From the NCBI GenBank assembly GCA_029933125.1, contig JAOZOU010000007.1, positions 1-64,000 of the forward strand: a stretch of DNA of 64,000 nucleotides. The letters are read 5' to 3'. Source of the stretch: a bacterium. Its GTDB lineage: Bacteria; Arandabacterota; Arandabacteria; Arandabacterales; Arandabacteraceae. Shown here one piece after another: positions 1 to 64,000 of this stretch. Position numbers and translations under genes: made by a program. The first letter of the stretch is position 1, and each line of letters starts with the position of its first letter. The notes under the pieces are model-generated. The model worked only from the letters and a program-made list of their open reading frames with translations, was not told the DNA's origin and did no database searches.

Positions 1-646
1 AGCGTCCTGCCACTGCAAAAACAAGCTCAAAAGATCCCCAGAATGTCATCTCCAATACAGCTTCAAGTGTATCTCCAGGACAAAGATACTTGCCATTGCG
101 GGAGTCGTCCAGGATCATAACAAAGGAAGCCGAAAGGTATTCATATTCTCCTATATCAGGATCAACAACGGCGATGGCAGGTAGCCTTCCACAGATGGCG
201 CTATAGCGCCCACAGTAGACCAAACCACATCTGGTTCCCACATTGGTGAGTGCAAACTTGAATATAACTGGCTCGCCAATTACAAGCGTGTCGTCTTCTA
301 TGGTGCAAAACGCCAACAATCCGTTCGATGGCTCCCCCTTCGGTAGATCCCAGAATTCCCTCAACCTGTGGTGCCGGTCGAGTGGTTGCAACTCATAACT
401 GAATTTACGACGACCGTAGGTCGGACCGTACCTTGGCTTCTTATCACTGCCTCCGTATGCCAATAGCCCTCCTGACAGCAGGTAAACCCTCCCCTCGGGG
501 ACACCAGCTGAACACCGGGAGCAAAAGCCCATCCAGTCGGGAAGAGATGGATACACCGCGCAAATGCCCGGCAAGATCCACAGGATTGCTTTCAGAACTG
601 CGGTCGAGAATCTTCTCAACCTGACTGGCACACAGGGCAACTTCAT
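1..646 (-). CDS. Exported protein of unknown function, 3' part outside the window
   Basis: An open frame runs from an ATG at 646 leftwards off the window edge (215 codons seen, no stop). GGGGGG/AGG lies just upstream of the ATG. The N-terminus is a basic stretch (RLRR) followed by a hydrophobic segment (AVLKAILWILPGICAV), which fits a signal peptide or anchor. The mature part is rich in Gly, Tyr and Cys. I recognise no family. A TTGACA promoter sits about 80 bases upstream. The style resembles the neighbouring exported gene at 874-1728. The C-terminus, where a sorting tag like that of its neighbour would lie, is not in the window. Confidence 0.7.
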   Translation of the reverse strand, partial: MKLPCVPVRLRRFSTAVLKAILWILPGICAVYPSLPDWMGFCSRCSAGVPEGRVYLLSGGLLAYGGSDKKPRYGPTYGRRKFSYELQPLDRHHRLREFWDLPKGEPSNGLLAFCTIEDDTLVIGEPVIFKFALTNVGTRCGLVYCGRYSAICGRLPAIAVVDPDIGEYEYLSASFVMILDDSRNGKYLCPGDTLEAVLEMTFWGSFELVFAVAGR

Positions 647-727
647 CCTAACCCCCCTAGTCTCGACTGAAACCCCTCCTCACCAGTCTCTGAACCTCAA
701 GGGAAAGCTTCGCTCGCTCCTATTCAG

Positions 728-755
728 ACTTTACCCAAATACCAGATCCTGTCAA
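728..755 (-). promoter_or_regulatory. Predicted sigma-70-type promoter
   Basis: Minus strand: perfect TTGACA (750-755), 16-base spacer, TAAAGT (728-733). It lies about 80 bases upstream of the start at 646 and would drive that gene. The rest of 647-873 shows nothing else. Confidence 0.5.
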
Positions 756-873
756 CATCCTGCCTGCGCCCCCTCGTCCCACGGGAATTCGAGGGAAAAT
801 AACAAGGCTTGTGATCCGCCAAGCTACGGTCCAGGCCTGGAGCGATCTGCTCAGGAGGGTTTCCCCTCGCCAC

Positions 874-1728
874 CTACCGATAAAGGGCTTTGATGGTGCC
901 CCAGGTCGTTGGTTGCGTGGCAGGTGTGAGGGTACAGAAGCGGCAGGTCCAGAGAGCCTCAAGTGCTCCATATGTGTCGCACCCGTTGGGATCACAATAG
1001 GCATGTCCCTTCGACCACGAGCCTTCGAAACCATAGTCGTGGGTGCGGACTGTCGTGCGAGGATAAACGTAAGGCTCGCTTCCCATCTGGCAGCAGACGG
1101 GATTGCTTGAGCAGCTGTCAACGCATGAGCTTACGTTGTCGAGCACAACATAGGGATGGCCAGTATCATTCTTCCAGGTAAGCAAAACGAGGAAGTCGCC
1201 TCCACAACTTGAAAGGTCAAGACCCGGCTCACTGCCATCGTTGGTGAAGTCTATGTGACAGACGGGAAAGAGGGTTGTGTCAACATAGGTGGGTTGAAAA
1301 TCGCGATTCCCTAACGGCTCTCCAACAGGTTCACCATTCTCATCAGCAGCATAAACTTTGATATTCATACTCTGATCATTTCCTGGGGGGAGCACCCAGT
1401 AAAGAACAATCTCTATCTCATCGAGCGTGAGGCAGGTGCTTGTATCGCAAGCGCTGAGCCAGGGAACAGGATCGCTCATGGTGAAATGAACACCAACTGT
1501 GCGATTTTCGATGCCAGGAATAATGGTCACGTAGGCGCAGTCACTTATGAGGTAGTAGTAGCTGAGCTCACATGTAGGGTCTGAAGATGCATAGATCTGG
1601 CCGTCATTGTAAAGGTGATCGTCGGTGAGCCTTACGACCAGGTGGTCATAGCCATAACCCTGGCTCGCCCCCAAGCTTATGAAGAACGAAATAATGATGA
1701 CGCATCTGTACAAAGTGCCTAACCGCAT
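874..1728 (-). CDS. Exported protein with C-terminal TTWG-type tag, function unknown
   Basis: 284 residues. The signal peptide (about 1-24, RCVIIISFFISLGASQGYG) is followed by a Tyr- and Cys-containing domain with many beta-prone stretches (VVRLTDDHLYNDGQIYA, YVTIIPG, FLVLLTWKND). I do not recognise the family. The last residues, PATQPTTWGTIKALYR, match the C-termini of the unrelated proteins at 12586-13203 and 24338-25498. The body contains several Cys, including a CCQMG pair, which suggests disulphides outside the cytoplasm. The ATG at 1728 follows GAGGTAG. A strong promoter lies 37 bases upstream. The gene is monocistronic or leads into the partial gene at 1-646, which has its own promoter. 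Confidence 0.75.
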   Translation of the reverse strand: MRLGTLYRCVIIISFFISLGASQGYGYDHLVVRLTDDHLYNDGQIYASSDPTCELSYYYLISDCAYVTIIPGIENRTVGVHFTMSDPVPWLSACDTSTCLTLDEIEIVLYWVLPPGNDQSMNIKVYAADENGEPVGEPLGNRDFQPTYVDTTLFPVCHIDFTNDGSEPGLDLSSCGGDFLVLLTWKNDTGHPYVVLDNVSSCVDSCSSNPVCCQMGSEPYVYPRTTVRTHDYGFEGSWSKGHAYCDPNGCDTYGALEALWTCRFCTLTPATQPTTWGTIKALYR

Positions 1729-1764
1729 CTACCTCGTACCCTCAACTCCCGCCCCATCCTGTGC

Positions 1765-1793
1765 ATTTTACCACACCTACTACTTGATGTCAA
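1765..1793 (-). promoter_or_regulatory. Strong predicted promoter for the exported protein
   Basis: Minus strand: TTGACA (1788-1793), 17-base spacer, TAAAAT (1765-1770, 5 of 6 to consensus). It lies immediately upstream of the gene starting at 1728. Confidence 0.6.
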
Positions 1794-1876
1794 CTGCAAC
1801 AAGCCAACCTGTAGGCCCTGTTTTCAAGGCATTGCCCCAGGCAGCTTTCATCATGCCTTCCAGAAATGCAGAAAGT

Positions 1877-1975
1877 TGTGGAAAACACCTGTCGATTTCG
1901 TTTGAACAATGTACATAATCCTTTGGGATATTTGGGATTACAGAGTTATCCACAAAGCAGAACCACTTATCCACA
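1877..1975. promoter_or_regulatory. Cluster of DnaA boxes far from dnaA
   Basis: The gene-poor stretch 1794-2221 contains two perfect TTATCCACA boxes (1946-1954 and 1967-1975, 21 bases apart, same strand) and one TGTGGAAAA (1877-1885, 8 of 9 on the other strand). No convincing gene overlaps them. This could be a DnaA titration or reactivation site, or DnaA control of a flanking gene. The role is inferred. Confidence 0.5.
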
Positions 1976-2221
1976 ATTCCACATCCGCCTCTAGCGTCTG
2001 GTGGATGATGAAGAGACGGGTTCTCAATCGTTACGCGGTATAGCGATCGAGAAGAGCTTTCCATCCAGACAGTTCTTCGTAGGGAAGCAAGCGGACCCAT
2101 TTGCGCCTCAATGCGATCGCCTTCTTTTGTATGCTCTTTCGATATTTCCTACTTGGGGATGGGTCATAATCGTACTCCGCCGGAAACATACTGATTTTGC
2201 GAATACGTAAATCTGGAAGGG

Positions 2222-2845
2222 CTACGTCCGACCCCGGACGATTTCCTTAACACGCATGAGGCGCGTGAGGTTACCTCGCTCCATCTCCGAGAGTTTCATA
2301 GAGATGTAGCGGATGGTCTCCTCGAGGCTGGGTATGAGAACGTACTCAAGGGCATTAACTCTGCGCCTTGTACGTTCGATCTCATCACCTATGAGTTCGA
2401 GGGCCTTCTCCTTGGAGGCAAGCTCAACCATCCTTCCAAGAACACGTTCCATTGCAACAAGAGCTGTATCAAGCTCGGCAGGAGTCGTTGCCAGGCCATA
2501 GGATGCAATCTTGCCTTCGGTGGAGAGCTTAAATTCCGGCACTGCAACGTTCATTATTTGTTGCTTCCGTACCTCGACACACGTCTTGCGTGTCGGCATA
2601 CTCACTGCACCTTCTACAATCTCCGCCCCACCGACAGCCCTTGCTATAAGAAATCGCTTCCACGCTTCCTCAAGCTCATGCTCCACACTTAGACGTAGAT
2701 CCTTGATCTGATGAACAAGCCCCATGAAACGCTTCATGAGCTCATCTTGCTTATCTTTGAGGAGCTTGTGACCACGGCGCGCAAGGACGAGACGCTTGCG
2801 CAGTCTCAGAAGCTCCATTCGTGTTGGATTAACAGCAAGTTTCAT
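2222..2845 (-). CDS. atpD: V/A-type ATPase subunit D (central stalk)
   Basis: 207 residues, the usual length. It begins with the family's LAVNPTRMELLRLRKRL pattern, then long helices predicted to form the antiparallel coiled coil that rotates inside the A3B3 head and joins it to subunits F and C. It is the last gene of the ATPase operon. The ATG at 2845 comes straight after the stop of atpB (2848). No clear terminator is visible downstream. Confidence 0.95.
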   Translation of the reverse strand: MKLAVNPTRMELLRLRKRLVLARRGHKLLKDKQDELMKRFMGLVHQIKDLRLSVEHELEEAWKRFLIARAVGGAEIVEGAVSMPTRKTCVEVRKQQIMNVAVPEFKLSTEGKIASYGLATTPAELDTALVAMERVLGRMVELASKEKALELIGDEIERTRRRVNALEYVLIPSLEETIRYISMKLSEMERGNLTRLMRVKEIVRGRT

Positions 2846-2847
2846 AG

Positions 2848-4269
2848 CTACTGTGTCTTCGCCTCCGCCTCAGCAAGCTCACCCTCTTCAACCTTCTTGA
2901 ATCTTGGCAGATACTTATCGAGCCATTCCTGACGAATTCGCTTAAGTTCAACGGTTGGAAAGACTGAAAGAAGTTCCCAACCCAGATCGAGTGTCTGCTC
3001 TATGGATCTATCCTCATATTCGCCTTGCGAAACATAACGCTCCTCGAATGTGTGTGCGAACTTGAGATATTGCTTATCCATCTCACTCAGGGCAGCCTCC
3101 CCGAGGATGACTGCGAGCTCCTCCGCTTCCTTGCCCCTCGCATACGCTGCAAAGAGCTGATTGAAGATGTCTGAATGATCTTCGCGCGTCTTACCTGGAC
3201 CTATTCCCTTGTCCTTAAGACGTGAAAGTGAAGGTAGAACATCGATTGGAGGCGAAACCTTCTTCTTGTGCAATGCCCTCGAAAGGAAGATCTGCCCCTC
3301 GGTGATATAACCCGTGAGGTCTGGTATGGGATGTGTCTTGTCATCCTCAGGCATGGTGAGGATTGGAATCAGCGTGATGGAACCCTTCTTACCTTTAAGC
3401 CTTCCAGCTCTTTCATAGATTGTTGCAAGGTCCGTGTAGAGATAGCCAGGATACCCTCTTCTACCGGGTATCTCCTTTCTTGCGGCTGAAACCTCACGCA
3501 ATGCCTCGCAGTAGTTGGTCATGTCGCTCAGGATGACGAGAACATGCATATCCTTATCAAATGCCAGGAATTCAGCGGTCGTCAGAGCAAGTCTCGGCGT
3601 TGCGATACGCTCAATGGCAGGATCATCAGCAAGATTTATAAAAAGTACAGCTCGGTCAATGGCGCCCGTCTTGCGCATATCTGCAATGAAGAAGTGAGCC
3701 TCCTCAAAAGTTATACCCATTGCCCCGAAGACAACAGCAAAGGACTCCTCCTTGCCGAGCACCTTAGCCTGACGAGCAATCTGAGCAGCAAGCCTATTGT
3801 GGGGAAGGCCTGAACCAGAAAAGATTGGAAGCTTCTGTCCTCTAACAAGGGTGTTCAGCCCATCGATAGCAGAAATACCTGTCTGGATGAACTCGCTTGG
3901 ATAGTCACGTGCAGTTGGATTGTAGGGGCTTCCACTGATGTCTCTTCTTACCTCAGGTATTATCTTGGGACCACCATCGATTGGACGACCAAGCCCATCA
4001 AAGACTCTGCCAAGCATGTCACTTGAAAGGCCAATCTCAATCCCCTTGCCGAGGAATCTTACCTTACTTTTGAAGACGTCAACACCGGTGGTGCCTTCGA
4101 AGAGCTGGATGAGCGCCTTGTCCCTATCGACTTCAAGCACCCTTCCCCTTCTTACCTCACCATTGGGGAGCTCAACCTCAACAATTTCCTCGTACTTTGC
4201 TCCCTCAATCTCCTCAACAAGAACCAAAGGACCTGTGATGTGTCTGATTGTTAGGTACTCTTTGAGCAT
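2848..4269 (-). CDS. atpB: V/A-type ATPase subunit B (regulatory nucleotide-binding)
   Basis: 473 residues, full length. The non-catalytic subunit of the A3B3 hexamer. It has the family landmarks GPLVLVEE near the N-terminus, [11 protein letters not shown] in place of the P-loop (which marks it as B rather than A), and [32 protein letters not shown]. The C-terminus is acidic and Ala/Glu-rich. The start ATG at 4269 lies 14 bases after atpA, with GGGGAGAG upstream. Confidence 0.96.
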
Positions 4270-4283
4270 CGCCTCTCCCCTCG

Positions 4284-6059
4284 CTACTCAACGGTGGCGG
4301 CAATCAAGGTTTCCATTTCCTTGTCAATCTCGTCCTTGATAGCACGGATATCGTCGATTCTATCCTCAGGCTCATACTTAGCCCTTGCAATGCGTTCGCG
4401 CACGGCCATCTTCTCAATTGCTGTTATTGGAACACCGCGCTCGAGCGCCTCACGAGCTGCCCGACCAAAGTAAAGCACAACCTTTAGCATCTCATACTGC
4501 TTCTGAAGAGATGTGTAAGTGTCGACCTCATGGAAGGCATTTTGATGGAGAAAGTCTTCACGAATTGACCTTGCAACCTCCAGCGTGAGCCTATCATTGG
4601 GTGAAAGAGCCTCAACACCAACGAGACGCACTATCTCTGCGAGATCAGCCTCCTCCTGCAATATGCGCATAGCCTCACTCCTGAGATCAACCCAATCTGG
4701 TGCAACGTTTTCTGTAAGCCAAGGATCGAGATTCTCATAATAAAGGGAATAGCTATTGAGCCAGCTTATTGCAGGGAAGTGGCGCTTGTAGGCAAGATGA
4801 TCCTCTAGACTCCAGAATACCTTAACAACTCGAAGAGTTGCCTGAACGACAGGATCAGAAAGATCACCACCTGGAGGTGAGACAGCACCAATCACAGAAA
4901 GAGCACCTTCTCGTCCATCGCTTCCCAGGCATTTCACCCTACCGGCTCTTTCATAGAATTCGGCAACACGTGCACTAAGATATGCAGGATAGCCCTCCTC
5001 CCCTGGCATCTCCTCAAGGCGTCCTGAGATCTCACGCATCGCCTCCGCCCAGCGCGACGTTGAGTCAGCCATAACAGCAACGCTATAGCCCATATCGCGG
5101 AAGTACTCAGCGATTGTTATCCCTGTATAGACTGATGCCTCACGGGCTGCAACAGGCATATTGGAGGTGTTTGCAATAAGAACTGTTCGCTTCATCAAGG
5201 GTTCACCACTTCGCGGATCTTTAAGTTCGGGGAACTCAAGCAAAACATCCGTCATCTCATTCCCACGCTCACCACAACCGATGTAAACAATGATCTCAGC
5301 ATCTGCCCACTTAGCAAGCTGGTGCTGGATGACTGTCTTGCCCGATCCAAAAGGACCAGGAACACATGCCGTGCCTCCCTTGCCAACAGGAAAGAGGGCA
5401 TCAATTACACGCTGACCTGTTGAGAGCGGAACGATGGGGGGAAGCTTCTCGCTGTAGGGTCTTCCCATACGCACGGGCCAGCGCTGGATGAGGCTGAGAT
5501 CGCGTACACCTTCAGGTGTTTCAATCTTTCCGATTACATCCTCCACAGTGTAATCGCCTTCAGCAATCTCAAGGATCTTTCCCCTCATTCGTGGCGGGAT
5601 CATTATCTTGTGAACAACCAGTACTGTCTCATTGACTGTCCCGATGATATCACCAGGTCCAACTTCCGCTCCGGGTTGAACCGTTGGGACAAAGTGCCAG
5701 CGCTTCTCGCGATCAAGAGCAGGAATGTCAACACCCCTTGTAATGTAGTCACCAACCATTATCCTGATAACATCGAGGGGTCGCTGAATACCATCGTATA
5801 TCGATTCAATCAATCCCGGACCAAGCTCAACCGAAAGAGGCGAACCCGTTGGATAGACTGGTTCACCAGCCCCAATACCACCTGTCTCCTCATAGACCTG
5901 AATGGAAGCAAGATCCTCGCGAAGCTCAATTACCTCACCAATCAGTCGCTTCTCGCTAACCCTCACAACGTCATACATCTTGCTTCCTTCCATACCCTCT
6001 GCGACAACAAGTGGACCTGCAACTTTAACGATTTTTCCAGGTTTGAGGTCTTCAGCCAC
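4284..6059 (-). CDS. atpA: V/A-type ATPase catalytic subunit A
   Basis: 591 residues from a GTG start at 6059, which gives the conserved N-terminus [24 protein letters not shown] ribosome site lies 9 bases upstream. A longer open frame upstream encodes non-family sequence across atpF and is rejected. The P-loop GPFGSGKT is at about 235-242, and the catalytic segment around [13 protein letters not shown] follows. It hydrolyses or makes ATP at the A/B interface. It follows atpF by 19 bases. Confidence 0.96.
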
Positions 6060-6078
6060 TGGAGCGAACCCCCTTTGA

Positions 6079-6405
6079 TTATTCAATCTTAAGGATGTCT
6101 GTTCCAAGTGCACGCTTAAGCACCTGGGAAAGCTTCCTGAGTCCAATCTTTTGTGAGCCTGCACTTGATGGCACAAGCACAACGCTCGGTTCATATTGCT
6201 TTGAAGATTCAGCTATAATGTCGCCGATTTCCTTCCCAACATCCTCAGTAACGAATATTACAGCATGTTCCTTCTTGCGAATTAGCCTTGCAATCACCTT
6301 GCGAGCATCATCAGCCGATTCAACAGGAAAGGCGTCAACCCCCAAGCCCTCAAATGCCACAACAGTTGCCTTTTCCCCTACAAGCGCCAGTTGCTTATTC
6401 AACAC
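6079..6405 (-). CDS. atpF: V/A-type ATPase subunit F
   Basis: 108 residues from a GTG at 6405, chosen because GGGGAGG sits 7 bases upstream and the protein then begins in family style ([23 protein letters not shown]). The small Rossmann-like central-stalk subunit binds D. It contains [14 protein letters not shown]. The start overlaps the end of atpC by 11 bases, which suggests translational coupling. Confidence 0.9.
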
Positions 6406-7420
6406 TTGCAAGCCTCCCCTTGAGAGCCTCAGGCGCAATTGCGCGCTCCTTCGCCGCAAGAATTAGTCTCAGCATCCTTATCTCATTCTCTTTAAGCAAG
6501 GCATATGCAATTATTATTTCAAGTCCAAATGTGAAATAGCGAGCGAGGTGCAGGAAGGAGATAAGATAGTTGTCAATCTCCCTTTCAAGATCAACAAATG
6601 TGCCACCCCTTTCTATGCCCTCACCACCAATCTCAATGATTGGTTTATAGGGACTGAATTCAAAACGCTGGCGAACTTCATCGAGGGGAAGTGAATATGT
6701 TTCCCTAAGGTCTGTGAGTTTAACAAAGCCACCGGAGATAAGAAGTTCGGGAAGATTGCGGGATTCAATACCGAGGTAACGTCCGCGCATAAAGGTTCGG
6801 ATGTTTGCAAGATCAATCCAGGTGCGAATGAGGGCTTCAAGATAGAGCGAACCATAACTTCGCGCACGTTCGAGGAAGAGGTGAAACATTGCCCTGTCAA
6901 TCACCGTATCACCTTCAGATGGATCCCTTGACTTGGAGACCTTATCAAGCGCTTCACTTGCAGGTTCAAAGAAGATATCAGGCAAAGCCTCAAGGGCTTC
7001 GGTCTTTAGCGCCGCCGTCAAGATGTCAGGAGAATAGCGGCTGTAGTCGTAGTAAAGGTGAGCAAGGTCACGGCCCGAAACTTTTTCTCTGATAGCAACT
7101 TTGAGATTCTGGAAGTCATACTTGAGTCTCAAGATGTCACTGACATCCGGATCCAGGGTAAGAGCATCAACGAGGGCAAGTACGCGTCGGGTCTCATTGT
7201 GGAGGCAACCGACATAGCCTATTTCTTCCATCTCGTCAAGATGCACACCATAGTCAGTATCCGAAAGAAGCCTTAGCGCCTCGTCAAGATCTCTGGCTTC
7301 TGCGATCCGCTCGAGTCGCTGTCTGCCAAGGAGCCGCATCTCAAGTGCCCTTATGCGGCCACAGGCATAGGCATATCGCTCATCGTGACTTGATACTCTG
7401 TGTGCCTGAAGATACTTCAC
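6395..7420 (-). CDS. atpC: V/A-type ATPase subunit C (d-type, stalk-rotor connector)
   Basis: 341 residues, all-helical, of the AtpC/V-type d family (YAYACGRIRALEMRLL at the N-terminus; DVSDILRLKYDFQNLKVAIREK inside). It sits on the membrane ring and couples it to the D/F axle. The GTG start at 7420 overlaps the atpE stop by 4 bases (GTGA). Confidence 0.9.
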   Translation of the reverse strand: MKYLQAHRVSSHDERYAYACGRIRALEMRLLGRQRLERIAEARDLDEALRLLSDTDYGVHLDEMEEIGYVGCLHNETRRVLALVDALTLDPDVSDILRLKYDFQNLKVAIREKVSGRDLAHLYYDYSRYSPDILTAALKTEALEALPDIFFEPASEALDKVSKSRDPSEGDTVIDRAMFHLFLERARSYGSLYLEALIRTWIDLANIRTFMRGRYLGIESRNLPELLISGGFVKLTDLRETYSLPLDEVRQRFEFSPYKPIIEIGGEGIERGGTFVDLEREIDNYLISFLHLARYFTFGLEIIIAYALLKENEIRMLRLILAAKERAIAPEALKGRLASVE

Positions 7421-8052
7421 GCCTCGCTCCCCTGCTCCTTGACCTTCCCACCAAATAGAACCTGCGAAATTTCAGTCTCAATTTCATCACGCACCATACC
7501 GAGGAGCGTGTCAAATGTTGAATTACTCTCAGATCTGGCTCTTTTGAGTATGAATCCTCCTTTGATGCTGTGGGAGTCTTCACACAGCTTCACCTCACCC
7601 CGCTTGCCCTGTCGCTTGAGCTCCCCGTTGAGTCTGTCGAGAAAGTCAGGTGGCAGCGCTTTGCGATCCTCAGCATCGAGGATTATCTCCTCATCACCAG
7701 CCTCCACTGCCGAAAGCAGAAGCTTCCAGGTGATGCCATAGCCACTTTCACGATCCTTTTGCCTCAGACTTTCAAGAGCTCTTGCGAATACCTCATCGAT
7801 AACCTTTCCCTTCTCAGCGAGGACTGCCTTGCGAGCTTCAAGTTCTCGAAGACTCACCTGCCTGCGCACATACTCAGACGCCTCTTCCTTAGCCCTTGCC
7901 TCAAATTCCTGCCTTATTCTCTCTGCCTCGGTCTTGGCTTCCTCAAGGATGCGACTTGCCTCGCTCTTTCCCTCTTCAATTATCTTGCTTGCTTCACTCT
8001 CAGCATCAGCAATTATCTTACGCTTAAGTTTATCGAGTTTGCCTTGCTCCAT
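7417..8052 (-). CDS. atpE: V/A-type ATPase subunit E (peripheral stalk)
   Basis: 211 residues. The N-terminal half (about 1-95) is a long charged helix with AE(S)EASKI(I)EEGK-type heptads that pairs with subunit H/G. The C-terminal half is the globular head-binding domain. The ATG at 8052 has GAGGATAA upstream. It lies between the proteolipid gene and atpC. Confidence 0.92.
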   Translation of the reverse strand: MEQGKLDKLKRKIIADAESEASKIIEEGKSEASRILEEAKTEAERIRQEFEARAKEEASEYVRRQVSLRELEARKAVLAEKGKVIDEVFARALESLRQKDRESGYGITWKLLLSAVEAGDEEIILDAEDRKALPPDFLDRLNGELKRQGKRGEVKLCEDSHSIKGGFILKRARSESNSTFDTLLGMVRDEIETEISQVLFGGKVKEQGSEA

Positions 8053-8073
8053 TTATCCTCGGCTCCCTCTCAT

Positions 8074-8553
<480 letters not shown>

Positions 8554-8592
8554 TTAGCCTCTCCTTCCTGTCTGACCAAGACCATGCAAATC

Positions 8593-10572
8593 CTAACTTG
8601 GCTTGTCAACCAAAGTTGTATATTTGAGTTCCCTGGCAAACGGTTTGAAGCGCTTTCCACCCCCTTCGAAGAATTTTGGATAGAATTCAACGTACTGAAG
8701 ACGTGCCGAATGGACAAAACCACCTAGTGCATTGACTGCTATGTTCAATGTGTGCCCTCCGGCAAGAACAAGAATCATCGCTGGATAGCCAATGACAGGT
8801 ATTCCCTTTGCCATGAGAGCCACAGCATTTATGACCATTGCAATGCCACCTGTTGCAAGTCCAAGAGCAAGCAACCTGGCATAGGAGAGTACATCACCAA
8901 GATAGCCTGTTATGCCGTAGAGGTTATAGAAACCCCATCCCAATCTCACAACGGGATTCTTGCCAACCCGATGACTGAAACCGATGATTGCAATTGCTGA
9001 AACAATTGCAGCCCACTTAAACATTGGGATGTGAGCCTGGCTAATTGCTCCCATCTTTGCAGCACCGAAAAGAACTGCAGACCAGAGCAAAACAATCCAG
9101 GTGACCTGATCGAAGATGGCAGCAAGAGGATCACGTGCTCTCAGATTTTCAATCATCTCGACAATCAATCCGAAGGTGACCTGGATGAATCCAAGAGCGA
9201 GTGCCAATCCAAACATAAGCATAGGATTCTTCATGGGATCAAATTGCATAAGGGTATGGCGAAGGGTAACCACGAATCCAAGCCAAGGTGGTACCGTCTC
9301 TTCGGTCAGACCAAACCAGCCACCTGTTATTGCTCCCATGAAGATCGTTGCTAAGCCACCTGCGAAAATCAGCCAGAGAAGTTTGTGTCCGGCTCTTAAG
9401 TATCTCATGAGAAGCAAGGAGAGAATTACGAGCACAATACCATAGCCTGCATCAGTGAGGCAGAAGCCGAAAAACAATGCGAAGAAGGGTGCAGCCAGGG
9501 GAGTGGGATCAACCTCACGGGCATGAGGCATGCCATAGAGCTCTGTTATCACTTCGAAGGGTCTCACGATGCGCGGGTTGCGGAGTTCAATTGGTGGTGA
9601 CTCGTCGGGTTCAGGCTCAATCTTGAGAACTTCCGCTGATTCAACAGCCGCCTCAACATCTTTCACCAGCCGATCAAACTCATGACGCCTTATCCAGCCC
9701 TCAATCATCCCCACCCTTTCAGTCGTGCCAACGAGACTCTGTGCGTGCACACGATGAGCCTCCTGGGCGAAGTAGTCATGGACGATCATGAGCTTGGGCT
9801 TGTGGCTTGCAAGCTCCTGCCCCTTTGCTCTTAAAGCCTCGAGCTCAGCATTTATCCTTTCGACTTCTTCCCTTGTCTGGGCTATGAGCTGCCTGGGCAA
9901 GCCCTTAAGATCTTCAAAGGTTTCGGCTTCAAAATCATTACGGCGGAGAATCTCCTCAACCGCCTCCCGTTCATCAAGGTGATACCAAATTATAAGATTT
10001 GCTACACGCTCCTTGTGGCTTACGATTTCAAGTGTATATGTCTCGCTAACCTCACTCAGAGCGATTTCAAGTGTCTCAGGCGTCCGCCCGGTAAGCGTAC
10101 CCATCGCAACTGCAACATGCTGTGTGGGTGCGATCTCCTCGAGGGGAACATCAAGGGCTGACCATGGGCTCAAGCGCGCAATAAAGCCTTCGAATTGAGT
10201 AAGGCGTGTGCGAAGCTCTGTTCTTTTTGCTTCGAGGTCATCAACCTCTTTAAGAACAGATTGGTAATCAAATTCTCTTGTTATCTTCTCAAAATCTTCT
10301 CTCGTTACAATGACTTTGCCACCGCCGAAGCCACCAAGAATGCCACCCTTCTCCTCGAATTCACTCAGACTCTCTATTGCTCTTCTGATATCATTTGCAG
10401 TGCGATCAGCTTCGACCGATGTTACCTCGCTCACCTCGACATCTTCAGCAACCGGGCTTTCCCTAAGGTCAAGTATTTGCACCGAGCCCTTGTCCTGAAG
10501 GAGGGCAAGGAGACGATCCCGCTCGGAGCGAGGAAAGAAGATTGCTATTTTCTGCATGGGCATTAGACCCAT
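8593..10572 (-). CDS. atpI: V/A-type ATPase membrane subunit I (a subunit)
   Basis: About 659 residues. The N-terminal soluble half with two coiled-coil arms (about 1-340) anchors the peripheral stalks. The C-terminal half has about seven to eight membrane helices and carries the ion half-channels. The conserved segment DVLSYARLLALGLATGGIAM includes the essential Arg. The exact start is uncertain: ATGs at 10572, 10563 and 10557 are all possible. I take 10572, directly at the atpH stop. Confidence 0.93.
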   Translation of the reverse strand: MGLMPMQKIAIFFPRSERDRLLALLQDKGSVQILDLRESPVAEDVEVSEVTSVEADRTANDIRRAIESLSEFEEKGGILGGFGGGKVIVTREDFEKITREFDYQSVLKEVDDLEAKRTELRTRLTQFEGFIARLSPWSALDVPLEEIAPTQHVAVAMGTLTGRTPETLEIALSEVSETYTLEIVSHKERVANLIIWYHLDEREAVEEILRRNDFEAETFEDLKGLPRQLIAQTREEVERINAELEALRAKGQELASHKPKLMIVHDYFAQEAHRVHAQSLVGTTERVGMIEGWIRRHEFDRLVKDVEAAVESAEVLKIEPEPDESPPIELRNPRIVRPFEVITELYGMPHAREVDPTPLAAPFFALFFGFCLTDAGYGIVLVILSLLLMRYLRAGHKLLWLIFAGGLATIFMGAITGGWFGLTEETVPPWLGFVVTLRHTLMQFDPMKNPMLMFGLALALGFIQVTFGLIVEMIENLRARDPLAAIFDQVTWIVLLWSAVLFGAAKMGAISQAHIPMFKWAAIVSAIAIIGFSHRVGKNPVVRLGWGFYNLYGITGYLGDVLSYARLLALGLATGGIAMVINAVALMAKGIPVIGYPAMILVLAGGHTLNIAVNALGGFVHSARLQYVEFYPKFFEGGGKRFKPFARELKYTTLVDKPS

Positions 10573-10573
10573 A

Positions 10574-10885
10574 TCAGCCAAGCACCCTTTCTATGAGAAG
10601 ATCAACAGCCCTATCGATGTTCGCCGATGCCTGATGCTTTATTGCTTCAACATCCTCTCGCTCACGATTTGCAATCTCCTCGATGCGCTTCTTGGCTTCC
10701 TCTTCAGCAGCTCGAAGAGCTTGCTTCACCTTTTCATTGCCTTCTTTGCGAGCTTCCTCGATGAGATTGCGTGCATCTTCACGGGCTTTTGCAATTATCT
10801 CACCCCTCTGCTTACGCGCATCCTCAAGCATCTTTGCGGCTTGAGCCTCTATGGCTTTTATCCCATGGATGACCTCTTTTACCAT
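10574..10885 (-). CDS. atpH: V/A-type ATPase subunit H/G (peripheral stalk)
   Basis: 103 residues, almost entirely a charged helix (Ala/Glu/Lys/Arg heptads) ending in ANIDRAVDLLIERVLG. It pairs with subunit E to form the peripheral stalk. It is the first gene of the operon. A good promoter lies about 60 bases upstream, and AGGAGG precedes the ATG. Confidence 0.9.
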   Translation of the reverse strand: MVKEVIHGIKAIEAQAAKMLEDARKQRGEIIAKAREDARNLIEEARKEGNEKVKQALRAAEEEAKKRIEEIANREREDVEAIKHQASANIDRAVDLLIERVLG

Positions 10886-10944
10886 GCAGTCCTCCTACTG
10901 GCCCATGCGTTATCGAGACATAAAAAATGCCAAAGCGTCATATG

Positions 10945-10973
10945 TTTTTAGCATGCAGCTCGGTCAATGTCAA
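10945..10973 (-). promoter_or_regulatory. Predicted promoter of the ATPase operon
   Basis: Minus strand: perfect TTGACA (10968-10973), 17-base spacer, TAAAAA (10945-10950), with the operon start at 10885. No other convincing promoter is seen within the nine-gene operon. Confidence 0.55.
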
Positions 10974-10993
10974 GCTTGCTGGCAGGTATGACT

Positions 10994-11010
10994 CGTACTC
11001 GCAGAGTACG
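10994..11010. repeat. Perfect inverted repeat upstream of the ATPase promoter
   Basis: CGTACTC-GCA-GAGTACG, 7-base arms and a 3-base centre, about 20 bases upstream of the -35 element of the ATPase promoter. It could be an operator or a small RNA hairpin. No T-run follows, so it is not a typical terminator. Confidence 0.4.
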
Positions 11011-11096
11011 CATCAACCTTTTCAGTAAGAGGACAACCGGTCGTCCGTACCCCTGAGTCGGGATGGAACTTCGATAAGCCACCGAAAGGAGGTGCC

Positions 11097-11309
11097 ATGC
11101 GGCTTCGCTTGAAGGCAATCGTGGTTGTGTAACTCTTGGTAGTTGCCCTGCCGTCGATTGCCTCAACCGATACCATAACTAATGGTAGCAGGATGATAGG
11201 AGGTGCATTTTCCTTTTCGAACTCCGGAGGTGATCTTTGCGAGATCAACGACGAGCGGATACCAAGGCCGCAGATGAATCCCTCTCTGAGTCTTTGCATC
11301 CGATCGACA
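11097..11309 (+). pseudogene. Decayed, truncated copy of the outer-membrane protein gene at 18717
   Basis: ATG at 11097 with AAAGGAGG upstream. The frame meets TAA at codon 12 (11130-11132) inside the signal peptide, then continues: NGSRMIGGAFSFSNSGGDL and EINDERIPRPQMNP line up with KGSKMIGGQFLLSSSGGDL and EVNNKRVTLLEMNP of the intact gene at 18717. Similarity, including the ribosome-site context, ends near 11300, where the 3' end of the opposite-strand gene begins. This is a dead paralogue with a nonsense codon and a lost barrel. No other gene lies in 10886-11309. Confidence 0.75.
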
Positions 11310-12158
11310 CTATCCGGGAGGGAAATATTTCAAATCGGTGTTACTAAACGTCCATTGCGGCGTTCTTAACTTGCCATCGACCGGCATGCGATACCAAGGT
11401 GACAATTCTGGGTTGTTCGGGTTTTTCAAGATGTGGATATCCTGCGCAGGCATGTAGCTCTGGGCCAAAAGGAAAATCCTGTCACCGGTGCGACAATCCT
11501 CAGCTATGTCTACGACGATCACGGCATGGCCGGGAAAGCCTCCCTGGATAAATACATCACCGATCTGTATACTCTTCATATCTTCCCTCTCCTCCAACTC
11601 CTGGCTTAACGAATGAGTCCCCGCATAGGTAAACACCATCTTCAAGTACTCTCTGAAGCTGGAGTAAGAGCTGTCCTCCCTATACTGTCTGATCCACCTG
11701 ACCTCATTTCCATCTACAATAGCTCGGTATCCTGAAATCCAAAGTCTGAAGGAAGCCTCATGGCCACTCGTGAAATTGAAATGGATGTCATCAAATCTTT
11801 TTCTCGAGTACAGATACTCCGCTCTTAGTCGAATAACTGCGTCAGCGCATTGCTGCAGATCTCTGGTGCCGGTATCAATATCGACAACCGCAACGTGCGC
11901 ACTCTGATTCACCTTAGGCTCACCGTTATACAAGAGCACAGGTGCACCCTCCTGCTTTAAAGGAAGGTGCCGAAGCCAGTCACCAAAGGATCCCGATTCT
12001 ACCCGGATCCTACGAAATCCACTAGGGGGCCGAATCTCTGAAGCAATGCATCGAGTAGTATCATCGCATCTGTGCCAGGGATAATCATTCGTCGCAGCTA
12101 GGCGTGGATAAACAAGGACGAGCACAGCTACCGATAATTTCAGAAACATCAGGGGCAT
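11310..12158 (-). CDS. DUF4846-type exported protein
   Basis: About 282 residues from the ATG at 12158, chosen because GGAG lies 6 bases upstream and the product starts with a signal peptide (MPLMFLKLSVAVLVLVYPRLA). The frame stays open to 12326 but that extension looks non-secretory. Features of the DUF4846 family: SFGDWLRHLPL near the N-terminus, RDLQQCADAVIRLRAEYLY, HFNFTSGHEA, and GDVFIQGGFPGHAVIVVD. The Cys/His-containing C-terminal half resembles a papain-like or NlpC-type fold, but the enzyme activity is unknown. It ends against the pseudogene. Confidence 0.8.
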   Translation of the reverse strand: MPLMFLKLSVAVLVLVYPRLAATNDYPWHRCDDTTRCIASEIRPPSGFRRIRVESGSFGDWLRHLPLKQEGAPVLLYNGEPKVNQSAHVAVVDIDTGTRDLQQCADAVIRLRAEYLYSRKRFDDIHFNFTSGHEASFRLWISGYRAIVDGNEVRWIRQYREDSSYSSFREYLKMVFTYAGTHSLSQELEEREDMKSIQIGDVFIQGGFPGHAVIVVDIAEDCRTGDRIFLLAQSYMPAQDIHILKNPNNPELSPWYRMPVDGKLRTPQWTFSNTDLKYFPPG

Positions 12159-12443
12159 CATTTTCTCCATTTGTTTTCGTATGACACTGAGCAATCCACC
12201 TGTCCAGCTGCCGAAGGCTCGTTGTCCATCAGGCGTATAAAGATTCTCTGGGAAAGTGCGCATTGTGTAAAGAGGGTTCCGAGCTCCGTATTCCTCCCCT
12301 AATGTCTTGAAGTATTTTCCTTCCAAAAGAAACTTGGTCTTTCCCTTGGAAGCCAGTTTACAGTGAATCGATGGATCCTGGCTATGTCATAGTCTCAGAC
12401 CGGCATCACCAAATCCACCCCGAGATCCCCCTAACAAATTCTC

Positions 12444-12472
12444 TTGCTTTCCTGAAACATCGGTGATACAAT
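12444..12472 (+). promoter_or_regulatory. Predicted promoter of the Thr-Cys repeat gene
   Basis: TTGCTT (12444-12449), 17-base spacer, TACAAT (12467-12472), about 110 bases upstream of the start at 12586. The rest of 12159-12585 shows no gene. Confidence 0.4.
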
Positions 12473-12585
12473 CCGAACCAGATGCAGCTTTGACTTAGGC
12501 TTCTGCCTGCCTGGAGCGAGACAGGGGATAGCCTTTGTCGTAGATGTGCCGCATCAAGAATTCGCTCTAAAGGGGGTGACTTTCA

Positions 12586-13203
12586 ATGAGAAAGGCTATT
12601 GCGGTGGGGTGTATTGTAGCGGTGCTTGTGACGCTGGCTATGTTCTTTGGCAGCGGGTCTCAAGTAGATTCGCACAACACATCGCCTGCTTTCGGAGCGA
12701 TGCTCGATGAGGCTATCGCCCGTCTGGAGGGTGTACCCCAGAAGATCACAGCGGTAACTGTTGGTCAAGCACAAGCGGCTCCTGCTCAGGAGACCATGTT
12801 TGGCGAACTCACCTGTACACGTCCTGAATGTTTACAGTATACATACGATGGATCTTCAACCTGTGAGGGTACAGCCACATGTGATGACAAGTATACTTGT
12901 GAGAGGTTCTACACCTGTGACTCATACTATACTTGCCACGGAGAGGCAACCTGTAACGGATGCTGGACTTGCTGGTTCTCTACGTGTGAACAGCCCCAGA
13001 TGACCTGCGATGGATCATGGGAAACATGTGACTTTGCCAACCCTGAGTGCATTGAGTGGACTTATCAAGGGTGGTACACATGTGATGGCAGTCTAACCTG
13101 CGGCTATGCCCAAACCTGCGCAGGTTGGCCAGAGTGTGGCGGTGGCCCGAGCGCAACGGAGCGTACCACCTGGGGGAGGACAAAGCTACTGTTCCGGCGT
13201 TAG
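12586..13203 (+). CDS. Exported Thr-Cys hexad-repeat protein with TTWG tag
   Basis: 205 residues. The N-terminal signal peptide (about 1-23) is followed by a short helix (MLDEAIARLEG). From residue 76 the protein carries 18 Cys, most in a TC-x4 repeat with six-residue period (TCEGTA TCDDKY TCERFY, then similar units). Two longer units match each other (PEC-[LI]-x-[YW]-TY-x-G and then TC). The C-terminus, PSATERTTWGRTKLLFRR, is the tag shared with the proteins at 874 and 24338. The repeat suggests a small disulphide- or metal-stabilised solenoid on the surface. I recognise no named family. GGGGGTGA precedes the ATG. Confidence 0.8.
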   Translation: MRKAIAVGCIVAVLVTLAMFFGSGSQVDSHNTSPAFGAMLDEAIARLEGVPQKITAVTVGQAQAAPAQETMFGELTCTRPECLQYTYDGSSTCEGTATCDDKYTCERFYTCDSYYTCHGEATCNGCWTCWFSTCEQPQMTCDGSWETCDFANPECIEWTYQGWYTCDGSLTCGYAQTCAGWPECGGGPSATERTTWGRTKLLFRR

Positions 13204-13236
13204 AGACCGTCTCTGGTTCAACATATTGCTGGATGG

Positions 13237-13262
13237 GCAGAGTTTCCCTCGGGAGGCTCTGC
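13237..13262. repeat. Strong inverted repeat after the Thr-Cys gene
   Basis: GCAGAG-TT-TCCC-TC-GGGA-GG-CTCTGC: outer 6-base arms and an inner TCCC/GGGA stem. It lies 34 bases after the stop at 13203 and has no T-run, so it may be an mRNA-stabilising hairpin or a weak terminator. Otherwise 13204-13453 shows nothing clear. Confidence 0.45.
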
Positions 13263-13453
13263 TCATCTTCAGGCCATAGGCGTTCAAGTGCGAAGCTTGG
13301 TGCCATACTGAGATCGAGCGTCTCAATCGGAGAGCTGGATATTCCTTGATCTGAAACTGTGGTATGGTAGCACCCCCAGCTTCACGCCGGCATTTTATCA
13401 TTTACTCGGGAAGTGATAACAAAGACCGAAGCCATCCCGTGTGAGAACCCTGA

Positions 13454-15826
13454 ATGGGACCTCTGACAATAGCGATCTTTGCCTCTGGAATTCTCTTTGC
13501 CCTTGGGGAGATGGGCTTCCTGACCAGCGGTATCAATAGCCTTGTCTCCTTCCTGCTAACCTCAGGGTTCATAATCTTAAACAGACCACGTCGATGTCCC
13601 GTTGCCATCTCACGCTTGGCCGGCGCGATATCGCTATTAGCCCTTGCCATAGTGTTTGCTCGAGCTGGTTCACTGTGGCTATTTCTGACATTCATAGCCA
13701 TACCAGCTGCTCTCTACCTCATGCTCGAGGATGCTGAGCACAGCAGGGAAATGGAGCTTCTGATCCCCACCGTGACCATGTTCATGTTTCTATGGGCTGG
13801 CCTGCGCTGGATACCCCATCTCTGGTGGGTCGCGGACGCTGCAGCTGTAAAGTTTTCCGGCTTTGTGGGGAAACTAATCGGCCAGGACTATGTGTTCAGC
13901 TCAACAGCGTCCGGCTTCCACGTTGTCGCTTTCTTCGCTTGCTGGGGCATAAGTCGCTTTCTCCTGGCAAACAACAGGACATGGGATCTCTTGCGGTTTC
14001 TGTTCTTTCTGATCGTCACGGCTGGCATTGTTCAGATACTTCTCACCCCACTTGCAATGATAGTTCAGCGGTGGGCAGGTGATCTTGACTTCCTGCTTTT
14101 CAACCCGCAGATCATCTATCTAGTGGCTGCTACCTTGCCCGTCGCATGGTATCGTCGAAAATCACCCCTTTCAACGCCACAGGGCAGGCATCACCTCGGT
14201 CGAAAGGTACGAGCAAAGGTGGCTACGATCGTAGCTGTGCTTGCGGGTCTATGCCTTGGAATTGCTTTTACATTGACTGCTCCCAATGAGGGGGGTGGTG
14301 GCAAGATAATCCTTCTCGATAAAGGCTATCTCGATTGGCGGGTACCTGTGTTTGGTTATTACGGACATCGCTCGGGCGGTATGTTCGGCCGCTTGCCACA
14401 ATGGCTTGAGGCACAGGGCTATGAAGTCACAAAAGAACCGGGGCCACTCAATTCGGCGATTCTTTCAGACGCAAGTGTCCTGGTCATTATCAACCTCATG
14501 GAGTTCCTGGAACCCGAGGTCAAACAAGCGATCTGGCGATTTGTGAAACATGGGGGAAGCCTGCTTGTCCTCGGAGATCATACCGGTGTCAAGGGAATAC
14601 GACTTCCGTTCAATGACCTCTTGCGTCCATTCAACATCGAGTTCGAATTCGATTCGGCAACATTCTGGTCACAGGGGTGGCGAGATGCGCTTGAGCTTAT
14701 GCCTCATCCTATAAACCGGGATGTTATTGTAGCTGAGGATATTCAGATTTGGATTGGTGCTTCCCTTGCTATTGCCCCACCAGCAAGGCCTGTTATCATC
14801 GGCAAGTACGCCTATTCGGATATTGGAGATGCAGCAAAGATCGATAGATCATTCCTTGGTGACAGGCGTTACAATTTAGGTGAACGACTTGGCAATGTTT
14901 GCCTTGTTGCCGAGGCGTCATACGGTAAGGGGAAGGTGCTCGCTTTCGGTGATACATCACCCTTCCAGAATGGTGCGCTCACAACCTCATGGAAGTTTGC
15001 TCAGCGTGTCTTTCAATGGCTAAGCGGGAAACCACGCTTTTCCGCACGGCCTTATAGAGGAATCGCCATATTCGTGGCCGCCCTGCTGATATTTTGCCTT
15101 CGACGCTTCCTATCCCTTAGTTTCCATGGGTGGGGATTTCTGTCCTTGGGGTTTGTCATAGCGGCCCAGCTGATCCACACGCTTGCTGCACCACCCCCAC
15201 TCCCGAGGATCGCACAACCCAAGGCATTGGTTGACATATCCCATGCTGAACGTTTTGATCAGCTATCATGGTATGATAACTGCATCGGAGGGCTCGAACT
15301 CAATCTCGCAAGGAATGGATACTCGCCCATGCTCATGCGAGATTTCTCAGGGTCACTCGTCGAGGACAGCGACGTTTTGATTGTGATTGCACCTGCGAAG
15401 GATTTTAGCCCACAGGAATGCCAGACAATCAGTAATTTCATGAAGGATGGTGGTACGCTCATCCTGAGCACTGGTTATGAGGAAAGGGACAGATCACGAG
15501 CCTTGCTCTCACTTTTCAGCACTGAAATCCTGCCGGTGCCGCTGGCGTATTTTGAAACACGCGTCTGGGATCAGACAGTACGGCTTGCTGAAGCCTGGCC
15601 AATAAAGGTTTCAGCGCCTGGGACTATACCAATATGCTATTACTCCGGCTTGGATTATCCTGTCATCGCCTATGCCCCAAGAGGCAGGGGAGGGGCGCTC
15701 CTGATTGGTGATTCTCGCTTCTTCCTGAATAGCAATCTCGAAGGGAAGGAAGAGTACTACCTCGGGAACATTACGTTCTTGAAGGCATTTTTTGACAGCC
15801 TCAAGGCAGGAGCATTTCATCGATGA
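13454..15826 (+). CDS. Large membrane protein with two GATase/GldG-like domains (paralogue 1)
   Basis: 790 residues. The N-terminal 250 or so contain about six to seven membrane helices. An extracytoplasmic alpha/beta domain follows (about 275-520) with FVKHGGSLLVLGDHTGVKG, then a membrane segment (about 540-580) and a second similar domain (LVEDSDVLIVIAPA, FMKDGGTLILSTGYEE). The domains resemble the DUF4350/GldG type of GATase-like fold, in which an 'xxxGGxLLVLxD' strand-turn recurs. No nucleophilic Cys of a true amidotransferase is seen. The ATG at 13454 has a weak ribosome site. It overlaps its paralogue downstream by 4 bases. Confidence 0.75.
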   Translation: MGPLTIAIFASGILFALGEMGFLTSGINSLVSFLLTSGFIILNRPRRCPVAISRLAGAISLLALAIVFARAGSLWLFLTFIAIPAALYLMLEDAEHSREMELLIPTVTMFMFLWAGLRWIPHLWWVADAAAVKFSGFVGKLIGQDYVFSSTASGFHVVAFFACWGISRFLLANNRTWDLLRFLFFLIVTAGIVQILLTPLAMIVQRWAGDLDFLLFNPQIIYLVAATLPVAWYRRKSPLSTPQGRHHLGRKVRAKVATIVAVLAGLCLGIAFTLTAPNEGGGGKIILLDKGYLDWRVPVFGYYGHRSGGMFGRLPQWLEAQGYEVTKEPGPLNSAILSDASVLVIINLMEFLEPEVKQAIWRFVKHGGSLLVLGDHTGVKGIRLPFNDLLRPFNIEFEFDSATFWSQGWRDALELMPHPINRDVIVAEDIQIWIGASLAIAPPARPVIIGKYAYSDIGDAAKIDRSFLGDRRYNLGERLGNVCLVAEASYGKGKVLAFGDTSPFQNGALTTSWKFAQRVFQWLSGKPRFSARPYRGIAIFVAALLIFCLRRFLSLSFHGWGFLSLGFVIAAQLIHTLAAPPPLPRIAQPKALVDISHAERFDQLSWYDNCIGGLELNLARNGYSPMLMRDFSGSLVEDSDVLIVIAPAKDFSPQECQTISNFMKDGGTLILSTGYEERDRSRALLSLFSTEILPVPLAYFETRVWDQTVRLAEAWPIKVSAPGTIPICYYSGLDYPVIAYAPRGRGGALLIGDSRFFLNSNLEGKEEYYLGNITFLKAFFDSLKAGAFHR

Positions 15827-18525
15827 GATGGTTATGGCTAACTGCATTCTTCTCCACACTCTTCTGGCTGCGTACGATTCCCATCTTCATGAGGGCACAG
15901 GATGACTGGGTCTGGTTCATCGCTCTGGCAGTACTGTCAGCGGGCATCGGGCTTCGGAAGGCACGTGTTACAGGTTTCAACTTGCGGTGGCTTCTGCTGC
16001 TTGCCCCTCTGGCAGTGGGCCTCTGGCTCTTGCCCTTTCCATACAGCGTGCCTGTTGTGCTTCTAATTCTGACCGTGGTTCTGCTGGCGACTTCGGGTTT
16101 TTCGGAAAGCCTATCGTGGGTCGGCTTGCCATTTGGATTGACCGCTACGGTGCTATTATTTCAAGCAGCGATCTTGCCTGTGCTATACATTTTCGCATCA
16201 AGAGTCCACGAGATTCCGGCTCTGACGCCCCTATTCTACTGGCTGGCAAAGCTATTTGATCCAACAGTGGCATTTAGTGAGCACTGCATTGTCATCCATC
16301 AGGTTTACGATGTCTATAGCTTCCCGGTGCGCCTTGAGTCACTGGGTTTCATCCCGGCAAGCTTGATCACGATCGCTGGAGTGGTTTTGCTGATTGCCTC
16401 CCGGCGTTCGCTGAGATCGATTGCAAGCTTCATTGGGATTGTTGTTGGCTATTCAGTCTTTCGATATTTGCTCATGATTTTCCTCGTTGTCAAATTCAAG
16501 ACACTCACTATCTTCTGGCTGCCATTGCCAACAGCATTAAGCTACGCCCCCTTGATCGTTCTGCTCATAGCCTGGGACTACAGGGGAGCAACTTTCCCGA
16601 AGGCATCCATTCGGCTGAGCTGGATTGGTTACAGAAGGACTTTCGGTGCCCTTGGACTGATCACTGCAGCTGTCATATGCGTGGTTGGACTTCTGGCTTA
16701 CCACGACCCTGGCACACGGAAGCAAGGCAGGCTTCTCATAGACGAACTCCATTCCGACTGGGAATGGACGACTCGCAAATATGACACCGAATGGTATGGC
16801 AGAAAGTCGGGCTACAATTACTACTGTCTTGCTGATTATCTTGACCACTTTTACACCGTGGATGTGGGTACTGATTCACTGCTACCGGATCTCCTCTCGA
16901 AATATGATGTTGTGATCCTCAAGACCCCGACAAGTCCTTACAGTCAGCGAGAGATAGATGCGCTTGTGGAATTTGTTAAGCGTGGGGGAGGGCTATGGCT
17001 CCACGGAGATCACACCAATGTTTTCGGAATCAGCACGCACCTTAACCAGCTCGCAAGTCGATTCGGGCTGCGCTTCCGTTACGATTCCACATATGATCTG
17101 ATGACCATGGCTCTTAGCATTTTTCAAGCCCCACCGATATTCCGGCATCCTACTGTTGCCTTCCTGCCAACATACCTCTTCGCTACCTCCTGCACCATGG
17201 AAGCGCCTCTCTTTTCGGAAAACATGATCATTGGCTATGCACTCAAAGCCATGAAGCTCGACTACTCCAAGATGGGGTTCTTCCCTGAGAAGGACGAGCA
17301 GAACTACGGCTTTGGACTGTTTCTCCAGCAGGGTGGAATCAAATATGGTAAGGGCAGGGTGGCACTCTATACCGATAGCACCTGCTTCTCCAATTTCTTC
17401 ATGTTCATCCCAGGAAAGCCGGAACTGGCACTTGCGACAGTAGAATGGTTGAATCGCACAAATAGATTTGCCTGGCTGAATAAAATCCTGTTCACCTTTG
17501 GTTTAGGCCTGGTCTTGATTGCAGTGGTTGTTGTAAGGTCCTGGGATCGATCCGCGAAGCTGGCTCTCGCCCTGTGCGGAGGTATTCTGGGATTCGCACT
17601 GGCAGCTTCGGTCTACGATGGATATGTACGGCGATGCTATCCACTGCCTCAACCGCGCAGAGACTATGTTCATGTAGCCTTTGAGGGTGAGCATTCATCG
17701 TTTACACTTCCAACAACAGGGCTGACAAGGACGCCTGAGATCAGCCTCCACACGTTCTATGTCTGGACACAACGGCTCGGTTTCTTCCCGAGCTACGAGC
17801 CCGCGTTGGAAGAAGCTCTCAGAAAGGGTGACCTGGTTGTCATAGGTAATCCCACTGAGCCTTTTTCTCAAGATGAGCTGGATGCGATAATCACTTACCT
17901 GGCTGCTGGTGGGCGATTGCTCATCATTCTCGATCCCATCAATCAGGAATGGGCACCCGCACAACTTCTAGGATCGCTGGGACTCAGACTGGAAGAGCCC
18001 GAAGAAACAGAGGAAGACAAGGCGCCTCAACGAGATGGAGAAAACCGAGGTCCTCAGCGAAGACCGCCAGTGCAGGCGATTCTTGACGACTGGCCACTTG
18101 AACCCGCCAAACCGGTGGAGCAACCACAACAAGTGCAACATGAGGATACAAGCGCCGAATCTGATCAAACTCCCGCATATATCATAAGCCCTGACGGGGA
18201 TGTGATAGTCCTATCGGCGCGTCCCATTGGACTTCAGGGCGGAATCCCGCTTCTTCGCCTTTCTGATGGTCGTGTGATATTAACCGAGGTGAGGATTGGC
18301 AAGGGGCGCGCCTTCGTTTTTTCTGATTTCTACCTTTTCACCGAGGAGGTGATGGGGCACACAGGTGAAGTCCCGGATCCAAGGAAGCGCTCGATAGCAG
18401 AGCTTGAGTACTGGATGCTCCGTGAAATCATGGATCTACCCCAGCCAAGACTCTTCTGGCAGAAGGACAGAAAAGGAGCGATTGCTCCCAAGTCCACCGC
18501 CGAGAAGCAGCTCCAGCAACCTTGA
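15823..18525 (+). CDS. Large membrane protein with two GATase/GldG-like domains (paralogue 2)
   Basis: 900 residues, with the same plan as the upstream gene: about seven N-terminal membrane helices, a first domain with FVKRGGGLWLHGDHTNVFG, a membrane helix pair near 560-600, and a second domain with YLAAGGRLLIILDP. A Glu/Pro/Gln-rich linker (about 720-780) precedes a final GKGRAFVFSDFYLF segment. The first domain begins with LIDELHSDWEWTTRKYDTEWYG. ATGA overlap with the upstream gene implies coupled translation and probably a complex. The product is likely inner-membrane with periplasmic domains. The function is unknown. Confidence 0.75.
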   Translation: MRWLWLTAFFSTLFWLRTIPIFMRAQDDWVWFIALAVLSAGIGLRKARVTGFNLRWLLLLAPLAVGLWLLPFPYSVPVVLLILTVVLLATSGFSESLSWVGLPFGLTATVLLFQAAILPVLYIFASRVHEIPALTPLFYWLAKLFDPTVAFSEHCIVIHQVYDVYSFPVRLESLGFIPASLITIAGVVLLIASRRSLRSIASFIGIVVGYSVFRYLLMIFLVVKFKTLTIFWLPLPTALSYAPLIVLLIAWDYRGATFPKASIRLSWIGYRRTFGALGLITAAVICVVGLLAYHDPGTRKQGRLLIDELHSDWEWTTRKYDTEWYGRKSGYNYYCLADYLDHFYTVDVGTDSLLPDLLSKYDVVILKTPTSPYSQREIDALVEFVKRGGGLWLHGDHTNVFGISTHLNQLASRFGLRFRYDSTYDLMTMALSIFQAPPIFRHPTVAFLPTYLFATSCTMEAPLFSENMIIGYALKAMKLDYSKMGFFPEKDEQNYGFGLFLQQGGIKYGKGRVALYTDSTCFSNFFMFIPGKPELALATVEWLNRTNRFAWLNKILFTFGLGLVLIAVVVVRSWDRSAKLALALCGGILGFALAASVYDGYVRRCYPLPQPRRDYVHVAFEGEHSSFTLPTTGLTRTPEISLHTFYVWTQRLGFFPSYEPALEEALRKGDLVVIGNPTEPFSQDELDAIITYLAAGGRLLIILDPINQEWAPAQLLGSLGLRLEEPEETEEDKAPQRDGENRGPQRRPPVQAILDDWPLEPAKPVEQPQQVQHEDTSAESDQTPAYIISPDGDVIVLSARPIGLQGGIPLLRLSDGRVILTEVRIGKGRAFVFSDFYLFTEEVMGHTGEVPDPRKRSIAELEYWMLREIMDLPQPRLFWQKDRKGAIAPKSTAEKQLQQP

Positions 18526-18577
18526 GACCCCCACACAGGGGGTTCATAGCCCACCGGTCTCGCTGATGTGATTTTGC

Positions 18578-18607
18578 TTGACGCCATCGCTAACTTCGGC
18601 TTAAGCT
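18578..18607 (+). promoter_or_regulatory. Possible promoter of the outer-membrane protein gene
   Basis: TTGACG (18578-18583), 18-base spacer, TAAGCT (18602-18607), about 110 bases upstream of the start at 18717. This is a weak call. Confidence 0.3.
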
Positions 18608-18716
18608 GTTTGCAATCGTGCATTGCTCGTCACCAGGCTGCTGCGTGTTCCAGCAGTTACGTGGTGGGCTTATGGAGCGAGGAGGCTTGTCGCATCCCGG
18701 CGAAAGGAGGGGAATC

Positions 18717-19325
18717 ATGCGGTTTATATTGCTTTTGGCAGTTCTGGCTTCGTTGATTCTAATTGCTGCTAATCCGTCAGCTGCCGCAACCGATCCTGTC
18801 AGCAAGGGAAGCAAAATGATAGGCGGGCAATTTCTGCTTTCCAGCAGCGGTGGTGACCTCTATGAAGTAAACAACAAGCGTGTAACGTTGCTGGAGATGA
18901 ATCCCTATCTTGGTGTCTTTGTTTCAGACGGATTCAACTTTGGTGGCACCTTCGCCATTCGACGCTATTCATCCGATGACGAGACCAACACAAGCTTTGG
19001 GATTGGGCCCCGGATTGCCTACTTCTTCAGGCAGGGAAGCAGGCATGAGGTAAGAGGAAGTACCTATCCTTTCATTGGTCTGGCTGTAATGTATAAGCGG
19101 ATAACCTACGACGATGCTGATCGCGAATCGTATGACGTGACATTTTCGGGCTTCTCCTTCGCCTTTGGCGGCGGTCTCGTCTATATGTTCTCAAGACAAG
19201 TGGGGATATCGTTCGAAGCTAACTACGAGATTGATAACCTCGATGTTGATGTTGATGGCTATAGCGATTCAGAAAGTGGTGACTCATTTAATGTGCTTGC
19301 TGGTATAGCTTGTTTCATCTATTGA
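18717..19325 (+). CDS. Small outer-membrane beta-barrel protein
   Basis: 202 residues. Signal peptide about 1-24 (FILLLAVLASLILIAANPSAAA). Alternating hydrophobic strands with Gly/Tyr/Phe turns (MIGGQFLLSSSGGDL, GIGPRIAYFF, FSFAFGGGLVYMFS) end in an aromatic C-terminus (GIACFIY), as in 8- to 10-strand OmpX/OMP_b-brl proteins. AAAGGAGG lies upstream of the ATG at 18717. The pseudogene at 11097 is a degraded copy. Confidence 0.8.
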   Translation: MRFILLLAVLASLILIAANPSAAATDPVSKGSKMIGGQFLLSSSGGDLYEVNNKRVTLLEMNPYLGVFVSDGFNFGGTFAIRRYSSDDETNTSFGIGPRIAYFFRQGSRHEVRGSTYPFIGLAVMYKRITYDDADRESYDVTFSGFSFAFGGGLVYMFSRQVGISFEANYEIDNLDVDVDGYSDSESGDSFNVLAGIACFIY

Positions 19326-19347
19326 TGCGGTCGTAGCCGGATCCGTT

Positions 19348-19375
19348 GATGCATTGATGGTGCGATGCATTGATG
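19348..19375. repeat. Direct repeat of 12 bases
   Basis: GATGCATTGATG occurs at 19348-19359 and 19364-19375, 16 bases apart, in the short gap between the convergent genes ending at 19325 and 19391. It is probably a small slippage product. Confidence 0.5.
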
Positions 19376-19390
19376 TCATGCCGGCCCAGG

Positions 19391-19855
19391 CTATGCCCTG
19401 CTGAAGTCACCAACTTCGGGCTTAACAAGGTCTGCAAAGTCTTTGTATGCCATGCGGAAAAGCTCCCTGTGGGTACCCGCATTGAAGGCAATCTCAACAT
19501 CCCTGGTGAGACTCTCATCAACATAAACAGGCATGTCATAAAGATTGCCGAAAGGTGGCATTGCTCCAAGCTCACACTCAGGGAACCTATCCCGGAACTC
19601 ATCCTCGCTCGCAAGCTCGACCCTGGTTGCCCCTGCAGCAGCCTTCAGCCTGTCAAAATCAATCACGCTGCTTGCCGGTAAGACAACCATTGCCATCTTG
19701 CCATCAATCTTGACTATCACAGTCTTGGCAAGCTCCTTGCCCGAGATATGAGCCGAAGCAGCTACCTCCTGAGCAGTATAGGCCGGCGCATGCGTGATAG
19801 TCACATACTTAATTCCTTTGCTGTCCAGAAACTCCTTAAGCTTCCTTGCAGGCAT
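19391..19855 (-). CDS. YbaK/EbsC-family aminoacyl-tRNA deacylase-like protein
   Basis: 154 residues from the ATG at 19855, which has AAGGAGG 6 bases upstream (a TTG at 19879 in the same frame is rejected). The YbaK fold hydrolyses mischarged tRNAs such as Cys- or Ala-tRNA(Pro). Features: TAQEVAASAHISGKELAKTVIVK, with the Lys conserved in the family, and a Gly-rich GAMPPFG loop. The exact substrate cannot be told. It is single-domain and free-standing, and stands alone between convergent and divergent neighbours. Confidence 0.88.
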   Translation of the reverse strand: MPARKLKEFLDSKGIKYVTITHAPAYTAQEVAASAHISGKELAKTVIVKIDGKMAMVVLPASSVIDFDRLKAAAGATRVELASEDEFRDRFPECELGAMPPFGNLYDMPVYVDESLTRDVEIAFNAGTHRELFRMAYKDFADLVKPEVGDFSRA

Positions 19856-20046
19856 AACCCCCCTCCTTGTAAGAGTCAATTCTCAAAAAGTGATTTCGTC
19901 AAGAATCCCCCCGGGGCACCTCCAATGGTCTCGCTGCCCCTACGCAGGCAATGCTACCACAACGACAGCGTCAAAGGCAATAGAGCGAGTTAGCCACCTT
20001 GAGACTTTGCCGGACCTCAGGTTTCGCCTCCACTCTTAAGTGGACA

Positions 20047-20075
20047 TTGACATGTGGGCACCTACATCCTAAAGT
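20047..20075 (+). promoter_or_regulatory. Predicted promoter of the methyltransferase gene
   Basis: Perfect TTGACA (20047-20052), 17-base spacer, TAAAGT (20070-20075), 29 bases before the ATG at 20104. Confidence 0.55.
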
Positions 20076-20103
20076 TTCAAAAATGCCCAAGGAGGCACGA
20101 TCA

Positions 20104-20847
20104 ATGACAGGGCAATGGTATGAGGATGATGAGTTTTGGATGAGGACGGCGCCTTTCCTCTTTAGCAGTCGGCGGTGGAGCCAGGCAGGCGTTGAGGTCG
20201 ATGCAATACTATCGCTTCTGGATCTTGAGCCACCGGCGAGGGTACTCGATCTCTGTTGTGGACCAGGTCGCCATGCTCTTGAGCTTGCAAGCAGGGGCTT
20301 TGAAGTAACGGGAGTCGATCGGACTCAGGCTTATCTCGATGAGGCACGGCGCCGTGCAGATGTCTCAGGCCTGAAGGTCGAGCTCGTGAAACAAGATATG
20401 CGGACTTTCAAGCGCCCCAATTTCTTCGATGCTGCCATAAACATTTTCACATCATTCGGCTTCTTCGAAGATCCCGCCGACGATGACAAGGTCTTGGCCA
20501 ACGTTTATGAATCGCTTAAGCCAGGTGGTAAGTTCCTGATCGATGTTATGGGAAAGGAGATTTTGGCCCGCATCTTCTGCGAGCGTGACTGGTATGAATT
20601 CGAGGACGCTCTCTTTCTCGATGAACGCAAGGTGCTTGACGATTGGGCACGCATTGAGTCTCGCTGGATCATAATTCGCGATGGTGGTCGCGAGGAATTC
20701 ACTATCAGACTGCGCCTCTATTCAGGCGCTGAACTCAAGACCGCTCTCAAGAGGGTCGGCTTTAGTGACATCAAGGCGTTCGGGACGCTCGAAGGCGCTC
20801 CATATGATCAAAACGCCAAGCGCCTTATCGCAATCGCCACCAAGTAG
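20104..20847 (+). CDS. SAM-dependent class I methyltransferase
   Basis: 247 residues from the ATG at 20104 (AAGGAGG 8 bases upstream); the frame stays open further upstream but without a ribosome site. Motif I is VLDLCCGPGRHALELASRG, the acidic end of strand 2 is GVDRT, and motif II/III is MRTF then FDAAINIFTSFGFF. The C-terminal KPGGKFLIDVMGKE is typical of the Methyltransf_25 type. The substrate is unknown. It faces the convergent Asp-box gene. Confidence 0.88.
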   Translation: MTGQWYEDDEFWMRTAPFLFSSRRWSQAGVEVDAILSLLDLEPPARVLDLCCGPGRHALELASRGFEVTGVDRTQAYLDEARRRADVSGLKVELVKQDMRTFKRPNFFDAAINIFTSFGFFEDPADDDKVLANVYESLKPGGKFLIDVMGKEILARIFCERDWYEFEDALFLDERKVLDDWARIESRWIIIRDGGREEFTIRLRLYSGAELKTALKRVGFSDIKAFGTLEGAPYDQNAKRLIAIATK

Positions 20848-20855
20848 TCTCCTGC

Positions 20856-23492
20856 CTATCTAACAAAATTGAGACTTATCGTCCCGGATGCCTCGCCTGC
20901 TCGAATTCTTGCGTAGTAGATACCGCTCGCAACACGGTGTCCGGCATCATTGCTTCCGTCCCAGGTCAACCGATGGATACCGGGTTCAAGCGAACCACTT
21001 GCAAGGGTTTTGACCTTGCGTCCGGTCAGGTCATAGACTGAAACCGCTACCTGGCTTGAGTGCGAGAGAGAGAACACAATAGTTGTGCTGTTTCTAAATG
21101 GGTTGGGCTGGGCACCAAGATCCGTCACAACCTCCTGCCACCTGGCTGCAACACCGCTTACATCAGGCAAAGTACCGAGATCAAAAGAATACATGGAACG
21201 ACCGTGCGTACCGGCAACGAGGGTGCGGGTGGGATTGTGAATCTCAAGATCATAGACAGGTACAGGCGGAAGTCCAGTTCCCAGAACCTCCCAGTTGGTG
21301 CCGGCCATCTCGCTGTAGAAGCAGCCAACATCGCTTCCGACAATGATTCTTGATGGAACAAGCGGATCAACAACGATGGCATTGACAGGCGCACCGGGAA
21401 GATTGCCGGTCACATCTGTCCAGGTTGAGCCATAATCGTCCGTCCGATACACATAGCCAATGTCTTCATCCCACCTTAAGCCGGAGAAAGTCACATAGGC
21501 AATTGATGCATCGGTTGGATCAGCCGCCACCCTTGTCACCCACCGATTGGGAAGTGAGCCGGATATGTTCTGCCAGGAGGAGCCACCCTTGGTTGTTACC
21601 CAAACATTTGAGTCATCGGTCCCAACATAGATGACATCAGGATCACTTGGGGCAACTGCAATCGTGGTTATTGTGCCAAAGCCGCCGCCATGATCACCAT
21701 CGGTCAGGTCGCCGCTTATGGGATCCCACCAACCTGCTCCATCGGTGGTCTTATAGACCCGGTAAGTCCCAAGATAAAGCGTCTGGTTATCAGTTGGATC
21801 CATCACAACTGGCATCATCCAATTCGTCCGATCCGAACCAACTCCGTCAAGCGCTGAACTCCAAGTGTAGCCAAGGTCGGTTGATTTATAAAGATTGCCA
21901 TATTGATACTCGGCATAGATTACATTCGAGTTTGTTGGATCGACAACGCAGTAGAAGCCATCGCCTCCAAAGATCATTTCCCAGTCATCGATCGCACCTG
22001 TAAGCGTCCGAAGTGTGCCGTTGTCCTGAGTGCCTCCGTAAAGCCGCTCAGGATTGAGATAGTCAATCTCTATGGCGTAGAACTGATTGGTTGGCTGGTT
22101 ATAAAGCTTCGTCCAGGTGGCACCTGAGTTGGTTGAGACATAGACGCCACCGTCGTTACCTTCGAAAATGCGGCTTGGGTTTGTGGGATCAAAAACCAGG
22201 GCATGATGATCAACATGGTTTGAGGACCCGACCTCGCTCCAGGAGTCACCACCATCGGTTGACCGATAGAGATAGATACCCATAGCAAAGACTAAATTGT
22301 GATCTACCGGGCTTACTCGAATCTGACCAAAGTACCACCCATAAGAGCTATAGATTCCACTCAGAGCACTATCATTGGTGCGTGTCCATGAATCGCCACC
22401 ATCGGTTGACTTATAGACCTGAGCCGAGTAGGTTGCCCGATCGTCATAGATTGCGTAGACAACATTCGGGCTTGAAGCGCAGACCGCGATGCCGATTCGA
22501 CCAACATTGGGACCTGTTGGCAATCCATTTGTGAGCTCAACCCATGTATCCCCACCATCGTATGAGCGGTAGATGCCACTCGAAGGACCACCCGAGCGTC
22601 GATAGTTAAGCCCACGCACACGTTCCCACATAGCTGCAAAGATGGTGTCAGGATGGGAGGGATCAATTGCAAGATCTATGGCTGCTGTTGAATCCGTTAG
22701 CGAAAGCACAAGGTCCCACGAGGCACCACCGTCGAGCGAGCGATAGACACCACGTTCGGGATTCGTGCCGAAGAGGGAGCCGGTGCCAGCAACCCAGATT
22801 CTTGACGTATTGATTGGATCAATGATGATACGTCCAATGTAGTGGGTCTCCTCGAGCCCGATGTATTTCCAGGTTGCACCCCCGTCGGTTGACTTATACA
22901 TGCCCATACCGAACCAGCTGAAACTGTGGGCATTGGCTTCGCCCGTTCCAACATAGATTGTATCGGGGTGCTTCGGATCAACTGCAATTGCTCCAATCGT
23001 AAGCACGGGAAGGTCATCGCTTATAGGCTGCCAGGTTGTACCTCCGTCGGTTGATCTGAACACCCCACCACTCGCCATGCCAGCATAGATGATGGAGGGA
23101 TCAGTTGGGTGGAAGGCAAGGTCAGTAACACGTCCACCGATATTGTCCGGTCCCTCAACTACCCACGATCCACCTGCCAGCTTTGCCGACTTACGGGCTT
23201 CAAGCCGCATGATCTGAGCATCAACCACAGCCTGCTTGAGCTGAGTAAAGTTGATGCGGTCATACGGATAGGCACGCTGCCTGTAACCCCAACCACTCGG
23301 AAATTCGCCTTCCCCCTCAACTTCACCAGATTCTTCCGCAGGTTCCTGATGTGACCCCAACCCGGGAGCCTCAAGGGACTGCTCTCCGCCGGGCTGTGAT
23401 GGGTGGATAGGTGACGAACTATGATGGATCACAAGACCAAAGGCAACTGCCATTACAATACTTACCCCAACAACAAGCTTCTTGGTTTTCAT
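20856..23492 (-). CDS. Secreted Asp-box (BNR/VPS10-like) propeller protein with FlgD/T9SS-type C-terminus
   Basis: 878 residues. Signal peptide/anchor at 7-25. About ten Asp-box motifs of the form S-x-D-x-G-x-[TS]-W (such as STDGGTTWQPI, STDGGDSWTR, STDLGYTWSS) from about 140 to 770 form one or two beta-propellers, as in the sortilin/VPS10 and sialidase-like groups. The last 80 or so residues (VAVSVYDLTGRKVKTLA and ASGIYYARIRAG) match the FlgD-Ig / type A sorting domain found in FCB-group secreted proteins. It is probably exported to the surface. AAGGAG precedes the ATG. Confidence 0.88.
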   Translation of the reverse strand: MKTKKLVVGVSIVMAVAFGLVIHHSSSPIHPSQPGGEQSLEAPGLGSHQEPAEESGEVEGEGEFPSGWGYRQRAYPYDRINFTQLKQAVVDAQIMRLEARKSAKLAGGSWVVEGPDNIGGRVTDLAFHPTDPSIIYAGMASGGVFRSTDGGTTWQPISDDLPVLTIGAIAVDPKHPDTIYVGTGEANAHSFSWFGMGMYKSTDGGATWKYIGLEETHYIGRIIIDPINTSRIWVAGTGSLFGTNPERGVYRSLDGGASWDLVLSLTDSTAAIDLAIDPSHPDTIFAAMWERVRGLNYRRSGGPSSGIYRSYDGGDTWVELTNGLPTGPNVGRIGIAVCASSPNVVYAIYDDRATYSAQVYKSTDGGDSWTRTNDSALSGIYSSYGWYFGQIRVSPVDHNLVFAMGIYLYRSTDGGDSWSEVGSSNHVDHHALVFDPTNPSRIFEGNDGGVYVSTNSGATWTKLYNQPTNQFYAIEIDYLNPERLYGGTQDNGTLRTLTGAIDDWEMIFGGDGFYCVVDPTNSNVIYAEYQYGNLYKSTDLGYTWSSALDGVGSDRTNWMMPVVMDPTDNQTLYLGTYRVYKTTDGAGWWDPISGDLTDGDHGGGFGTITTIAVAPSDPDVIYVGTDDSNVWVTTKGGSSWQNISGSLPNRWVTRVAADPTDASIAYVTFSGLRWDEDIGYVYRTDDYGSTWTDVTGNLPGAPVNAIVVDPLVPSRIIVGSDVGCFYSEMAGTNWEVLGTGLPPVPVYDLEIHNPTRTLVAGTHGRSMYSFDLGTLPDVSGVAARWQEVVTDLGAQPNPFRNSTTIVFSLSHSSQVAVSVYDLTGRKVKTLASGSLEPGIHRLTWDGSNDAGHRVASGIYYARIRAGEASGTISLNFVR

Positions 23493-23547
23493 TGTTTGCT
23501 CCTTTTAAGCTCACTGTCTCATATGATTTTCACCATGTTTGCCTCCA

Positions 23548-23596
23548 ACGAGCCGTTCCGACAAGCCATAACTGGCTCGTGAGTAAGTCCATTATA
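23548..23596 (-). promoter_or_regulatory. Leader hairpin and -10 of the Asp-box gene
   Basis: Minus strand TATAAT at 23591-23596 without a good -35. Just downstream, arms ACGAGCC/GGCTCGT (23548-23554 and 23574-23580) plus an inner GTT/AAC form a leader stem. It could be a 5' untranslated regulatory element. Nothing else is visible in 23597-23779. Confidence 0.35.
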
Positions 23597-23779
23597 CCAC
23601 GAATCGCGGGATTTTTCTATTCTGACGACTCAATGCCTGGGGAATCCTTTTCGCGTTAGCTCACACACACGAATATGGCCACCTCAAGAGGACAGATTAG
23701 AGCGCGAAGAGGCGCTATGCTAAATTGGGAAACTTCACTTCCCCAAACTCTCAGTTGCATCATGAGGGTTGGCAGTTTG

Positions 23780-23808
23780 TTGACTCTTTTGGCAAGTCGT
23801 GGTAAAAG
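23780..23808 (+). promoter_or_regulatory. Predicted promoter of the 78-residue protein
   Basis: TTGACT (23780-23785), 17-base spacer, TAAAAG (23803-23808), 73 bases before the ATG at 23882. Confidence 0.45.
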
Positions 23809-23881
23809 GAACTTGGTGGTATGGCATAAAATGTTGGTGCGCAGAGAAGCAAGCTAAGAACATGGGTGACTGGAGGGAATC

Positions 23882-24118
23882 ATGATCCGTATCAGAGATA
23901 AGGAAACCGGACAGCTCATTGGCTGGATATCGGAAAAAGATCTTCAGTTTCTGATCGACAACCTCGAGGAGGAATGGGAAGAAGATACGGACTACTATCT
24001 CACGACCGAGACCCTCGAGCTCCTCAGACAGAAAGGCGCTTCCGAAAGCCTTATGAATTTGCTTGAGCAGGCTCTCGGAACAAGGGAAGCCATAGAAATT
24101 CAGTGGTCACGTGCATAG
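23882..24118 (+). CDS. Small conserved acidic protein, function unknown
   Basis: 78 residues: MIRIRDKETGQLIGWISEK, then an acidic helix (LEEEWEEDTDYYLTTETLELL) and a C-terminal helix. It matches a small conserved family often labelled 'galactosyldiacylglycerol synthase' in databases; the size makes that label implausible. No signal peptide or membrane segment, so it is cytoplasmic. GGAGGGAA precedes the ATG. Confidence 0.75.
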   Translation: MIRIRDKETGQLIGWISEKDLQFLIDNLEEEWEEDTDYYLTTETLELLRQKGASESLMNLLEQALGTREAIEIQWSRA

Positions 24119-24287
24119 TGAGAATTTGGAAGATGCAAAATCCCGGGACGCTACCCTCAAGATGCGCAACTTACGCCCAGCAGCGATGAAACTCCTGCAG
24201 ATGTTCTGCTCATTTGCATCGGTCTTCTAGAAAACTCGCGGCTCGCACGCACATTGTTTCCTCTCAAATGACGCTCGTGAAATAGTG

Positions 24288-24317
24288 CTGGCAAAGCATT
24301 CCTTTCAGTGCTATAAT
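24288..24317 (+). promoter_or_regulatory. Predicted promoter of the beta-helix gene
   Basis: CTGGCA (24288-24293), 18-base spacer, perfect TATAAT (24312-24317). A short leader with AGGAGG precedes the ATG at 24338. The stretch 24119-24287 shows nothing. Confidence 0.5.
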
Positions 24318-24337
24318 GCGACAGGAGGTGAGAGCTT

Positions 24338-25498
24338 ATGCGACGCCCGTTCCTTCTATTCGGACTGTTTATGCTAATGCTTCCCGCTTCAGTAATGGGT
24401 AGGACCTGGTACATCACTCCTGACGGTACTGGTGATGCACCTACTATCCAGGCTGGGGTGGATTCAGCATCAGCTGGAGACACAGTACTTGTTGCCTGTG
24501 GCATCTATACCGACATTGGGTACGTAGCACCGGACGGTGTCAGCTCCTGCGTCAGGATGAAGTCCAATATCACCCTGCTTGGTGAAGGAGATCCAAGCTG
24601 TGTAGTCCTTGACGCTCAGCAGCAAGGTCGGGTCATCCTGTGCGACTCAATTGTGGCATTTGAAATAACAGGTCTCACGATTAGAGGCGGAAATGTGCTA
24701 GTTGGGGGAGGACTCATGTTGCAGGGCGCTGAGAATGCGCGAATTGCCAGATGCGTGTTCTTCGATAACAGAGCAACCGCCGGCGGTGGCATACAGATCG
24801 ACATGGGTACCAGGTATGTCGATATCGAAAACTGCACATTCAGCCGCAATCATGCCGACTATTACGGTGGGGGAATCCGTTGCGAAGCAACCGATGTGAA
24901 CATAACTGGCTGTTGGTTTGAGGGAAATGATGGCACCTACGGCGGTGGTGGCATCTTTTTCTATCGGCACGGCTACAGGAATGTGGCCGAGTGTGTTTTC
25001 ACACATAACACATCGGCAAGAACGAGTTGGTATGGTGCTGGCATTGACCTGTTCTGGGCCAATGCGTCTGTGGACAACTGCACATTCTTCCAAAACCAGG
25101 GCATCGCAATAGTCGTATACGGACCCTCTAGTCTTCTGATCAGAAGGTGCATCGTGACTGGATCCCTTTACGGGCTTGACGGTCACGTTTCAGACGACCT
25201 GGAAGAACCAGATGTATATGCTATCTGCTGCGACGTTTATGGAAACACCATTTGTGACTGGTGCTACTTTGAAGACCCCTCCTTCTGCTTAAAAGTAGAC
25301 TGCTTCTCAGAGTGCCCCTCGTTTTGCAATGCAGCTGCTGGGGATTTTCATCTTTGCGATGGCTCCCCCTGTCTGCCCGGGAATCATCCATATGGTGCGG
25401 ATTGCGGACTCATTGGTGCCTTGGGTGAGGGTTGTGCATGTGGACCGTCAGCCACCGAACCCACTACGTGGAGCAAAATCAAATCCATGTTCAAATAG
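24338..25498 (+). CDS. Exported right-handed beta-helix protein with TTWG tag
   Basis: 386 residues. Signal peptide 1-21 (LLFGLFMLMLPASVMG). A pectate-lyase-like start (WYITPDGTGDAPTIQAGVDSA) is followed by beta-helix coils with the usual Asn-Cys-x-Phe turns (IENCTFSRNHA, VDNCTFFQNQG). The Cys-rich C-terminal part ends in CGPSATEPTTWSKIKSMFK, the tag shared with two other proteins in the window. No conserved lyase active site is apparent, so it may be a surface adhesin or binding protein. Confidence 0.85.
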   Translation: MRRPFLLFGLFMLMLPASVMGRTWYITPDGTGDAPTIQAGVDSASAGDTVLVACGIYTDIGYVAPDGVSSCVRMKSNITLLGEGDPSCVVLDAQQQGRVILCDSIVAFEITGLTIRGGNVLVGGGLMLQGAENARIARCVFFDNRATAGGGIQIDMGTRYVDIENCTFSRNHADYYGGGIRCEATDVNITGCWFEGNDGTYGGGGIFFYRHGYRNVAECVFTHNTSARTSWYGAGIDLFWANASVDNCTFFQNQGIAIVVYGPSSLLIRRCIVTGSLYGLDGHVSDDLEEPDVYAICCDVYGNTICDWCYFEDPSFCLKVDCFSECPSFCNAAAGDFHLCDGSPCLPGNHPYGADCGLIGALGEGCACGPSATEPTTWSKIKSMFK

Positions 25499-25549
25499 GG
25501 GACTTACGCTTCTCGTATTGCTGGTCCCGTTGAATAATGGGTGCGTCGG

Positions 25550-26146
25550 TCACGGAGCCCCATTTGGTCTCGGTATGTGATCATTGACTCCGTGCTTATT
25601 GTAGACGTCAAAGATTTCCTTACAGAACTTGATCATCCTCTCATCCCGTTGCTTCACCGCATCCTCATAGAGTTTGATTAGGAACCGCTTTCCGAACTCA
25701 GTCTGCGAATATCGCTTCTTGAGCAAATTGTGCTCTGAGCACAGGGTTTGACCGTTGTCCACTGCGCTTTTCCCGCCTTTGTCTAGTGGCACCTTGTGGT
25801 CAACATGTAGTTCGACACCATCTTCAATGCCTCTGCCACAGACTACACACCTGTAACCGTCTCTTTTCAAAATCAGCTCCTTTACGTCAGGGGGAAATCG
25901 CTTGATGTTCCTCCCGGTCGCCGTGTCGGGATCGTACCGGTACACACCCTTTCTGACCTTTGTCAAAATACCATCCTGATAGAGTCGTCTAATCTGTCGC
26001 CAGGTATCCCTCGGCTTACGACCGTGTGCACGGACATATCTTTCCTCCACATAGTCAACTACGGGACCATGCGGAATGTCTTCCTTCGGGCGTTGTTTGA
26101 AATACTCGATTATCAGTTCAGCGATAGTGGGCTTTGACTCAGTCAA
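25550..26146 (-). CDS. HNH restriction endonuclease (putative) with winged-helix N-terminus
   Basis: 198 residues. The N-terminal 80 residues look like a winged-helix DNA-binding domain (VDYVEERYVRAHGRKPRDTWRQIRRLY). The HNH domain has zinc-binding CVVCG, the catalytic HVDHKVPLDKGGKS and CSEHN. The gene overlaps the upstream DNA methyltransferase by 4 bases (ATGA), the typical layout of a type II restriction-modification pair. The recognition site is not deducible. Confidence 0.85.
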   Translation of the reverse strand: MTESKPTIAELIIEYFKQRPKEDIPHGPVVDYVEERYVRAHGRKPRDTWRQIRRLYQDGILTKVRKGVYRYDPDTATGRNIKRFPPDVKELILKRDGYRCVVCGRGIEDGVELHVDHKVPLDKGGKSAVDNGQTLCSEHNLLKKRYSQTEFGKRFLIKLYEDAVKQRDERMIKFCKEIFDVYNKHGVNDHIPRPNGAP

Positions 26147-26943
26147 CGCTTGCTGTTCCTTGATCTGATCTCCAGTGTTAGCTGTTCCAATGACCCCTCT
26201 TTTAGAAGTCTCTCCTTCGCAATCTTGCAGTACCTCTTATCAACTTCGATCCCTATCCCTTTTCGCCCCGTCAGCGCACAAGCAAGTAGTGTCGTCCCGC
26301 TCCCCAAGAAAGGATCCAGCACAGTGTCCTCGACGAAAGTGAAAAGCTTAATGCACCTCTTCGGAAGCTCAACTGGAAATGGGGCTGGGTGGCCAACGCG
26401 CTTCTTACTCTCGCCTGCAAACGTCCAGACACCGTTCGTCCATTCAATAAACTCCTCACGGGTGATGTCTGATGTCCTACCGGTCCGTTTCCTCTTCCAA
26501 CTACCCTTGTATAGCACCGCTATCATCTCAACGGGTGCAATAACATAAGGAGCAGCAGCGGAAAGCCACGATCCCCAGGCCGTGCGCCTAGAAATATTCT
26601 GCTCATTCCAGACAATCGTCGAGTGGTACTTGAAGCCGACGCTCTTGGCGATGGTCAGCAAGTCAGCATATACGGATTGCTGACCGCCCTTGTTCTTATC
26701 AAGGGGAATATTAAGACACAGCCGCCCTCCATATCTGAGAACGGCGTATGCCTTACCAAGCCACTCTCGGCTGAACTCCAGATAGGCGTGGTAGGGTATC
26801 TTGTCGTCATAGGCGTTGTACGTTATGTCGACATTGTACGGCGGTGAGGTGACGATTAAATCAATACTACCTTCTTCAAGACACTCTTGTTTCAAGAAGT
26901 CAGCGTTGTAAATGCTGATGTCGCCAATGCGAAAATAGAGCAT
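26143..26943 (-). CDS. DNA adenine/cytosine-N4 methyltransferase of a type II R-M system
   Basis: 266 residues from the ATG at 26943, which has GGGAGGAG upstream (the frame stays open to 27153 but has no ribosome site). Catalytic motif IV is TSPPYNVD and comes first; motif I, DPFLGSGTT, is near the C-terminus (beta-class order). TSPPYN occurs in both N6-adenine and N4-cytosine enzymes, so the base is undecided. It protects host DNA from the coupled HNH enzyme. Confidence 0.92.
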   Translation of the reverse strand: MLYFRIGDISIYNADFLKQECLEEGSIDLIVTSPPYNVDITYNAYDDKIPYHAYLEFSREWLGKAYAVLRYGGRLCLNIPLDKNKGGQQSVYADLLTIAKSVGFKYHSTIVWNEQNISRRTAWGSWLSAAAPYVIAPVEMIAVLYKGSWKRKRTGRTSDITREEFIEWTNGVWTFAGESKKRVGHPAPFPVELPKRCIKLFTFVEDTVLDPFLGSGTTLLACALTGRKGIGIEVDKRYCKIAKERLLKEGSLEQLTLEIRSRNSKR

Positions 26944-27010
26944 TGCTCTCCTCCCTTCCAACATCCACCCCCAACGTTGCCACACTCTCCACTCCAAACC
27001 TCCAGCTGCA

Positions 27011-27050
27011 ATTATAGCCTTCCTTCTCATTGTTGCACAAGTGAACTTGT
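27011..27050 (-). promoter_or_regulatory. Promoter of the R-M operon with overlapping palindrome
   Basis: Minus strand: TATAAT (27011-27016), 18-base spacer, TTGTGC (27035-27040). A perfect palindrome with 2-base centre, ACAAGT-GA-ACTTGT (27037-27050), overlaps the -35 element, which could make it an operator for autoregulation. Confidence 0.4.
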
Positions 27051-27146
27051 AGCTTTTGTGTGAAATACAGCAAGCTTGCATAAGTGTCGACTCACTTAGG
27101 TAAGCCCTGGCCGGAACCAACAAAGCCATGTCACCAATTGTGTGGG

Positions 27147-27174
27147 TTGACAAGTGGGGAGGGTTGGGTAGAAT
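27147..27174 (+). promoter_or_regulatory. Predicted promoter of the porin gene, possibly leaderless
   Basis: Perfect TTGACA (27147-27152), 16-base spacer, TAGAAT (27169-27174). The ATG at 27183 lies 8 bases after the -10, so the transcript would start at or next to it. Confidence 0.5.
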
Positions 27175-27182
27175 GAAAGGGT

Positions 27183-28619
27183 ATGAGACAATTGTTCAAT
27201 TCCGCGCGGCTATCTATTTTTGTCATCGCAATAACAATCCTCACACACAGCTTCTGCCGAGCCGATTCCACGCCTGAACAGGTCCCGTACACAGGAGCAA
27301 TTAGCCGCACCTGGAATCTTGGCAAGCCCCTCCTTGAGGCAGGCGCGTGGCAATGGGGTTTTGATCTTCGGACGAGATACGTCCATCTTGATAATGTCAC
27401 GGATCTTGGCCTCAACGTCTATCCTGATTCTGCCAACACATTCTTTAGAATACGCGGACGCATCTGGACTGCATATGGTATTACTTCCAACTTGCAGGCT
27501 TATGCTCGCTTAACAAACGAGTCGCGCATCTACCTTGGATGCGATGATTGCAGGAGCAAGATCGATGAAACGATTTTTGAGAATCTCTATCTTGAAACTC
27601 GAAACCCACTTGGATTACCACTTGCTGTGCGCCTTGGAAGACAGGATCTCTTCTATGGCGATGGCTTCTTGATCTGTGATGGCGGGCCTCTCGATGGTTC
27701 TCGTACTGCCTATGTCAACGGTATCGTAATTACAGGCAAAATCCCTCTCTGGGCTTTTGACATCCTTGCCGTCTATGATCCGCGAATGGAGGAGTATCTA
27801 CCTCGCATTAGAAGTCAGCACCGTAAAATAATCGAGAACGATGAACTCATAGCGGGTGTGATGCTCAGGCGCCTTGATGAGGATGGAAGAAGCCGCGGCT
27901 TCGAGCCTTACTTTCTTTACAAGGAAGAGGCACGCTCCCAGGCAAGGTCTGATATCTACACGGTGGGTGCGGCTTTTGAAATCCCGACAGGGTGGGCTAG
28001 ATTGTCAGGTGAGATAGCCTACCAGGGTGGGCGACCTGCAACGATAATTCGCCCTGAAGAGAGCCTGGTTGCAAGAGTTGAAACCACAAGCGTTACGAGA
28101 ATCGCTGGTCTTGGGGGAAAGGTGAGCCTATCTAAGCGCTTCAAGCTTGCCATCCCAGCACAGCTGACGGCTGGTTACCTCTATCTTTCGGGTGATGACC
28201 CTAAAACCAGAGGGAAGTTCGAGGGGTGGAATCCCATTCTTGGTCGGTGGCCCAAGTGGAGTGAACTTTACATCTATACGCTTATGCTCGAAAGCGACGC
28301 CCAGCCAATGAATCAAGGAATCGCCTACTGGCAGAATCTCGTATCTCCTTATCTTAAGCTTGCTGTCTTGCCAACTCCCTACATCAGACTCGACGCATCC
28401 TACATGTGGCTTGATGCCGACAAGAGTGTTTTCTTTGATCGCAGACTCGCTGGCCACACCCACAGGGGTGAGCTCCTTACCTTTCGCCTATCACTCAATA
28501 TCGAGGGTATAATCGGGGGTCACATGCTCCTCGAGCATTTTACGCCTGGAGATTTCTATCCTGAAGATGCTGAGGCGGCTTCTTTCTTTCGAATTGAGCT
28601 AACCCGATCGCTTCCTTAG
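27183..28619 (+). CDS. Outer-membrane porin of the alginate-export (AlgE-like) type
   Basis: 478 residues. Signal peptide about 1-27 (SIFVIAITILTHSFCRA). It is built of amphipathic strands typical of a 16- to 18-strand barrel; the family landmarks are GFDLRTRYVHLDNV, NLYLETRNPLGLPLAVRLGRQDLFYGDGFLI and a C-terminal barrel strand (FRIELTRSLP). It forms a channel for an anionic or sugar-acid substrate, unknown here. It is followed by a 38-residue protein and a Na+/solute symporter on the same strand, which suggests a shared uptake route. Confidence 0.82.
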   Translation: MRQLFNSARLSIFVIAITILTHSFCRADSTPEQVPYTGAISRTWNLGKPLLEAGAWQWGFDLRTRYVHLDNVTDLGLNVYPDSANTFFRIRGRIWTAYGITSNLQAYARLTNESRIYLGCDDCRSKIDETIFENLYLETRNPLGLPLAVRLGRQDLFYGDGFLICDGGPLDGSRTAYVNGIVITGKIPLWAFDILAVYDPRMEEYLPRIRSQHRKIIENDELIAGVMLRRLDEDGRSRGFEPYFLYKEEARSQARSDIYTVGAAFEIPTGWARLSGEIAYQGGRPATIIRPEESLVARVETTSVTRIAGLGGKVSLSKRFKLAIPAQLTAGYLYLSGDDPKTRGKFEGWNPILGRWPKWSELYIYTLMLESDAQPMNQGIAYWQNLVSPYLKLAVLPTPYIRLDASYMWLDADKSVFFDRRLAGHTHRGELLTFRLSLNIEGIIGGHMLLEHFTPGDFYPEDAEAASFFRIELTRSLP

Positions 28620-28628
28620 GGGCTATAG

Positions 28629-28745
28629 ATGCGAATCTTCGGACTGCCCTTGTCAACTTTCTCCGCCCTGCTCGTGACTTGTGCAAGTGTGATCATCGCA
28701 ATCATCTGGGCACTAGCCCAGCGGGGTGACTCGCGCAGGAATTGA
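28629..28745 (+). CDS. 38-residue single-span membrane protein before the symporter
   Basis: ATG at 28629 to TGA at 28743-28745: MRIFGLPLSTFSALLVTCA, then a hydrophobic helix (SVIIAIIWALAQ) and a basic tail (RGDSRRN). It overlaps the symporter start (28742) by 4 bases. Small membrane partners are often encoded just before SSS transporters; that this is one is an inference from size and coupling. It is too short for family assignment. Confidence 0.5.
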   Translation: MRIFGLPLSTFSALLVTCASVIIAIIWALAQRGDSRRN

Positions 28746-30211
28746 GCTTGGAACGCTTAACTTACATAGGTGTCCTCGGACTCTATCTTTTCATCCTCGC
28801 CATTGTTGGAATTGTCACATCCCGCAGACTTAAGAGCTCGGCTGATTTTGCAATCGGAGGACGCACCATAGGTCCATGGGTAACTGCTCTGTCATTCGTA
28901 GCAGCCTATTTCTCATCGGTGCTCATAATCGGCGGGGGTGGCTTCGGCTATCGCTATGGGATGGCAACGATCTGGATCGGTGCAGCCAATGTGCTCATAG
29001 GATGCACGCTTGCCTGGATCGTGCTTGGCAAGCGCATCCGCCGTATGACTGAGGAGACGGGTTCGATGACAATCTCAGAATTCCTCGGCAAGCGCTATCA
29101 GTCGAAATCCGTCATGATCTTTTCTGCCGCGATCATCTTTCTCTTCCTAATCATCTACAACGTGAGCGTCGTCAAGGGCATGGCCAATGCAATCGAAGTG
29201 CTTATGCAGATGACCTACTGGAAGGCTGTGCTTGTCTCGGGGCTCATCATCATCTTCTATGTCGCAGTGGGTGGTTACCTGGCAGTCGTCTGGACTTCAT
29301 TCATTCAGGCATGGATCATGATTGGAAGTCTCCTGCTCCTTGCAGTGGTGACGATCCACAGGGCGGGTGGGCTTCAGGCTGCAGCCGCAAAACTGGAAGC
29401 CGTCGATCCTGGCTACGTCCACACCCCGGGTGTGTGGGGTTGGGCCGGGCTTGTCTCCTTCAGCCTTGTGGTGAGCCTTGCCACGTGGGGAATGCCGCAG
29501 CTCGTCATTCGCTTCTACTCGATAAAGGATGTTAAGGTGCTTAGAGTCGGAACCGTGGTTGTAACCATAGGTGGTGCGATCGCTCTTCTACCTTATCTTA
29601 CGGGAGCAATAGCAAGACTCTTCCATCCCAACCTTCCGAGCCCCGACCTTGCCATCCCATCGCTCACGAAATCGATGCTGCCGCCACTTGGGGGGGCCGT
29701 CTTTCTTGCAGGTGTGATTGCTGCCGGTATGTCAACATTCGCTGGCGTTCTCATCATAATTTCAACATCGCTTGTTAGAGACATCATGAAAGGTGCACTC
29801 GGAAAGAATCTCTCCCAGCGGGAGGAACTGTCGCTTGCTCGCAAGGCAAGCGCCGTTGTCGGAGCAATTGCTGTCGCGATAGCGCTTAAACCCCCCGGAC
29901 TCATTCTCGTGCTGACGGCCTTTGCCTGGGCTGTGATTGCTTCGACCAATCTCTGGCCTCTCCTCTTTGGAATCTACTGGAAGCGCACGAGCCCATCGGG
30001 AACACTGGCATCTATGGCTGTTGGCGCCTCAATCGCCATCATCTGGCAGATTTTCGGGAATCCCCTCGAGATTCATGGATTCCTCCTAGGCGCAGTGACC
30101 TCCTTCATTACAATATTGCTGATCTCACTGCTGAAGCGGAAATGCTTGAGTCATACTTTTCCTACTGGATGTACCCCAGGGCACGCAGACGTCGCTTCTG
30201 CTCGGGAGTGA
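28742..30211 (+). CDS. Sodium/solute symporter (SSS family)
   Basis: 489 residues, about thirteen membrane helices. Family features: LYLFILAIVGIVTSRRLKSSADFAIGGR at the N-terminus and ATWGMPQLVIRFYSIKD inside. It imports an organic solute with Na+, fitting a cell with a Na+-type ATPase. The substrate is not deducible. Start TTG at 28742 (another TTG at 28748 is possible). The 3' end overlaps the convergent sulfatase gene by 50 bases. Confidence 0.9.
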   Translation: MSLERLTYIGVLGLYLFILAIVGIVTSRRLKSSADFAIGGRTIGPWVTALSFVAAYFSSVLIIGGGGFGYRYGMATIWIGAANVLIGCTLAWIVLGKRIRRMTEETGSMTISEFLGKRYQSKSVMIFSAAIIFLFLIIYNVSVVKGMANAIEVLMQMTYWKAVLVSGLIIIFYVAVGGYLAVVWTSFIQAWIMIGSLLLLAVVTIHRAGGLQAAAAKLEAVDPGYVHTPGVWGWAGLVSFSLVVSLATWGMPQLVIRFYSIKDVKVLRVGTVVVTIGGAIALLPYLTGAIARLFHPNLPSPDLAIPSLTKSMLPPLGGAVFLAGVIAAGMSTFAGVLIIISTSLVRDIMKGALGKNLSQREELSLARKASAVVGAIAVAIALKPPGLILVLTAFAWAVIASTNLWPLLFGIYWKRTSPSGTLASMAVGASIAIIWQIFGNPLEIHGFLLGAVTSFITILLISLLKRKCLSHTFPTGCTPGHADVASARE

Positions 30212-31976
30212 GCTCGATTTTCCTGCCCTTGACTCGTGAGCTCCCAGGAAGCCACCATACACAGATCCCTGTGCCGCCGACCTTGCGCATGTTGATATAG
30301 GCTTCGGGAACCCCGACAGCAGCTTCTGGCGAAAGCGTGAAGGTCTTAGCAATCTCTCGTCTGCCTTCCCCCCCCACATAGACCCACCTTATGCCTGGTT
30401 CCGCTTTTACCTTGATTTCAAATGAAACAGATGCAAGGGGCGGTTCAGTGTCGAACAACAATGGATTGAGATCCTGGCCAGATGCCTCAAAGCGGAAGTA
30501 CGTACTATCTCTATTCACACTGACTTTGGCGTTGTGACTGGACGCAAATCTCTCTATGAAGGTGAAACGTGCTCCGCTCGATACAGCCACACCCACCTCA
30601 AGTGTCCTCTTTTCGGAAGCGCCCAGGAGACCAACTCGCCATCCTCTGAGCCGAGTTCCGGGAATACGCATAAGCATTCTCGTCAGTGAATCTTCGACAG
30701 CAAGCCCACGACCTGACAAATTTACGGATTCACCCGGATCTTCAGCCAGATTGTAAAGCTCCCTCGTGGCCGTTAGTGATTCCAGGATCAATTTCCACCC
30801 TCGAAGCCTCAGACATCTCGTTGCAGGTGCACGTGGTGTAGTGCACTCACAAAGGGCCACATCCGCAGGTAGAAACTTGCCGCAGTCACTACTGCGCTTC
30901 CCGGTCGCTGCCAATTTGACCAGGCTGCAGCCCTCACGCCGTGCGGGATCAGTAACCCCCGTCACTTCAACTATAGTGGGCAAGAGATCTATGTGCTGCA
31001 CCTGATCAGGAACGATTGTGCCTGGCCGGAACACCTGAGGATAGCGCATAATCAGAGGCACTCGAACAAGCTCATCATAAACACTCCAGCCGTGCAAACC
31101 GCTCCCGTGCTCCCAGAATGCCTCGCCATGATCCGCAGTGATTATGACCAGCGTGCTGTCGAGCAGGCCAGATTCCTCCATGTATTCGATCATCCTACCA
31201 ACCCCATCATCTGCGTATCTTAGACAGGCATCGTACAGAAGCTTTTGAGCCTCGAGCTCCTCCGGAGGTGGCATTTCCGCCAAAGGGGGGGTCCGGTGCT
31301 TGGCCAAGATTCCATAGGGATGTTTCTCCCCCTCGAGCCTCACAAGGTCGATGTAAGCCAGAGGTGGGCGATATGGCCAATGTCCTCCCGAATAGTGAAC
31401 CATCAGCAGGAACGGACGGTGAAGTCGTGACAGGTCCTCGATAGCAATGTCGCTGGTTTTGGTGGGGGTGCGTTCCTTCTTCTCTGGCACCGTAACCTTC
31501 TCGAACCCCTGCAGTACTTGGTACTCTCCGGAAAGGGCTACCGCATTCATCACGCATGCTGTGCTATATCCGGCACTGGCGAGTACTTCAGGTAAGGCTA
31601 TGAGAGTATCTGGCATGACAGAAGCCCATCCAGTGACGCCGTGCTGAAACGGATAGAGTGATGTCAACATGCTTGAAAAAGAGCACTTGGTCCACGGAGC
31701 ATGACTCACAGCATTTTCGAATAGCACCCCTTCGGATGCGAGCTTATCCACGGTTGGGGAAGTTGGTCGAGTATAGCCGTAACAGCCAAGGTGATCAGGG
31801 CGAAGGGCATCGATAACCACAAGCAAGACATTTGGGTGGAAGACTTGCTCCGTAGAAGACGGTAATACGGTGTCAAAGAGCACGACTACCCACATAATGG
31901 CCATCAGTAAGTTTAGCGACGGCCTGGCCCGAGGCAGTCTTGTTGACAAGTTCACTCTCCCTCGAGACACAATCAT
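30162..31976 (-). CDS. Sulfatase-superfamily protein without the usual formylglycine motif
   Basis: About 604 residues from an ATG at 31976 (the frame opens at 32072 with a TTG and no ribosome site). An N-terminal membrane anchor at 21-38 is followed by VIDALRPDHLGCYGY (metal ligands D56, D61), and the metal-binding ITADHGEAFWEHG. The signature is APWTKCSFSSMLTS: the catalytic position is Thr and the usual C-x-P-S-R is absent. This resembles sulfatase relatives with T-x-x-S. It may be another alkaline-phosphatase-superfamily hydrolase or transferase. It is divergent from the maturase gene. Confidence 0.85.
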   Translation of the reverse strand: MIVSRGRVNLSTRLPRARPSLNLLMAIMWVVVLFDTVLPSSTEQVFHPNVLLVVIDALRPDHLGCYGYTRPTSPTVDKLASEGVLFENAVSHAPWTKCSFSSMLTSLYPFQHGVTGWASVMPDTLIALPEVLASAGYSTACVMNAVALSGEYQVLQGFEKVTVPEKKERTPTKTSDIAIEDLSRLHRPFLLMVHYSGGHWPYRPPLAYIDLVRLEGEKHPYGILAKHRTPPLAEMPPPEELEAQKLLYDACLRYADDGVGRMIEYMEESGLLDSTLVIITADHGEAFWEHGSGLHGWSVYDELVRVPLIMRYPQVFRPGTIVPDQVQHIDLLPTIVEVTGVTDPARREGCSLVKLAATGKRSSDCGKFLPADVALCECTTPRAPATRCLRLRGWKLILESLTATRELYNLAEDPGESVNLSGRGLAVEDSLTRMLMRIPGTRLRGWRVGLLGASEKRTLEVGVAVSSGARFTFIERFASSHNAKVSVNRDSTYFRFEASGQDLNPLLFDTEPPLASVSFEIKVKAEPGIRWVYVGGEGRREIAKTFTLSPEAAVGVPEAYINMRKVGGTGICVWWLPGSSRVKGRKIELTPEQKRRLRALGYIQ

Positions 31977-32127
31977 TCGTACCCGCCGGCAATCAAAGCG
32001 GCTCAATGGTAGATCAATCCTTGGGCATATGTTACCTGAAGCCCTCAGGTCGAGCCTGATTACATTCTCCAACCAGTCGCTGACAATCGCGGCGTACTTT
32101 TAGGCAATTTTATTCGATGGGATCAAC

Positions 32128-33390
32128 GTGTGCAACAGCTTTTGTCACTTGATCCACCTATCGTGGTGTAATCTCAACTGCACATATTGTTACTATATTA
32201 ACGTCCACGAGCGAATCAGACGCAAAGCCTGCCGTATGTCCCTAGAGGTGCTTGAAGAATTCGTCCGGCAATATATCGGCGGTCAGAACTGTCAAGAGAT
32301 CATATTCACGTGGCAGGGTGGCAAGCCCACAATGCTGGGCCTGGAGTTCTTTAAGAAGGCTCTGGAACTCCAGCGCAAGTATGCTCCCCCCGACGTCCGC
32401 ATCGAAAATGATCTGCAGACCAATGGAATGCTCCTTGATGACGCCTGGTGCGAGTTTCTACGCAGCAACCGCTTCCTTGTTGGTCTGAGCATTGACGGCC
32501 CGGGCTATCTCCATAACGCTTATCGAGTCGGTCCGGATGGCCAGCCCAGCCATGAGAGGGCCCTAAAAGCTGCCCATCTTCTCATCAAACATGGGGTAAG
32601 GTTTAACACGCTTACGGCTGTCAACAGATTAACAGGACGCCACCCGCTCGGCGTCTTCTATAGATTTCTGCGTGATGTGGTGAAATCGAAATACATGCAA
32701 TTCATTCCGATTGTCGAGAGAAAATCGCGCCGGACGATAGCACCTCAGTGCTGGGATGAGCCCGGCCTACCCAAAATGGGAACCCAGCAAGCTCTGCCTG
32801 GCGGCCGGGACTCGATAGTCACAGAGTGGAGCGTTGACCCCGATGACTACGGCAGTTTTCTTTGCAAGATTTTCGACGAGTGGTATGCAAGTGATATGGG
32901 ACGAGTATTCGTCTATCACTTTGAGTCTGCACTCGGCCAATGGGCAGGCATGGACGGGGCAATCTGCACGCTTTCGGGTGTATGTGGTAAGTCGCTCGTG
33001 GTTGAGCACGATGGCGAGGTTTTTGCCTGCGACCACTATGTGTACCCGGAATACCGCCTCGGCAACATCAAAGACCAGTCCCTGGCTGCGATGGCATTCT
33101 CGGAACGTCAGGCAGAATTTGGGCTCAGAAAAAGCCACGGTCTACCTGCCTATTGCAGGTGATGCAAATACTTGTTTGCCTGTTACGGAGAATGCCCCGG
33201 AACCAGATTCATTCTGACACCTGATGGAGAATCCGGTCTGAGCTACCTTTGCCAGGGACTCAAGGAGTATTTTAGACACATTGACCCGTACATGAACCCT
33301 ATGGCGGGGCAACTTCGGCAACTGGCAAGTGGCCAGCCACCACGGGTCCCGAGTCCATCGCCCGATTGCCAGCCACGGGGCGAGACCTGA
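32128..33390 (+). pseudogene. Anaerobic sulfatase-maturase radical SAM gene with in-frame TGA
   Basis: GTG start at 32128. Radical-SAM cluster CNLNCTYC (C14, C18, C21); then WQGGKPTMLG and LQTNGMLLDD as in anSME/AslB. The frame hits TGA at 33160-33162 (codon 345) inside the SPASM cysteine region, YCR-[TGA]-CKYLFACYGECPGTR, and then continues perfectly in family style (DGESGLSYLCQGLKEYFRHIDPYM) to a TGA at 33388-33390. The full frame is 420 codons, normal for the family. It is either a nonsense mutation or sequence error, or selenocysteine recoding. The function would be conversion of sulfatase Cys/Ser to formylglycine. Confidence 0.8.
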
Positions 33391-34864
33391 CATCAGCATT
33401 GTAGCCAGACCCATCCTGCCTGGGTCTTACCAAGCCGCTGATGCTGAATCCCAAAACAGCCAGCCAGCCCAATCCCCAAAGCCATGCTTCCCTGGTGACC
33501 TTGGCAGCCTGAATCAGCCAGAGGTCATAGGCTGCTGGGCTCGTTGAGCCAACTGCCCTCCAGTGCAATCCAATGGGAAAGAAAGATTCGATACCCACCT
33601 CTGACCAGTCAAGCTTGCCTATCTTTATCCAGTAGTCATAGATAGCAGTATAGTTTATGAGGATAGCCCCCAACTGAACTATGAAGCCAGTGACTGAGAG
33701 CGCGATTGTGAGCCCAAGTGGCCAATCCTTTGTCGTCCTCCAACCAACAAAAGCAATGAGGAGCAGAAGGGGAATCGTAGGCACAAGGAAGCGGGGTCCC
33801 CAGCACCATCCCCCATGCCAAGCCCACCACTTTGAGGAAACCACAAAGATGTAGCCAACTATTGCAAGCAAAACAAGGGTGGCTCCCTTGAACCTCAGCG
33901 CGAAGCCCCTAAGAGCAAACAAGGCAAGCACCGCCGGCGGCGCGTAAAGGAAAATGCTTCTATACGGACTGAAGAGATTCCAGAGCAATCCCTTTGCAAG
34001 CGGGATGGAGAAGCCCTTGTCAAATGCTGTATGGTAACCCGTAAGCGTAACCCCACCGAAACGCTCAAAGTTGAGCCATGCGATTGCTCCAATCGCAGGC
34101 AGCACACCTGCCCAGTAGCAAAGTGCCCGCCTTAAGCCCTTGCCCAACTCCTGAGCACTTGCAAGAAGGTATAAGCCAAGAATAAGCACAATCGGTAGGA
34201 AGGTGAGTCTTGCGAGTATCCCTACTGCTGAACACAGACTGCCCACTATGATCTTCTTTTGCCACGTCGCCTCCCATGGTGACACGAATGCTGCAAAACT
34301 CCCGAGGAGGCAAAGCATGAAGAGGGGCTCGCCAAAAAGGTCGCGAGCATAGATCCAGACAGGCGTACACAAAGCCACTACAAGGGTTGCCCAGAAGGCT
34401 TGCCTATCTTCGTGGCCAAAGTTCTTAAGCATCAACCAGAAGACAAGGCAAGCAGCAGCAGTTATGAAAGCATTGGCAAGGGTTACAAAAAAGACTCGTG
34501 TACCTTCACGTTGGCTTACTCGGATGAGTGTCTGGGGCTCAGCCTTGATGAGTCTGCTGCCGTGGGGCACAGCAAATTCTTTACTATGGGCTGCGAATGC
34601 ATCTTTCCCCCTGCCTGTACGCTCAACGAGCTCTCCCAGCCAGTAAAATGGTAGATAAACCAAGCTTGGTCCTATTCCAAGCTTGCTGTAATGCTTTCCT
34701 CCACGCCCCTCAACCGTCATCATGAAGGGCGCAACTTCAAGGCTTCCTTCCGAACCTAGCGAACGAGTAACGTTATAGTTCAGGAAACTATCAATGGTAT
34801 AGATGTGCCCAGCAGTTGAAAGTGCATAAATCGCCAGAAAAAAGAGATAGACGCGCAAGCGCAT
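33299..34864 (-). CDS. Integral-membrane glycosyltransferase (GT39/ArnT-like)
   Basis: 521 residues with about ten membrane helices. The loop after the first helix carries the acidic DSFLNYN segment typical of polyprenyl-phosphate-sugar transferases, and a large periplasmic loop follows (VEGRGGKHYSKLG). It transfers sugars from lipid-linked donors to an unknown acceptor. Its 3' end overlaps the end of the maturase gene on the opposite strand by 92 bases. Confidence 0.75.
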   Translation of the reverse strand: MRLRVYLFFLAIYALSTAGHIYTIDSFLNYNVTRSLGSEGSLEVAPFMMTVEGRGGKHYSKLGIGPSLVYLPFYWLGELVERTGRGKDAFAAHSKEFAVPHGSRLIKAEPQTLIRVSQREGTRVFFVTLANAFITAAACLVFWLMLKNFGHEDRQAFWATLVVALCTPVWIYARDLFGEPLFMLCLLGSFAAFVSPWEATWQKKIIVGSLCSAVGILARLTFLPIVLILGLYLLASAQELGKGLRRALCYWAGVLPAIGAIAWLNFERFGGVTLTGYHTAFDKGFSIPLAKGLLWNLFSPYRSIFLYAPPAVLALFALRGFALRFKGATLVLLAIVGYIFVVSSKWWAWHGGWCWGPRFLVPTIPLLLLIAFVGWRTTKDWPLGLTIALSVTGFIVQLGAILINYTAIYDYWIKIGKLDWSEVGIESFFPIGLHWRAVGSTSPAAYDLWLIQAAKVTREAWLWGLGWLAVLGFSISGLVRPRQDGSGYNADVRSRPVAGNRAMDSGPVVAGHLPVAEVAPP

Positions 34865-34868
34865 GCGT

Positions 34869-35291
34869 CTACTCTTTTGCCGGAGCCTCTTGCTTTGGCT
34901 CAGGCGCCTTCTGGAACTTTGGCTTTGGCGGCGTGTATCCCTGGGCTTCCTTTAGCATTTTGGACTTGCCCTCGAAGAACACCCCATCCTCGATGACGAG
35001 ACTCATGCTTTCAACATCACCAATCAACTTCGACCCCGATTCGAGCTCAACCTTGCGCTTGGCGAAAATATTACCCTCAACTGTGCCACTTATCGTTGCA
35101 TGGTTGGTATGAATCTCACCCCTTACGATGCCACCCTTGCCAACAATGACCGAATCGGTTGATACTATCTTACCTTCAAACTCACCATCGACCCTTATCG
35201 TCCCCTTGGCATCTACATCACCGACAAACTTACATCCACTACCCAAAATCGAACTTACAGCTCCCTGCTCAGTACCTTCTTTGCCAAACAT
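34869..35291 (-). CDS. Bactofilin (polymer-forming cytoskeletal protein)
   Basis: 140 residues from the ATG at 35291 (GGAGGGAG upstream; an upstream in-frame ATG is rejected). Central beta-helical DUF583 region with repeating hydrophobic turns (IRVDGEFEGKIVSTDSVIVGKGGIVRGEI) and a proline-rich C-terminal tail. Bactofilins form filaments at the membrane. It is immediately downstream of an M23 peptidase gene, a frequent partnership in cell-shape control. Confidence 0.92.
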   Translation of the reverse strand: MFGKEGTEQGAVSSILGSGCKFVGDVDAKGTIRVDGEFEGKIVSTDSVIVGKGGIVRGEIHTNHATISGTVEGNIFAKRKVELESGSKLIGDVESMSLVIEDGVFFEGKSKMLKEAQGYTPPKPKFQKAPEPKQEAPAKE

Positions 35292-35311
35292 TTTTCTCCC
35301 TCCGTGCTGTT

Positions 35312-36163
35312 TCATTTCAAGTTAAGAGAAACAAACTGCATTGGATCGACAGGCTTGCCATTCTTCATAACACCGAAGTGAAGATGTGGTGCTGTGCTTC
35401 GCCCGGTGCTCCCAACAGTTGCAATGACTTCGCCAGTTGTCACATGATCTCCCTCCTTTACCAACAATTTCTCGTTGTGACCATATACAGTCATTAAGGA
35501 ATCGCCATGATCAACGATAACCAAATTCCCATAGACATCATCCCAACCAGCAAATGTGACCTTCCCGTCGAGGGCACATCGAACAGGTGTACCAGTCGCT
35601 GCTGCAATGTCAATGCCTGGGTGAACCGCTCCTCCTTCAGCATCAACCGTGAAAGTGCGTGAAAGAAAGCCCTCCACAGGAGTGACCATACCCTTTCTCA
35701 CAAGAAATTGTCCCTCATAGAAAGGCTTAAGCAGCGCATAGGTATACTTCCTCGGCCAGGTATTGGGCTCAAGCAGGTGAGTAGCTTCGCTTTGCTTCTC
35801 CTCCGGTGGCGCACCTTGCTCCCCCTCCTGGGTTGCAATCCCGGCCCAGAGCTCGATTTGCTGCCGCATCTTCTCGATGCGGGCAATTTCACGCCTTATC
35901 TCCTCGATTTTATGCTGCTCAACCCGAAGCTTTTCATTCTCAGCTCTCAGGCGCTCTGCCCGTAGGCTAAGCGAGGCAAGTCTCGCATAGGTTATTCCAA
36001 GGAAAGCCAGGCCGGCTATGCTTGCAATAACGATGATGGCAATGGCTGTAGCAACCCTTCCTGGCACATCGACGGTTATTGATGTGCCCGTCCCATGAGG
36101 AGAAATAATCAGCGAAAACCCATTTGCAATATGCCAAAGCACTGACCTGAGACGCCTAAACAC
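35312..36163 (-). CDS. M23-family endopeptidase, membrane-anchored
   Basis: 283 residues. A membrane helix at about 38-60 is followed by a coiled coil (about 62-105, RAERLRAENEKLRVEQHK) and a C-terminal LytM domain with zinc ligands H181, D185 and H262 (HPGIDIAA, HLHFGV). It cleaves peptidoglycan cross-links or activates other hydrolases in the periplasm. It precedes the bactofilin gene by 20 bases. Confidence 0.93.
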   Translation of the reverse strand: MFRRLRSVLWHIANGFSLIISPHGTGTSITVDVPGRVATAIAIIVIASIAGLAFLGITYARLASLSLRAERLRAENEKLRVEQHKIEEIRREIARIEKMRQQIELWAGIATQEGEQGAPPEEKQSEATHLLEPNTWPRKYTYALLKPFYEGQFLVRKGMVTPVEGFLSRTFTVDAEGGAVHPGIDIAAATGTPVRCALDGKVTFAGWDDVYGNLVIVDHGDSLMTVYGHNEKLLVKEGDHVTTGEVIATVGSTGRSTAPHLHFGVMKNGKPVDPMQFVSLNLK

Positions 36164-36192
36164 TTCTCCAGACCTGTTAATTAGTGTACCCG

Positions 36193-37044
36193 CTATTTAC
36201 CTATCTGCTCCAGAATGCGAGTAAGGTCATCCATCGAATAGAATTCGATTTCTATCTTGCCATGATTCCCATGGACAAGGATCCTCACGCGTGTGCCAAG
36301 CTTGCGCATAAGGGATTCCTCGAGATGCCCAATCTCAGCATTGCTGCCTTCGCGCAAGCGCTGGCGTCGAGGGCGTGCCTTCTCGCGTTGCCTCCTCCGA
36401 ACTATTGCCTCAACCTGCCTGACTGACAGTCCACGATGCCGGATCATGTGGTAAACCTGCTCAATTGCATGGGCATCCTCAAGTCCGAGAAGTGCCCTCG
36501 CATGGCCTACACTTATGTCGCCATTTTCGAGCCCCTGCCGCACCGAATCAGGCAACTGCAATAAGCGCAATGTGTTCGCAATTGTGGTCCTATCCTTGCC
36601 AATCTTCTTCGCCAGCTGCTCCTGTGTGAGAGCAAACCGCTTGATGAGTTCCTTGTAGCCGCGCGCTTCATCGATAGGGTTAAGATCCTCACGCTGAAGA
36701 TTCTCAACTAACGCAATTTCAAGGGCTTCGCTATCCGATACCTGCCTCACAAGAGCGGGAACACTCGTAAGCCCTGCCAGTTTGGCAGCCCTCAAACGCC
36801 TCTCACCCGCTACTAGCTCGTAACGACCGGCCTTGCGCCTGACTATGACTGGCTGAAGCACGCCCTGCTCGCTTATTGATTGCTTGAGGTCCTCAAGCGA
36901 CGCTTCGCTCATCCTGGTTCGCGGTTGAAATGGATTGGATGCAATCTCCTCGATGCCGATTTCAACAACGCCCTCACCTGTTGCGCCCGGCTTAAGATCA
37001 GGTATAAGGGCATCGAGCCCCTTGCCGAGAGCTCTTCTAGCCAC
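36193..37044 (-). CDS. parB: Chromosome-partitioning protein ParB
   Basis: 283 residues. N-terminal [13 protein letters not shown] box (the CTP-binding ParB/Srx fold), the helix-turn-helix region [27 protein letters not shown], and a C-terminal dimer domain. It binds parS (a perfect site is at 40335-40350), spreads on DNA and works with ParA. It overlaps parA by 8 bases. Confidence 0.97.
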
Positions 37045-37801
37045 TAGCCATCACCTCCTTTGCCAATTCCATATAACTCCTTGCACCTGCAGACATTATG
37101 TCATAAAGCATGATAGGCTTGCCGAAGCTTGGGGCCTCACTTAGCCGCACATTACGCGGTATAACGGTGGTATAGACACGATCTGCGAAAAACTTGCGTG
37201 CTTCCTCAACAACCTGCTGTGAGAGATTGGTGCGGCTATCAAACATCGTGAGCAGGACACCACCGATTGTGAGGGTAGGATTGAGGTTACGGCGCACAAG
37301 ATCAATTGCATTGAGGAGCTGGCTTAATCCCTCAAGAGCATAGTATTCACACTGAACTGGTATTATCACGCTGTCGGCTGCCGCAAGGGAGTTTACAGTC
37401 AAAAGCCCAAGTGAAGGTGGGCAGTCAATGATCATGAAATCATAACTACCTCTTACGGGATCAAGCGCCCTTCTGAGGCGCATCTCACGAGCCATCATGC
37501 TCACAAGCTCAACCTCCGCACCCACGAGCCTTTGATGAGAGGGAGCAAGGTAAACGCCAGGAACTTGTGTTTCCACAATACATTCGCTAAGTGGAATATC
37601 ATCTACAAGGACCTCATAAATTGTCTTCGCACTGTTGTCGTTTATGCGAATGCCAAGGCCGCTTCCGGCATTAGCCTGAGGATCGATGTCAACGAGAAGG
37701 GTCTTACGATCAGCTACACCGAGAAAAGCTGCCAGGTTTACAGCTGTTGTTGTTTTGCCCACGCCACCCTTCTGATTGGCTATTGCTATGACCTTACCCA
37801 A
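37037..37801 (-). CDS. parA: Chromosome-partitioning ATPase ParA (Soj)
   Basis: 254 residues with deviant Walker A KGGVGKTT (11-18), [13 protein letters not shown], and Walker B region [12 protein letters not shown]. It drives segregation of the ParB-parS complex. The ATG at 37801 overlaps rsmG by 8 bases. Confidence 0.97.
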
Positions 37802-38492
37802 CCCTCTCCCCCCCGGATGCCATTTTCACAATCACAAAATTTCTCAAAGGGTTACACCATGTTGCCCACGGACTCGCCATTGCAACGAGCAGGCTGCCAT
37901 GCTTAAGCAGGTGCTTCTCAGCAGGCTTTATCTCTTCAAGCGCACGACTTCCCTTATAGGCGACTATCAGGCCGCCAGGTCTGAGAAGTGGAAATGCCCA
38001 TCTGAGTAAGAATCTCAGTTTCGCAACAGCACGTGCCACAACAACATCGAACGCATGGAGGTAGCTCTTCTGGAAACGAGAATCATCGACTCGGCCAAAA
38101 ACATAGGTGGCATTCTCCCGGATAGCCTCACATGCGGCTTTAAGAAACGGCTCGCGCTTGCGGCTCCCGTCACAAACCGTAACCTTTATCCTCGGTGAAA
38201 GTGATGCAAGAACAAGGCCCGGCAGGCCATTGCTCCCGCCGATATCAAGGACTTTAAGTGACATCGATGGTCCAATGATGGGTAGAACTGAAGCCGAATC
38301 ACAGAAATGATATGTTGTGAGACGCGCAGTATCCCGCCGAGATATGAGGTTCATTGACCTATTCCACTGAACTATGAGTTGTGCAAGCTTTCTCAGGCAA
38401 CTAGCTGCATCCTGGCGAACATCAATGCCTGCTTGCCCAAGCACTTGAAGTAAGGTTTCGAATTGATCGCTATGTTTGCTAATCCCTTGCAT
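37794..38492 (-). CDS. rsmG: 16S rRNA (guanine-N7) methyltransferase RsmG
   Basis: 232 residues. SAM-binding [16 protein letters not shown] in place of the usual VLDVGSGAGFPG, and VVARAVAKL; it methylates G527 of 16S rRNA. It overlaps mnmG upstream (14 bases) and parA downstream. Confidence 0.93.
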
Positions 38493-40326
38493 TTTCGCTA
38501 CCTATGCGCGTTAGCTTCGAAAGATGGATGAGAATACTCGAGATATCGGCCGGCGTGATACCCGGAATCCTTGCAGCCTGCCCGATCGAGATGGGCTTCA
38601 CCCTGTTGAGCTTCTCAACAGCCTCTTTTGAGAGCCCGTGAATCGCGTTATAATCAAGCCAGGCTGGGATCTTACGCTTCTCGCTACGACTGAGCTGCTC
38701 TGCCCTTCGCATCTCGCGCGCTATGTATCCTTCATATTTTACCTCCACCTCAACGCGCTTGAGAACCTTCTCATCATACTGCCTGAGCCAGGGAGCGATA
38801 CTGACAAGATCACGCCACCCCACGCCGGGACGTTTAAGCAGCTGTTTAAGCGTCACATTGTCTTGAGATGCACCAGCTCTTTCCATCTCGAGTCGCTTCA
38901 GCACTTCCGCACACTTTTGACTACGCATCTTGACCTCTCGAGCCACCTCCTGTGGGATAAGCCCGAATTCACATCCAGAAGGCATCATGCGCTCATCAGC
39001 ATTATCCTGCCTGAGAAGGAGGCGATACTCGGCCCGTGAGGTAAACATGCGATAGGGCTCTGTCGTGCCCTTGGTAATGAGATCATCTATGAGCACACCT
39101 ATGTAAGCCTGGCTACGCCCAAGAGTAAACTCACCTCGTCCCATGATCTTCAATGCGGCATTTATCCCAGCAACTATTCCCTGTGCTGCCGCTTCCTCAT
39201 AGCCGGAGGTCCCATTTATCTGACCTGCAAGATAGAGGCCTTCGAGGCGCTTGGTTTCAAGCGTGGAGAAAAGCTCAGTGGGCTGAACAAAATCATATTC
39301 CACAGCGTAGCCGGGGCGGGTTATCTCAGCATTCTCGAGCCCAGGAATCGTCCTAACCATCTGCATTTGAACATCTTCCGGCAGACTTGTAGCGAGCCCG
39401 CTGATATAGAATTCTGTTGTATGCTCCCCCTCTGGCTCGAGAAAGAGTTGGTGTGATTCTCGCTCAGGGAATCGAACCACCTTATCCTCAATTGATGGGC
39501 AGTAGCGTGGCCCAACCCCCTCAATGCGCCCTGTAAAAAGCGGGGAGCGATCGAGATTGGCTCGGATTATGGCGTGAGTCTTCGGGGTAGTATGCGTGAT
39601 AAAGCAATCTGCCTTGGGAGTAATACTCCCTTGGGTTCGATAGGAAAATGGTTCAATATCAACTTCCCCCGCCTCTCTCCTAAGGCCTCGAAACTCAATC
39701 GACTTACCATTTATTCGAGGTGAAGTTCCTGTCTTTAGCCTCCCCATCGGAAAGCCCAGTTCTTTGAGGTGGTCAGCAAGGCCGTAGCTTGCGCACTCCC
39801 CATTGCGACCACCGATGAAGCTGTGGAGTCCGATGTGGATAGTGCCACGCAAGAAAGTGCCACTGGCAATTATGACAGCCTTTGAGAAGAACCTGTAGCC
39901 CGTCTGCGTCTCCACACCAACAACCCTATCCCCTCTTACGATAAGGCGTTCGACAAGCGCCTGCCGAAGTTCAAGTCTTTCCTGGGATTCAACAACCTTG
40001 CGCATCTCGATTTTATACATCTGGCGATCGTTCTGGGATCTGAGTGACCATACGGCTGGACCTTTGCTGCGGTTGAGCATCCGCATTTGGAGTGCTGTAC
40101 GGTCGGCAATGTAGCCTATCTCCCCGCCCAAAGCATCTACCTCTTTGACAAGATGTGACTTAGCCAATCCTCCGATAGCTGGATTACATGACATCTGCCC
40201 AAGATTCTCAACATTCAGCGTAAGCAGAAGTGTCTCACAGCCCATGCGTGCACCTGCAAGGGCAGCCTCGCATCCAGCGTGCCCCGCACCGATAACTATG
40301 ATGTCGTAAGACTTGGGGTGGTTCAT
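38479..40326 (-). CDS. mnmG: tRNA uridine-5-carboxymethylaminomethyl enzyme MnmG (GidA)
   Basis: 615 residues. FAD-binding [20 protein letters not shown] at the N-terminus and the conserved [16 protein letters not shown]. With MnmE it modifies U34 of certain tRNAs. The ATG at 40326 lies 9 bases from the parS site. Confidence 0.98.
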
Positions 40327-40334
40327 GCCGCTAG

Positions 40335-40350
40335 TGTTTCACGTGAAACA
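40335..40350. promoter_or_regulatory. parS: Perfect parS centromere site
   Basis: TGTTTCACGTGAAACA, the exact bacterial parS palindrome, in the gap between mnmG and mnmE. ParB nucleates here. A weaker 12-of-16 half-conserved match lies in dnaA at 45439-45454. Confidence 0.95.
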
Positions 40351-40353
40351 TTC

Positions 40354-41706
40354 CTACTTGCCAATACAAAATCGGGCAAAAATCTCATCAAGCACCTCTG
40401 AAGTGACCTTCTTCCCGGTTATCTCACCGATGTAGTCAAGCGCTAATCGCAGGTCAGCAGCAATCAGCTCAAGTGAGAGCCCTCCCTCAAGCGCCTGAGA
40501 AGCTCTCTCGAGGGCTTCAAGTGCCTGCCGAATACACTGGGCGTGACGTTCGCTCACGGCTACATCCATTTCGAGACCACCGATCTTCTCTCTCGCCATC
40601 TCCTTAAGATGCTCAAGGAGCACCTCAAGTCCATCCCCCCTAAGGGCTGATACCTTGATGGGCTGCTTAAGAAGCCCAAGATCAGCCCTTGCTGGAAGAT
40701 CGATTTTGTTTGCAACCACGAGATGTGGCTTCTTGGTAACTTCTCTCAGAATATCCCGGTCAGCCTCACTTAAGGGTTCGCTTACATCGATAACGACAAG
40801 AGCAACATCACATGAATCAAGGCAGGCAAGGCTACGTCGTACAGCCTCTGCCTCAATTAGATCATCACTTCCACCAAGCCCAGCTGTGTCATGAAGATTG
40901 AGGCAAAAGCCATTGAGATTGAATCTCGCATCAACAGTGTCTCGCGTTGTGCCAGGCAGTGGACTCACAATGACACGCTCTCGCCCAATGAGGCTGTTGA
41001 AGAGACTGGATTTGCCAACATTTGCTCTTCCGACTATTGCCACCTCGAGGCCATTCTTCAGATAGCGTCCCTTCTCCTCTGTACCAAGGAGCACCCGAAG
41101 CTGTTTACCTGCTGCATCCAGGCTCTCCATGAGAGCATGGCGATTGGCTTCGTCAATTTCCTCCTCAGGAAAATCTATCTCTGCCTCAACCTCTATGAGC
41201 CTTTCAAACAGTACCCTCTCAATGCGAGCAAGCCTCAAAGAAAGTCCACCCTTAAGCTGGCGAAGAGCAAGCCTGTGGGCTTTCTCGTTGGCTGCCCTTA
41301 CGATGTCACAAACGGCCTCAGCCTGTGCAAGATCAATCTTGCCGTTGAGGAAAGCACGGCGAGTAAATTCACCTGGCTCAGCCAGCCGAGCTCCGCACTC
41401 AATGAGGCGCCTCAAGATAAGCCTCGGTGCCACCATTCCGCCATGGCAGGAAATTTCAACAACATCCTCACCTGTAAAGGACCTCGGTCTTCTCATAACT
41501 GCAAGCAGAACTTCATCAAGTGAGGTGCCATCCTCGCTGACCACTTCACCGTGAAGCACAGACCGATCTCGAGCCCGCGACGGCTTTGTGTGCCCCCTGA
41601 AGACCTCATCGGCTATTGCCAGTGCCTGGGGCCCACTCAATCTTATGACTCCGACAGCTGATTCCCCTGGGGTTGTAGCAAGAGCTGCTATGGTATCCTC
41701 ACTCAC
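40354..41706 (-). CDS. mnmE: tRNA-modification GTPase MnmE (TrmE)
   Basis: 450 residues from the GTG at 41706, which gives the family N-terminus (SEDTIAALATTPGESAVGVIRLSG); an upstream ATG (41787) would add non-family sequence overlapping jag. GTPase motifs GRANVGKSSLFN and DTAGL. The C-terminus ends in CIGK with the family's conserved Cys. Works with MnmG. Its start overlaps the end of jag. Confidence 0.95.
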   Translation of the reverse strand: MSEDTIAALATTPGESAVGVIRLSGPQALAIADEVFRGHTKPSRARDRSVLHGEVVSEDGTSLDEVLLAVMRRPRSFTGEDVVEISCHGGMVAPRLILRRLIECGARLAEPGEFTRRAFLNGKIDLAQAEAVCDIVRAANEKAHRLALRQLKGGLSLRLARIERVLFERLIEVEAEIDFPEEEIDEANRHALMESLDAAGKQLRVLLGTEEKGRYLKNGLEVAIVGRANVGKSSLFNSLIGRERVIVSPLPGTTRDTVDARFNLNGFCLNLHDTAGLGGSDDLIEAEAVRRSLACLDSCDVALVVIDVSEPLSEADRDILREVTKKPHLVVANKIDLPARADLGLLKQPIKVSALRGDGLEVLLEHLKEMAREKIGGLEMDVAVSERHAQCIRQALEALERASQALEGGLSLELIAADLRLALDYIGEITGKKVTSEVLDEIFARFCIGK

Positions 41707-42394
41707 CACTTCCCTTTCTCGCCTCCCCATTGGACCTGGAACGGCGCTGCGGAGCAATAACCACGCTCTTAAGATCGCCGTCCCCAACTGTATAGGTTCT
41801 TACCTGAGGGTCATTTGCAAGAGCAAGATGTATAATGCGCCTTTCTGAAGCCGGCAGAGGCTCAACCTGCATTTCCTTGTTGGACGCTTTCACCTTAGCA
41901 GCCATAGAGAGTGCCTTGTTCTTCAAGGCATTGGTCCGCCGCTCGCGGTATCCACCCACGTCGATCTGCAAACGCACACTTCGCTTAAGTTGCTTCCCAA
42001 CCATTCGCCGTGCAAGATGCTCGAGAGCCTCTAGGTTTTGTCCCTTCTTGCCAATAAGAAGTCCATCCACACCAGCCGTATCAATCCTCACAAGGTGAAT
42101 ATCATCCTTTACGTCTACACTGACCTGTGCACTGATCTCCATAAGTTTCAAAAGATTGCTAAGCATCTCCTCAATCTTCGCCTTTGTGGCTTGCCCGCCA
42201 TCCCTCTTACGAACAAGCACTCGTGCTTGTTTGGCACCAACAAGCCCCAGGACACCTTTTGACCCCTCCTCCAGCACCTCCACTTCAACCTCATCCCTCG
42301 TTGCACCCAAGCGTGCAAGAGCACTCTCGATGGCTTCTTCAACTGTGCGCCCTTCATTCACAACTTCATGAGATTCAGTGAGGTGGTTTTCCAT
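41699..42394 (-). CDS. jag: Jag/KhpB RNA-binding protein (KH-R3H)
   Basis: 231 residues. N-terminal Jag domain (GRTVEEAIESALARLGATRDEVEVEVLE), KH domain with GKKGQNLEALEHLARR (GxxG loop), then the R3H segment LPASERRIIHLALAND. It is thought to bind RNA with KhpA, and it sits next to yidC as in many bacteria. Confidence 0.93.
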   Translation of the reverse strand: MENHLTESHEVVNEGRTVEEAIESALARLGATRDEVEVEVLEEGSKGVLGLVGAKQARVLVRKRDGGQATKAKIEEMLSNLLKLMEISAQVSVDVKDDIHLVRIDTAGVDGLLIGKKGQNLEALEHLARRMVGKQLKRSVRLQIDVGGYRERRTNALKNKALSMAAKVKASNKEMQVEPLPASERRIIHLALANDPQVRTYTVGDGDLKSVVIAPQRRSRSNGEARKGSGE

Positions 42395-42426
42395 GGTTAT
42401 CCTCCGGTTGCTGTTACAACATCTCC

Positions 42427-44046
42427 CTACTCAGACCTCGCCATCATGTACTGATGGACAATCGTTAACACGTTGTTAATTAGCCAGTAAAGCACAAGCC
42501 CCGAGGGAAATCTATAGAAAAGTACAGTAAAAATAATAGGCATGAAGTAGGTCATCGTAGCCTGTCTTGGATCTCGCGTGGTCATCTTTTGCTGAATGAA
42601 CATAGCAATTCCCATGAGAATCGGCAACACGCTCACGGCATTGCCAATGAATGGTAATGAAAAAGGCAGGCGAGCTACAACGTCTGGAACGGATAAGTCC
42701 TTGATCCAAAGGACGAAGCCTGCTCGACGCAGTTCTATTGTTCGCGAGAGCACATTGAAGAGTGCTATGAAGAATGGCATCTGAAGAAGCATAGGCAGGC
42801 ACCCACCCAACGGATTTATTCCTCGCTCTCGATAAAGTTCCAGCATAGCACGATTGAGCTTCTGGGGATCGTTCTTATACTTTTCCCTCAGCTTCTCCAA
42901 CTCGGGCTGCAGACGCTGCATCTCACGCATCGACTTCATGCTTTTCTGCGTTAGGGGATAGAAGAGGAATTTCGTTAGACTTGAAAGAATTATGATGACG
43001 AGCCCATAGTTGGGGACGACCTTGTGAACCAAGAGCATAAAGGCAAAGACCAGCTTACTGAGGGGACGGATCCACCTCCACCCAAAGTCCACTGCCTTCT
43101 CAAGCCCGAGTCCCATGGCCTTAAGGCTTTCATAGTCGAGAGGGCCAACATAGAGAGCGAATCTTGTGGCCTCTTGACCCTTGAGATCAACTTCGCCAGC
43201 AACCCCAACAGCCTCCTTCCCACGCGGGAAGGCTCTGGCCACAGCAAAAATTCCGTCCTTTGCAGCAAGCGCAGCAAGAAAGTACTTGGTTTTTACACCT
43301 GTCCACTTCAATTGAGCACCCAAAGGCATTTCCTTGTGTTTCCTCACGCTCCCAAGGCTCTCCTTGACGAAGCCATTATCGCCAAAGGCAAGAGCAGCGA
43401 AATTGCGAAGGTCATCCTTGCGATTGGGTTCTGTGGAGTTAAGCCCCGAGTACCAGCCAATTTCAATAGATCGAATGCTCTCACGTCCAGGTCCCTCAAT
43501 CTCAACCCCAAAATCCAGCAGGTATGAGTCTGCCGAGAATGCAATTGTCTTTCTTACCTTAAGCCCCTCAGGCGTAACCAAAGTAAGCTCAAGCGATTTA
43601 CTCTCACCTGGAGCAAGAGTGATCTTCTTTATAGAGGCTTCAAACTTTGCGGCGGAAAGATCAATCCTTTCGCCCGTCTTAAGATGAAGAGCGACTGCAA
43701 GGGGCAGACTGTCGGTGGCAATGCTGTCGCCCTGCGGTACAAGCTCGACTGGCTTGCCATCAGCCGTCAGATAGTCGTGAAGTTTGAAACTTGTGATTAC
43801 CCCTCCTCGTGTTGACAGCAATGCTGTATAGATGGGGCTTTCGATCGTCAGGGTTTCAGCCTCAGCTATGCCAGGTACAATCCTTACTGGGACACTTTCG
43901 CGATGAGTTGTGTCAGATGGGGCAACCTCTTCGGGCGGAGCCTGTTGTGGTATCTGCGTAGGTGGGGTTTTTTTCAGGAACAGGGAGTTCCAGATAAGAA
44001 GAACCAGGAACATCAAGAGGACTGCAAGAAGTGTACGCTTTTCCAT
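42427..44046 (-). CDS. yidC: Membrane protein insertase YidC
   Basis: 539 residues. N-terminal membrane helix, large periplasmic domain (about 60-320), then five membrane helices with GGCLPMLLQMPFFIALF. The long form with periplasmic domain is the Gram-negative type. It inserts membrane proteins, including rotary-ATPase c subunits in other bacteria. Confidence 0.97.
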   Translation of the reverse strand: MEKRTLLAVLLMFLVLLIWNSLFLKKTPPTQIPQQAPPEEVAPSDTTHRESVPVRIVPGIAEAETLTIESPIYTALLSTRGGVITSFKLHDYLTADGKPVELVPQGDSIATDSLPLAVALHLKTGERIDLSAAKFEASIKKITLAPGESKSLELTLVTPEGLKVRKTIAFSADSYLLDFGVEIEGPGRESIRSIEIGWYSGLNSTEPNRKDDLRNFAALAFGDNGFVKESLGSVRKHKEMPLGAQLKWTGVKTKYFLAALAAKDGIFAVARAFPRGKEAVGVAGEVDLKGQEATRFALYVGPLDYESLKAMGLGLEKAVDFGWRWIRPLSKLVFAFMLLVHKVVPNYGLVIIILSSLTKFLFYPLTQKSMKSMREMQRLQPELEKLREKYKNDPQKLNRAMLELYRERGINPLGGCLPMLLQMPFFIALFNVLSRTIELRRAGFVLWIKDLSVPDVVARLPFSLPFIGNAVSVLPILMGIAMFIQQKMTTRDPRQATMTYFMPIIFTVLFYRFPSGLVLYWLINNVLTIVHQYMMARSE

Positions 44047-44056
44047 AATGATTCAC

Positions 44057-44281
44057 CTAAGGGACTGGATCAAAGCCGCTTCCACCAAGTGGATGACACC
44101 TCAAAATACGTCTGATTGCCAGGCTCAGTCCCTTTCGCAGTCCGTATCTTTTAAGCGCATCCAGAGCATAACTTGAGCAAGAAGGTGTGAATCTGCAACT
44201 CGGCGGCAGGAGTGGTGAAATCATAAGCCTATATGCATGTATGAGCCCGATGAGAGCTCGAAGCCAAAACCGCTCAAGCAT
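44057..44281 (-). CDS. yidD: YidD, membrane protein insertion efficiency factor
   Basis: 74 residues from the ATG at 44281. Family motif [27 protein letters not shown] and [12 protein letters not shown]. It overlaps the rnpA stop by 8 bases. The small membrane-associated protein assists YidC. Confidence 0.93.
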
Positions 44282-44636
44282 TCCCCTCAAGTAAGCCTTC
44301 CTTTTCAAACATCTCTGCCATGTCCAATCCAATCTCAGTGCTTTTTGCCTCAGTCGCTTGCGGTTTGGCGACAAAGACCACCCAGAAACCATTGCTCTTA
44401 AGGTTTGGCTTAAGCCTCCGGTAAGCCTCGCGCAGCACACGGCGAGCTCGATTGCGCTTAGCGGCTTTGCCAACGCCTTTGCCGGCAATAAAACCTGCCT
44501 TAAGTTGCAGATCCTCACGCACAAGCAAAAAGGCTTTGTACGCGCCCCTGTCAATCAACTTCCCCTCTTTTATAACTTCTTTATATTCAAACTGCTTGGT
44601 AATCCTTTCGCTCTTCTTGAGCCCCTCATGCGGCAA
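44274..44636 (-). CDS. rnpA: RNase P protein component RnpA
   Basis: 120 residues if started at the TTG 44636 ([22 protein letters not shown]), the usual family length. The frame is also open from an ATG at 44714 inside rpmH, which would add 26 residues (146 in all). It contains the RNR box ([15 protein letters not shown]). It overlaps rpmH by 11 bases or more. The protein helps the RNase P RNA process tRNA 5' ends. Confidence 0.92.
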
Positions 44637-44760
44637 GGCGCTTTCTCCCCCGCCTTCTACGGCGTTTGAGCACGGCTCTTCCCTCGGGGCTGCTGGACCG
44701 CTTTCTGAAGCCATGTTTGCGCTTGCGCTTGCGATTGTGAGGCTGATATGTTCGCTTCAA
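44626..44760 (-). CDS. rpmH: 50S ribosomal protein L34
   Basis: 44 residues starting with TTG at 44760 (GGGGGA upstream; the nearby ATG is out of frame): [20 protein letters not shown] and a basic C-terminus ([12 protein letters not shown]). Matches L34 across its whole length. It heads the rpmH-rnpA-yidD-yidC-jag-mnmE-mnmG-rsmG-parA-parB run, the usual group next to oriC. Confidence 0.96.
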
Positions 44761-45256
44761 TTTTCATCCCCCTTGATGTTTGCAATCTGTCGGATTGTAA
44801 GTGGTAACTCCCTTAGATGTCAAGACATTTTGCGTTGTCCTATCGCCATTCTTTGCCATTTTCTTCACTAATTGACAAAAAAGCTTGCATGCAATTTCAC
44901 AAGCTGGTAATATGTGTTTCAACGCGCTGGAGAGTGGGGTTAAACAATGTGGATAACCGGGCGAAATCTTTTCTCACGGTCAAGGTCCCTAACATCGCCT
45001 GACCATTCCTATCCACACCGCTTGCGATGTGCACCAGAGGTGTGGATAACTGTGCTCGGATATATTGTTTATCTCGTCTTATCTTGTTGTACCACAACGG
45101 ATTACGTACTTATCAACGGTTGTGGACAACCTGGGGGTTACATAACTCGGTGCAGTGACACCTTCCTCTGGTGAATCTCCAGCTTAAGCCTTTATTCCCG
45201 AACCTCGTAGAGTTGTGGATAATCTGTGGACTTTGTGCCTGATGAGGGTTTGAGAT
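44761..45256. promoter_or_regulatory. oriC: Replication-origin region upstream of dnaA
   Basis: The non-coding stretch between divergent rpmH and dnaA contains DnaA boxes: perfect TGTGGATAA at 44948-44956, 45041-45049 and 45214-45222, and 8-of-9 matches at 45009-45017 and 45121-45129. Gene direction switches here from leftward to rightward. A small inverted repeat (AGCTTG/CAAGCT, 44882-44905) is also present. The promoters of rpmH and dnaA must lie here, but I cannot place them. Confidence 0.88.
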
Positions 45257-46597
45257 ATGGAAGTTTCGGCAAGTGAAATCTGGAAGCAAGCTGTAGCTCA
45301 ACTCGATTCCAAGCTTGACAGCCACAGTTTCGAAACCTGGATTGTACCAATCAAGCCTCTTGGAATCGATGGAAGATCCTTTCGCCTCGGTGTGCCCAGC
45401 CGGTTCTTCGCTAACTGGCTTGAGAAACATCATGCAAACATTTTACGTGAAACTCTCAGGGAAATAACCGGAAGTGAATTTGATCTCGACTTTGACATAA
45501 TCGCATCTGAAGAACCTCCGCTTGAGATTGTTTCTGAGAAACCAGTCTCCTCGCCCCGGCGCACAGCCAATGGCACATACCTTAATCCGAAGTATACTTT
45601 TCAAAATTTCGTTGTTGGCAGCAGCAATCAATTTGCACATGCAGCTGCCAAGGCTGTCGCCGAAGATCCTGCACACAGATACAATCCCCTCTTCATATAT
45701 GGCGGCGTCGGCTTAGGCAAAACCCACATCATGCAAGCTATTGGAAATCATGTCCTCGCAACAAAGCCTGACCTTAGAGTTTGTTATGTTTCAGCCGAGA
45801 GATTTATGAATGAGATGATATATGCGATTCAGCATGGTAGCACAATTGGCTTTCGCAACAAGTATCGTGGCATCGATGTTCTTTTGATTGATGATGTGCA
45901 GTTCCTCGCGGGTAAGGATAGTACCCAGGAGGAATTCTTCCACACCTTCAATTCACTCTACGATGCACGTAAGCAGATAGTTCTGACGAGTGATCGGGCA
46001 CCCAAGGATATCGCTACTCTTGAGGAACGCCTTGTTTCACGATTTGAATGGGGACTTGTAACGGATATCCAACCACCCAACTTTGAGACACGTGTTGCAA
46101 TCCTAAAGAAGAAAACTGAAGAGGAGCAAATTTCCATCCCTGATGAAGTCTTCCATATGATTGCAAGTAGTATAAAGTCAAACATCCGCGAACTCGAAGG
46201 CTCACTTGTTAAACTCATCGCTTACGCCTCACTGACTGGTAAACCCATCACAACTGAGCTTGCAACGGAAGCCCTTAAAGACATCCTCGAACCTCAAACA
46301 AGAACCATTGGAATCGAAGATATAAAACGTGCCGTCGCCAACTACTACAAGATCTCGCCTGACGCTTTAGTCGGACGCAAGCGCACATCAGCAATCGCTC
46401 TACCCCGCCAGGTTGCAATGTATCTCGCAAGGATGCTTACCAATATGTCACTCACAGAGATAGGGAGTAGCTTTGGCAAGCGAGATCATACGACTGTGAT
46501 TCATGCTTGCGATAAGATTGGCGAAATGACAAAGTCCGATGCAAGTTTTAGGGCTCAGATAGACCATCTCGTTGAGATAATAAAACAATCTGCATAA
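45257..46597 (+). CDS. dnaA: Chromosomal replication initiator DnaA
   Basis: 446 residues. N-terminal domain I (IWKQAVAQLDSKLDSHSFETW), a short linker, AAA+ domain with Walker A GGVGLGKTH and Walker B LLIDDVQFLAGK, and the C-terminal DNA-binding domain with the signature GSSFGKRDHTTVIHACDKI. It opens the origin and loads helicase with partners. Confidence 0.99.
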   Translation: MEVSASEIWKQAVAQLDSKLDSHSFETWIVPIKPLGIDGRSFRLGVPSRFFANWLEKHHANILRETLREITGSEFDLDFDIIASEEPPLEIVSEKPVSSPRRTANGTYLNPKYTFQNFVVGSSNQFAHAAAKAVAEDPAHRYNPLFIYGGVGLGKTHIMQAIGNHVLATKPDLRVCYVSAERFMNEMIYAIQHGSTIGFRNKYRGIDVLLIDDVQFLAGKDSTQEEFFHTFNSLYDARKQIVLTSDRAPKDIATLEERLVSRFEWGLVTDIQPPNFETRVAILKKKTEEEQISIPDEVFHMIASSIKSNIRELEGSLVKLIAYASLTGKPITTELATEALKDILEPQTRTIGIEDIKRAVANYYKISPDALVGRKRTSAIALPRQVAMYLARMLTNMSLTEIGSSFGKRDHTTVIHACDKIGEMTKSDASFRAQIDHLVEIIKQSA

Positions 46598-46679
46598 CCT
46601 GGGGAAAACTGCGTGGGTTTCCTGGTGAAACCTTTGTTAGTAAAGATGAAGTTGACAGCAGACGTTCATACTTCAGGAG

Positions 46680-46795
46680 TTTTCCACAGCAAGCTAACCG
46701 AAGCTTAACTTTAAGCAAGGGGGCGAAACTGTAAGTATCTGCTAAAGTTGGTAACTTTCTCCACAAATTCACAGTGTCTATTTCTACTTCTACTA
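46680..46795 (+). promoter_or_regulatory. Predicted origin-unwinding element with DnaA-trios
   Basis: Between dnaA and dnaN: DnaA boxes TTTTCCACA (46680-46688) and TTCTCCACA (46757-46765), both 8 of 9. After a 12-base gap come six consecutive DnaA-trios, + strand CTA TTT CTA CTT CTA CTA (46778-46795), i.e. 3'-GAT AAA GAT GAA GAT GAT on the lower strand. Box and trios have the order and polarity of the Bacillus subtilis basal unwinding system. Confidence 0.7.
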
Positions 46796-46839
46796 CATCT
46801 TTTGAGAAAGATAGTAAAAACAGGAGAATCAAAAACGCT

Positions 46840-46868
46840 TTGACACCACCCCATGCTTTCTCTAACAT
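46840..46868 (+). promoter_or_regulatory. Predicted promoter of dnaN
   Basis: Perfect TTGACA (46840-46845), 17-base spacer, TAACAT (46863-46868), 26 bases before the ATG at 46895 with GGAGGAGG between. Confidence 0.55.
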
Positions 46869-46894
46869 TGGGTTGGTAGACTAGGAGGAGGAAG

Positions 46895-48010
46895 ATGAAA
46901 GTTAGGGTAAGTCAAACAGATCTATCAAAGACATTAGCACTGGTAACAAGTGTTGTACCAACAACATCATCAATACCTGTTCTTTCCAATCTCCTCTTTG
47001 AAGTAGAAGGAGATCGCATCAAGATTTTAGCAACCGACCTTGATATATCCGTCATAAGTCAAATGCAAGGCGATATCACTGAGCCTGGATCAATTACAGT
47101 TGCTGCAAGAAGACTCTATGAAATCATAAGAGAACTTCCTGGAGAGGAAGTCGACATACAAGCCGATGGCAGTCAGATAACAGTCACTTGCTCACGGGCA
47201 ACTTTCAAAATGATGGGAATGGAAAAGGAGCAATTTCCCAAGATTGCAAATCTTGAAGACGAAGAAAGGGTTTCGCTCGATGCGCAGGCACTTGAGAAGA
47301 TGATAAGGAGGACTGTTTATGCTGTCGCCAAAGATGAGACGAGACCAATCCTGAGTGGTATCCTGTGGGAGATGGATAGGGATGAAATAAGTATGGTTGG
47401 AACAGATGGTCATCGGCTTGCTCGCATGGCAATTCGTGGCAATTACGATATCAAGGAGAAGATAGAGGTAATCATTCCACCGAAGGCACTCAATCAAGTA
47501 CTCAAGCTTATCGATGGTGTCGATGAGATAAGCATCGCAGTGGATAAGGCTTTTGTCGGCTTCTTCGTCGGTGATACTGTTGTCTATACGCGGCGAATTG
47601 AAGGCACCTTCCCTGATTATCGCAAGGTCATACCCGAGAAGAATCCCAATATCCTTGTTGCTGATCGCCTTGACCTTATGAGCGCAACCAAGCGTGTGGC
47701 ATTGCTTGCCGATTCTAAGACTCACAAGATAAAAATGCATCTCTCCAAGGAAGGTATTAAACTCACAGCAAGTACACCTGAGCTTGGCGAGGCAGAGGAG
47801 GAAGTTCCGGCGGCCTATAGCGGTGATGACATGATAATTGGGTATAACGCATCCTATGTTCTTGATGTTCTCAAGACAACCGATGCTGATGAAGTCAGGT
47901 TTGAACTAGGCAAACCTGTCGAGGCATCAGTAATAAAGCCTGCTTCGGAGCCAGACACAGAGTCCTATGTCTGTCTCGTCATGCCATTGCGCCTGGCAGA
48001 GCATGGATAA
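46895..48010 (+). CDS. dnaN: DNA polymerase III beta subunit (sliding clamp)
   Basis: 371 residues. Three clamp domains. Features: VPTTSSIPVLSNLLFEVEGDRI, and GTDGHRLAR, with a C-terminal CLVMPLRL of the family. It tethers the polymerase. GGAGGAGG ribosome site before the ATG at 46895. Confidence 0.98.
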   Translation: MKVRVSQTDLSKTLALVTSVVPTTSSIPVLSNLLFEVEGDRIKILATDLDISVISQMQGDITEPGSITVAARRLYEIIRELPGEEVDIQADGSQITVTCSRATFKMMGMEKEQFPKIANLEDEERVSLDAQALEKMIRRTVYAVAKDETRPILSGILWEMDRDEISMVGTDGHRLARMAIRGNYDIKEKIEVIIPPKALNQVLKLIDGVDEISIAVDKAFVGFFVGDTVVYTRRIEGTFPDYRKVIPEKNPNILVADRLDLMSATKRVALLADSKTHKIKMHLSKEGIKLTASTPELGEAEEEVPAAYSGDDMIIGYNASYVLDVLKTTDADEVRFELGKPVEASVIKPASEPDTESYVCLVMPLRLAEHG

Positions 48011-48028
48011 AGAGCGGGGCGCTAACTC

Positions 48029-49127
48029 GTGCGCATCCATCAAATTCGACTTACCAATTTCCGCAACTTCTCGGATGCTGTTGTAACCTTCGGTGAGCGA
48101 CGAAATCTTATCCTTGGCAGGAATGCACAGGGTAAAACGAATCTTCTCGAGGCAATTCATATCCTCGGTGTAGGTCGCTCGCACAGGGAGCGGCGTGAAG
48201 CCAATCTCGTAAAATTTGGAGAGACCTTCTACCGTATCGAAGGAGTATTCTTCGATAAGAGCGTAAGAAATGTGATTGAGGTTGCCTACTCGGAGCAACG
48301 TAAGCGCATAAGGATAAATGCGAAGGAAGCAAGGCCTGTTGACCTTATAGGCTTTGCAGGTGTGGTTATCTCATCACCAGAAGATATTGCGCTTGTCAAA
48401 GGTGCTCCGGGAGTGAGGCGCCTGTTCCTCGATGTCGCTATCTCGCAGATAAGACGCGAATATCTTAGGTCGCTTCAAAGGTATGTTCGCGTTCTTGATC
48501 AGCGCAATAAGTTACTCAAACAAGCTCAACTGTCTGGTCAGATGCCATCAGATATTTCAGTCTGGAATACTAAACTGGTTGAAATCGGTGCTGCGATTGT
48601 GCGCTTGCGCCTTGAGTATCTTGAGGAGATTGAAAAAGATGTAGAAAGCAATTTCCAGAAGATAAGCCGAACCAGAGGCAAGGTGGGGCTTATCTATAAA
48701 CCCAAAGGCTATGATGTTGATTCAGATGTTGATTCATTGGAAGCCGTCGAGAGTCTCATGGCGGATGCCTTGACTTCCTTGCTTGAAGCCGAGGTGAGGC
48801 GGGGCTATACTTTGATTGGTCCTCATGTTGATGACTTCTGTTTCAAAGTCGACGGACGTGATCTTCGCCTCTTTGGCTCCGAAGGTGAGCAGCGAACAGC
48901 GGTTCTTGCCATAAGGTGTGCAGAGGCTCAAGAGATGAAGGCAAAAAGAGGAGCTCCCATTGTGCTCCTCGATGATGTGTTTGCAGAGCTCGATGACGAG
49001 CGCTCCAGGGCACTTACAGCTTTGATTTCAGAGTTCGATCAGATAATATTGACTTCGTCGAGGGGAGTAAGCCTTGGGGACGAGGCGGCGCGGATCATAG
49101 AGATTTCTGATGGAAGGATAGTAAGGA

Positions 49128-49135
<8 letters not shown>
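48029..49135 (+). CDS. recF: RecF recombination protein
   Basis: 368 residues from a GTG at 48029 (RIHQIRLTNFRNF). SMC-like Walker A GRNAQGKTNLLEA, signature LFGSEGEQRTAVLA and Walker B PIVLLDDVFAELD. It helps load RecA at gaps. It overlaps dciA by 8 bases. Confidence 0.96.
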
Positions 49136-51390
<2,255 letters not shown>

Positions 51391-51401
51391 GGGGTAGGGG
51401 C

Positions 51402-52271
51402 ATGAAAACGCTATCAATCCTTGTAATACTGATTTTGTGCCTGGTAATTACAGGCAGTGCAGATGTCACCGTTAAGGAGAAGATTTCAACCTCGGGAATG
51501 ATGGGCATGGGTGGTGAGACAACCAACATGACCTACATAAAAGATGGCAAGATACGTATCGATATGACAATGACAGGCGCAATGACAGGGCAGAAGCATC
51601 CTATGAGGATGAATATCATCATTAGACCGGATAAGGGTGTAACCTGGTATGTTGACGAGGCTGGGAGCACCTACTTCGAGTCTAAGGTGAGTAAGGAAAC
51701 CAAAGAGTCAGGTGAGGCTGAGGTCAATGTCAAAGACCTCAAGCTGACAAGGACTGATCAAGAGCGCACTGTAGCCGGCTATAAATGCAAAGGTGTAAAG
51801 GTTGACTTGGTTGTTGAAATTGCTGAGGAGAAAGAGAAGACAACCCTTAAGAACACCGGCATGCTCTGGGTTGCGAAGTTGGATAAGATGACGAAGGAGA
51901 TCAAGTTAGCTTGGGACAAGGCACTGGAGATAAATGCAGCCAACACGAGCGGGAATATGAAGCCTGTGATGGAAGAGATAGCTTCGGCCTCAAAGGAGCT
52001 TGAAGGAATACCGCTTGCAATGGAAATGACCCTTGAGATGCCAGGCTTCGAGGGTGTCGAAAAGGGAGAAATGGAAGAAGCGATGAAGATGATGAGGGAG
52101 TTTGCCAAGAAGCGCGGTATGAAAGAAGAGACTGGTGACGTAGGTCTGGGTAAGATGACAATCACGAGAGAGGTCGTAGCAATCTCAACTGACAAACTTG
52201 ACGATAGTCTGTTTGAAATTCCGAGGGGTTACAGGCAAACAAAAACAATGCCTGTGCCGATGGGTCAATAG
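51402..52271 (+). CDS. DUF4412-like periplasmic/exported protein
   Basis: 289 residues. Signal peptide 1-20. The repeated-strand core (TYIKDGKIRIDM, GVTWYVDEAGSTYFE) and VAGYKCKGVKVDLVV match the DUF4412 type; function unknown. C-terminal half rich in Met/Glu/Lys (MEEAMKMMREFAKKRGM). GGGGTAGGGG precedes the ATG. It follows gyrB by 11 bases. Confidence 0.8.
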   Translation: MKTLSILVILILCLVITGSADVTVKEKISTSGMMGMGGETTNMTYIKDGKIRIDMTMTGAMTGQKHPMRMNIIIRPDKGVTWYVDEAGSTYFESKVSKETKESGEAEVNVKDLKLTRTDQERTVAGYKCKGVKVDLVVEIAEEKEKTTLKNTGMLWVAKLDKMTKEIKLAWDKALEINAANTSGNMKPVMEEIASASKELEGIPLAMEMTLEMPGFEGVEKGEMEEAMKMMREFAKKRGMKEETGDVGLGKMTITREVVAISTDKLDDSLFEIPRGYRQTKTMPVPMGQ

Positions 52272-52272
52272 A

Positions 52273-52839
52273 TCACCTTTTGAAAGTTCCGACAAGTTCT
52301 GCTTGTGCGAGAATGTGACCTTCTATCGCATCTAAGAGATCCTGCTTGCTCGCCCCAGCTTTAAGATCGGGTATCATGTCAAGCGCATAGAGTTTGAAGA
52401 AATAGCGATGGGGTTTACCGGGGGGCGGACAAGGCCCACCGTAGCCAAGGCGCTTGAAATCATTTGTGCCCTGCTTCGTTCCGTCACCGAGAACAGGATC
52501 TGGTGGAACTCCTTCGCTCAAGGTTGTTGTAGATGAAGGTATTGCCCAGATCACCCAGTGCACCCAAGTCTTGAAAGGAGCATCAGGGTCATCGCAGATG
52601 AGAGCAAAGCTCTTGGTTCCCCGAGGTCCATTTTCCCAGCGAAGCTCAGGGGAGATGTCATCACCACTGCAGGTGTATTTCGCTGGGATGCTTTCACCAT
52701 TAGCGAATGCCGGACTCCAGAGTTTGAATGCCATGGGCTCAGCCTCCTTGCTTTGGCTTCGACGTCCCTCTTGCTTTCCTTTGCAGCCACCTAGTGCGAA
52801 GGTAAGGCTGGCAACGAGAAGGATAGTAATTACACGCAT
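52273..52839 (-). CDS. PEBP/YbhB-family lipoprotein
   Basis: 188 residues. Lipoprotein signal with lipobox LGGC (Cys at 19), then the phosphatidylethanolamine-binding-protein fold: LWSPAFANGESIPAKYTCSGDD, and the ligand-pocket DDPDAP with HWVIWAIP and GYGGPCPPPGKPHRY. The role in bacteria is unclear. It lies just downstream of dnaJ on the minus strand and may share its transcript. Confidence 0.9.
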   Translation of the reverse strand: MRVITILLVASLTFALGGCKGKQEGRRSQSKEAEPMAFKLWSPAFANGESIPAKYTCSGDDISPELRWENGPRGTKSFALICDDPDAPFKTWVHWVIWAIPSSTTTLSEGVPPDPVLGDGTKQGTNDFKRLGYGGPCPPPGKPHRYFFKLYALDMIPDLKAGASKQDLLDAIEGHILAQAELVGTFKR

Positions 52840-52850
52840 GGCAACCTCCT

Positions 52851-53990
52851 TCAGTGCTTAAGATTGAGCATCTTGGCGAACTCTTCAAACAATTGCTTCT
52901 GCTTGGGAGTGAGATTCTTGGGAATCTCCACATCCACCCTCACATATTGATCACCAGTACGTGAGTCCGTTTTGATGCCAAGACCTTTGAGGCGGAATGT
53001 TGTTCCTGGTTGGGTGCCAGGTGGGATCTTTAAGACAGCCTTACGATCATTGAGAGTACGCACTCGGATTTTTGACCCAAGCACCGCCTGAGCAAGATTC
53101 AGAGTAACATCGCAGTAGATATCAGCACCCTTGCGTTTGAAGAATCTATGCTGGCTGACCCTTATTTTGAGAATGAGATCTCCTGGGGGGCCGCCACCCG
53201 TGCCAGGTTGACCCTGTCCACGCAATCTGATCTTGCCACCGTCCTCAACCCCGGGTGGGATCTTCACAGAAAGACGTTTGCGCATCGTTACTTGTCCCGT
53301 TCCTCCACATTTGGGACAGGGGTCCGTTATGATCTCACCCCTGCCATAGCATCTGGGACAGGGTCTGCTGAGGGCGAATGCACCTTGGGTGACTGAGATC
53401 ATACCGGTTCCGCCGCACTGAGGACAGCGTTCGACCCTTGAGCCAGGACGCGCACCCGTTCCACCGCAGCGATCGCATGTTTCTTCCCTGGCAACGGTTA
53501 CGAAGGTTTGCCCACCCTTTGCTGCAACGTCGAAAGGTATCTCAGCCTCCGTGTAGAGGTCTTCACCCTTTTGTGGACCATAGCGTTGCTGCCTGAAGCG
53601 ACCACCGCGATCGAAGATGGATGAGAATATGTCACCAAGGTCACCGAGTCCCCCGAGGTCCTCAAAAGTGAAAGTGCGTGTCTTTGTGCGTGCTCCGCCA
53701 GATGCGAACTGCCTCAGGATGTCATTTAGATCAAAGCCTCCACGATATGTTCCTCCGCCCATTCCAGCTTTAGCGAATTGGCGGAGATCATCATATTGCT
53801 TCCGCTTCTTGGGATCGCTCAGTATCTCATGAGCTTCATTTATCTCCTTGAACTTCTCAGCAGCCTTTGCATCGCCAGGATTTGCATCAGGATGATACTT
53901 CTTGGCAAGGCGGCGATAAGCCTTCTTTATCTCTTCCTGGGTAGCATTCTCGCTCACACCAAGGATGCGATAGTAGTCTTTGTACGCCAT
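52851..53990 (-). CDS. dnaJ: Chaperone DnaJ
   Basis: 379 residues from the ATG at 53990 (GGGGTGATTTT upstream; a longer in-frame start at 54065 adds non-family sequence). J-domain with HPD (YHPDANPGD), Gly/Phe-rich region (about 75-125), zinc domain with [24 protein letters not shown] and CPKCGGTG, and C-terminal substrate domains. It stimulates DnaK. Confidence 0.96.
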
Positions 53991-54175
53991 AAAATCACCC
54001 CGTGCATACCAAGTATATGAAGCATGGCGAGCAAAGTCAAATGCACCCCTGATATCGGTTGACACACCATCGCAACAGGCTTAATCTAAGGGTAAACATG
54101 ACTTCCCCCTGCGCCTTTTGCGAGCATGACTCGAGGCGATGGGAATGGATATAAGACGCTACGAGGTGGAAGAAA

Positions 54176-56605
54176 ATGGCTACTGGAAGAGAGCGCATAA
54201 TCCCTGTCTATGTCGAAGACGAGATGAAGAGCTCATACATAGACTATTCAATGAGCGTGATTGTTTCTCGGGCTCTTCCCGATGCTCGCGATGGTCTCAA
54301 ACCATCCCAGCGCCGCATCCTGGTTGCAATGAACGATCTTCGTCTGACACCTACCTCTCAGTTTCGAAAGTGTGCGAAGATCGCAGGCGACACCTCTGGT
54401 AATTATCACCCTCACGGCGAGCAGGTTGTCTATCCAACACTTGTTAGAATGGCACAGGATTTCAACATGCGTTATCCCCTGATCCAGGGACAGGGCAACT
54501 TTGGCTCCATTGATGGTGATCCGCCAGCAGCGATGCGATATACAGAGGCAAGGCTTGCAGGTACGGCAATGGAGATGCTTGCCGATCTTGAGAAGAATAC
54601 CGTTGACTTCGTTCCCAACTATGATGAGACACGCATGCAGCCGACAGTTCTTCCCGGAAAGTTTCCCAATCTCATTTGCAATGGCTGCTCGGGAATCGCT
54701 GTTGGAATGGCAACAAACATACCGCCTCACAACCTCTCCGAGGTCGCTGATGGCATCGTAGCCCTCATTGACAATCCTGAGATAACCGATGAGGAACTGC
54801 TCAACTACATCAAGGGTCCTGATTTTCCCACAGGTGGAATAATCTATGGTAAACAGGGGATAAGGGATGCCTATCTTACGGGTCGTGGTCTCCTCACAGT
54901 GAGGGCAAGGGCGTTTCTTGAATCAACCAAGTCAGGCAAGGAACGCATAGTGGTTACGGAGATACCTTATCAGGTTAACAAGTCTGCCCTCATCGAGCGA
55001 ATTGCAGACATGGTGCGAGATGGCAGGATTGAAGGAATTTCAGACCTGAGGGATGAATCCGATCGCGAGGGTATTCGCATAGTGATTGAGCTTAAGCGTG
55101 ATGCTCAATCCAATATTGTGCTCAATCAGCTCTACAAGCATACGCCTATGCAGACAACCTTTGGTGTGATCATGCTCGCCCTCGTAGGGCTTGAGCCCAA
55201 GGTCTTGACACTCAAGGGTGTGCTTGAGGAGTACATAAGGTTCAGACATGAGGTAATCCTCAGGCGGACGAGATTTGATCTTGAAGCGGCTGAGAAACGA
55301 GCACACATCCTCGAAGGCTTCAAGATCGCACTCAAGAACATCGATGCTATTGTCAATCTCATAAAGAAGTCACCAACTGTTGAGGCAGCACGTGAAGCCT
55401 TGATGCGGAGGTTCAAGCTTTCCGAGATGCAGGCAAATGCAATTCTCGATATGAGACTCCAGCGCCTCACAGGTCTCGAGAGAAAGAAGATAGAACAGGA
55501 ATATCTCGAGGTTATAAAGCAGATAGAGACCCTAAAGGGTATCCTTGCGAACAGGGCACGCCAGATGGGGATCATCAAAGAGGAGATCGTTGAGACAAAG
55601 AAAAAGTATGGGGATGAGCGGCGAACGGAGATAGTCGATGCTGAAGCCGAGTTTGAAATTGAGGATCTCATTGCAGAAGAGGACATGGTCATAGCCATAA
55701 CCCACAGTGGCTATATCAAGAGAATGCCGGTGACACTTTACAGGAGACAGCGAAGGGGTGGGCGTGGTGTTGTTGGAATGGAAACCAAGGATGAGGATTT
55801 CGTAGAGCATCTTTTCATCGCTTCAACCCACGACTACATCCTTTTCTTCACCAACACCGGAAGATGCCACTGGAAGAAGGTGCACGAGATACCTGAAGGT
55901 GGGAGATACTCGCGAGGCAAATCGATCGCAAACCTGCTTTCGCTTCAGAAAGATGAAAGAGTAACAGCTTTTGTTGCTACCAAGGATTTCCCAGAGGATA
56001 AGTATCTCGTTATGGCAACGCGGAAGGGTGTAATCAAGAAGACGAAGCTGTCAGCCTTCTCGCATCCAAGGCGTGGTGGGATCGTAGCCATAACGCTTGA
56101 CGAAGGTGATACCTTGATAGATGCCCAGCTAACCGATGGGACCAATGACATCGTTCTGGCTAAGAGCGGTGGCAAGGCCATAAGATTCCATGAGCGTGAT
56201 GTGAGACCCATGGGCAGAACTGCACGGGGTGTGTGCGGTGTTACCCTTGAAGGCGATGATGTTGTGGTGGGGATGGTCGTTGTCAAGCGAGAAGGGACGC
56301 TGCTTGTTGTCAGCGAAAATGGTTATGGCAAACGCTCCCCGATTTCTGAATACCGTGTGACGCGAAGAGGTGGCAAAGGAATAATCACAATGAGGTGCAC
56401 AGCAAAAACGGGTAAGCTCGTGGCGATAAAGGAAGTTGTGGATGAAGATGAACTAATGATTATGTCGCAGAACGGCCAAATCATTCGTGTACCCATCAAG
56501 GGTGTCTCTGTGATTGGCAGGGCAACCCAGGGTGTGAGGCTCAAAGTGCTTGAGGAGGGTGATAAAGTCGTAGATGTTGCAAGGGTTGTAAGTGAAGAGA
56601 CATAA
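54176..56605 (+). CDS. gyrA: DNA gyrase subunit A
   Basis: 809 residues. The quinolone-region [33 protein letters not shown], the catalytic Tyr in MRYTEARL, and a C-terminal domain with the GyrA box QRRGGRG. This separates it from topoisomerase IV. AGGTGGAAG lies before the ATG. It stands apart from gyrB, with PEBP and dnaJ between. Confidence 0.98.
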
Positions 56606-56721
56606 TTGCTAAAGCCATGCAAGCCAGTGTCGATAGAATTATCTGAGCGAGAGCGCTGACTTGCCAACCCCCGAGGTGGTGCTCAGCCATCATTTCTAGA
56701 TACTCTAGATGCGCCAGTACG

Positions 56722-58689
56722 GTGGTCTGCCTACTGCTTGCAGGCCTATTTCCAAGCTGTAGTATAGACTCACCCGAGATGCCTACCTGGGATGTTACTA
56801 TCACATTGCCACTTACAACTCAGACCTATACCCTCGAGGATCTGGCGGATGATGATCGCTTGGTAGCCGATGGTGATACACTTGAGTTTTGTGTGAGTGA
56901 GTCAATTGAGAAGGAATATTTTGGAGACAGGCTCACGATCGATGCTTACCAGGACAGCTTCGATGCAGCCATAGGAGATTTTGAGGTAGCCCGCATTCCG
57001 ACTGGCAGGACAAATGTCAAACTCCATGATCTATGGGATGAAGCTCCCCAACAACCTATCCTTGTGAAGGTAGGGTCCTTGTGTTTTGCAAATAACGATT
57101 GGATAACAAAAGAGATTAACTTGGGTAATGACTTTACTTGGATTGAATTCGGTAGCGGGACGCTTAGTCTGACGGTAAGAAATCACCTCACCCTGGCCCT
57201 CGGTAATCCACTCGATGGCTGCCCACTCACATTGAGGCTAACAAGCGGGAGCTATGATGAATCGTGGTCAGTGCCCACAAGCGTTGCCCCTGGCGATAGT
57301 GTCACTTTCATAGGCGATCTTGGGGGAAAGAGAATCACAAGCCGTGTGGCAGTTTACCTTAAAGGTGGTACACCGGGGAGTGATGATGAGATTCTCATTT
57401 CGGGGAATGACTCAATAGGTGTGGAGGTAGCCATTTCACATGCTTATGCCGAGCGTGCATATGCAAAGATATGTGGTCAGGAATTTTGCTCAAGCGATTC
57501 AATCGTGATTGCCGATTCATCGCGAATCGTGTGGGGTGAGATATCCGCCGGATCACTGAGGTTGCATCTCTTTAATCACCTTCCAACGCGAGTTGAGCTC
57601 TGGCTTGAAAGTGAGAACCTCTCAAGGGATGGCTCTCCTCTGAGCATTGCTGAGCAGGTGGCTGCTTATGAGGATAAACTCGTATCGATTGACCTTGCAG
57701 GCTATGAGGTCAGGACCCCCCCAGAGGGTGATGATCCTTGGCGGGGAAGCAATAAGCTCACGTTTAGTCTGAGAGCTTCCCTTGATTCGACGCAGGAGGC
57801 TTCCGAGATATCATGCCATGATGGTATCCATGTGGATGTGAGCTTGCCGTCAGTCACTTTCACAAGCCTTATGGGAAAGATAAAGCCGACAGAGCTGGGG
57901 TTAGCGCGAACACTCACATTGGAATTTCCGGATGAAGCGGATCATATTGAACCGTATCGAGCAATTCTCCGTCTCGAGATAGTGAACACAACAAGCCTCA
58001 GAGGCGAGTTCGAACTTGATCTCGAAGGTGAACGTGATGGCATTCAGCGCTCGGCGAAGGTTTCAGGTGAAATTCAGCCCAACGCAGAACCTGAGCCAGG
58101 AGCTCTAACTGTTTGCCAGTTTGAGAATCCAGATCTCACAAGCCTCATAAGCCTCTTTCCCACAGAGGTGAGAGTTGACGGAAGGGTGACAGTCTCGGGA
58201 GAGGGAACTATCGCAAGCGATGATTTTATCGGCGGAAATGTTGAGGTCATCGTTCCCCTTGTCTTTAGGATAAAGCCAGGCCTACTGACTCCTGCTGCAC
58301 GCAGAGTGGAAATAGAGGAAGATCTGAGGGAGGCCATTGAAGATGGGCTTATTGGAGCGCATATCTCGGGGAAGCTTGCCTCCAGCGCACCCCTTGAGGG
58401 TAGTTGGCGCCTCTTGATCGGACTCGATTCAGGAAGTGTCTATACCAACCCGGCGCTTGTTCTGCCTGCCGAGGGCAGTTTTGAGCTGGCGGGAGATGGT
58501 GATTCTATGAGTGTCTCGGAGGTGGATGTCGAACTTGCGGAAAACGATGTGGATATATTCACCAGTCCATATGTGTGGTTAGGACTTGAGATGGAACTTT
58601 CGCCAAGTGATGGCTTTGTGTGCTTAACACGTCAAGATTTCGTGCGGTTCACGGGGATGGTCTCAGCAACTCGAAGGGTGAGCCAATGA
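56722..58689 (+). CDS. Putative lipoprotein with beta-sandwich repeats, unknown family
   Basis: 655 residues from a GTG at 56722. A short hydrophobic N-terminus (VCLLLAGLFPSC) ends in a plausible lipobox Cys. The body is beta-rich, with repeated strand patterns (TLTLEFPDEADHIEPYRAILRLEIVNTT, GSVYTNPALVLPAEGSFELAG). I recognise no family. It is coupled (ATGA) to the next gene, so the two may act together at the outer membrane. The start is uncertain, as no ribosome site is clear. The gap 56606-56721 shows nothing. Confidence 0.6.
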   Translation: MVCLLLAGLFPSCSIDSPEMPTWDVTITLPLTTQTYTLEDLADDDRLVADGDTLEFCVSESIEKEYFGDRLTIDAYQDSFDAAIGDFEVARIPTGRTNVKLHDLWDEAPQQPILVKVGSLCFANNDWITKEINLGNDFTWIEFGSGTLSLTVRNHLTLALGNPLDGCPLTLRLTSGSYDESWSVPTSVAPGDSVTFIGDLGGKRITSRVAVYLKGGTPGSDDEILISGNDSIGVEVAISHAYAERAYAKICGQEFCSSDSIVIADSSRIVWGEISAGSLRLHLFNHLPTRVELWLESENLSRDGSPLSIAEQVAAYEDKLVSIDLAGYEVRTPPEGDDPWRGSNKLTFSLRASLDSTQEASEISCHDGIHVDVSLPSVTFTSLMGKIKPTELGLARTLTLEFPDEADHIEPYRAILRLEIVNTTSLRGEFELDLEGERDGIQRSAKVSGEIQPNAEPEPGALTVCQFENPDLTSLISLFPTEVRVDGRVTVSGEGTIASDDFIGGNVEVIVPLVFRIKPGLLTPAARRVEIEEDLREAIEDGLIGAHISGKLASSAPLEGSWRLLIGLDSGSVYTNPALVLPAEGSFELAGDGDSMSVSEVDVELAENDVDIFTSPYVWLGLEMELSPSDGFVCLTRQDFVRFTGMVSATRRVSQ

Positions 58690-59819
58690 GGAAGGTTCTC
58701 GGCTTGGTGGGCCTGATCGCTGGGCTTCACGTCGTCACATGCGCTAGTGTGAGCGTTTGGGCTGGGTCCTACTCCCGATATCCTATCATTGCTGTGGACT
58801 TTAGCTTCGGCAATGGCAATCTTAGCCTTGGGGATTACAATCTCTACAGCGGTGCTTTCCTCGACGAAGCTGCCAAAAAGGACCTGCAGAAAAGTATTGC
58901 ACCTGACGGCATATCGGTTTTTAGCGAAATCACCTTGGCTGCTGGCTATATGCTTACCAGGCGGCTTTTCGTGGGAGTAAATATGCGTGGCGGTGAATAT
59001 GTGAAGCTGTCAAAGGATCTTGCGGATCTTGTCCTTTTCGGAAATGAAGTGGGTAGAACGTATTCACTTGGAGGTGCTGTTGGCGAGGCGAGACTTCTGG
59101 GTGAGCTCCAATTTGCCTATGAAGGGAAAATCGATTCTTGGGATACACAGATTGGATGTGCCGTCAAGGTGGTAAGGGGCTTTGCATATGGTTCGGTTAC
59201 TCGGGCAGTGGGAACACTTACAACAACAGAGGATGAGATAAGCGGCGACGGGATGGTGACGGTGGTAACCTCTCAGGGTGGAACGGGTGCAGGTATCGAC
59301 CTATGGGCAACCAAAACATATTCTCATATACAGATTTCTTTATGTATCCGTGATGCTTTCACCTTGATCTCCTGGAGCGAAAATTCGCGGGAGGAGATCA
59401 ATACGATTTTGCTACATCTCAATTCGAGCGATGCCCCCTCTGATAGCAATCTCACAACACATCATGAGGTTCACCGTGTGGCAAGAATAAGGGATCGCTT
59501 AAAGCCTCAGGTTTCCCTTGAGATTACCAGCCCATGGAAGGGCTGGCTTATTCGAGCTGGATATAGTCAAACCGTCGGTGTGGATGCATTTGGATCGGGT
59601 AAGCCTTCGTTCACGTTTGGGGTGTCCCGCAATCTGCTCGCAGGTCTCGGCTTTGAGGCAAGCTCAGGATGGAATGGTGAAACAGGATTGTCTCAGGGAG
59701 TAAGCATTAGCTTCGGCAGAAGAACTGTCCTTGTTGTAGGGCTAAGATCTTCACCAGTGCCCTTGCCTTCAACTATCAAGGCAGTTTCTTTTTCACTCGG
59801 ACTCTTCCGTTGCTTTTAG
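58686..59819 (+). CDS. Outer-membrane beta-barrel protein
   Basis: 377 residues from the ATG at 58686, which overlaps the previous stop (ATGA). Signal peptide about 1-27 (VLGLVGLIAGLHVVTCASVSVWAG). Amphipathic strands throughout (SVFSEITLAAGYML, LFVGVNMRGGEY, QISLCIRDAFTLISW), with an aromatic C-terminal strand (VSFSLGLFRCF). It resembles DUF5723-type barrels. Function unknown. Confidence 0.75.
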   Translation: MRKVLGLVGLIAGLHVVTCASVSVWAGSYSRYPIIAVDFSFGNGNLSLGDYNLYSGAFLDEAAKKDLQKSIAPDGISVFSEITLAAGYMLTRRLFVGVNMRGGEYVKLSKDLADLVLFGNEVGRTYSLGGAVGEARLLGELQFAYEGKIDSWDTQIGCAVKVVRGFAYGSVTRAVGTLTTTEDEISGDGMVTVVTSQGGTGAGIDLWATKTYSHIQISLCIRDAFTLISWSENSREEINTILLHLNSSDAPSDSNLTTHHEVHRVARIRDRLKPQVSLEITSPWKGWLIRAGYSQTVGVDAFGSGKPSFTFGVSRNLLAGLGFEASSGWNGETGLSQGVSISFGRRTVLVVGLRSSPVPLPSTIKAVSFSLGLFRCF

Positions 59820-59854
59820 GCGCAAGAGAGAATTCAAATCAGCCGGCGGTCACC

Positions 59855-60085
59855 TCAGGCGACTTCGCCTTCTGGCTCGCCAGGGTTTTCCTCCGTCAGG
59901 ATCCCACTACTTCCGGGGGTCATGATGTCCCTGTAGCGAATTCCGGCTACGAACTTGCGCTCTGCCACTGCGCACTTGGGACAGAACCAGGCTCCATTGA
60001 TAAACTCAGCACAGGCTGGGCACATCAAATCGCCGCAACTTGTGCAGACCATTGTCAGGGGCTGGTTGTGAATCTTACATTTCAT
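59855..60085 (-). CDS. Small zinc-ribbon / B-box-like protein
   Basis: 76 residues from the ATG at 60085 (AAGGA 7 bases upstream; an in-frame GTG is 6 bases earlier). Cys/His pattern CKIH, CTSCGDLMCPAC and CPKC indicates a zinc-binding module. No membrane segment, so cytosolic. The C-terminus is acidic. Convergent with the barrel gene at 59819. Confidence 0.75.
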   Translation of the reverse strand: MKCKIHNQPLTMVCTSCGDLMCPACAEFINGAWFCPKCAVAERKFVAGIRYRDIMTPGSSGILTEENPGEPEGEVA

Positions 60086-60263
60086 GACCACATCCTTGTG
60101 GCTTAGGGGTCAACTCCATCTTGCACTCTACGCTTAGCCTAACCTGTTTTTCGATTTGATGCAACTAAAAATCTCATGAAGCGCTACATGTGAACGAGAT
60201 TGCATCTATTTGAGCGAAACTTCCATCTTCGATGAACCCGTTCCCGACGGGAGGCCATGCTTT

Positions 60264-60278
60264 GAGGCTATGAGCCTC
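60264..60278. repeat. Perfect small inverted repeat
   Basis: GAGGCT-ATG-AGCCTC in the 300-base gap before the outer-membrane gene. No T-run follows. It may be an operator or leader stem. Confidence 0.4.
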
Positions 60279-60311
60279 CATCATCCTGAGAATCTATAAC
60301 TATTGCACCGC

Positions 60312-60340
60312 TTGACACAGATAATGTTCCCGCTTAAACT
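60312..60340 (+). promoter_or_regulatory. Predicted promoter of the outer-membrane protein gene
   Basis: Perfect TTGACA (60312-60317), 17-base spacer, TAAACT (60335-60340), about 60 bases before the ATG at 60399. Confidence 0.55.
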
Positions 60341-60398
60341 CCATCGAGATGGTTATGATCGGCTGAATTGTATGACTGGTGACCAGGGGAGATTGCAT

Positions 60399-61013
60399 AT
60401 GAGATTAGGCATTGCATTGCTTTCATTCTTGCTCATCGCCACCCTCGGCTTTGCGGCTGATGAAACACTTTTGCCCCAGGAATTCACAAGTGGGTACTTT
60501 GGAGGTCTCCAGGGGAGTGTCACCCAGATCGGCGATGAGGTAGGTCTCATGGCTGGGGTTAGAGGTGGGTGGATAATAAATCACAGGTTCTCACTGGGTG
60601 CTAGTGCAACGATGCTCGTCAACGACATTGACTTCGAGACGAGTGTTCCTGAATCTGCCGGCTTGCAGGATACGACCCTCAGTTTGATGCTCGCCTATGG
60701 AGGAGTCGAGTTCACATACATAAAGCATCCGGAGAGGCTCTTCCATTACACTGCATCCGTTATGATCGGGGCAGGGGCAGTTAGTTATAAAGACTATGAA
60801 TGTAGTCTGTGTGGTGAGGAAAGTGACCTTGACAGTGATATCTTCTTCGTACTCGAGCCTGAACTGGATGTTGTTGTCAATATAAGCACCATGGTGAGGC
60901 TGGCTCTTGGTTTCAGCTATCGCTATGTTTATGATGTTGAGCTAAGAGGCGTTAAGAATGATGATCTTAGAGGTGCTGCAGGTAGGCTTACCGTAAAGAT
61001 CGGTCGCTTCTAG
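60399..61013 (+). CDS. Outer-membrane beta-barrel protein
   Basis: 204 residues from the ATG at 60399 (GGGGAG upstream). Signal peptide about 1-19 (LGIALLSFLLIATLGFAAD). Strands such as GYFGGLQGSVTQIGDEVGLMAG, FSLGASATMLV and MLAYGGVEFTYI, and a C-terminal LTVKIGRF, fit a small 8- to 10-strand barrel. It contains one CSLCGEES pair in a loop. Function unknown. Confidence 0.78.
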   Translation: MRLGIALLSFLLIATLGFAADETLLPQEFTSGYFGGLQGSVTQIGDEVGLMAGVRGGWIINHRFSLGASATMLVNDIDFETSVPESAGLQDTTLSLMLAYGGVEFTYIKHPERLFHYTASVMIGAGAVSYKDYECSLCGEESDLDSDIFFVLEPELDVVVNISTMVRLALGFSYRYVYDVELRGVKNDDLRGAAGRLTVKIGRF

Positions 61014-61161
61014 CTGTAGAATTGAGATGTGGGCGTCTGCGCGACTGATCCACCGAGTGAGATAGTAAACGCAGGCATCTGAATGTTATACTCGTAGCGA
61101 TGTCTCTTTTGAAGGCAGTGTGCTTTTTGGATACGAAACCTAAAGACCGGGAGTGTTGCCG

Positions 61162-62844
61162 ATGGTAAAGCTTGTTGAATGCGTACCCAATTTCAGCGAA
61201 GGTCGTGACATGGCTAAGATTGAAGCCATAACGCGCGAGATCAGCTCAACCCAGGGAGTCACACTTCTCGATGTAGATCCTGGTAGGGATACCAACAGGA
61301 CTGTCGTGACATTCGTTGGCACGCCCGATGCAGCTGTTGAGGCAGCTTTCAAAGCTATTGCGAAGGCAGCCGAGGTCATAGACATGTCCAAGCACAAGGG
61401 AGCCCATCCTCGTATGGGTGCAACTGATGTTTGTCCATTTGTTCCTGTTGCTGGCGTCACAATGGACGATTGTGTGGAGCTAGCGAGGAAACTTGGAAAG
61501 AGAGTAGGAGAGGAGCTTGGGATACCAGTTTATCTCTATGAATATGCGGCAACAAGGCCTGAGCGTAAGAATCTCGCCAACATCAGAGCTGGTGAATACG
61601 AAGGGTTACCCGATAAACTCAAAGACCCTGAGTGGCAACCCGACTTCGGTCCTGCGGAGTTTAAGCCTGGTCCTGGTGCCACAGTGATTGGAGCTCGTGA
61701 ATTCCTGATTGCCTACAATGTCGATCTCAATACACGAGATGTAAAGATAGCAAAGGAGATAGCTTTCTCCATTCGTGAACGTGGGCGTGTCAAGCGCGAT
61801 GCGAATGGCAAGATTGTGCGTGATGAGAACGGGAAGGCTTTGAGAGTTCCTGGCAAGTTCAAGGAGTGCAAAGCCGTGGGATGGTACATGGAGGATTTTG
61901 GTAGAGCTCAGGTCTCCATCAATCTCACCAACTACAAAGTCACCCCCCCACATCTTGTCTATGATGAGTGTTGCCGGCTGGCTGAAGAGCTTGGTGCACG
62001 GGTAACTGGAAGCGAGCTCGTCGGACTCATACCCCTTGGGGCCATGCTCGAAGCTGGGCGTTACTATCTTAAGAAGCAGGGTAAAACCACGGGTGTACCC
62101 GAGCGTGAACTTGTGCACATTGCTGTTCTCTCTTTAGGCCTAAACGATCTCTACCCCTTTGAGCCTGAAAAGAAAATTATCGAATATAGGGTCGAGCGCC
62201 AGGATAGTCTTGCATCTATGCGACTCAACGAATTCATTGATTTGCTTTCAACCGATGCTCCAGCGCCAGGCGGGGGTAGCGTTGCAGCCCTGAGTGGTGC
62301 CATGGGTGGAGCCCTAGCCTCCATGGTCGCAGCTCTTACACACGGCAAGAAAGGCTATGAAGCCGTTTTTGACGACGCTGAGCGCCTCGGCGTTCAGGGG
62401 CAGATGCTCAAGAAGGAATTTCTGGCTGATGTTGACAGAGATACCGATGCTTTCAATAAAGTGATGGATGCTCTCAGGCTGCCCAGGAAGACTGATGAGG
62501 AAAAGAGGGAGCGGGAGCGGGCGATTGAGGAGGCAACCAAGCAGGCCACCCTTGTTCCACTTGGTGTTTTGAGACGTGCCTGGGAAGCAGCTCAGGTAGC
62601 ACGGGAGATAGTTGAGAAGGGAAACAAGAATTCCGTGAGCGATGGTGGGGTTGCAGCTCTTATGGCGCGTTGCGCTGCCGAAGGTGCCTATCTAAATGTA
62701 TGCATAAATCTGCCGGGCATATCAGATGAGAAATTCAAGACTGAAATCCTCAAAGAGGCTCAGGATATTCGTAAGAGAGTGGTAGAGCATACAGAGAAAA
62801 CAGTGAGCATAGCAGAGGAAATAGCCAAGGGAACCCCAAGCTAG
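61162..62844 (+). CDS. Bifunctional glutamate formiminotransferase / cyclodeaminase
   Basis: 560 residues from the ATG at 61162 (GGGAG 8 bases upstream). The N-terminal 330 or so residues are the formiminotransferase (VECVPNFSEGRD, HKGAHPRMGATDVCPFVP). The C-terminal 220 or so are cyclodeaminase (FIDLLSTDAPAPGGGSVAALSGAMGGALASMV, and SDGGVAALMARCA). Together they move formimino from histidine-derived formiminoglutamate to tetrahydrofolate and release ammonia. The fusion mirrors animal FTCD and occurs in some bacteria. No other histidine-utilisation gene is in the window. Confidence 0.95.
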   Translation: MVKLVECVPNFSEGRDMAKIEAITREISSTQGVTLLDVDPGRDTNRTVVTFVGTPDAAVEAAFKAIAKAAEVIDMSKHKGAHPRMGATDVCPFVPVAGVTMDDCVELARKLGKRVGEELGIPVYLYEYAATRPERKNLANIRAGEYEGLPDKLKDPEWQPDFGPAEFKPGPGATVIGAREFLIAYNVDLNTRDVKIAKEIAFSIRERGRVKRDANGKIVRDENGKALRVPGKFKECKAVGWYMEDFGRAQVSINLTNYKVTPPHLVYDECCRLAEELGARVTGSELVGLIPLGAMLEAGRYYLKKQGKTTGVPERELVHIAVLSLGLNDLYPFEPEKKIIEYRVERQDSLASMRLNEFIDLLSTDAPAPGGGSVAALSGAMGGALASMVAALTHGKKGYEAVFDDAERLGVQGQMLKKEFLADVDRDTDAFNKVMDALRLPRKTDEEKRERERAIEEATKQATLVPLGVLRRAWEAAQVAREIVEKGNKNSVSDGGVAALMARCAAEGAYLNVCINLPGISDEKFKTEILKEAQDIRKRVVEHTEKTVSIAEEIAKGTPS

Positions 62845-64000
62845 CCCTTATTGCCACCAGATGTGGTTTCGATTGGACAGAGTCTCTCCACAAGCGAAAG
62901 ATAGGTGCCCAGGGATTCCTCAAGGTCTGAAAAATTCTTGAAGAAGAGATCTTTGATGAAACGCTTATTCATGTATCCAGCTATCAGGGCTTCGAACATC
63001 TCATTACCCAGCATATAACCTAGAGCATGGGTTAGACCGATGTGGAGGCGCAACGGGAGCTCGTACATCTCACCTCCGGTCCTCCACATTTTTCCAGTTT
63101 GAAGATATGTTTGCTCAAGCTGCTTGTGTCTTCGTGCGAAGTGACCAATGATCTTGAGATCCTCGATTTTCTCAGGTGGTTTGGTCGAATACTTTCTTCG
63201 GATGTGTGTAAAGTCCTCAAGTTTGGGGCTCTTGCGCTTGTGGTTTACAATCTTTGAGCCGAAGAATCCAAGCGCCTCACGCATCACGCGACAATAGAAA
63301 TCCTCAACACGGCTGAGGTTTTCACGCCTTGCCCCAGCACATGTCTTGTGTATGAAATGGGTTGCTTCCTCAGCAGCATGATTTATCGAGAGGTTTGCAA
63401 TGTATATGATATTCGCTTTCTCAATGAAGTAGGATTCATTGTTACCTATGTGCTCGGCTATTGTACGTATTTCACTCAGGGTGAGTTTATAGTTGTCTCG
63501 CAAGTCATCGAGAAAATCGAGATCAGCGGTAGAGTAAACTGTGAAATCATCCAGACCGGCGACATCGATGCCGAGAAATTCCGTTATTATCCTTACGAGG
63601 TCAAGAATCTGAGCATAGAGATCGCAATTGCCTGTCCATTCAGGCCCCCACGACTTTGGATATGGCGAGGCAAGCTCCCGAGTATTTTCGATCCAGTTTA
63701 GGAAGGATTGGAATTTGATGACGGGAGGGGTTGTGATAACGCAGAACTTGTTTTCATCAATGACGACTACGTCTGTTTCCTGCTCAAGTCCACGGCGTGC
63801 AAGCTCCCAATAGATGTTTTCATTGTTCTGATATATGATAAGGCTTCGGGCTTTGAGACCGTGTCTTGCGAGTTTCTCATCAACCTCCCTCGGCAGGTGT
63901 GAAGGTGCGACATGTAAGTCGCCATCGAAGACATAGACGAGTCTATCACGGTCGTTGATGTACTCGGATGCTATAACCTCAGCTGCTTGGCGATCTCTGC
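62841..64000 (-). CDS. ChaN-family protein, 5' part outside the window
   Basis: The frame is open from the right edge to the stop at 62841 (about 386 codons). Conserved ChaN/Tiki-like segments: YVFDGDLHVAPSHLPREVDEKL, IIYQNNENIYWELARRGLE, and FCVITTPPVIKFQSFLNWIE. The C-terminal 220 residues are an alpha-helical extension (INHAAEEATHFIHK). Such proteins are linked to haem binding or hydrolysis. The N-terminus, where a lipobox is expected, is missing. It overlaps the FTCD end by 4 bases. Confidence 0.8.
   Translation of the reverse strand, partial: RDRQAAEVIASEYINDRDRLVYVFDGDLHVAPSHLPREVDEKLARHGLKARSLIIYQNNENIYWELARRGLEQETDVVVIDENKFCVITTPPVIKFQSFLNWIENTRELASPYPKSWGPEWTGNCDLYAQILDLVRIITEFLGIDVAGLDDFTVYSTADLDFLDDLRDNYKLTLSEIRTIAEHIGNNESYFIEKANIIYIANLSINHAAEEATHFIHKTCAGARRENLSRVEDFYCRVMREALGFFGSKIVNHKRKSPKLEDFTHIRRKYSTKPPEKIEDLKIIGHFARRHKQLEQTYLQTGKMWRTGGEMYELPLRLHIGLTHALGYMLGNEMFEALIAGYMNKRFIKDLFFKNFSDLEESLGTYLSLVERLCPIETTSGGNKG

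Follow-up and report, generated by a model that had tools for sequence, protein, structure and literature searches.

A short, apparently undescribed C-terminal tag is a probable sorting signal of exported proteins in poorly known bacterial phyla

Three exported proteins encoded in the window, the 64,000-nucleotide stretch of DNA analyzed here, end in the same short tag of ~17 residues, which very probably functions as a C-terminal sorting signal read by a trans-acting partner. The tag is widespread and apparently undescribed. It is known in several poorly known, mostly uncultured phyla, a distribution far wider than the window. As a whole, the explanation that we slightly favor is a short sorting signal for Sec-exported proteins, with the type IX secretion system (T9SS) as the likeliest route; whether the reader of the tag itself belongs to the T9SS is an even call. 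The known C-terminal signals of Sec-exported proteins compared here either carry a transmembrane helix, as do the substrates of sortase, exosortase, rhombosortase and myxosortase, or are folded domains (T9SS), and the tag is neither. It suggests that the T9SS signal class reaches a minimal helical form or else that a new outer-membrane route exists. In each genome, the tag also picks out ~30 proteins that are likely secreted or on the surface and would otherwise be annotated as hypothetical.

Results

The tagged proteins and related features of the window are collected in Table 1. Protein 1 ends in CTLTP-ATQPTTWGTIKALYR, protein 2 in CGGGPSATERTTWGRTKLLFRR and protein 3 in CACGPSATEPTTWSKIKSMFK, each directly followed by the stop codon; tag 2 contains one arginine more than the other two tails. 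A reading of the window made without database searches (the sequence-only reading) had described three unrelated bodies with the common tail AT-[EQ]-[PR]-TTW-[GS]-x-x-K-x-[LM]-[FY]-[RK] and an export signal on each protein. The C-termini read as described, a Pfam search of the three bodies identified a β-helix in protein 3 and no family in proteins 1 and 2, and all three proteins carry an export signal (signal peptides in proteins 1 and 3 and an N-terminal hydrophobic signal in protein 2). A cysteine said to precede the tail holds as a tendency but not as a rule, as a Cys occurs within the 12 upstream residues in 57% of tags versus 30% of ordinary body windows. The body of protein 2 is built of Thr-Cys/Asp-Gly repeats with a very high Cys content and an unknown fold. 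Tagged gene 1 adjoins a V/A-type ATP synthase operon (D, B, A, C, E, I; 2222-10581, minus strand). Directly downstream of tagged gene 3, an HNH endonuclease and an N6/N4 DNA methylase (25550-27153, minus strand) likely form a restriction-modification pair.

Table 1. Tagged proteins, their tags and features compared with them in the window
Feature	Position	Strand	Description
Tagged protein 1	874-1728	-	284 aa; signal peptide and body of unknown family
Tag 1 (CTLTPATQPTTWGTIKALYR)	877-936	-	Last 20 residues of protein 1
Tagged protein 2	12586-13203	+	205 aa; N-terminal hydrophobic signal and Cys-rich repeat body; no Pfam match
Tag 2 (CGGGPSATERTTWGRTKLLFRR)	13135-13200	+	C-terminus of the Thr/Cys-repeat protein 2
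Tagged protein 3	24338-25498	+	Signal peptide, right-handed β-helix and tag
Tag 3 (CACGPSATEPTTWSKIKSMFK)	25433-25495	+	Predicted helix 378-385 after disordered linker 369-375
T9SS type A/FlgD-like sorting domain (comparison)	20886-21107	-	Residues 796-869 of an untagged 878-aa protein
Two large membrane proteins (rejected partner)	13454-18525	+	DUF4350/ABC_transp_aux/GIFT-like

The tag comprises ~17 residues at the stop codon with the pattern [PG][ST][PA][VT]E-x-[ST]-T-W-[GS]-x-[IV]-K-x-[LM]-[YF]-R, or about PSATEPTTWGxIKALYR. Typical ends in the genome that contains the window are GPSATEPTTWGGIKQLYR, GPSATESSTWGRIKALYR and GPSATETTTWGGIKQLYR. In a position-wise profile, conservation begins ~18 residues before the stop and covers E at -13 (75%, partly enriched by the pattern of the GTDB scan described below), T/S at -10, W at -9, G/S at -8, I/V at -6, K at -5, L/M/I at -3, Y/F at -2 and R at -1. 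The W residue is fixed, and K (99%), R (95%), G/S (98%) and I/V (96%) are nearly so, although the search pattern partly sets W, K and some other core positions. When 145 full-length tagged proteins were aligned, the W residue was invariant and a Pro, the K and the R nearly so, and conservation was essentially confined to the tag. At identical residues, the third bases of the tags in the genome of the window agree at a frequency of 0.40, compared with 0.36 expected from codon usage alone. The tags were therefore not recently copied as DNA, and their residues are under selection, in line with the earlier remark that the codons differ while the residues agree.

The occurrence of the tag was analyzed with a core DNA pattern that contains no stop codon (WSN TGG DSN NNN NYN AAR NNN HTN TWY MRN) and with the same pattern reversed as a control. 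The genome of the window (G000; 3.23 Mb in 176 contigs) contains 26 matches to the core pattern and none to the reversed one, which excludes chance as the source of the tag in this genome. For 25 of these 26 matches, the ORF stops with the motif or no more than one residue away from it, and nearly all begin with an N-terminal signal sequence. A profile built from the three window tails only gave 34 matches in the same genome. The sequence-only reading had proposed a search of related genomes, and this search, run with the pattern, returned many matches per genome: in the phylum of the window, each of the eight genomes examined (six genera, three families) contains 14-48 matches to the pattern and 0-1 to its reversed form.

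GTDB contigs, scanned with a stricter pattern that includes both tag and stop codon, yielded at least 115 stretches. Among the matches listed are Eisenbacteria, Krumholzibacteriota, Effluviviaceae, UBP1, Latescibacterota and Zixibacteria, as well as a few MAGs labeled Gemmatimonadota or Fibrobacter; absence of the tag from other groups does not follow from the matches listed. One match in Flavobacteriaceae (L202) is a chance match inside a membrane protein; its tail was included in the 60-row tag profile A5, on which its effect should be small. In Eisenbacteria WS_3 (the phylum of G023), 41 of 47 genomes have core pattern matches, most of them 9-41. Six genomes of this phylum without a pattern match were searched with a 60-tag profile, and at least one tag was found in five; two of these five matches are weak (E = 0.03-0.05), but their ORFs are members of the tagged LTD family found in the other genomes.

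The tag is exactly terminal in 50 of 52 ORFs of a set unbiased with respect to the stop codon; one of the other two has one extra residue, and one carries the tag internally. Some tags in G026 and G036 have a few residues beyond the R, so exactness is lineage-dependent. The internal copy STKPSTWGGIKAMYK in L028 (G000 contig C120:276038-276066, minus strand) lies in a protein that consists of a signal peptide, a short carboxypeptidase-regulatory-like stretch, the tag and 263 further residues. Signal peptides take proteins to the periplasm. They were found, by a permissive heuristic applied to ORFs from GC-frame gene calls, in 95 of 100 complete tagged ORFs versus 225 of 491 untagged ORFs of the same loci (Fisher p = 1.6e-22). 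For the body-INDEPENDENCE of the tag, the bodies of 164 tagged proteins were clustered and fell into 67 clusters without detectable similarity. Placement at the very C-terminus, signal peptides and the lack of one shared domain had all been anticipated by the sequence-only reading, and these three counts agree with it.

Client bodies assigned by Pfam or NCBIfam include LTD, CHRD, β-helix, CBM20 and choice-of-anchor W, X, J and R, and some clients are similar to rhombosortase- and myxosortase-dependent families. In NCBIfam naming, "choice-of-anchor" denotes bodies found with varied C-terminal anchors. A further client, L263, is a choice-of-anchor V protein, from a family that has a MYXO-CTERM-anchored relative. 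Some tagged proteins are tandem paralogues, as would be expected if the tag were the remnant or repeat of one homologous C-terminal domain spread by duplication without a sorting role. This origin is hardly credible given the 67 dissimilar body clusters, conservation that stops ~18 residues from the stop codon, third-base identity near random at shared residues and a structural model that has a linker and no domain at the tag.

In the AlphaFold2 model of protein 3, computed from a 22-sequence alignment, the body is a confident β-helix (mean pLDDT of 87.9) that is followed by a linker with pLDDT values below 50 (residues 369-375) and then by a helix of moderate to low confidence that corresponds to the tag (residues 378-385). 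A fold search with the β-helix body returned polysaccharide lyases and tailspikes, as expected for this fold, and nothing on the tag. A helix is again placed at the tag in a second, unrelated tagged family, in a poor model (61.8). As a helix, the nonamer from W to the end has a hydrophobic moment of 0.60 versus 0.37 for shuffled sequences and a net charge of +2. The tag is thus predicted to be a short amphipathic helix on a flexible linker. It does not have the C-terminal Ig-like β-sandwich of ~70-100 residues, as its conserved stretch spans ~17 residues and is modeled as linker and short helix.

A short predicted helix at the extreme C-terminus, with such a moment and charge and with aromatic W and Y/F residues, would also suit a membrane-binding amphipathic helix of the MinD/FtsA type that tethers clients directly and needs no protein reader. 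We consider this improbable. Generic anchors of this kind are degenerate, whereas the tag has a fixed W and the near-constant K, R, G/S and I/V positions given above, even allowing for the part set by the search pattern, and its conservation reaches P-x-x-x-E upstream of the helix. A third point comes from genome G045, in which the amphipathic face of the tags has lost its L-[YF]-R half but the core stays. The 20 tags examined in this genome keep W-[GS]-x-[IVL]-[KR], and V-E or T-E stands upstream in most of them; in place of an intact L-[YF]-R end they have a variety of degenerate tails (KSLFGN, KTVLGN, KKGG and others). Such concerted change on unrelated proteins is what an altered trans-acting reader would produce.

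Differences between genomes were also observed when tags from five further genomes were included. Once entries that resemble each other upstream of the tag had been excluded, 60 tags were left, and their similarity was 0.470 within genomes versus 0.399 between genomes, a difference that could be inflated by genome-wide amino-acid composition and was reached by 0 of 2000 label permutations. Genome-specific dialects of the tag on unrelated proteins imply a shared trans-acting reader.

None of the 145 tagged proteins matched a C-terminal sorting-signal model of NCBIfam (release 20.0) or Pfam, and FlgD_ig, Por_Secre_tail, TIGR04183 and PF18962 each failed to match any of them. Known motifs of the T9SS C-terminal domain (CTD) do not occur in the tag, and a PDB sequence search with the tag profile returned a chance match only (E = 0.58). 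Of 176 tags, a single one exceeds a 19-residue hydropathy of 1.6, the level used for a transmembrane helix within the C-terminal 45 residues, and no PEP-CTERM, MYXO-CTERM, GlyGly-CTERM or LPXTG model of NCBIfam was matched, which bears out the view of the sequence-only reading that the tail is not a PEP-CTERM or LPXTG signal and is not followed by a membrane helix. No paper on the motif, or on sorting in these phyla, was found in the open-access literature, outside which most subscription journals lie. An encapsulin or microcompartment cargo-loading peptide was rejected, as it needs cytoplasmic cargo without a signal peptide and the tag clients carry signal peptides.

The tag and the T9SS type A CTD are found in one genome, and in the window an untagged 878-aa protein (20856-23492, minus strand) that matches TIGR04183 (35.4 bits, cutoff 23) and FlgD_ig (45.4 bits, cutoff 27) is encoded in addition to the tagged ones. 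The two signals were not found together on one protein (0 of 145 in the sample). At locus L113, in another genome, two tandem genes 18 bp apart encode proteins with near-identical starts (MRRSLILFAAVLLAADSPL...) and 40% identity over residues 1-283; one protein ends in the tag (CGEISVEHTTWGGVKTLFR), and the other runs into TIGR04183 (31.5 bits, cutoff 23). Protein 3 of the window aligns to this CTD-bearing protein from residue 1 to 366, just before its tag. At L267, in a Zixibacteria genome, two tagged LTD proteins are encoded near a 57% identical LTD protein with TIGR04183 (49.9 bits). On the same bodies, then, the tag stands where a T9SS signal would otherwise be. Such an exchange of position with an export domain argues against a C-terminal degron or protease-processing site recognized in the periplasm, as does the appearance of the clients as stable secreted or surface proteins (β-helix, LTD, CHRD). 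Exact C-terminal placement in most lineages would be in keeping with such a site, which we nevertheless judge very unlikely.

A search with SprA_N (PF14349) for the T9SS translocon protein SprA was positive for 32 of 35 tagged genomes, for 39 of 47 genomes of the Eisenbacteria phylum and for 67 of 80 genomes in the phylum of G022 (which includes the Krumholzibacteriota MAGs G008, G021 and G024), compared with 0 of 14 controls. The SprA protein of the genome of the window matches TIGR04189 with 536 bits (cutoff 200). All 47 Eisenbacteria-phylum genomes encode PorV-family proteins, a family expanded to 6-15 copies in each. Because SprA and PorV are near-universal in these phyla whether a genome has one tag or 40, their co-occurrence with the tag can neither discriminate between routes nor prove the T9SS one. 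Linkage to PorV is weak, with six PorV-like matches in ~115 tag loci. The tag-rich MAGs G022, G023, G042, G043, G051 and G061 have no SprA match; the gaps are scattered among MAGs, which fits incompleteness of the MAGs but is no proof of it.

The sequence-only reading took the tail for a tag by which an unnamed system sorts or anchors proteins. This idea stands in its main part (position, clients and bodies) but not in the partner suggested for it, the membrane pair of Table 1. The 900-aa protein of this pair (15823-18525) is unmatched in 28 of 30 genomes outside the phylum of the window. As a general partner, the pair was rejected since it is missing from most tag-rich genomes, such as G024 (47 profile matches), G026 (41 pattern matches), G019 (33) and G022 (25). 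Clustering of the neighbors of tag genes revealed no machine, and its largest family consists of β-helix and CTD-bearing proteins.

Discussion

The tag and the T9SS type A CTD (TIGR04183/PF18962/FlgD_ig-like) are both C-terminal signals on Sec-exported, structurally diverse proteins. They occur on the same client families, even on the same tandem paralogues, and in the same genomes, which contain SprA and PorV-family proteins, and both end in hydrophobic residues followed by Lys or Arg. The type A CTD, however, is an Ig-like β-sandwich of ~75 residues with GxY-type motifs, whereas the tag has ~17 residues, a predicted helix and an invariant Trp and matches no model. Miniature T9SS signals beside long ones in one genome have a parallel in Prevotella intermedia, in which short CTDs of 43-55 residues have three predicted β-strands and still contain motifs B, D and E (PMC11969387). 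The tag shares nothing with these short CTDs but a terminal basic residue; motifs B (Gly) and D (GxY) are not found in it. The type B CTD, which has ~100 residues and five motifs and uses PorP/SprF shuttles whose genes are often linked (PMC12618676), shows that several signal classes, each with its own shuttle, exist in T9SS genomes. Unlike type B CTD genes, tag genes have no consistent link to PorV-like genes.

Membrane-embedded proteases or transpeptidases cut MYXO-CTERM, GlyGly-CTERM and PEP-CTERM, which are tripartite signals made up of a motif, a transmembrane helix and a basic end (PMC11980579, PMC3237569, PMC1569441). They resemble the tag in that they are phylum-specific, occur dozens of times per genome on unrelated signal-peptide bodies, have few copies in some members and show an occasional internal copy, which is rare in MYXO-CTERM proteins (PMC11980579). 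The tag differs from them by the lack of a transmembrane helix.

In the mechanism that we propose, an N-terminal signal peptide, as called by the heuristic, would carry the client to the periplasm, where the body would fold and leave the tail free on its flexible linker as a short, amphipathic and cationic predicted helix. A trans-acting reader would then recognize the W-G-x-I-K face of the helix and pass the client to an outer-membrane route that displays it on the surface or releases it. We infer recognition by the T9SS; the likeliest route would be the SprA/Sov translocon, and the shuttle would be one of a genome's 6-15 PorV-family proteins. For small cargo, the tag would be a minimal substitute for the ~75-residue Ig-like type A CTD.

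The reader may instead be part of a new, dedicated machine apart from the T9SS, with which these phyla would export proteins across the outer membrane, anchor them at the surface or retain them in the periplasm, a possibility to which we give clearly less weight. Such a machine would be consistent with a tag that resembles no T9SS CTD or other sorting-signal model and with the several tag-rich MAGs that lack a SprA match, and the coexistence of type A CTD proteins with the tag in the same genome could reflect two parallel routes. However, neighbor clustering and the single-tag genomes yielded no conserved machine-like neighbor other than a BPD_transp_2-type ABC pair beside one LTD client, and the exchange of tag and T9SS CTD between tandem paralogues suggests a common destination. 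A new protein-export or surface-anchoring machine, shared by at least four FCB-group candidate phyla and reading the free W-G-x-I-K helix, is put forward here only tentatively, next to the T9SS route that we prefer.

The G045 dialect, in which the core is kept and the end is lost, and an Eisenbacteria clade with a single client are natural tools for finding the reader. In this tag-poor clade (L258-L262; G069, G070, G075, G076 and G077), one tagged LTD protein remains. Where gene calls resolve, its gene forms a conserved trio with two genes ahead of it, which encode an ABC protein with a double ATPase and a permease of the BPD_transp_2 type. The pair was rejected as the reader, since it looks like an ordinary importer that happens to adjoin one client; the trio possibly imports a nucleoside or sugar, with the tagged protein as its partner at the surface.

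SprA itself lies beside one or two genes of one membrane-protein family, LptF/LptG-like by sequence appearance, in all six neighborhoods inspected (L218-L223). This adjacency suggests that the ancestral T9SS translocon was linked to LPS transport.
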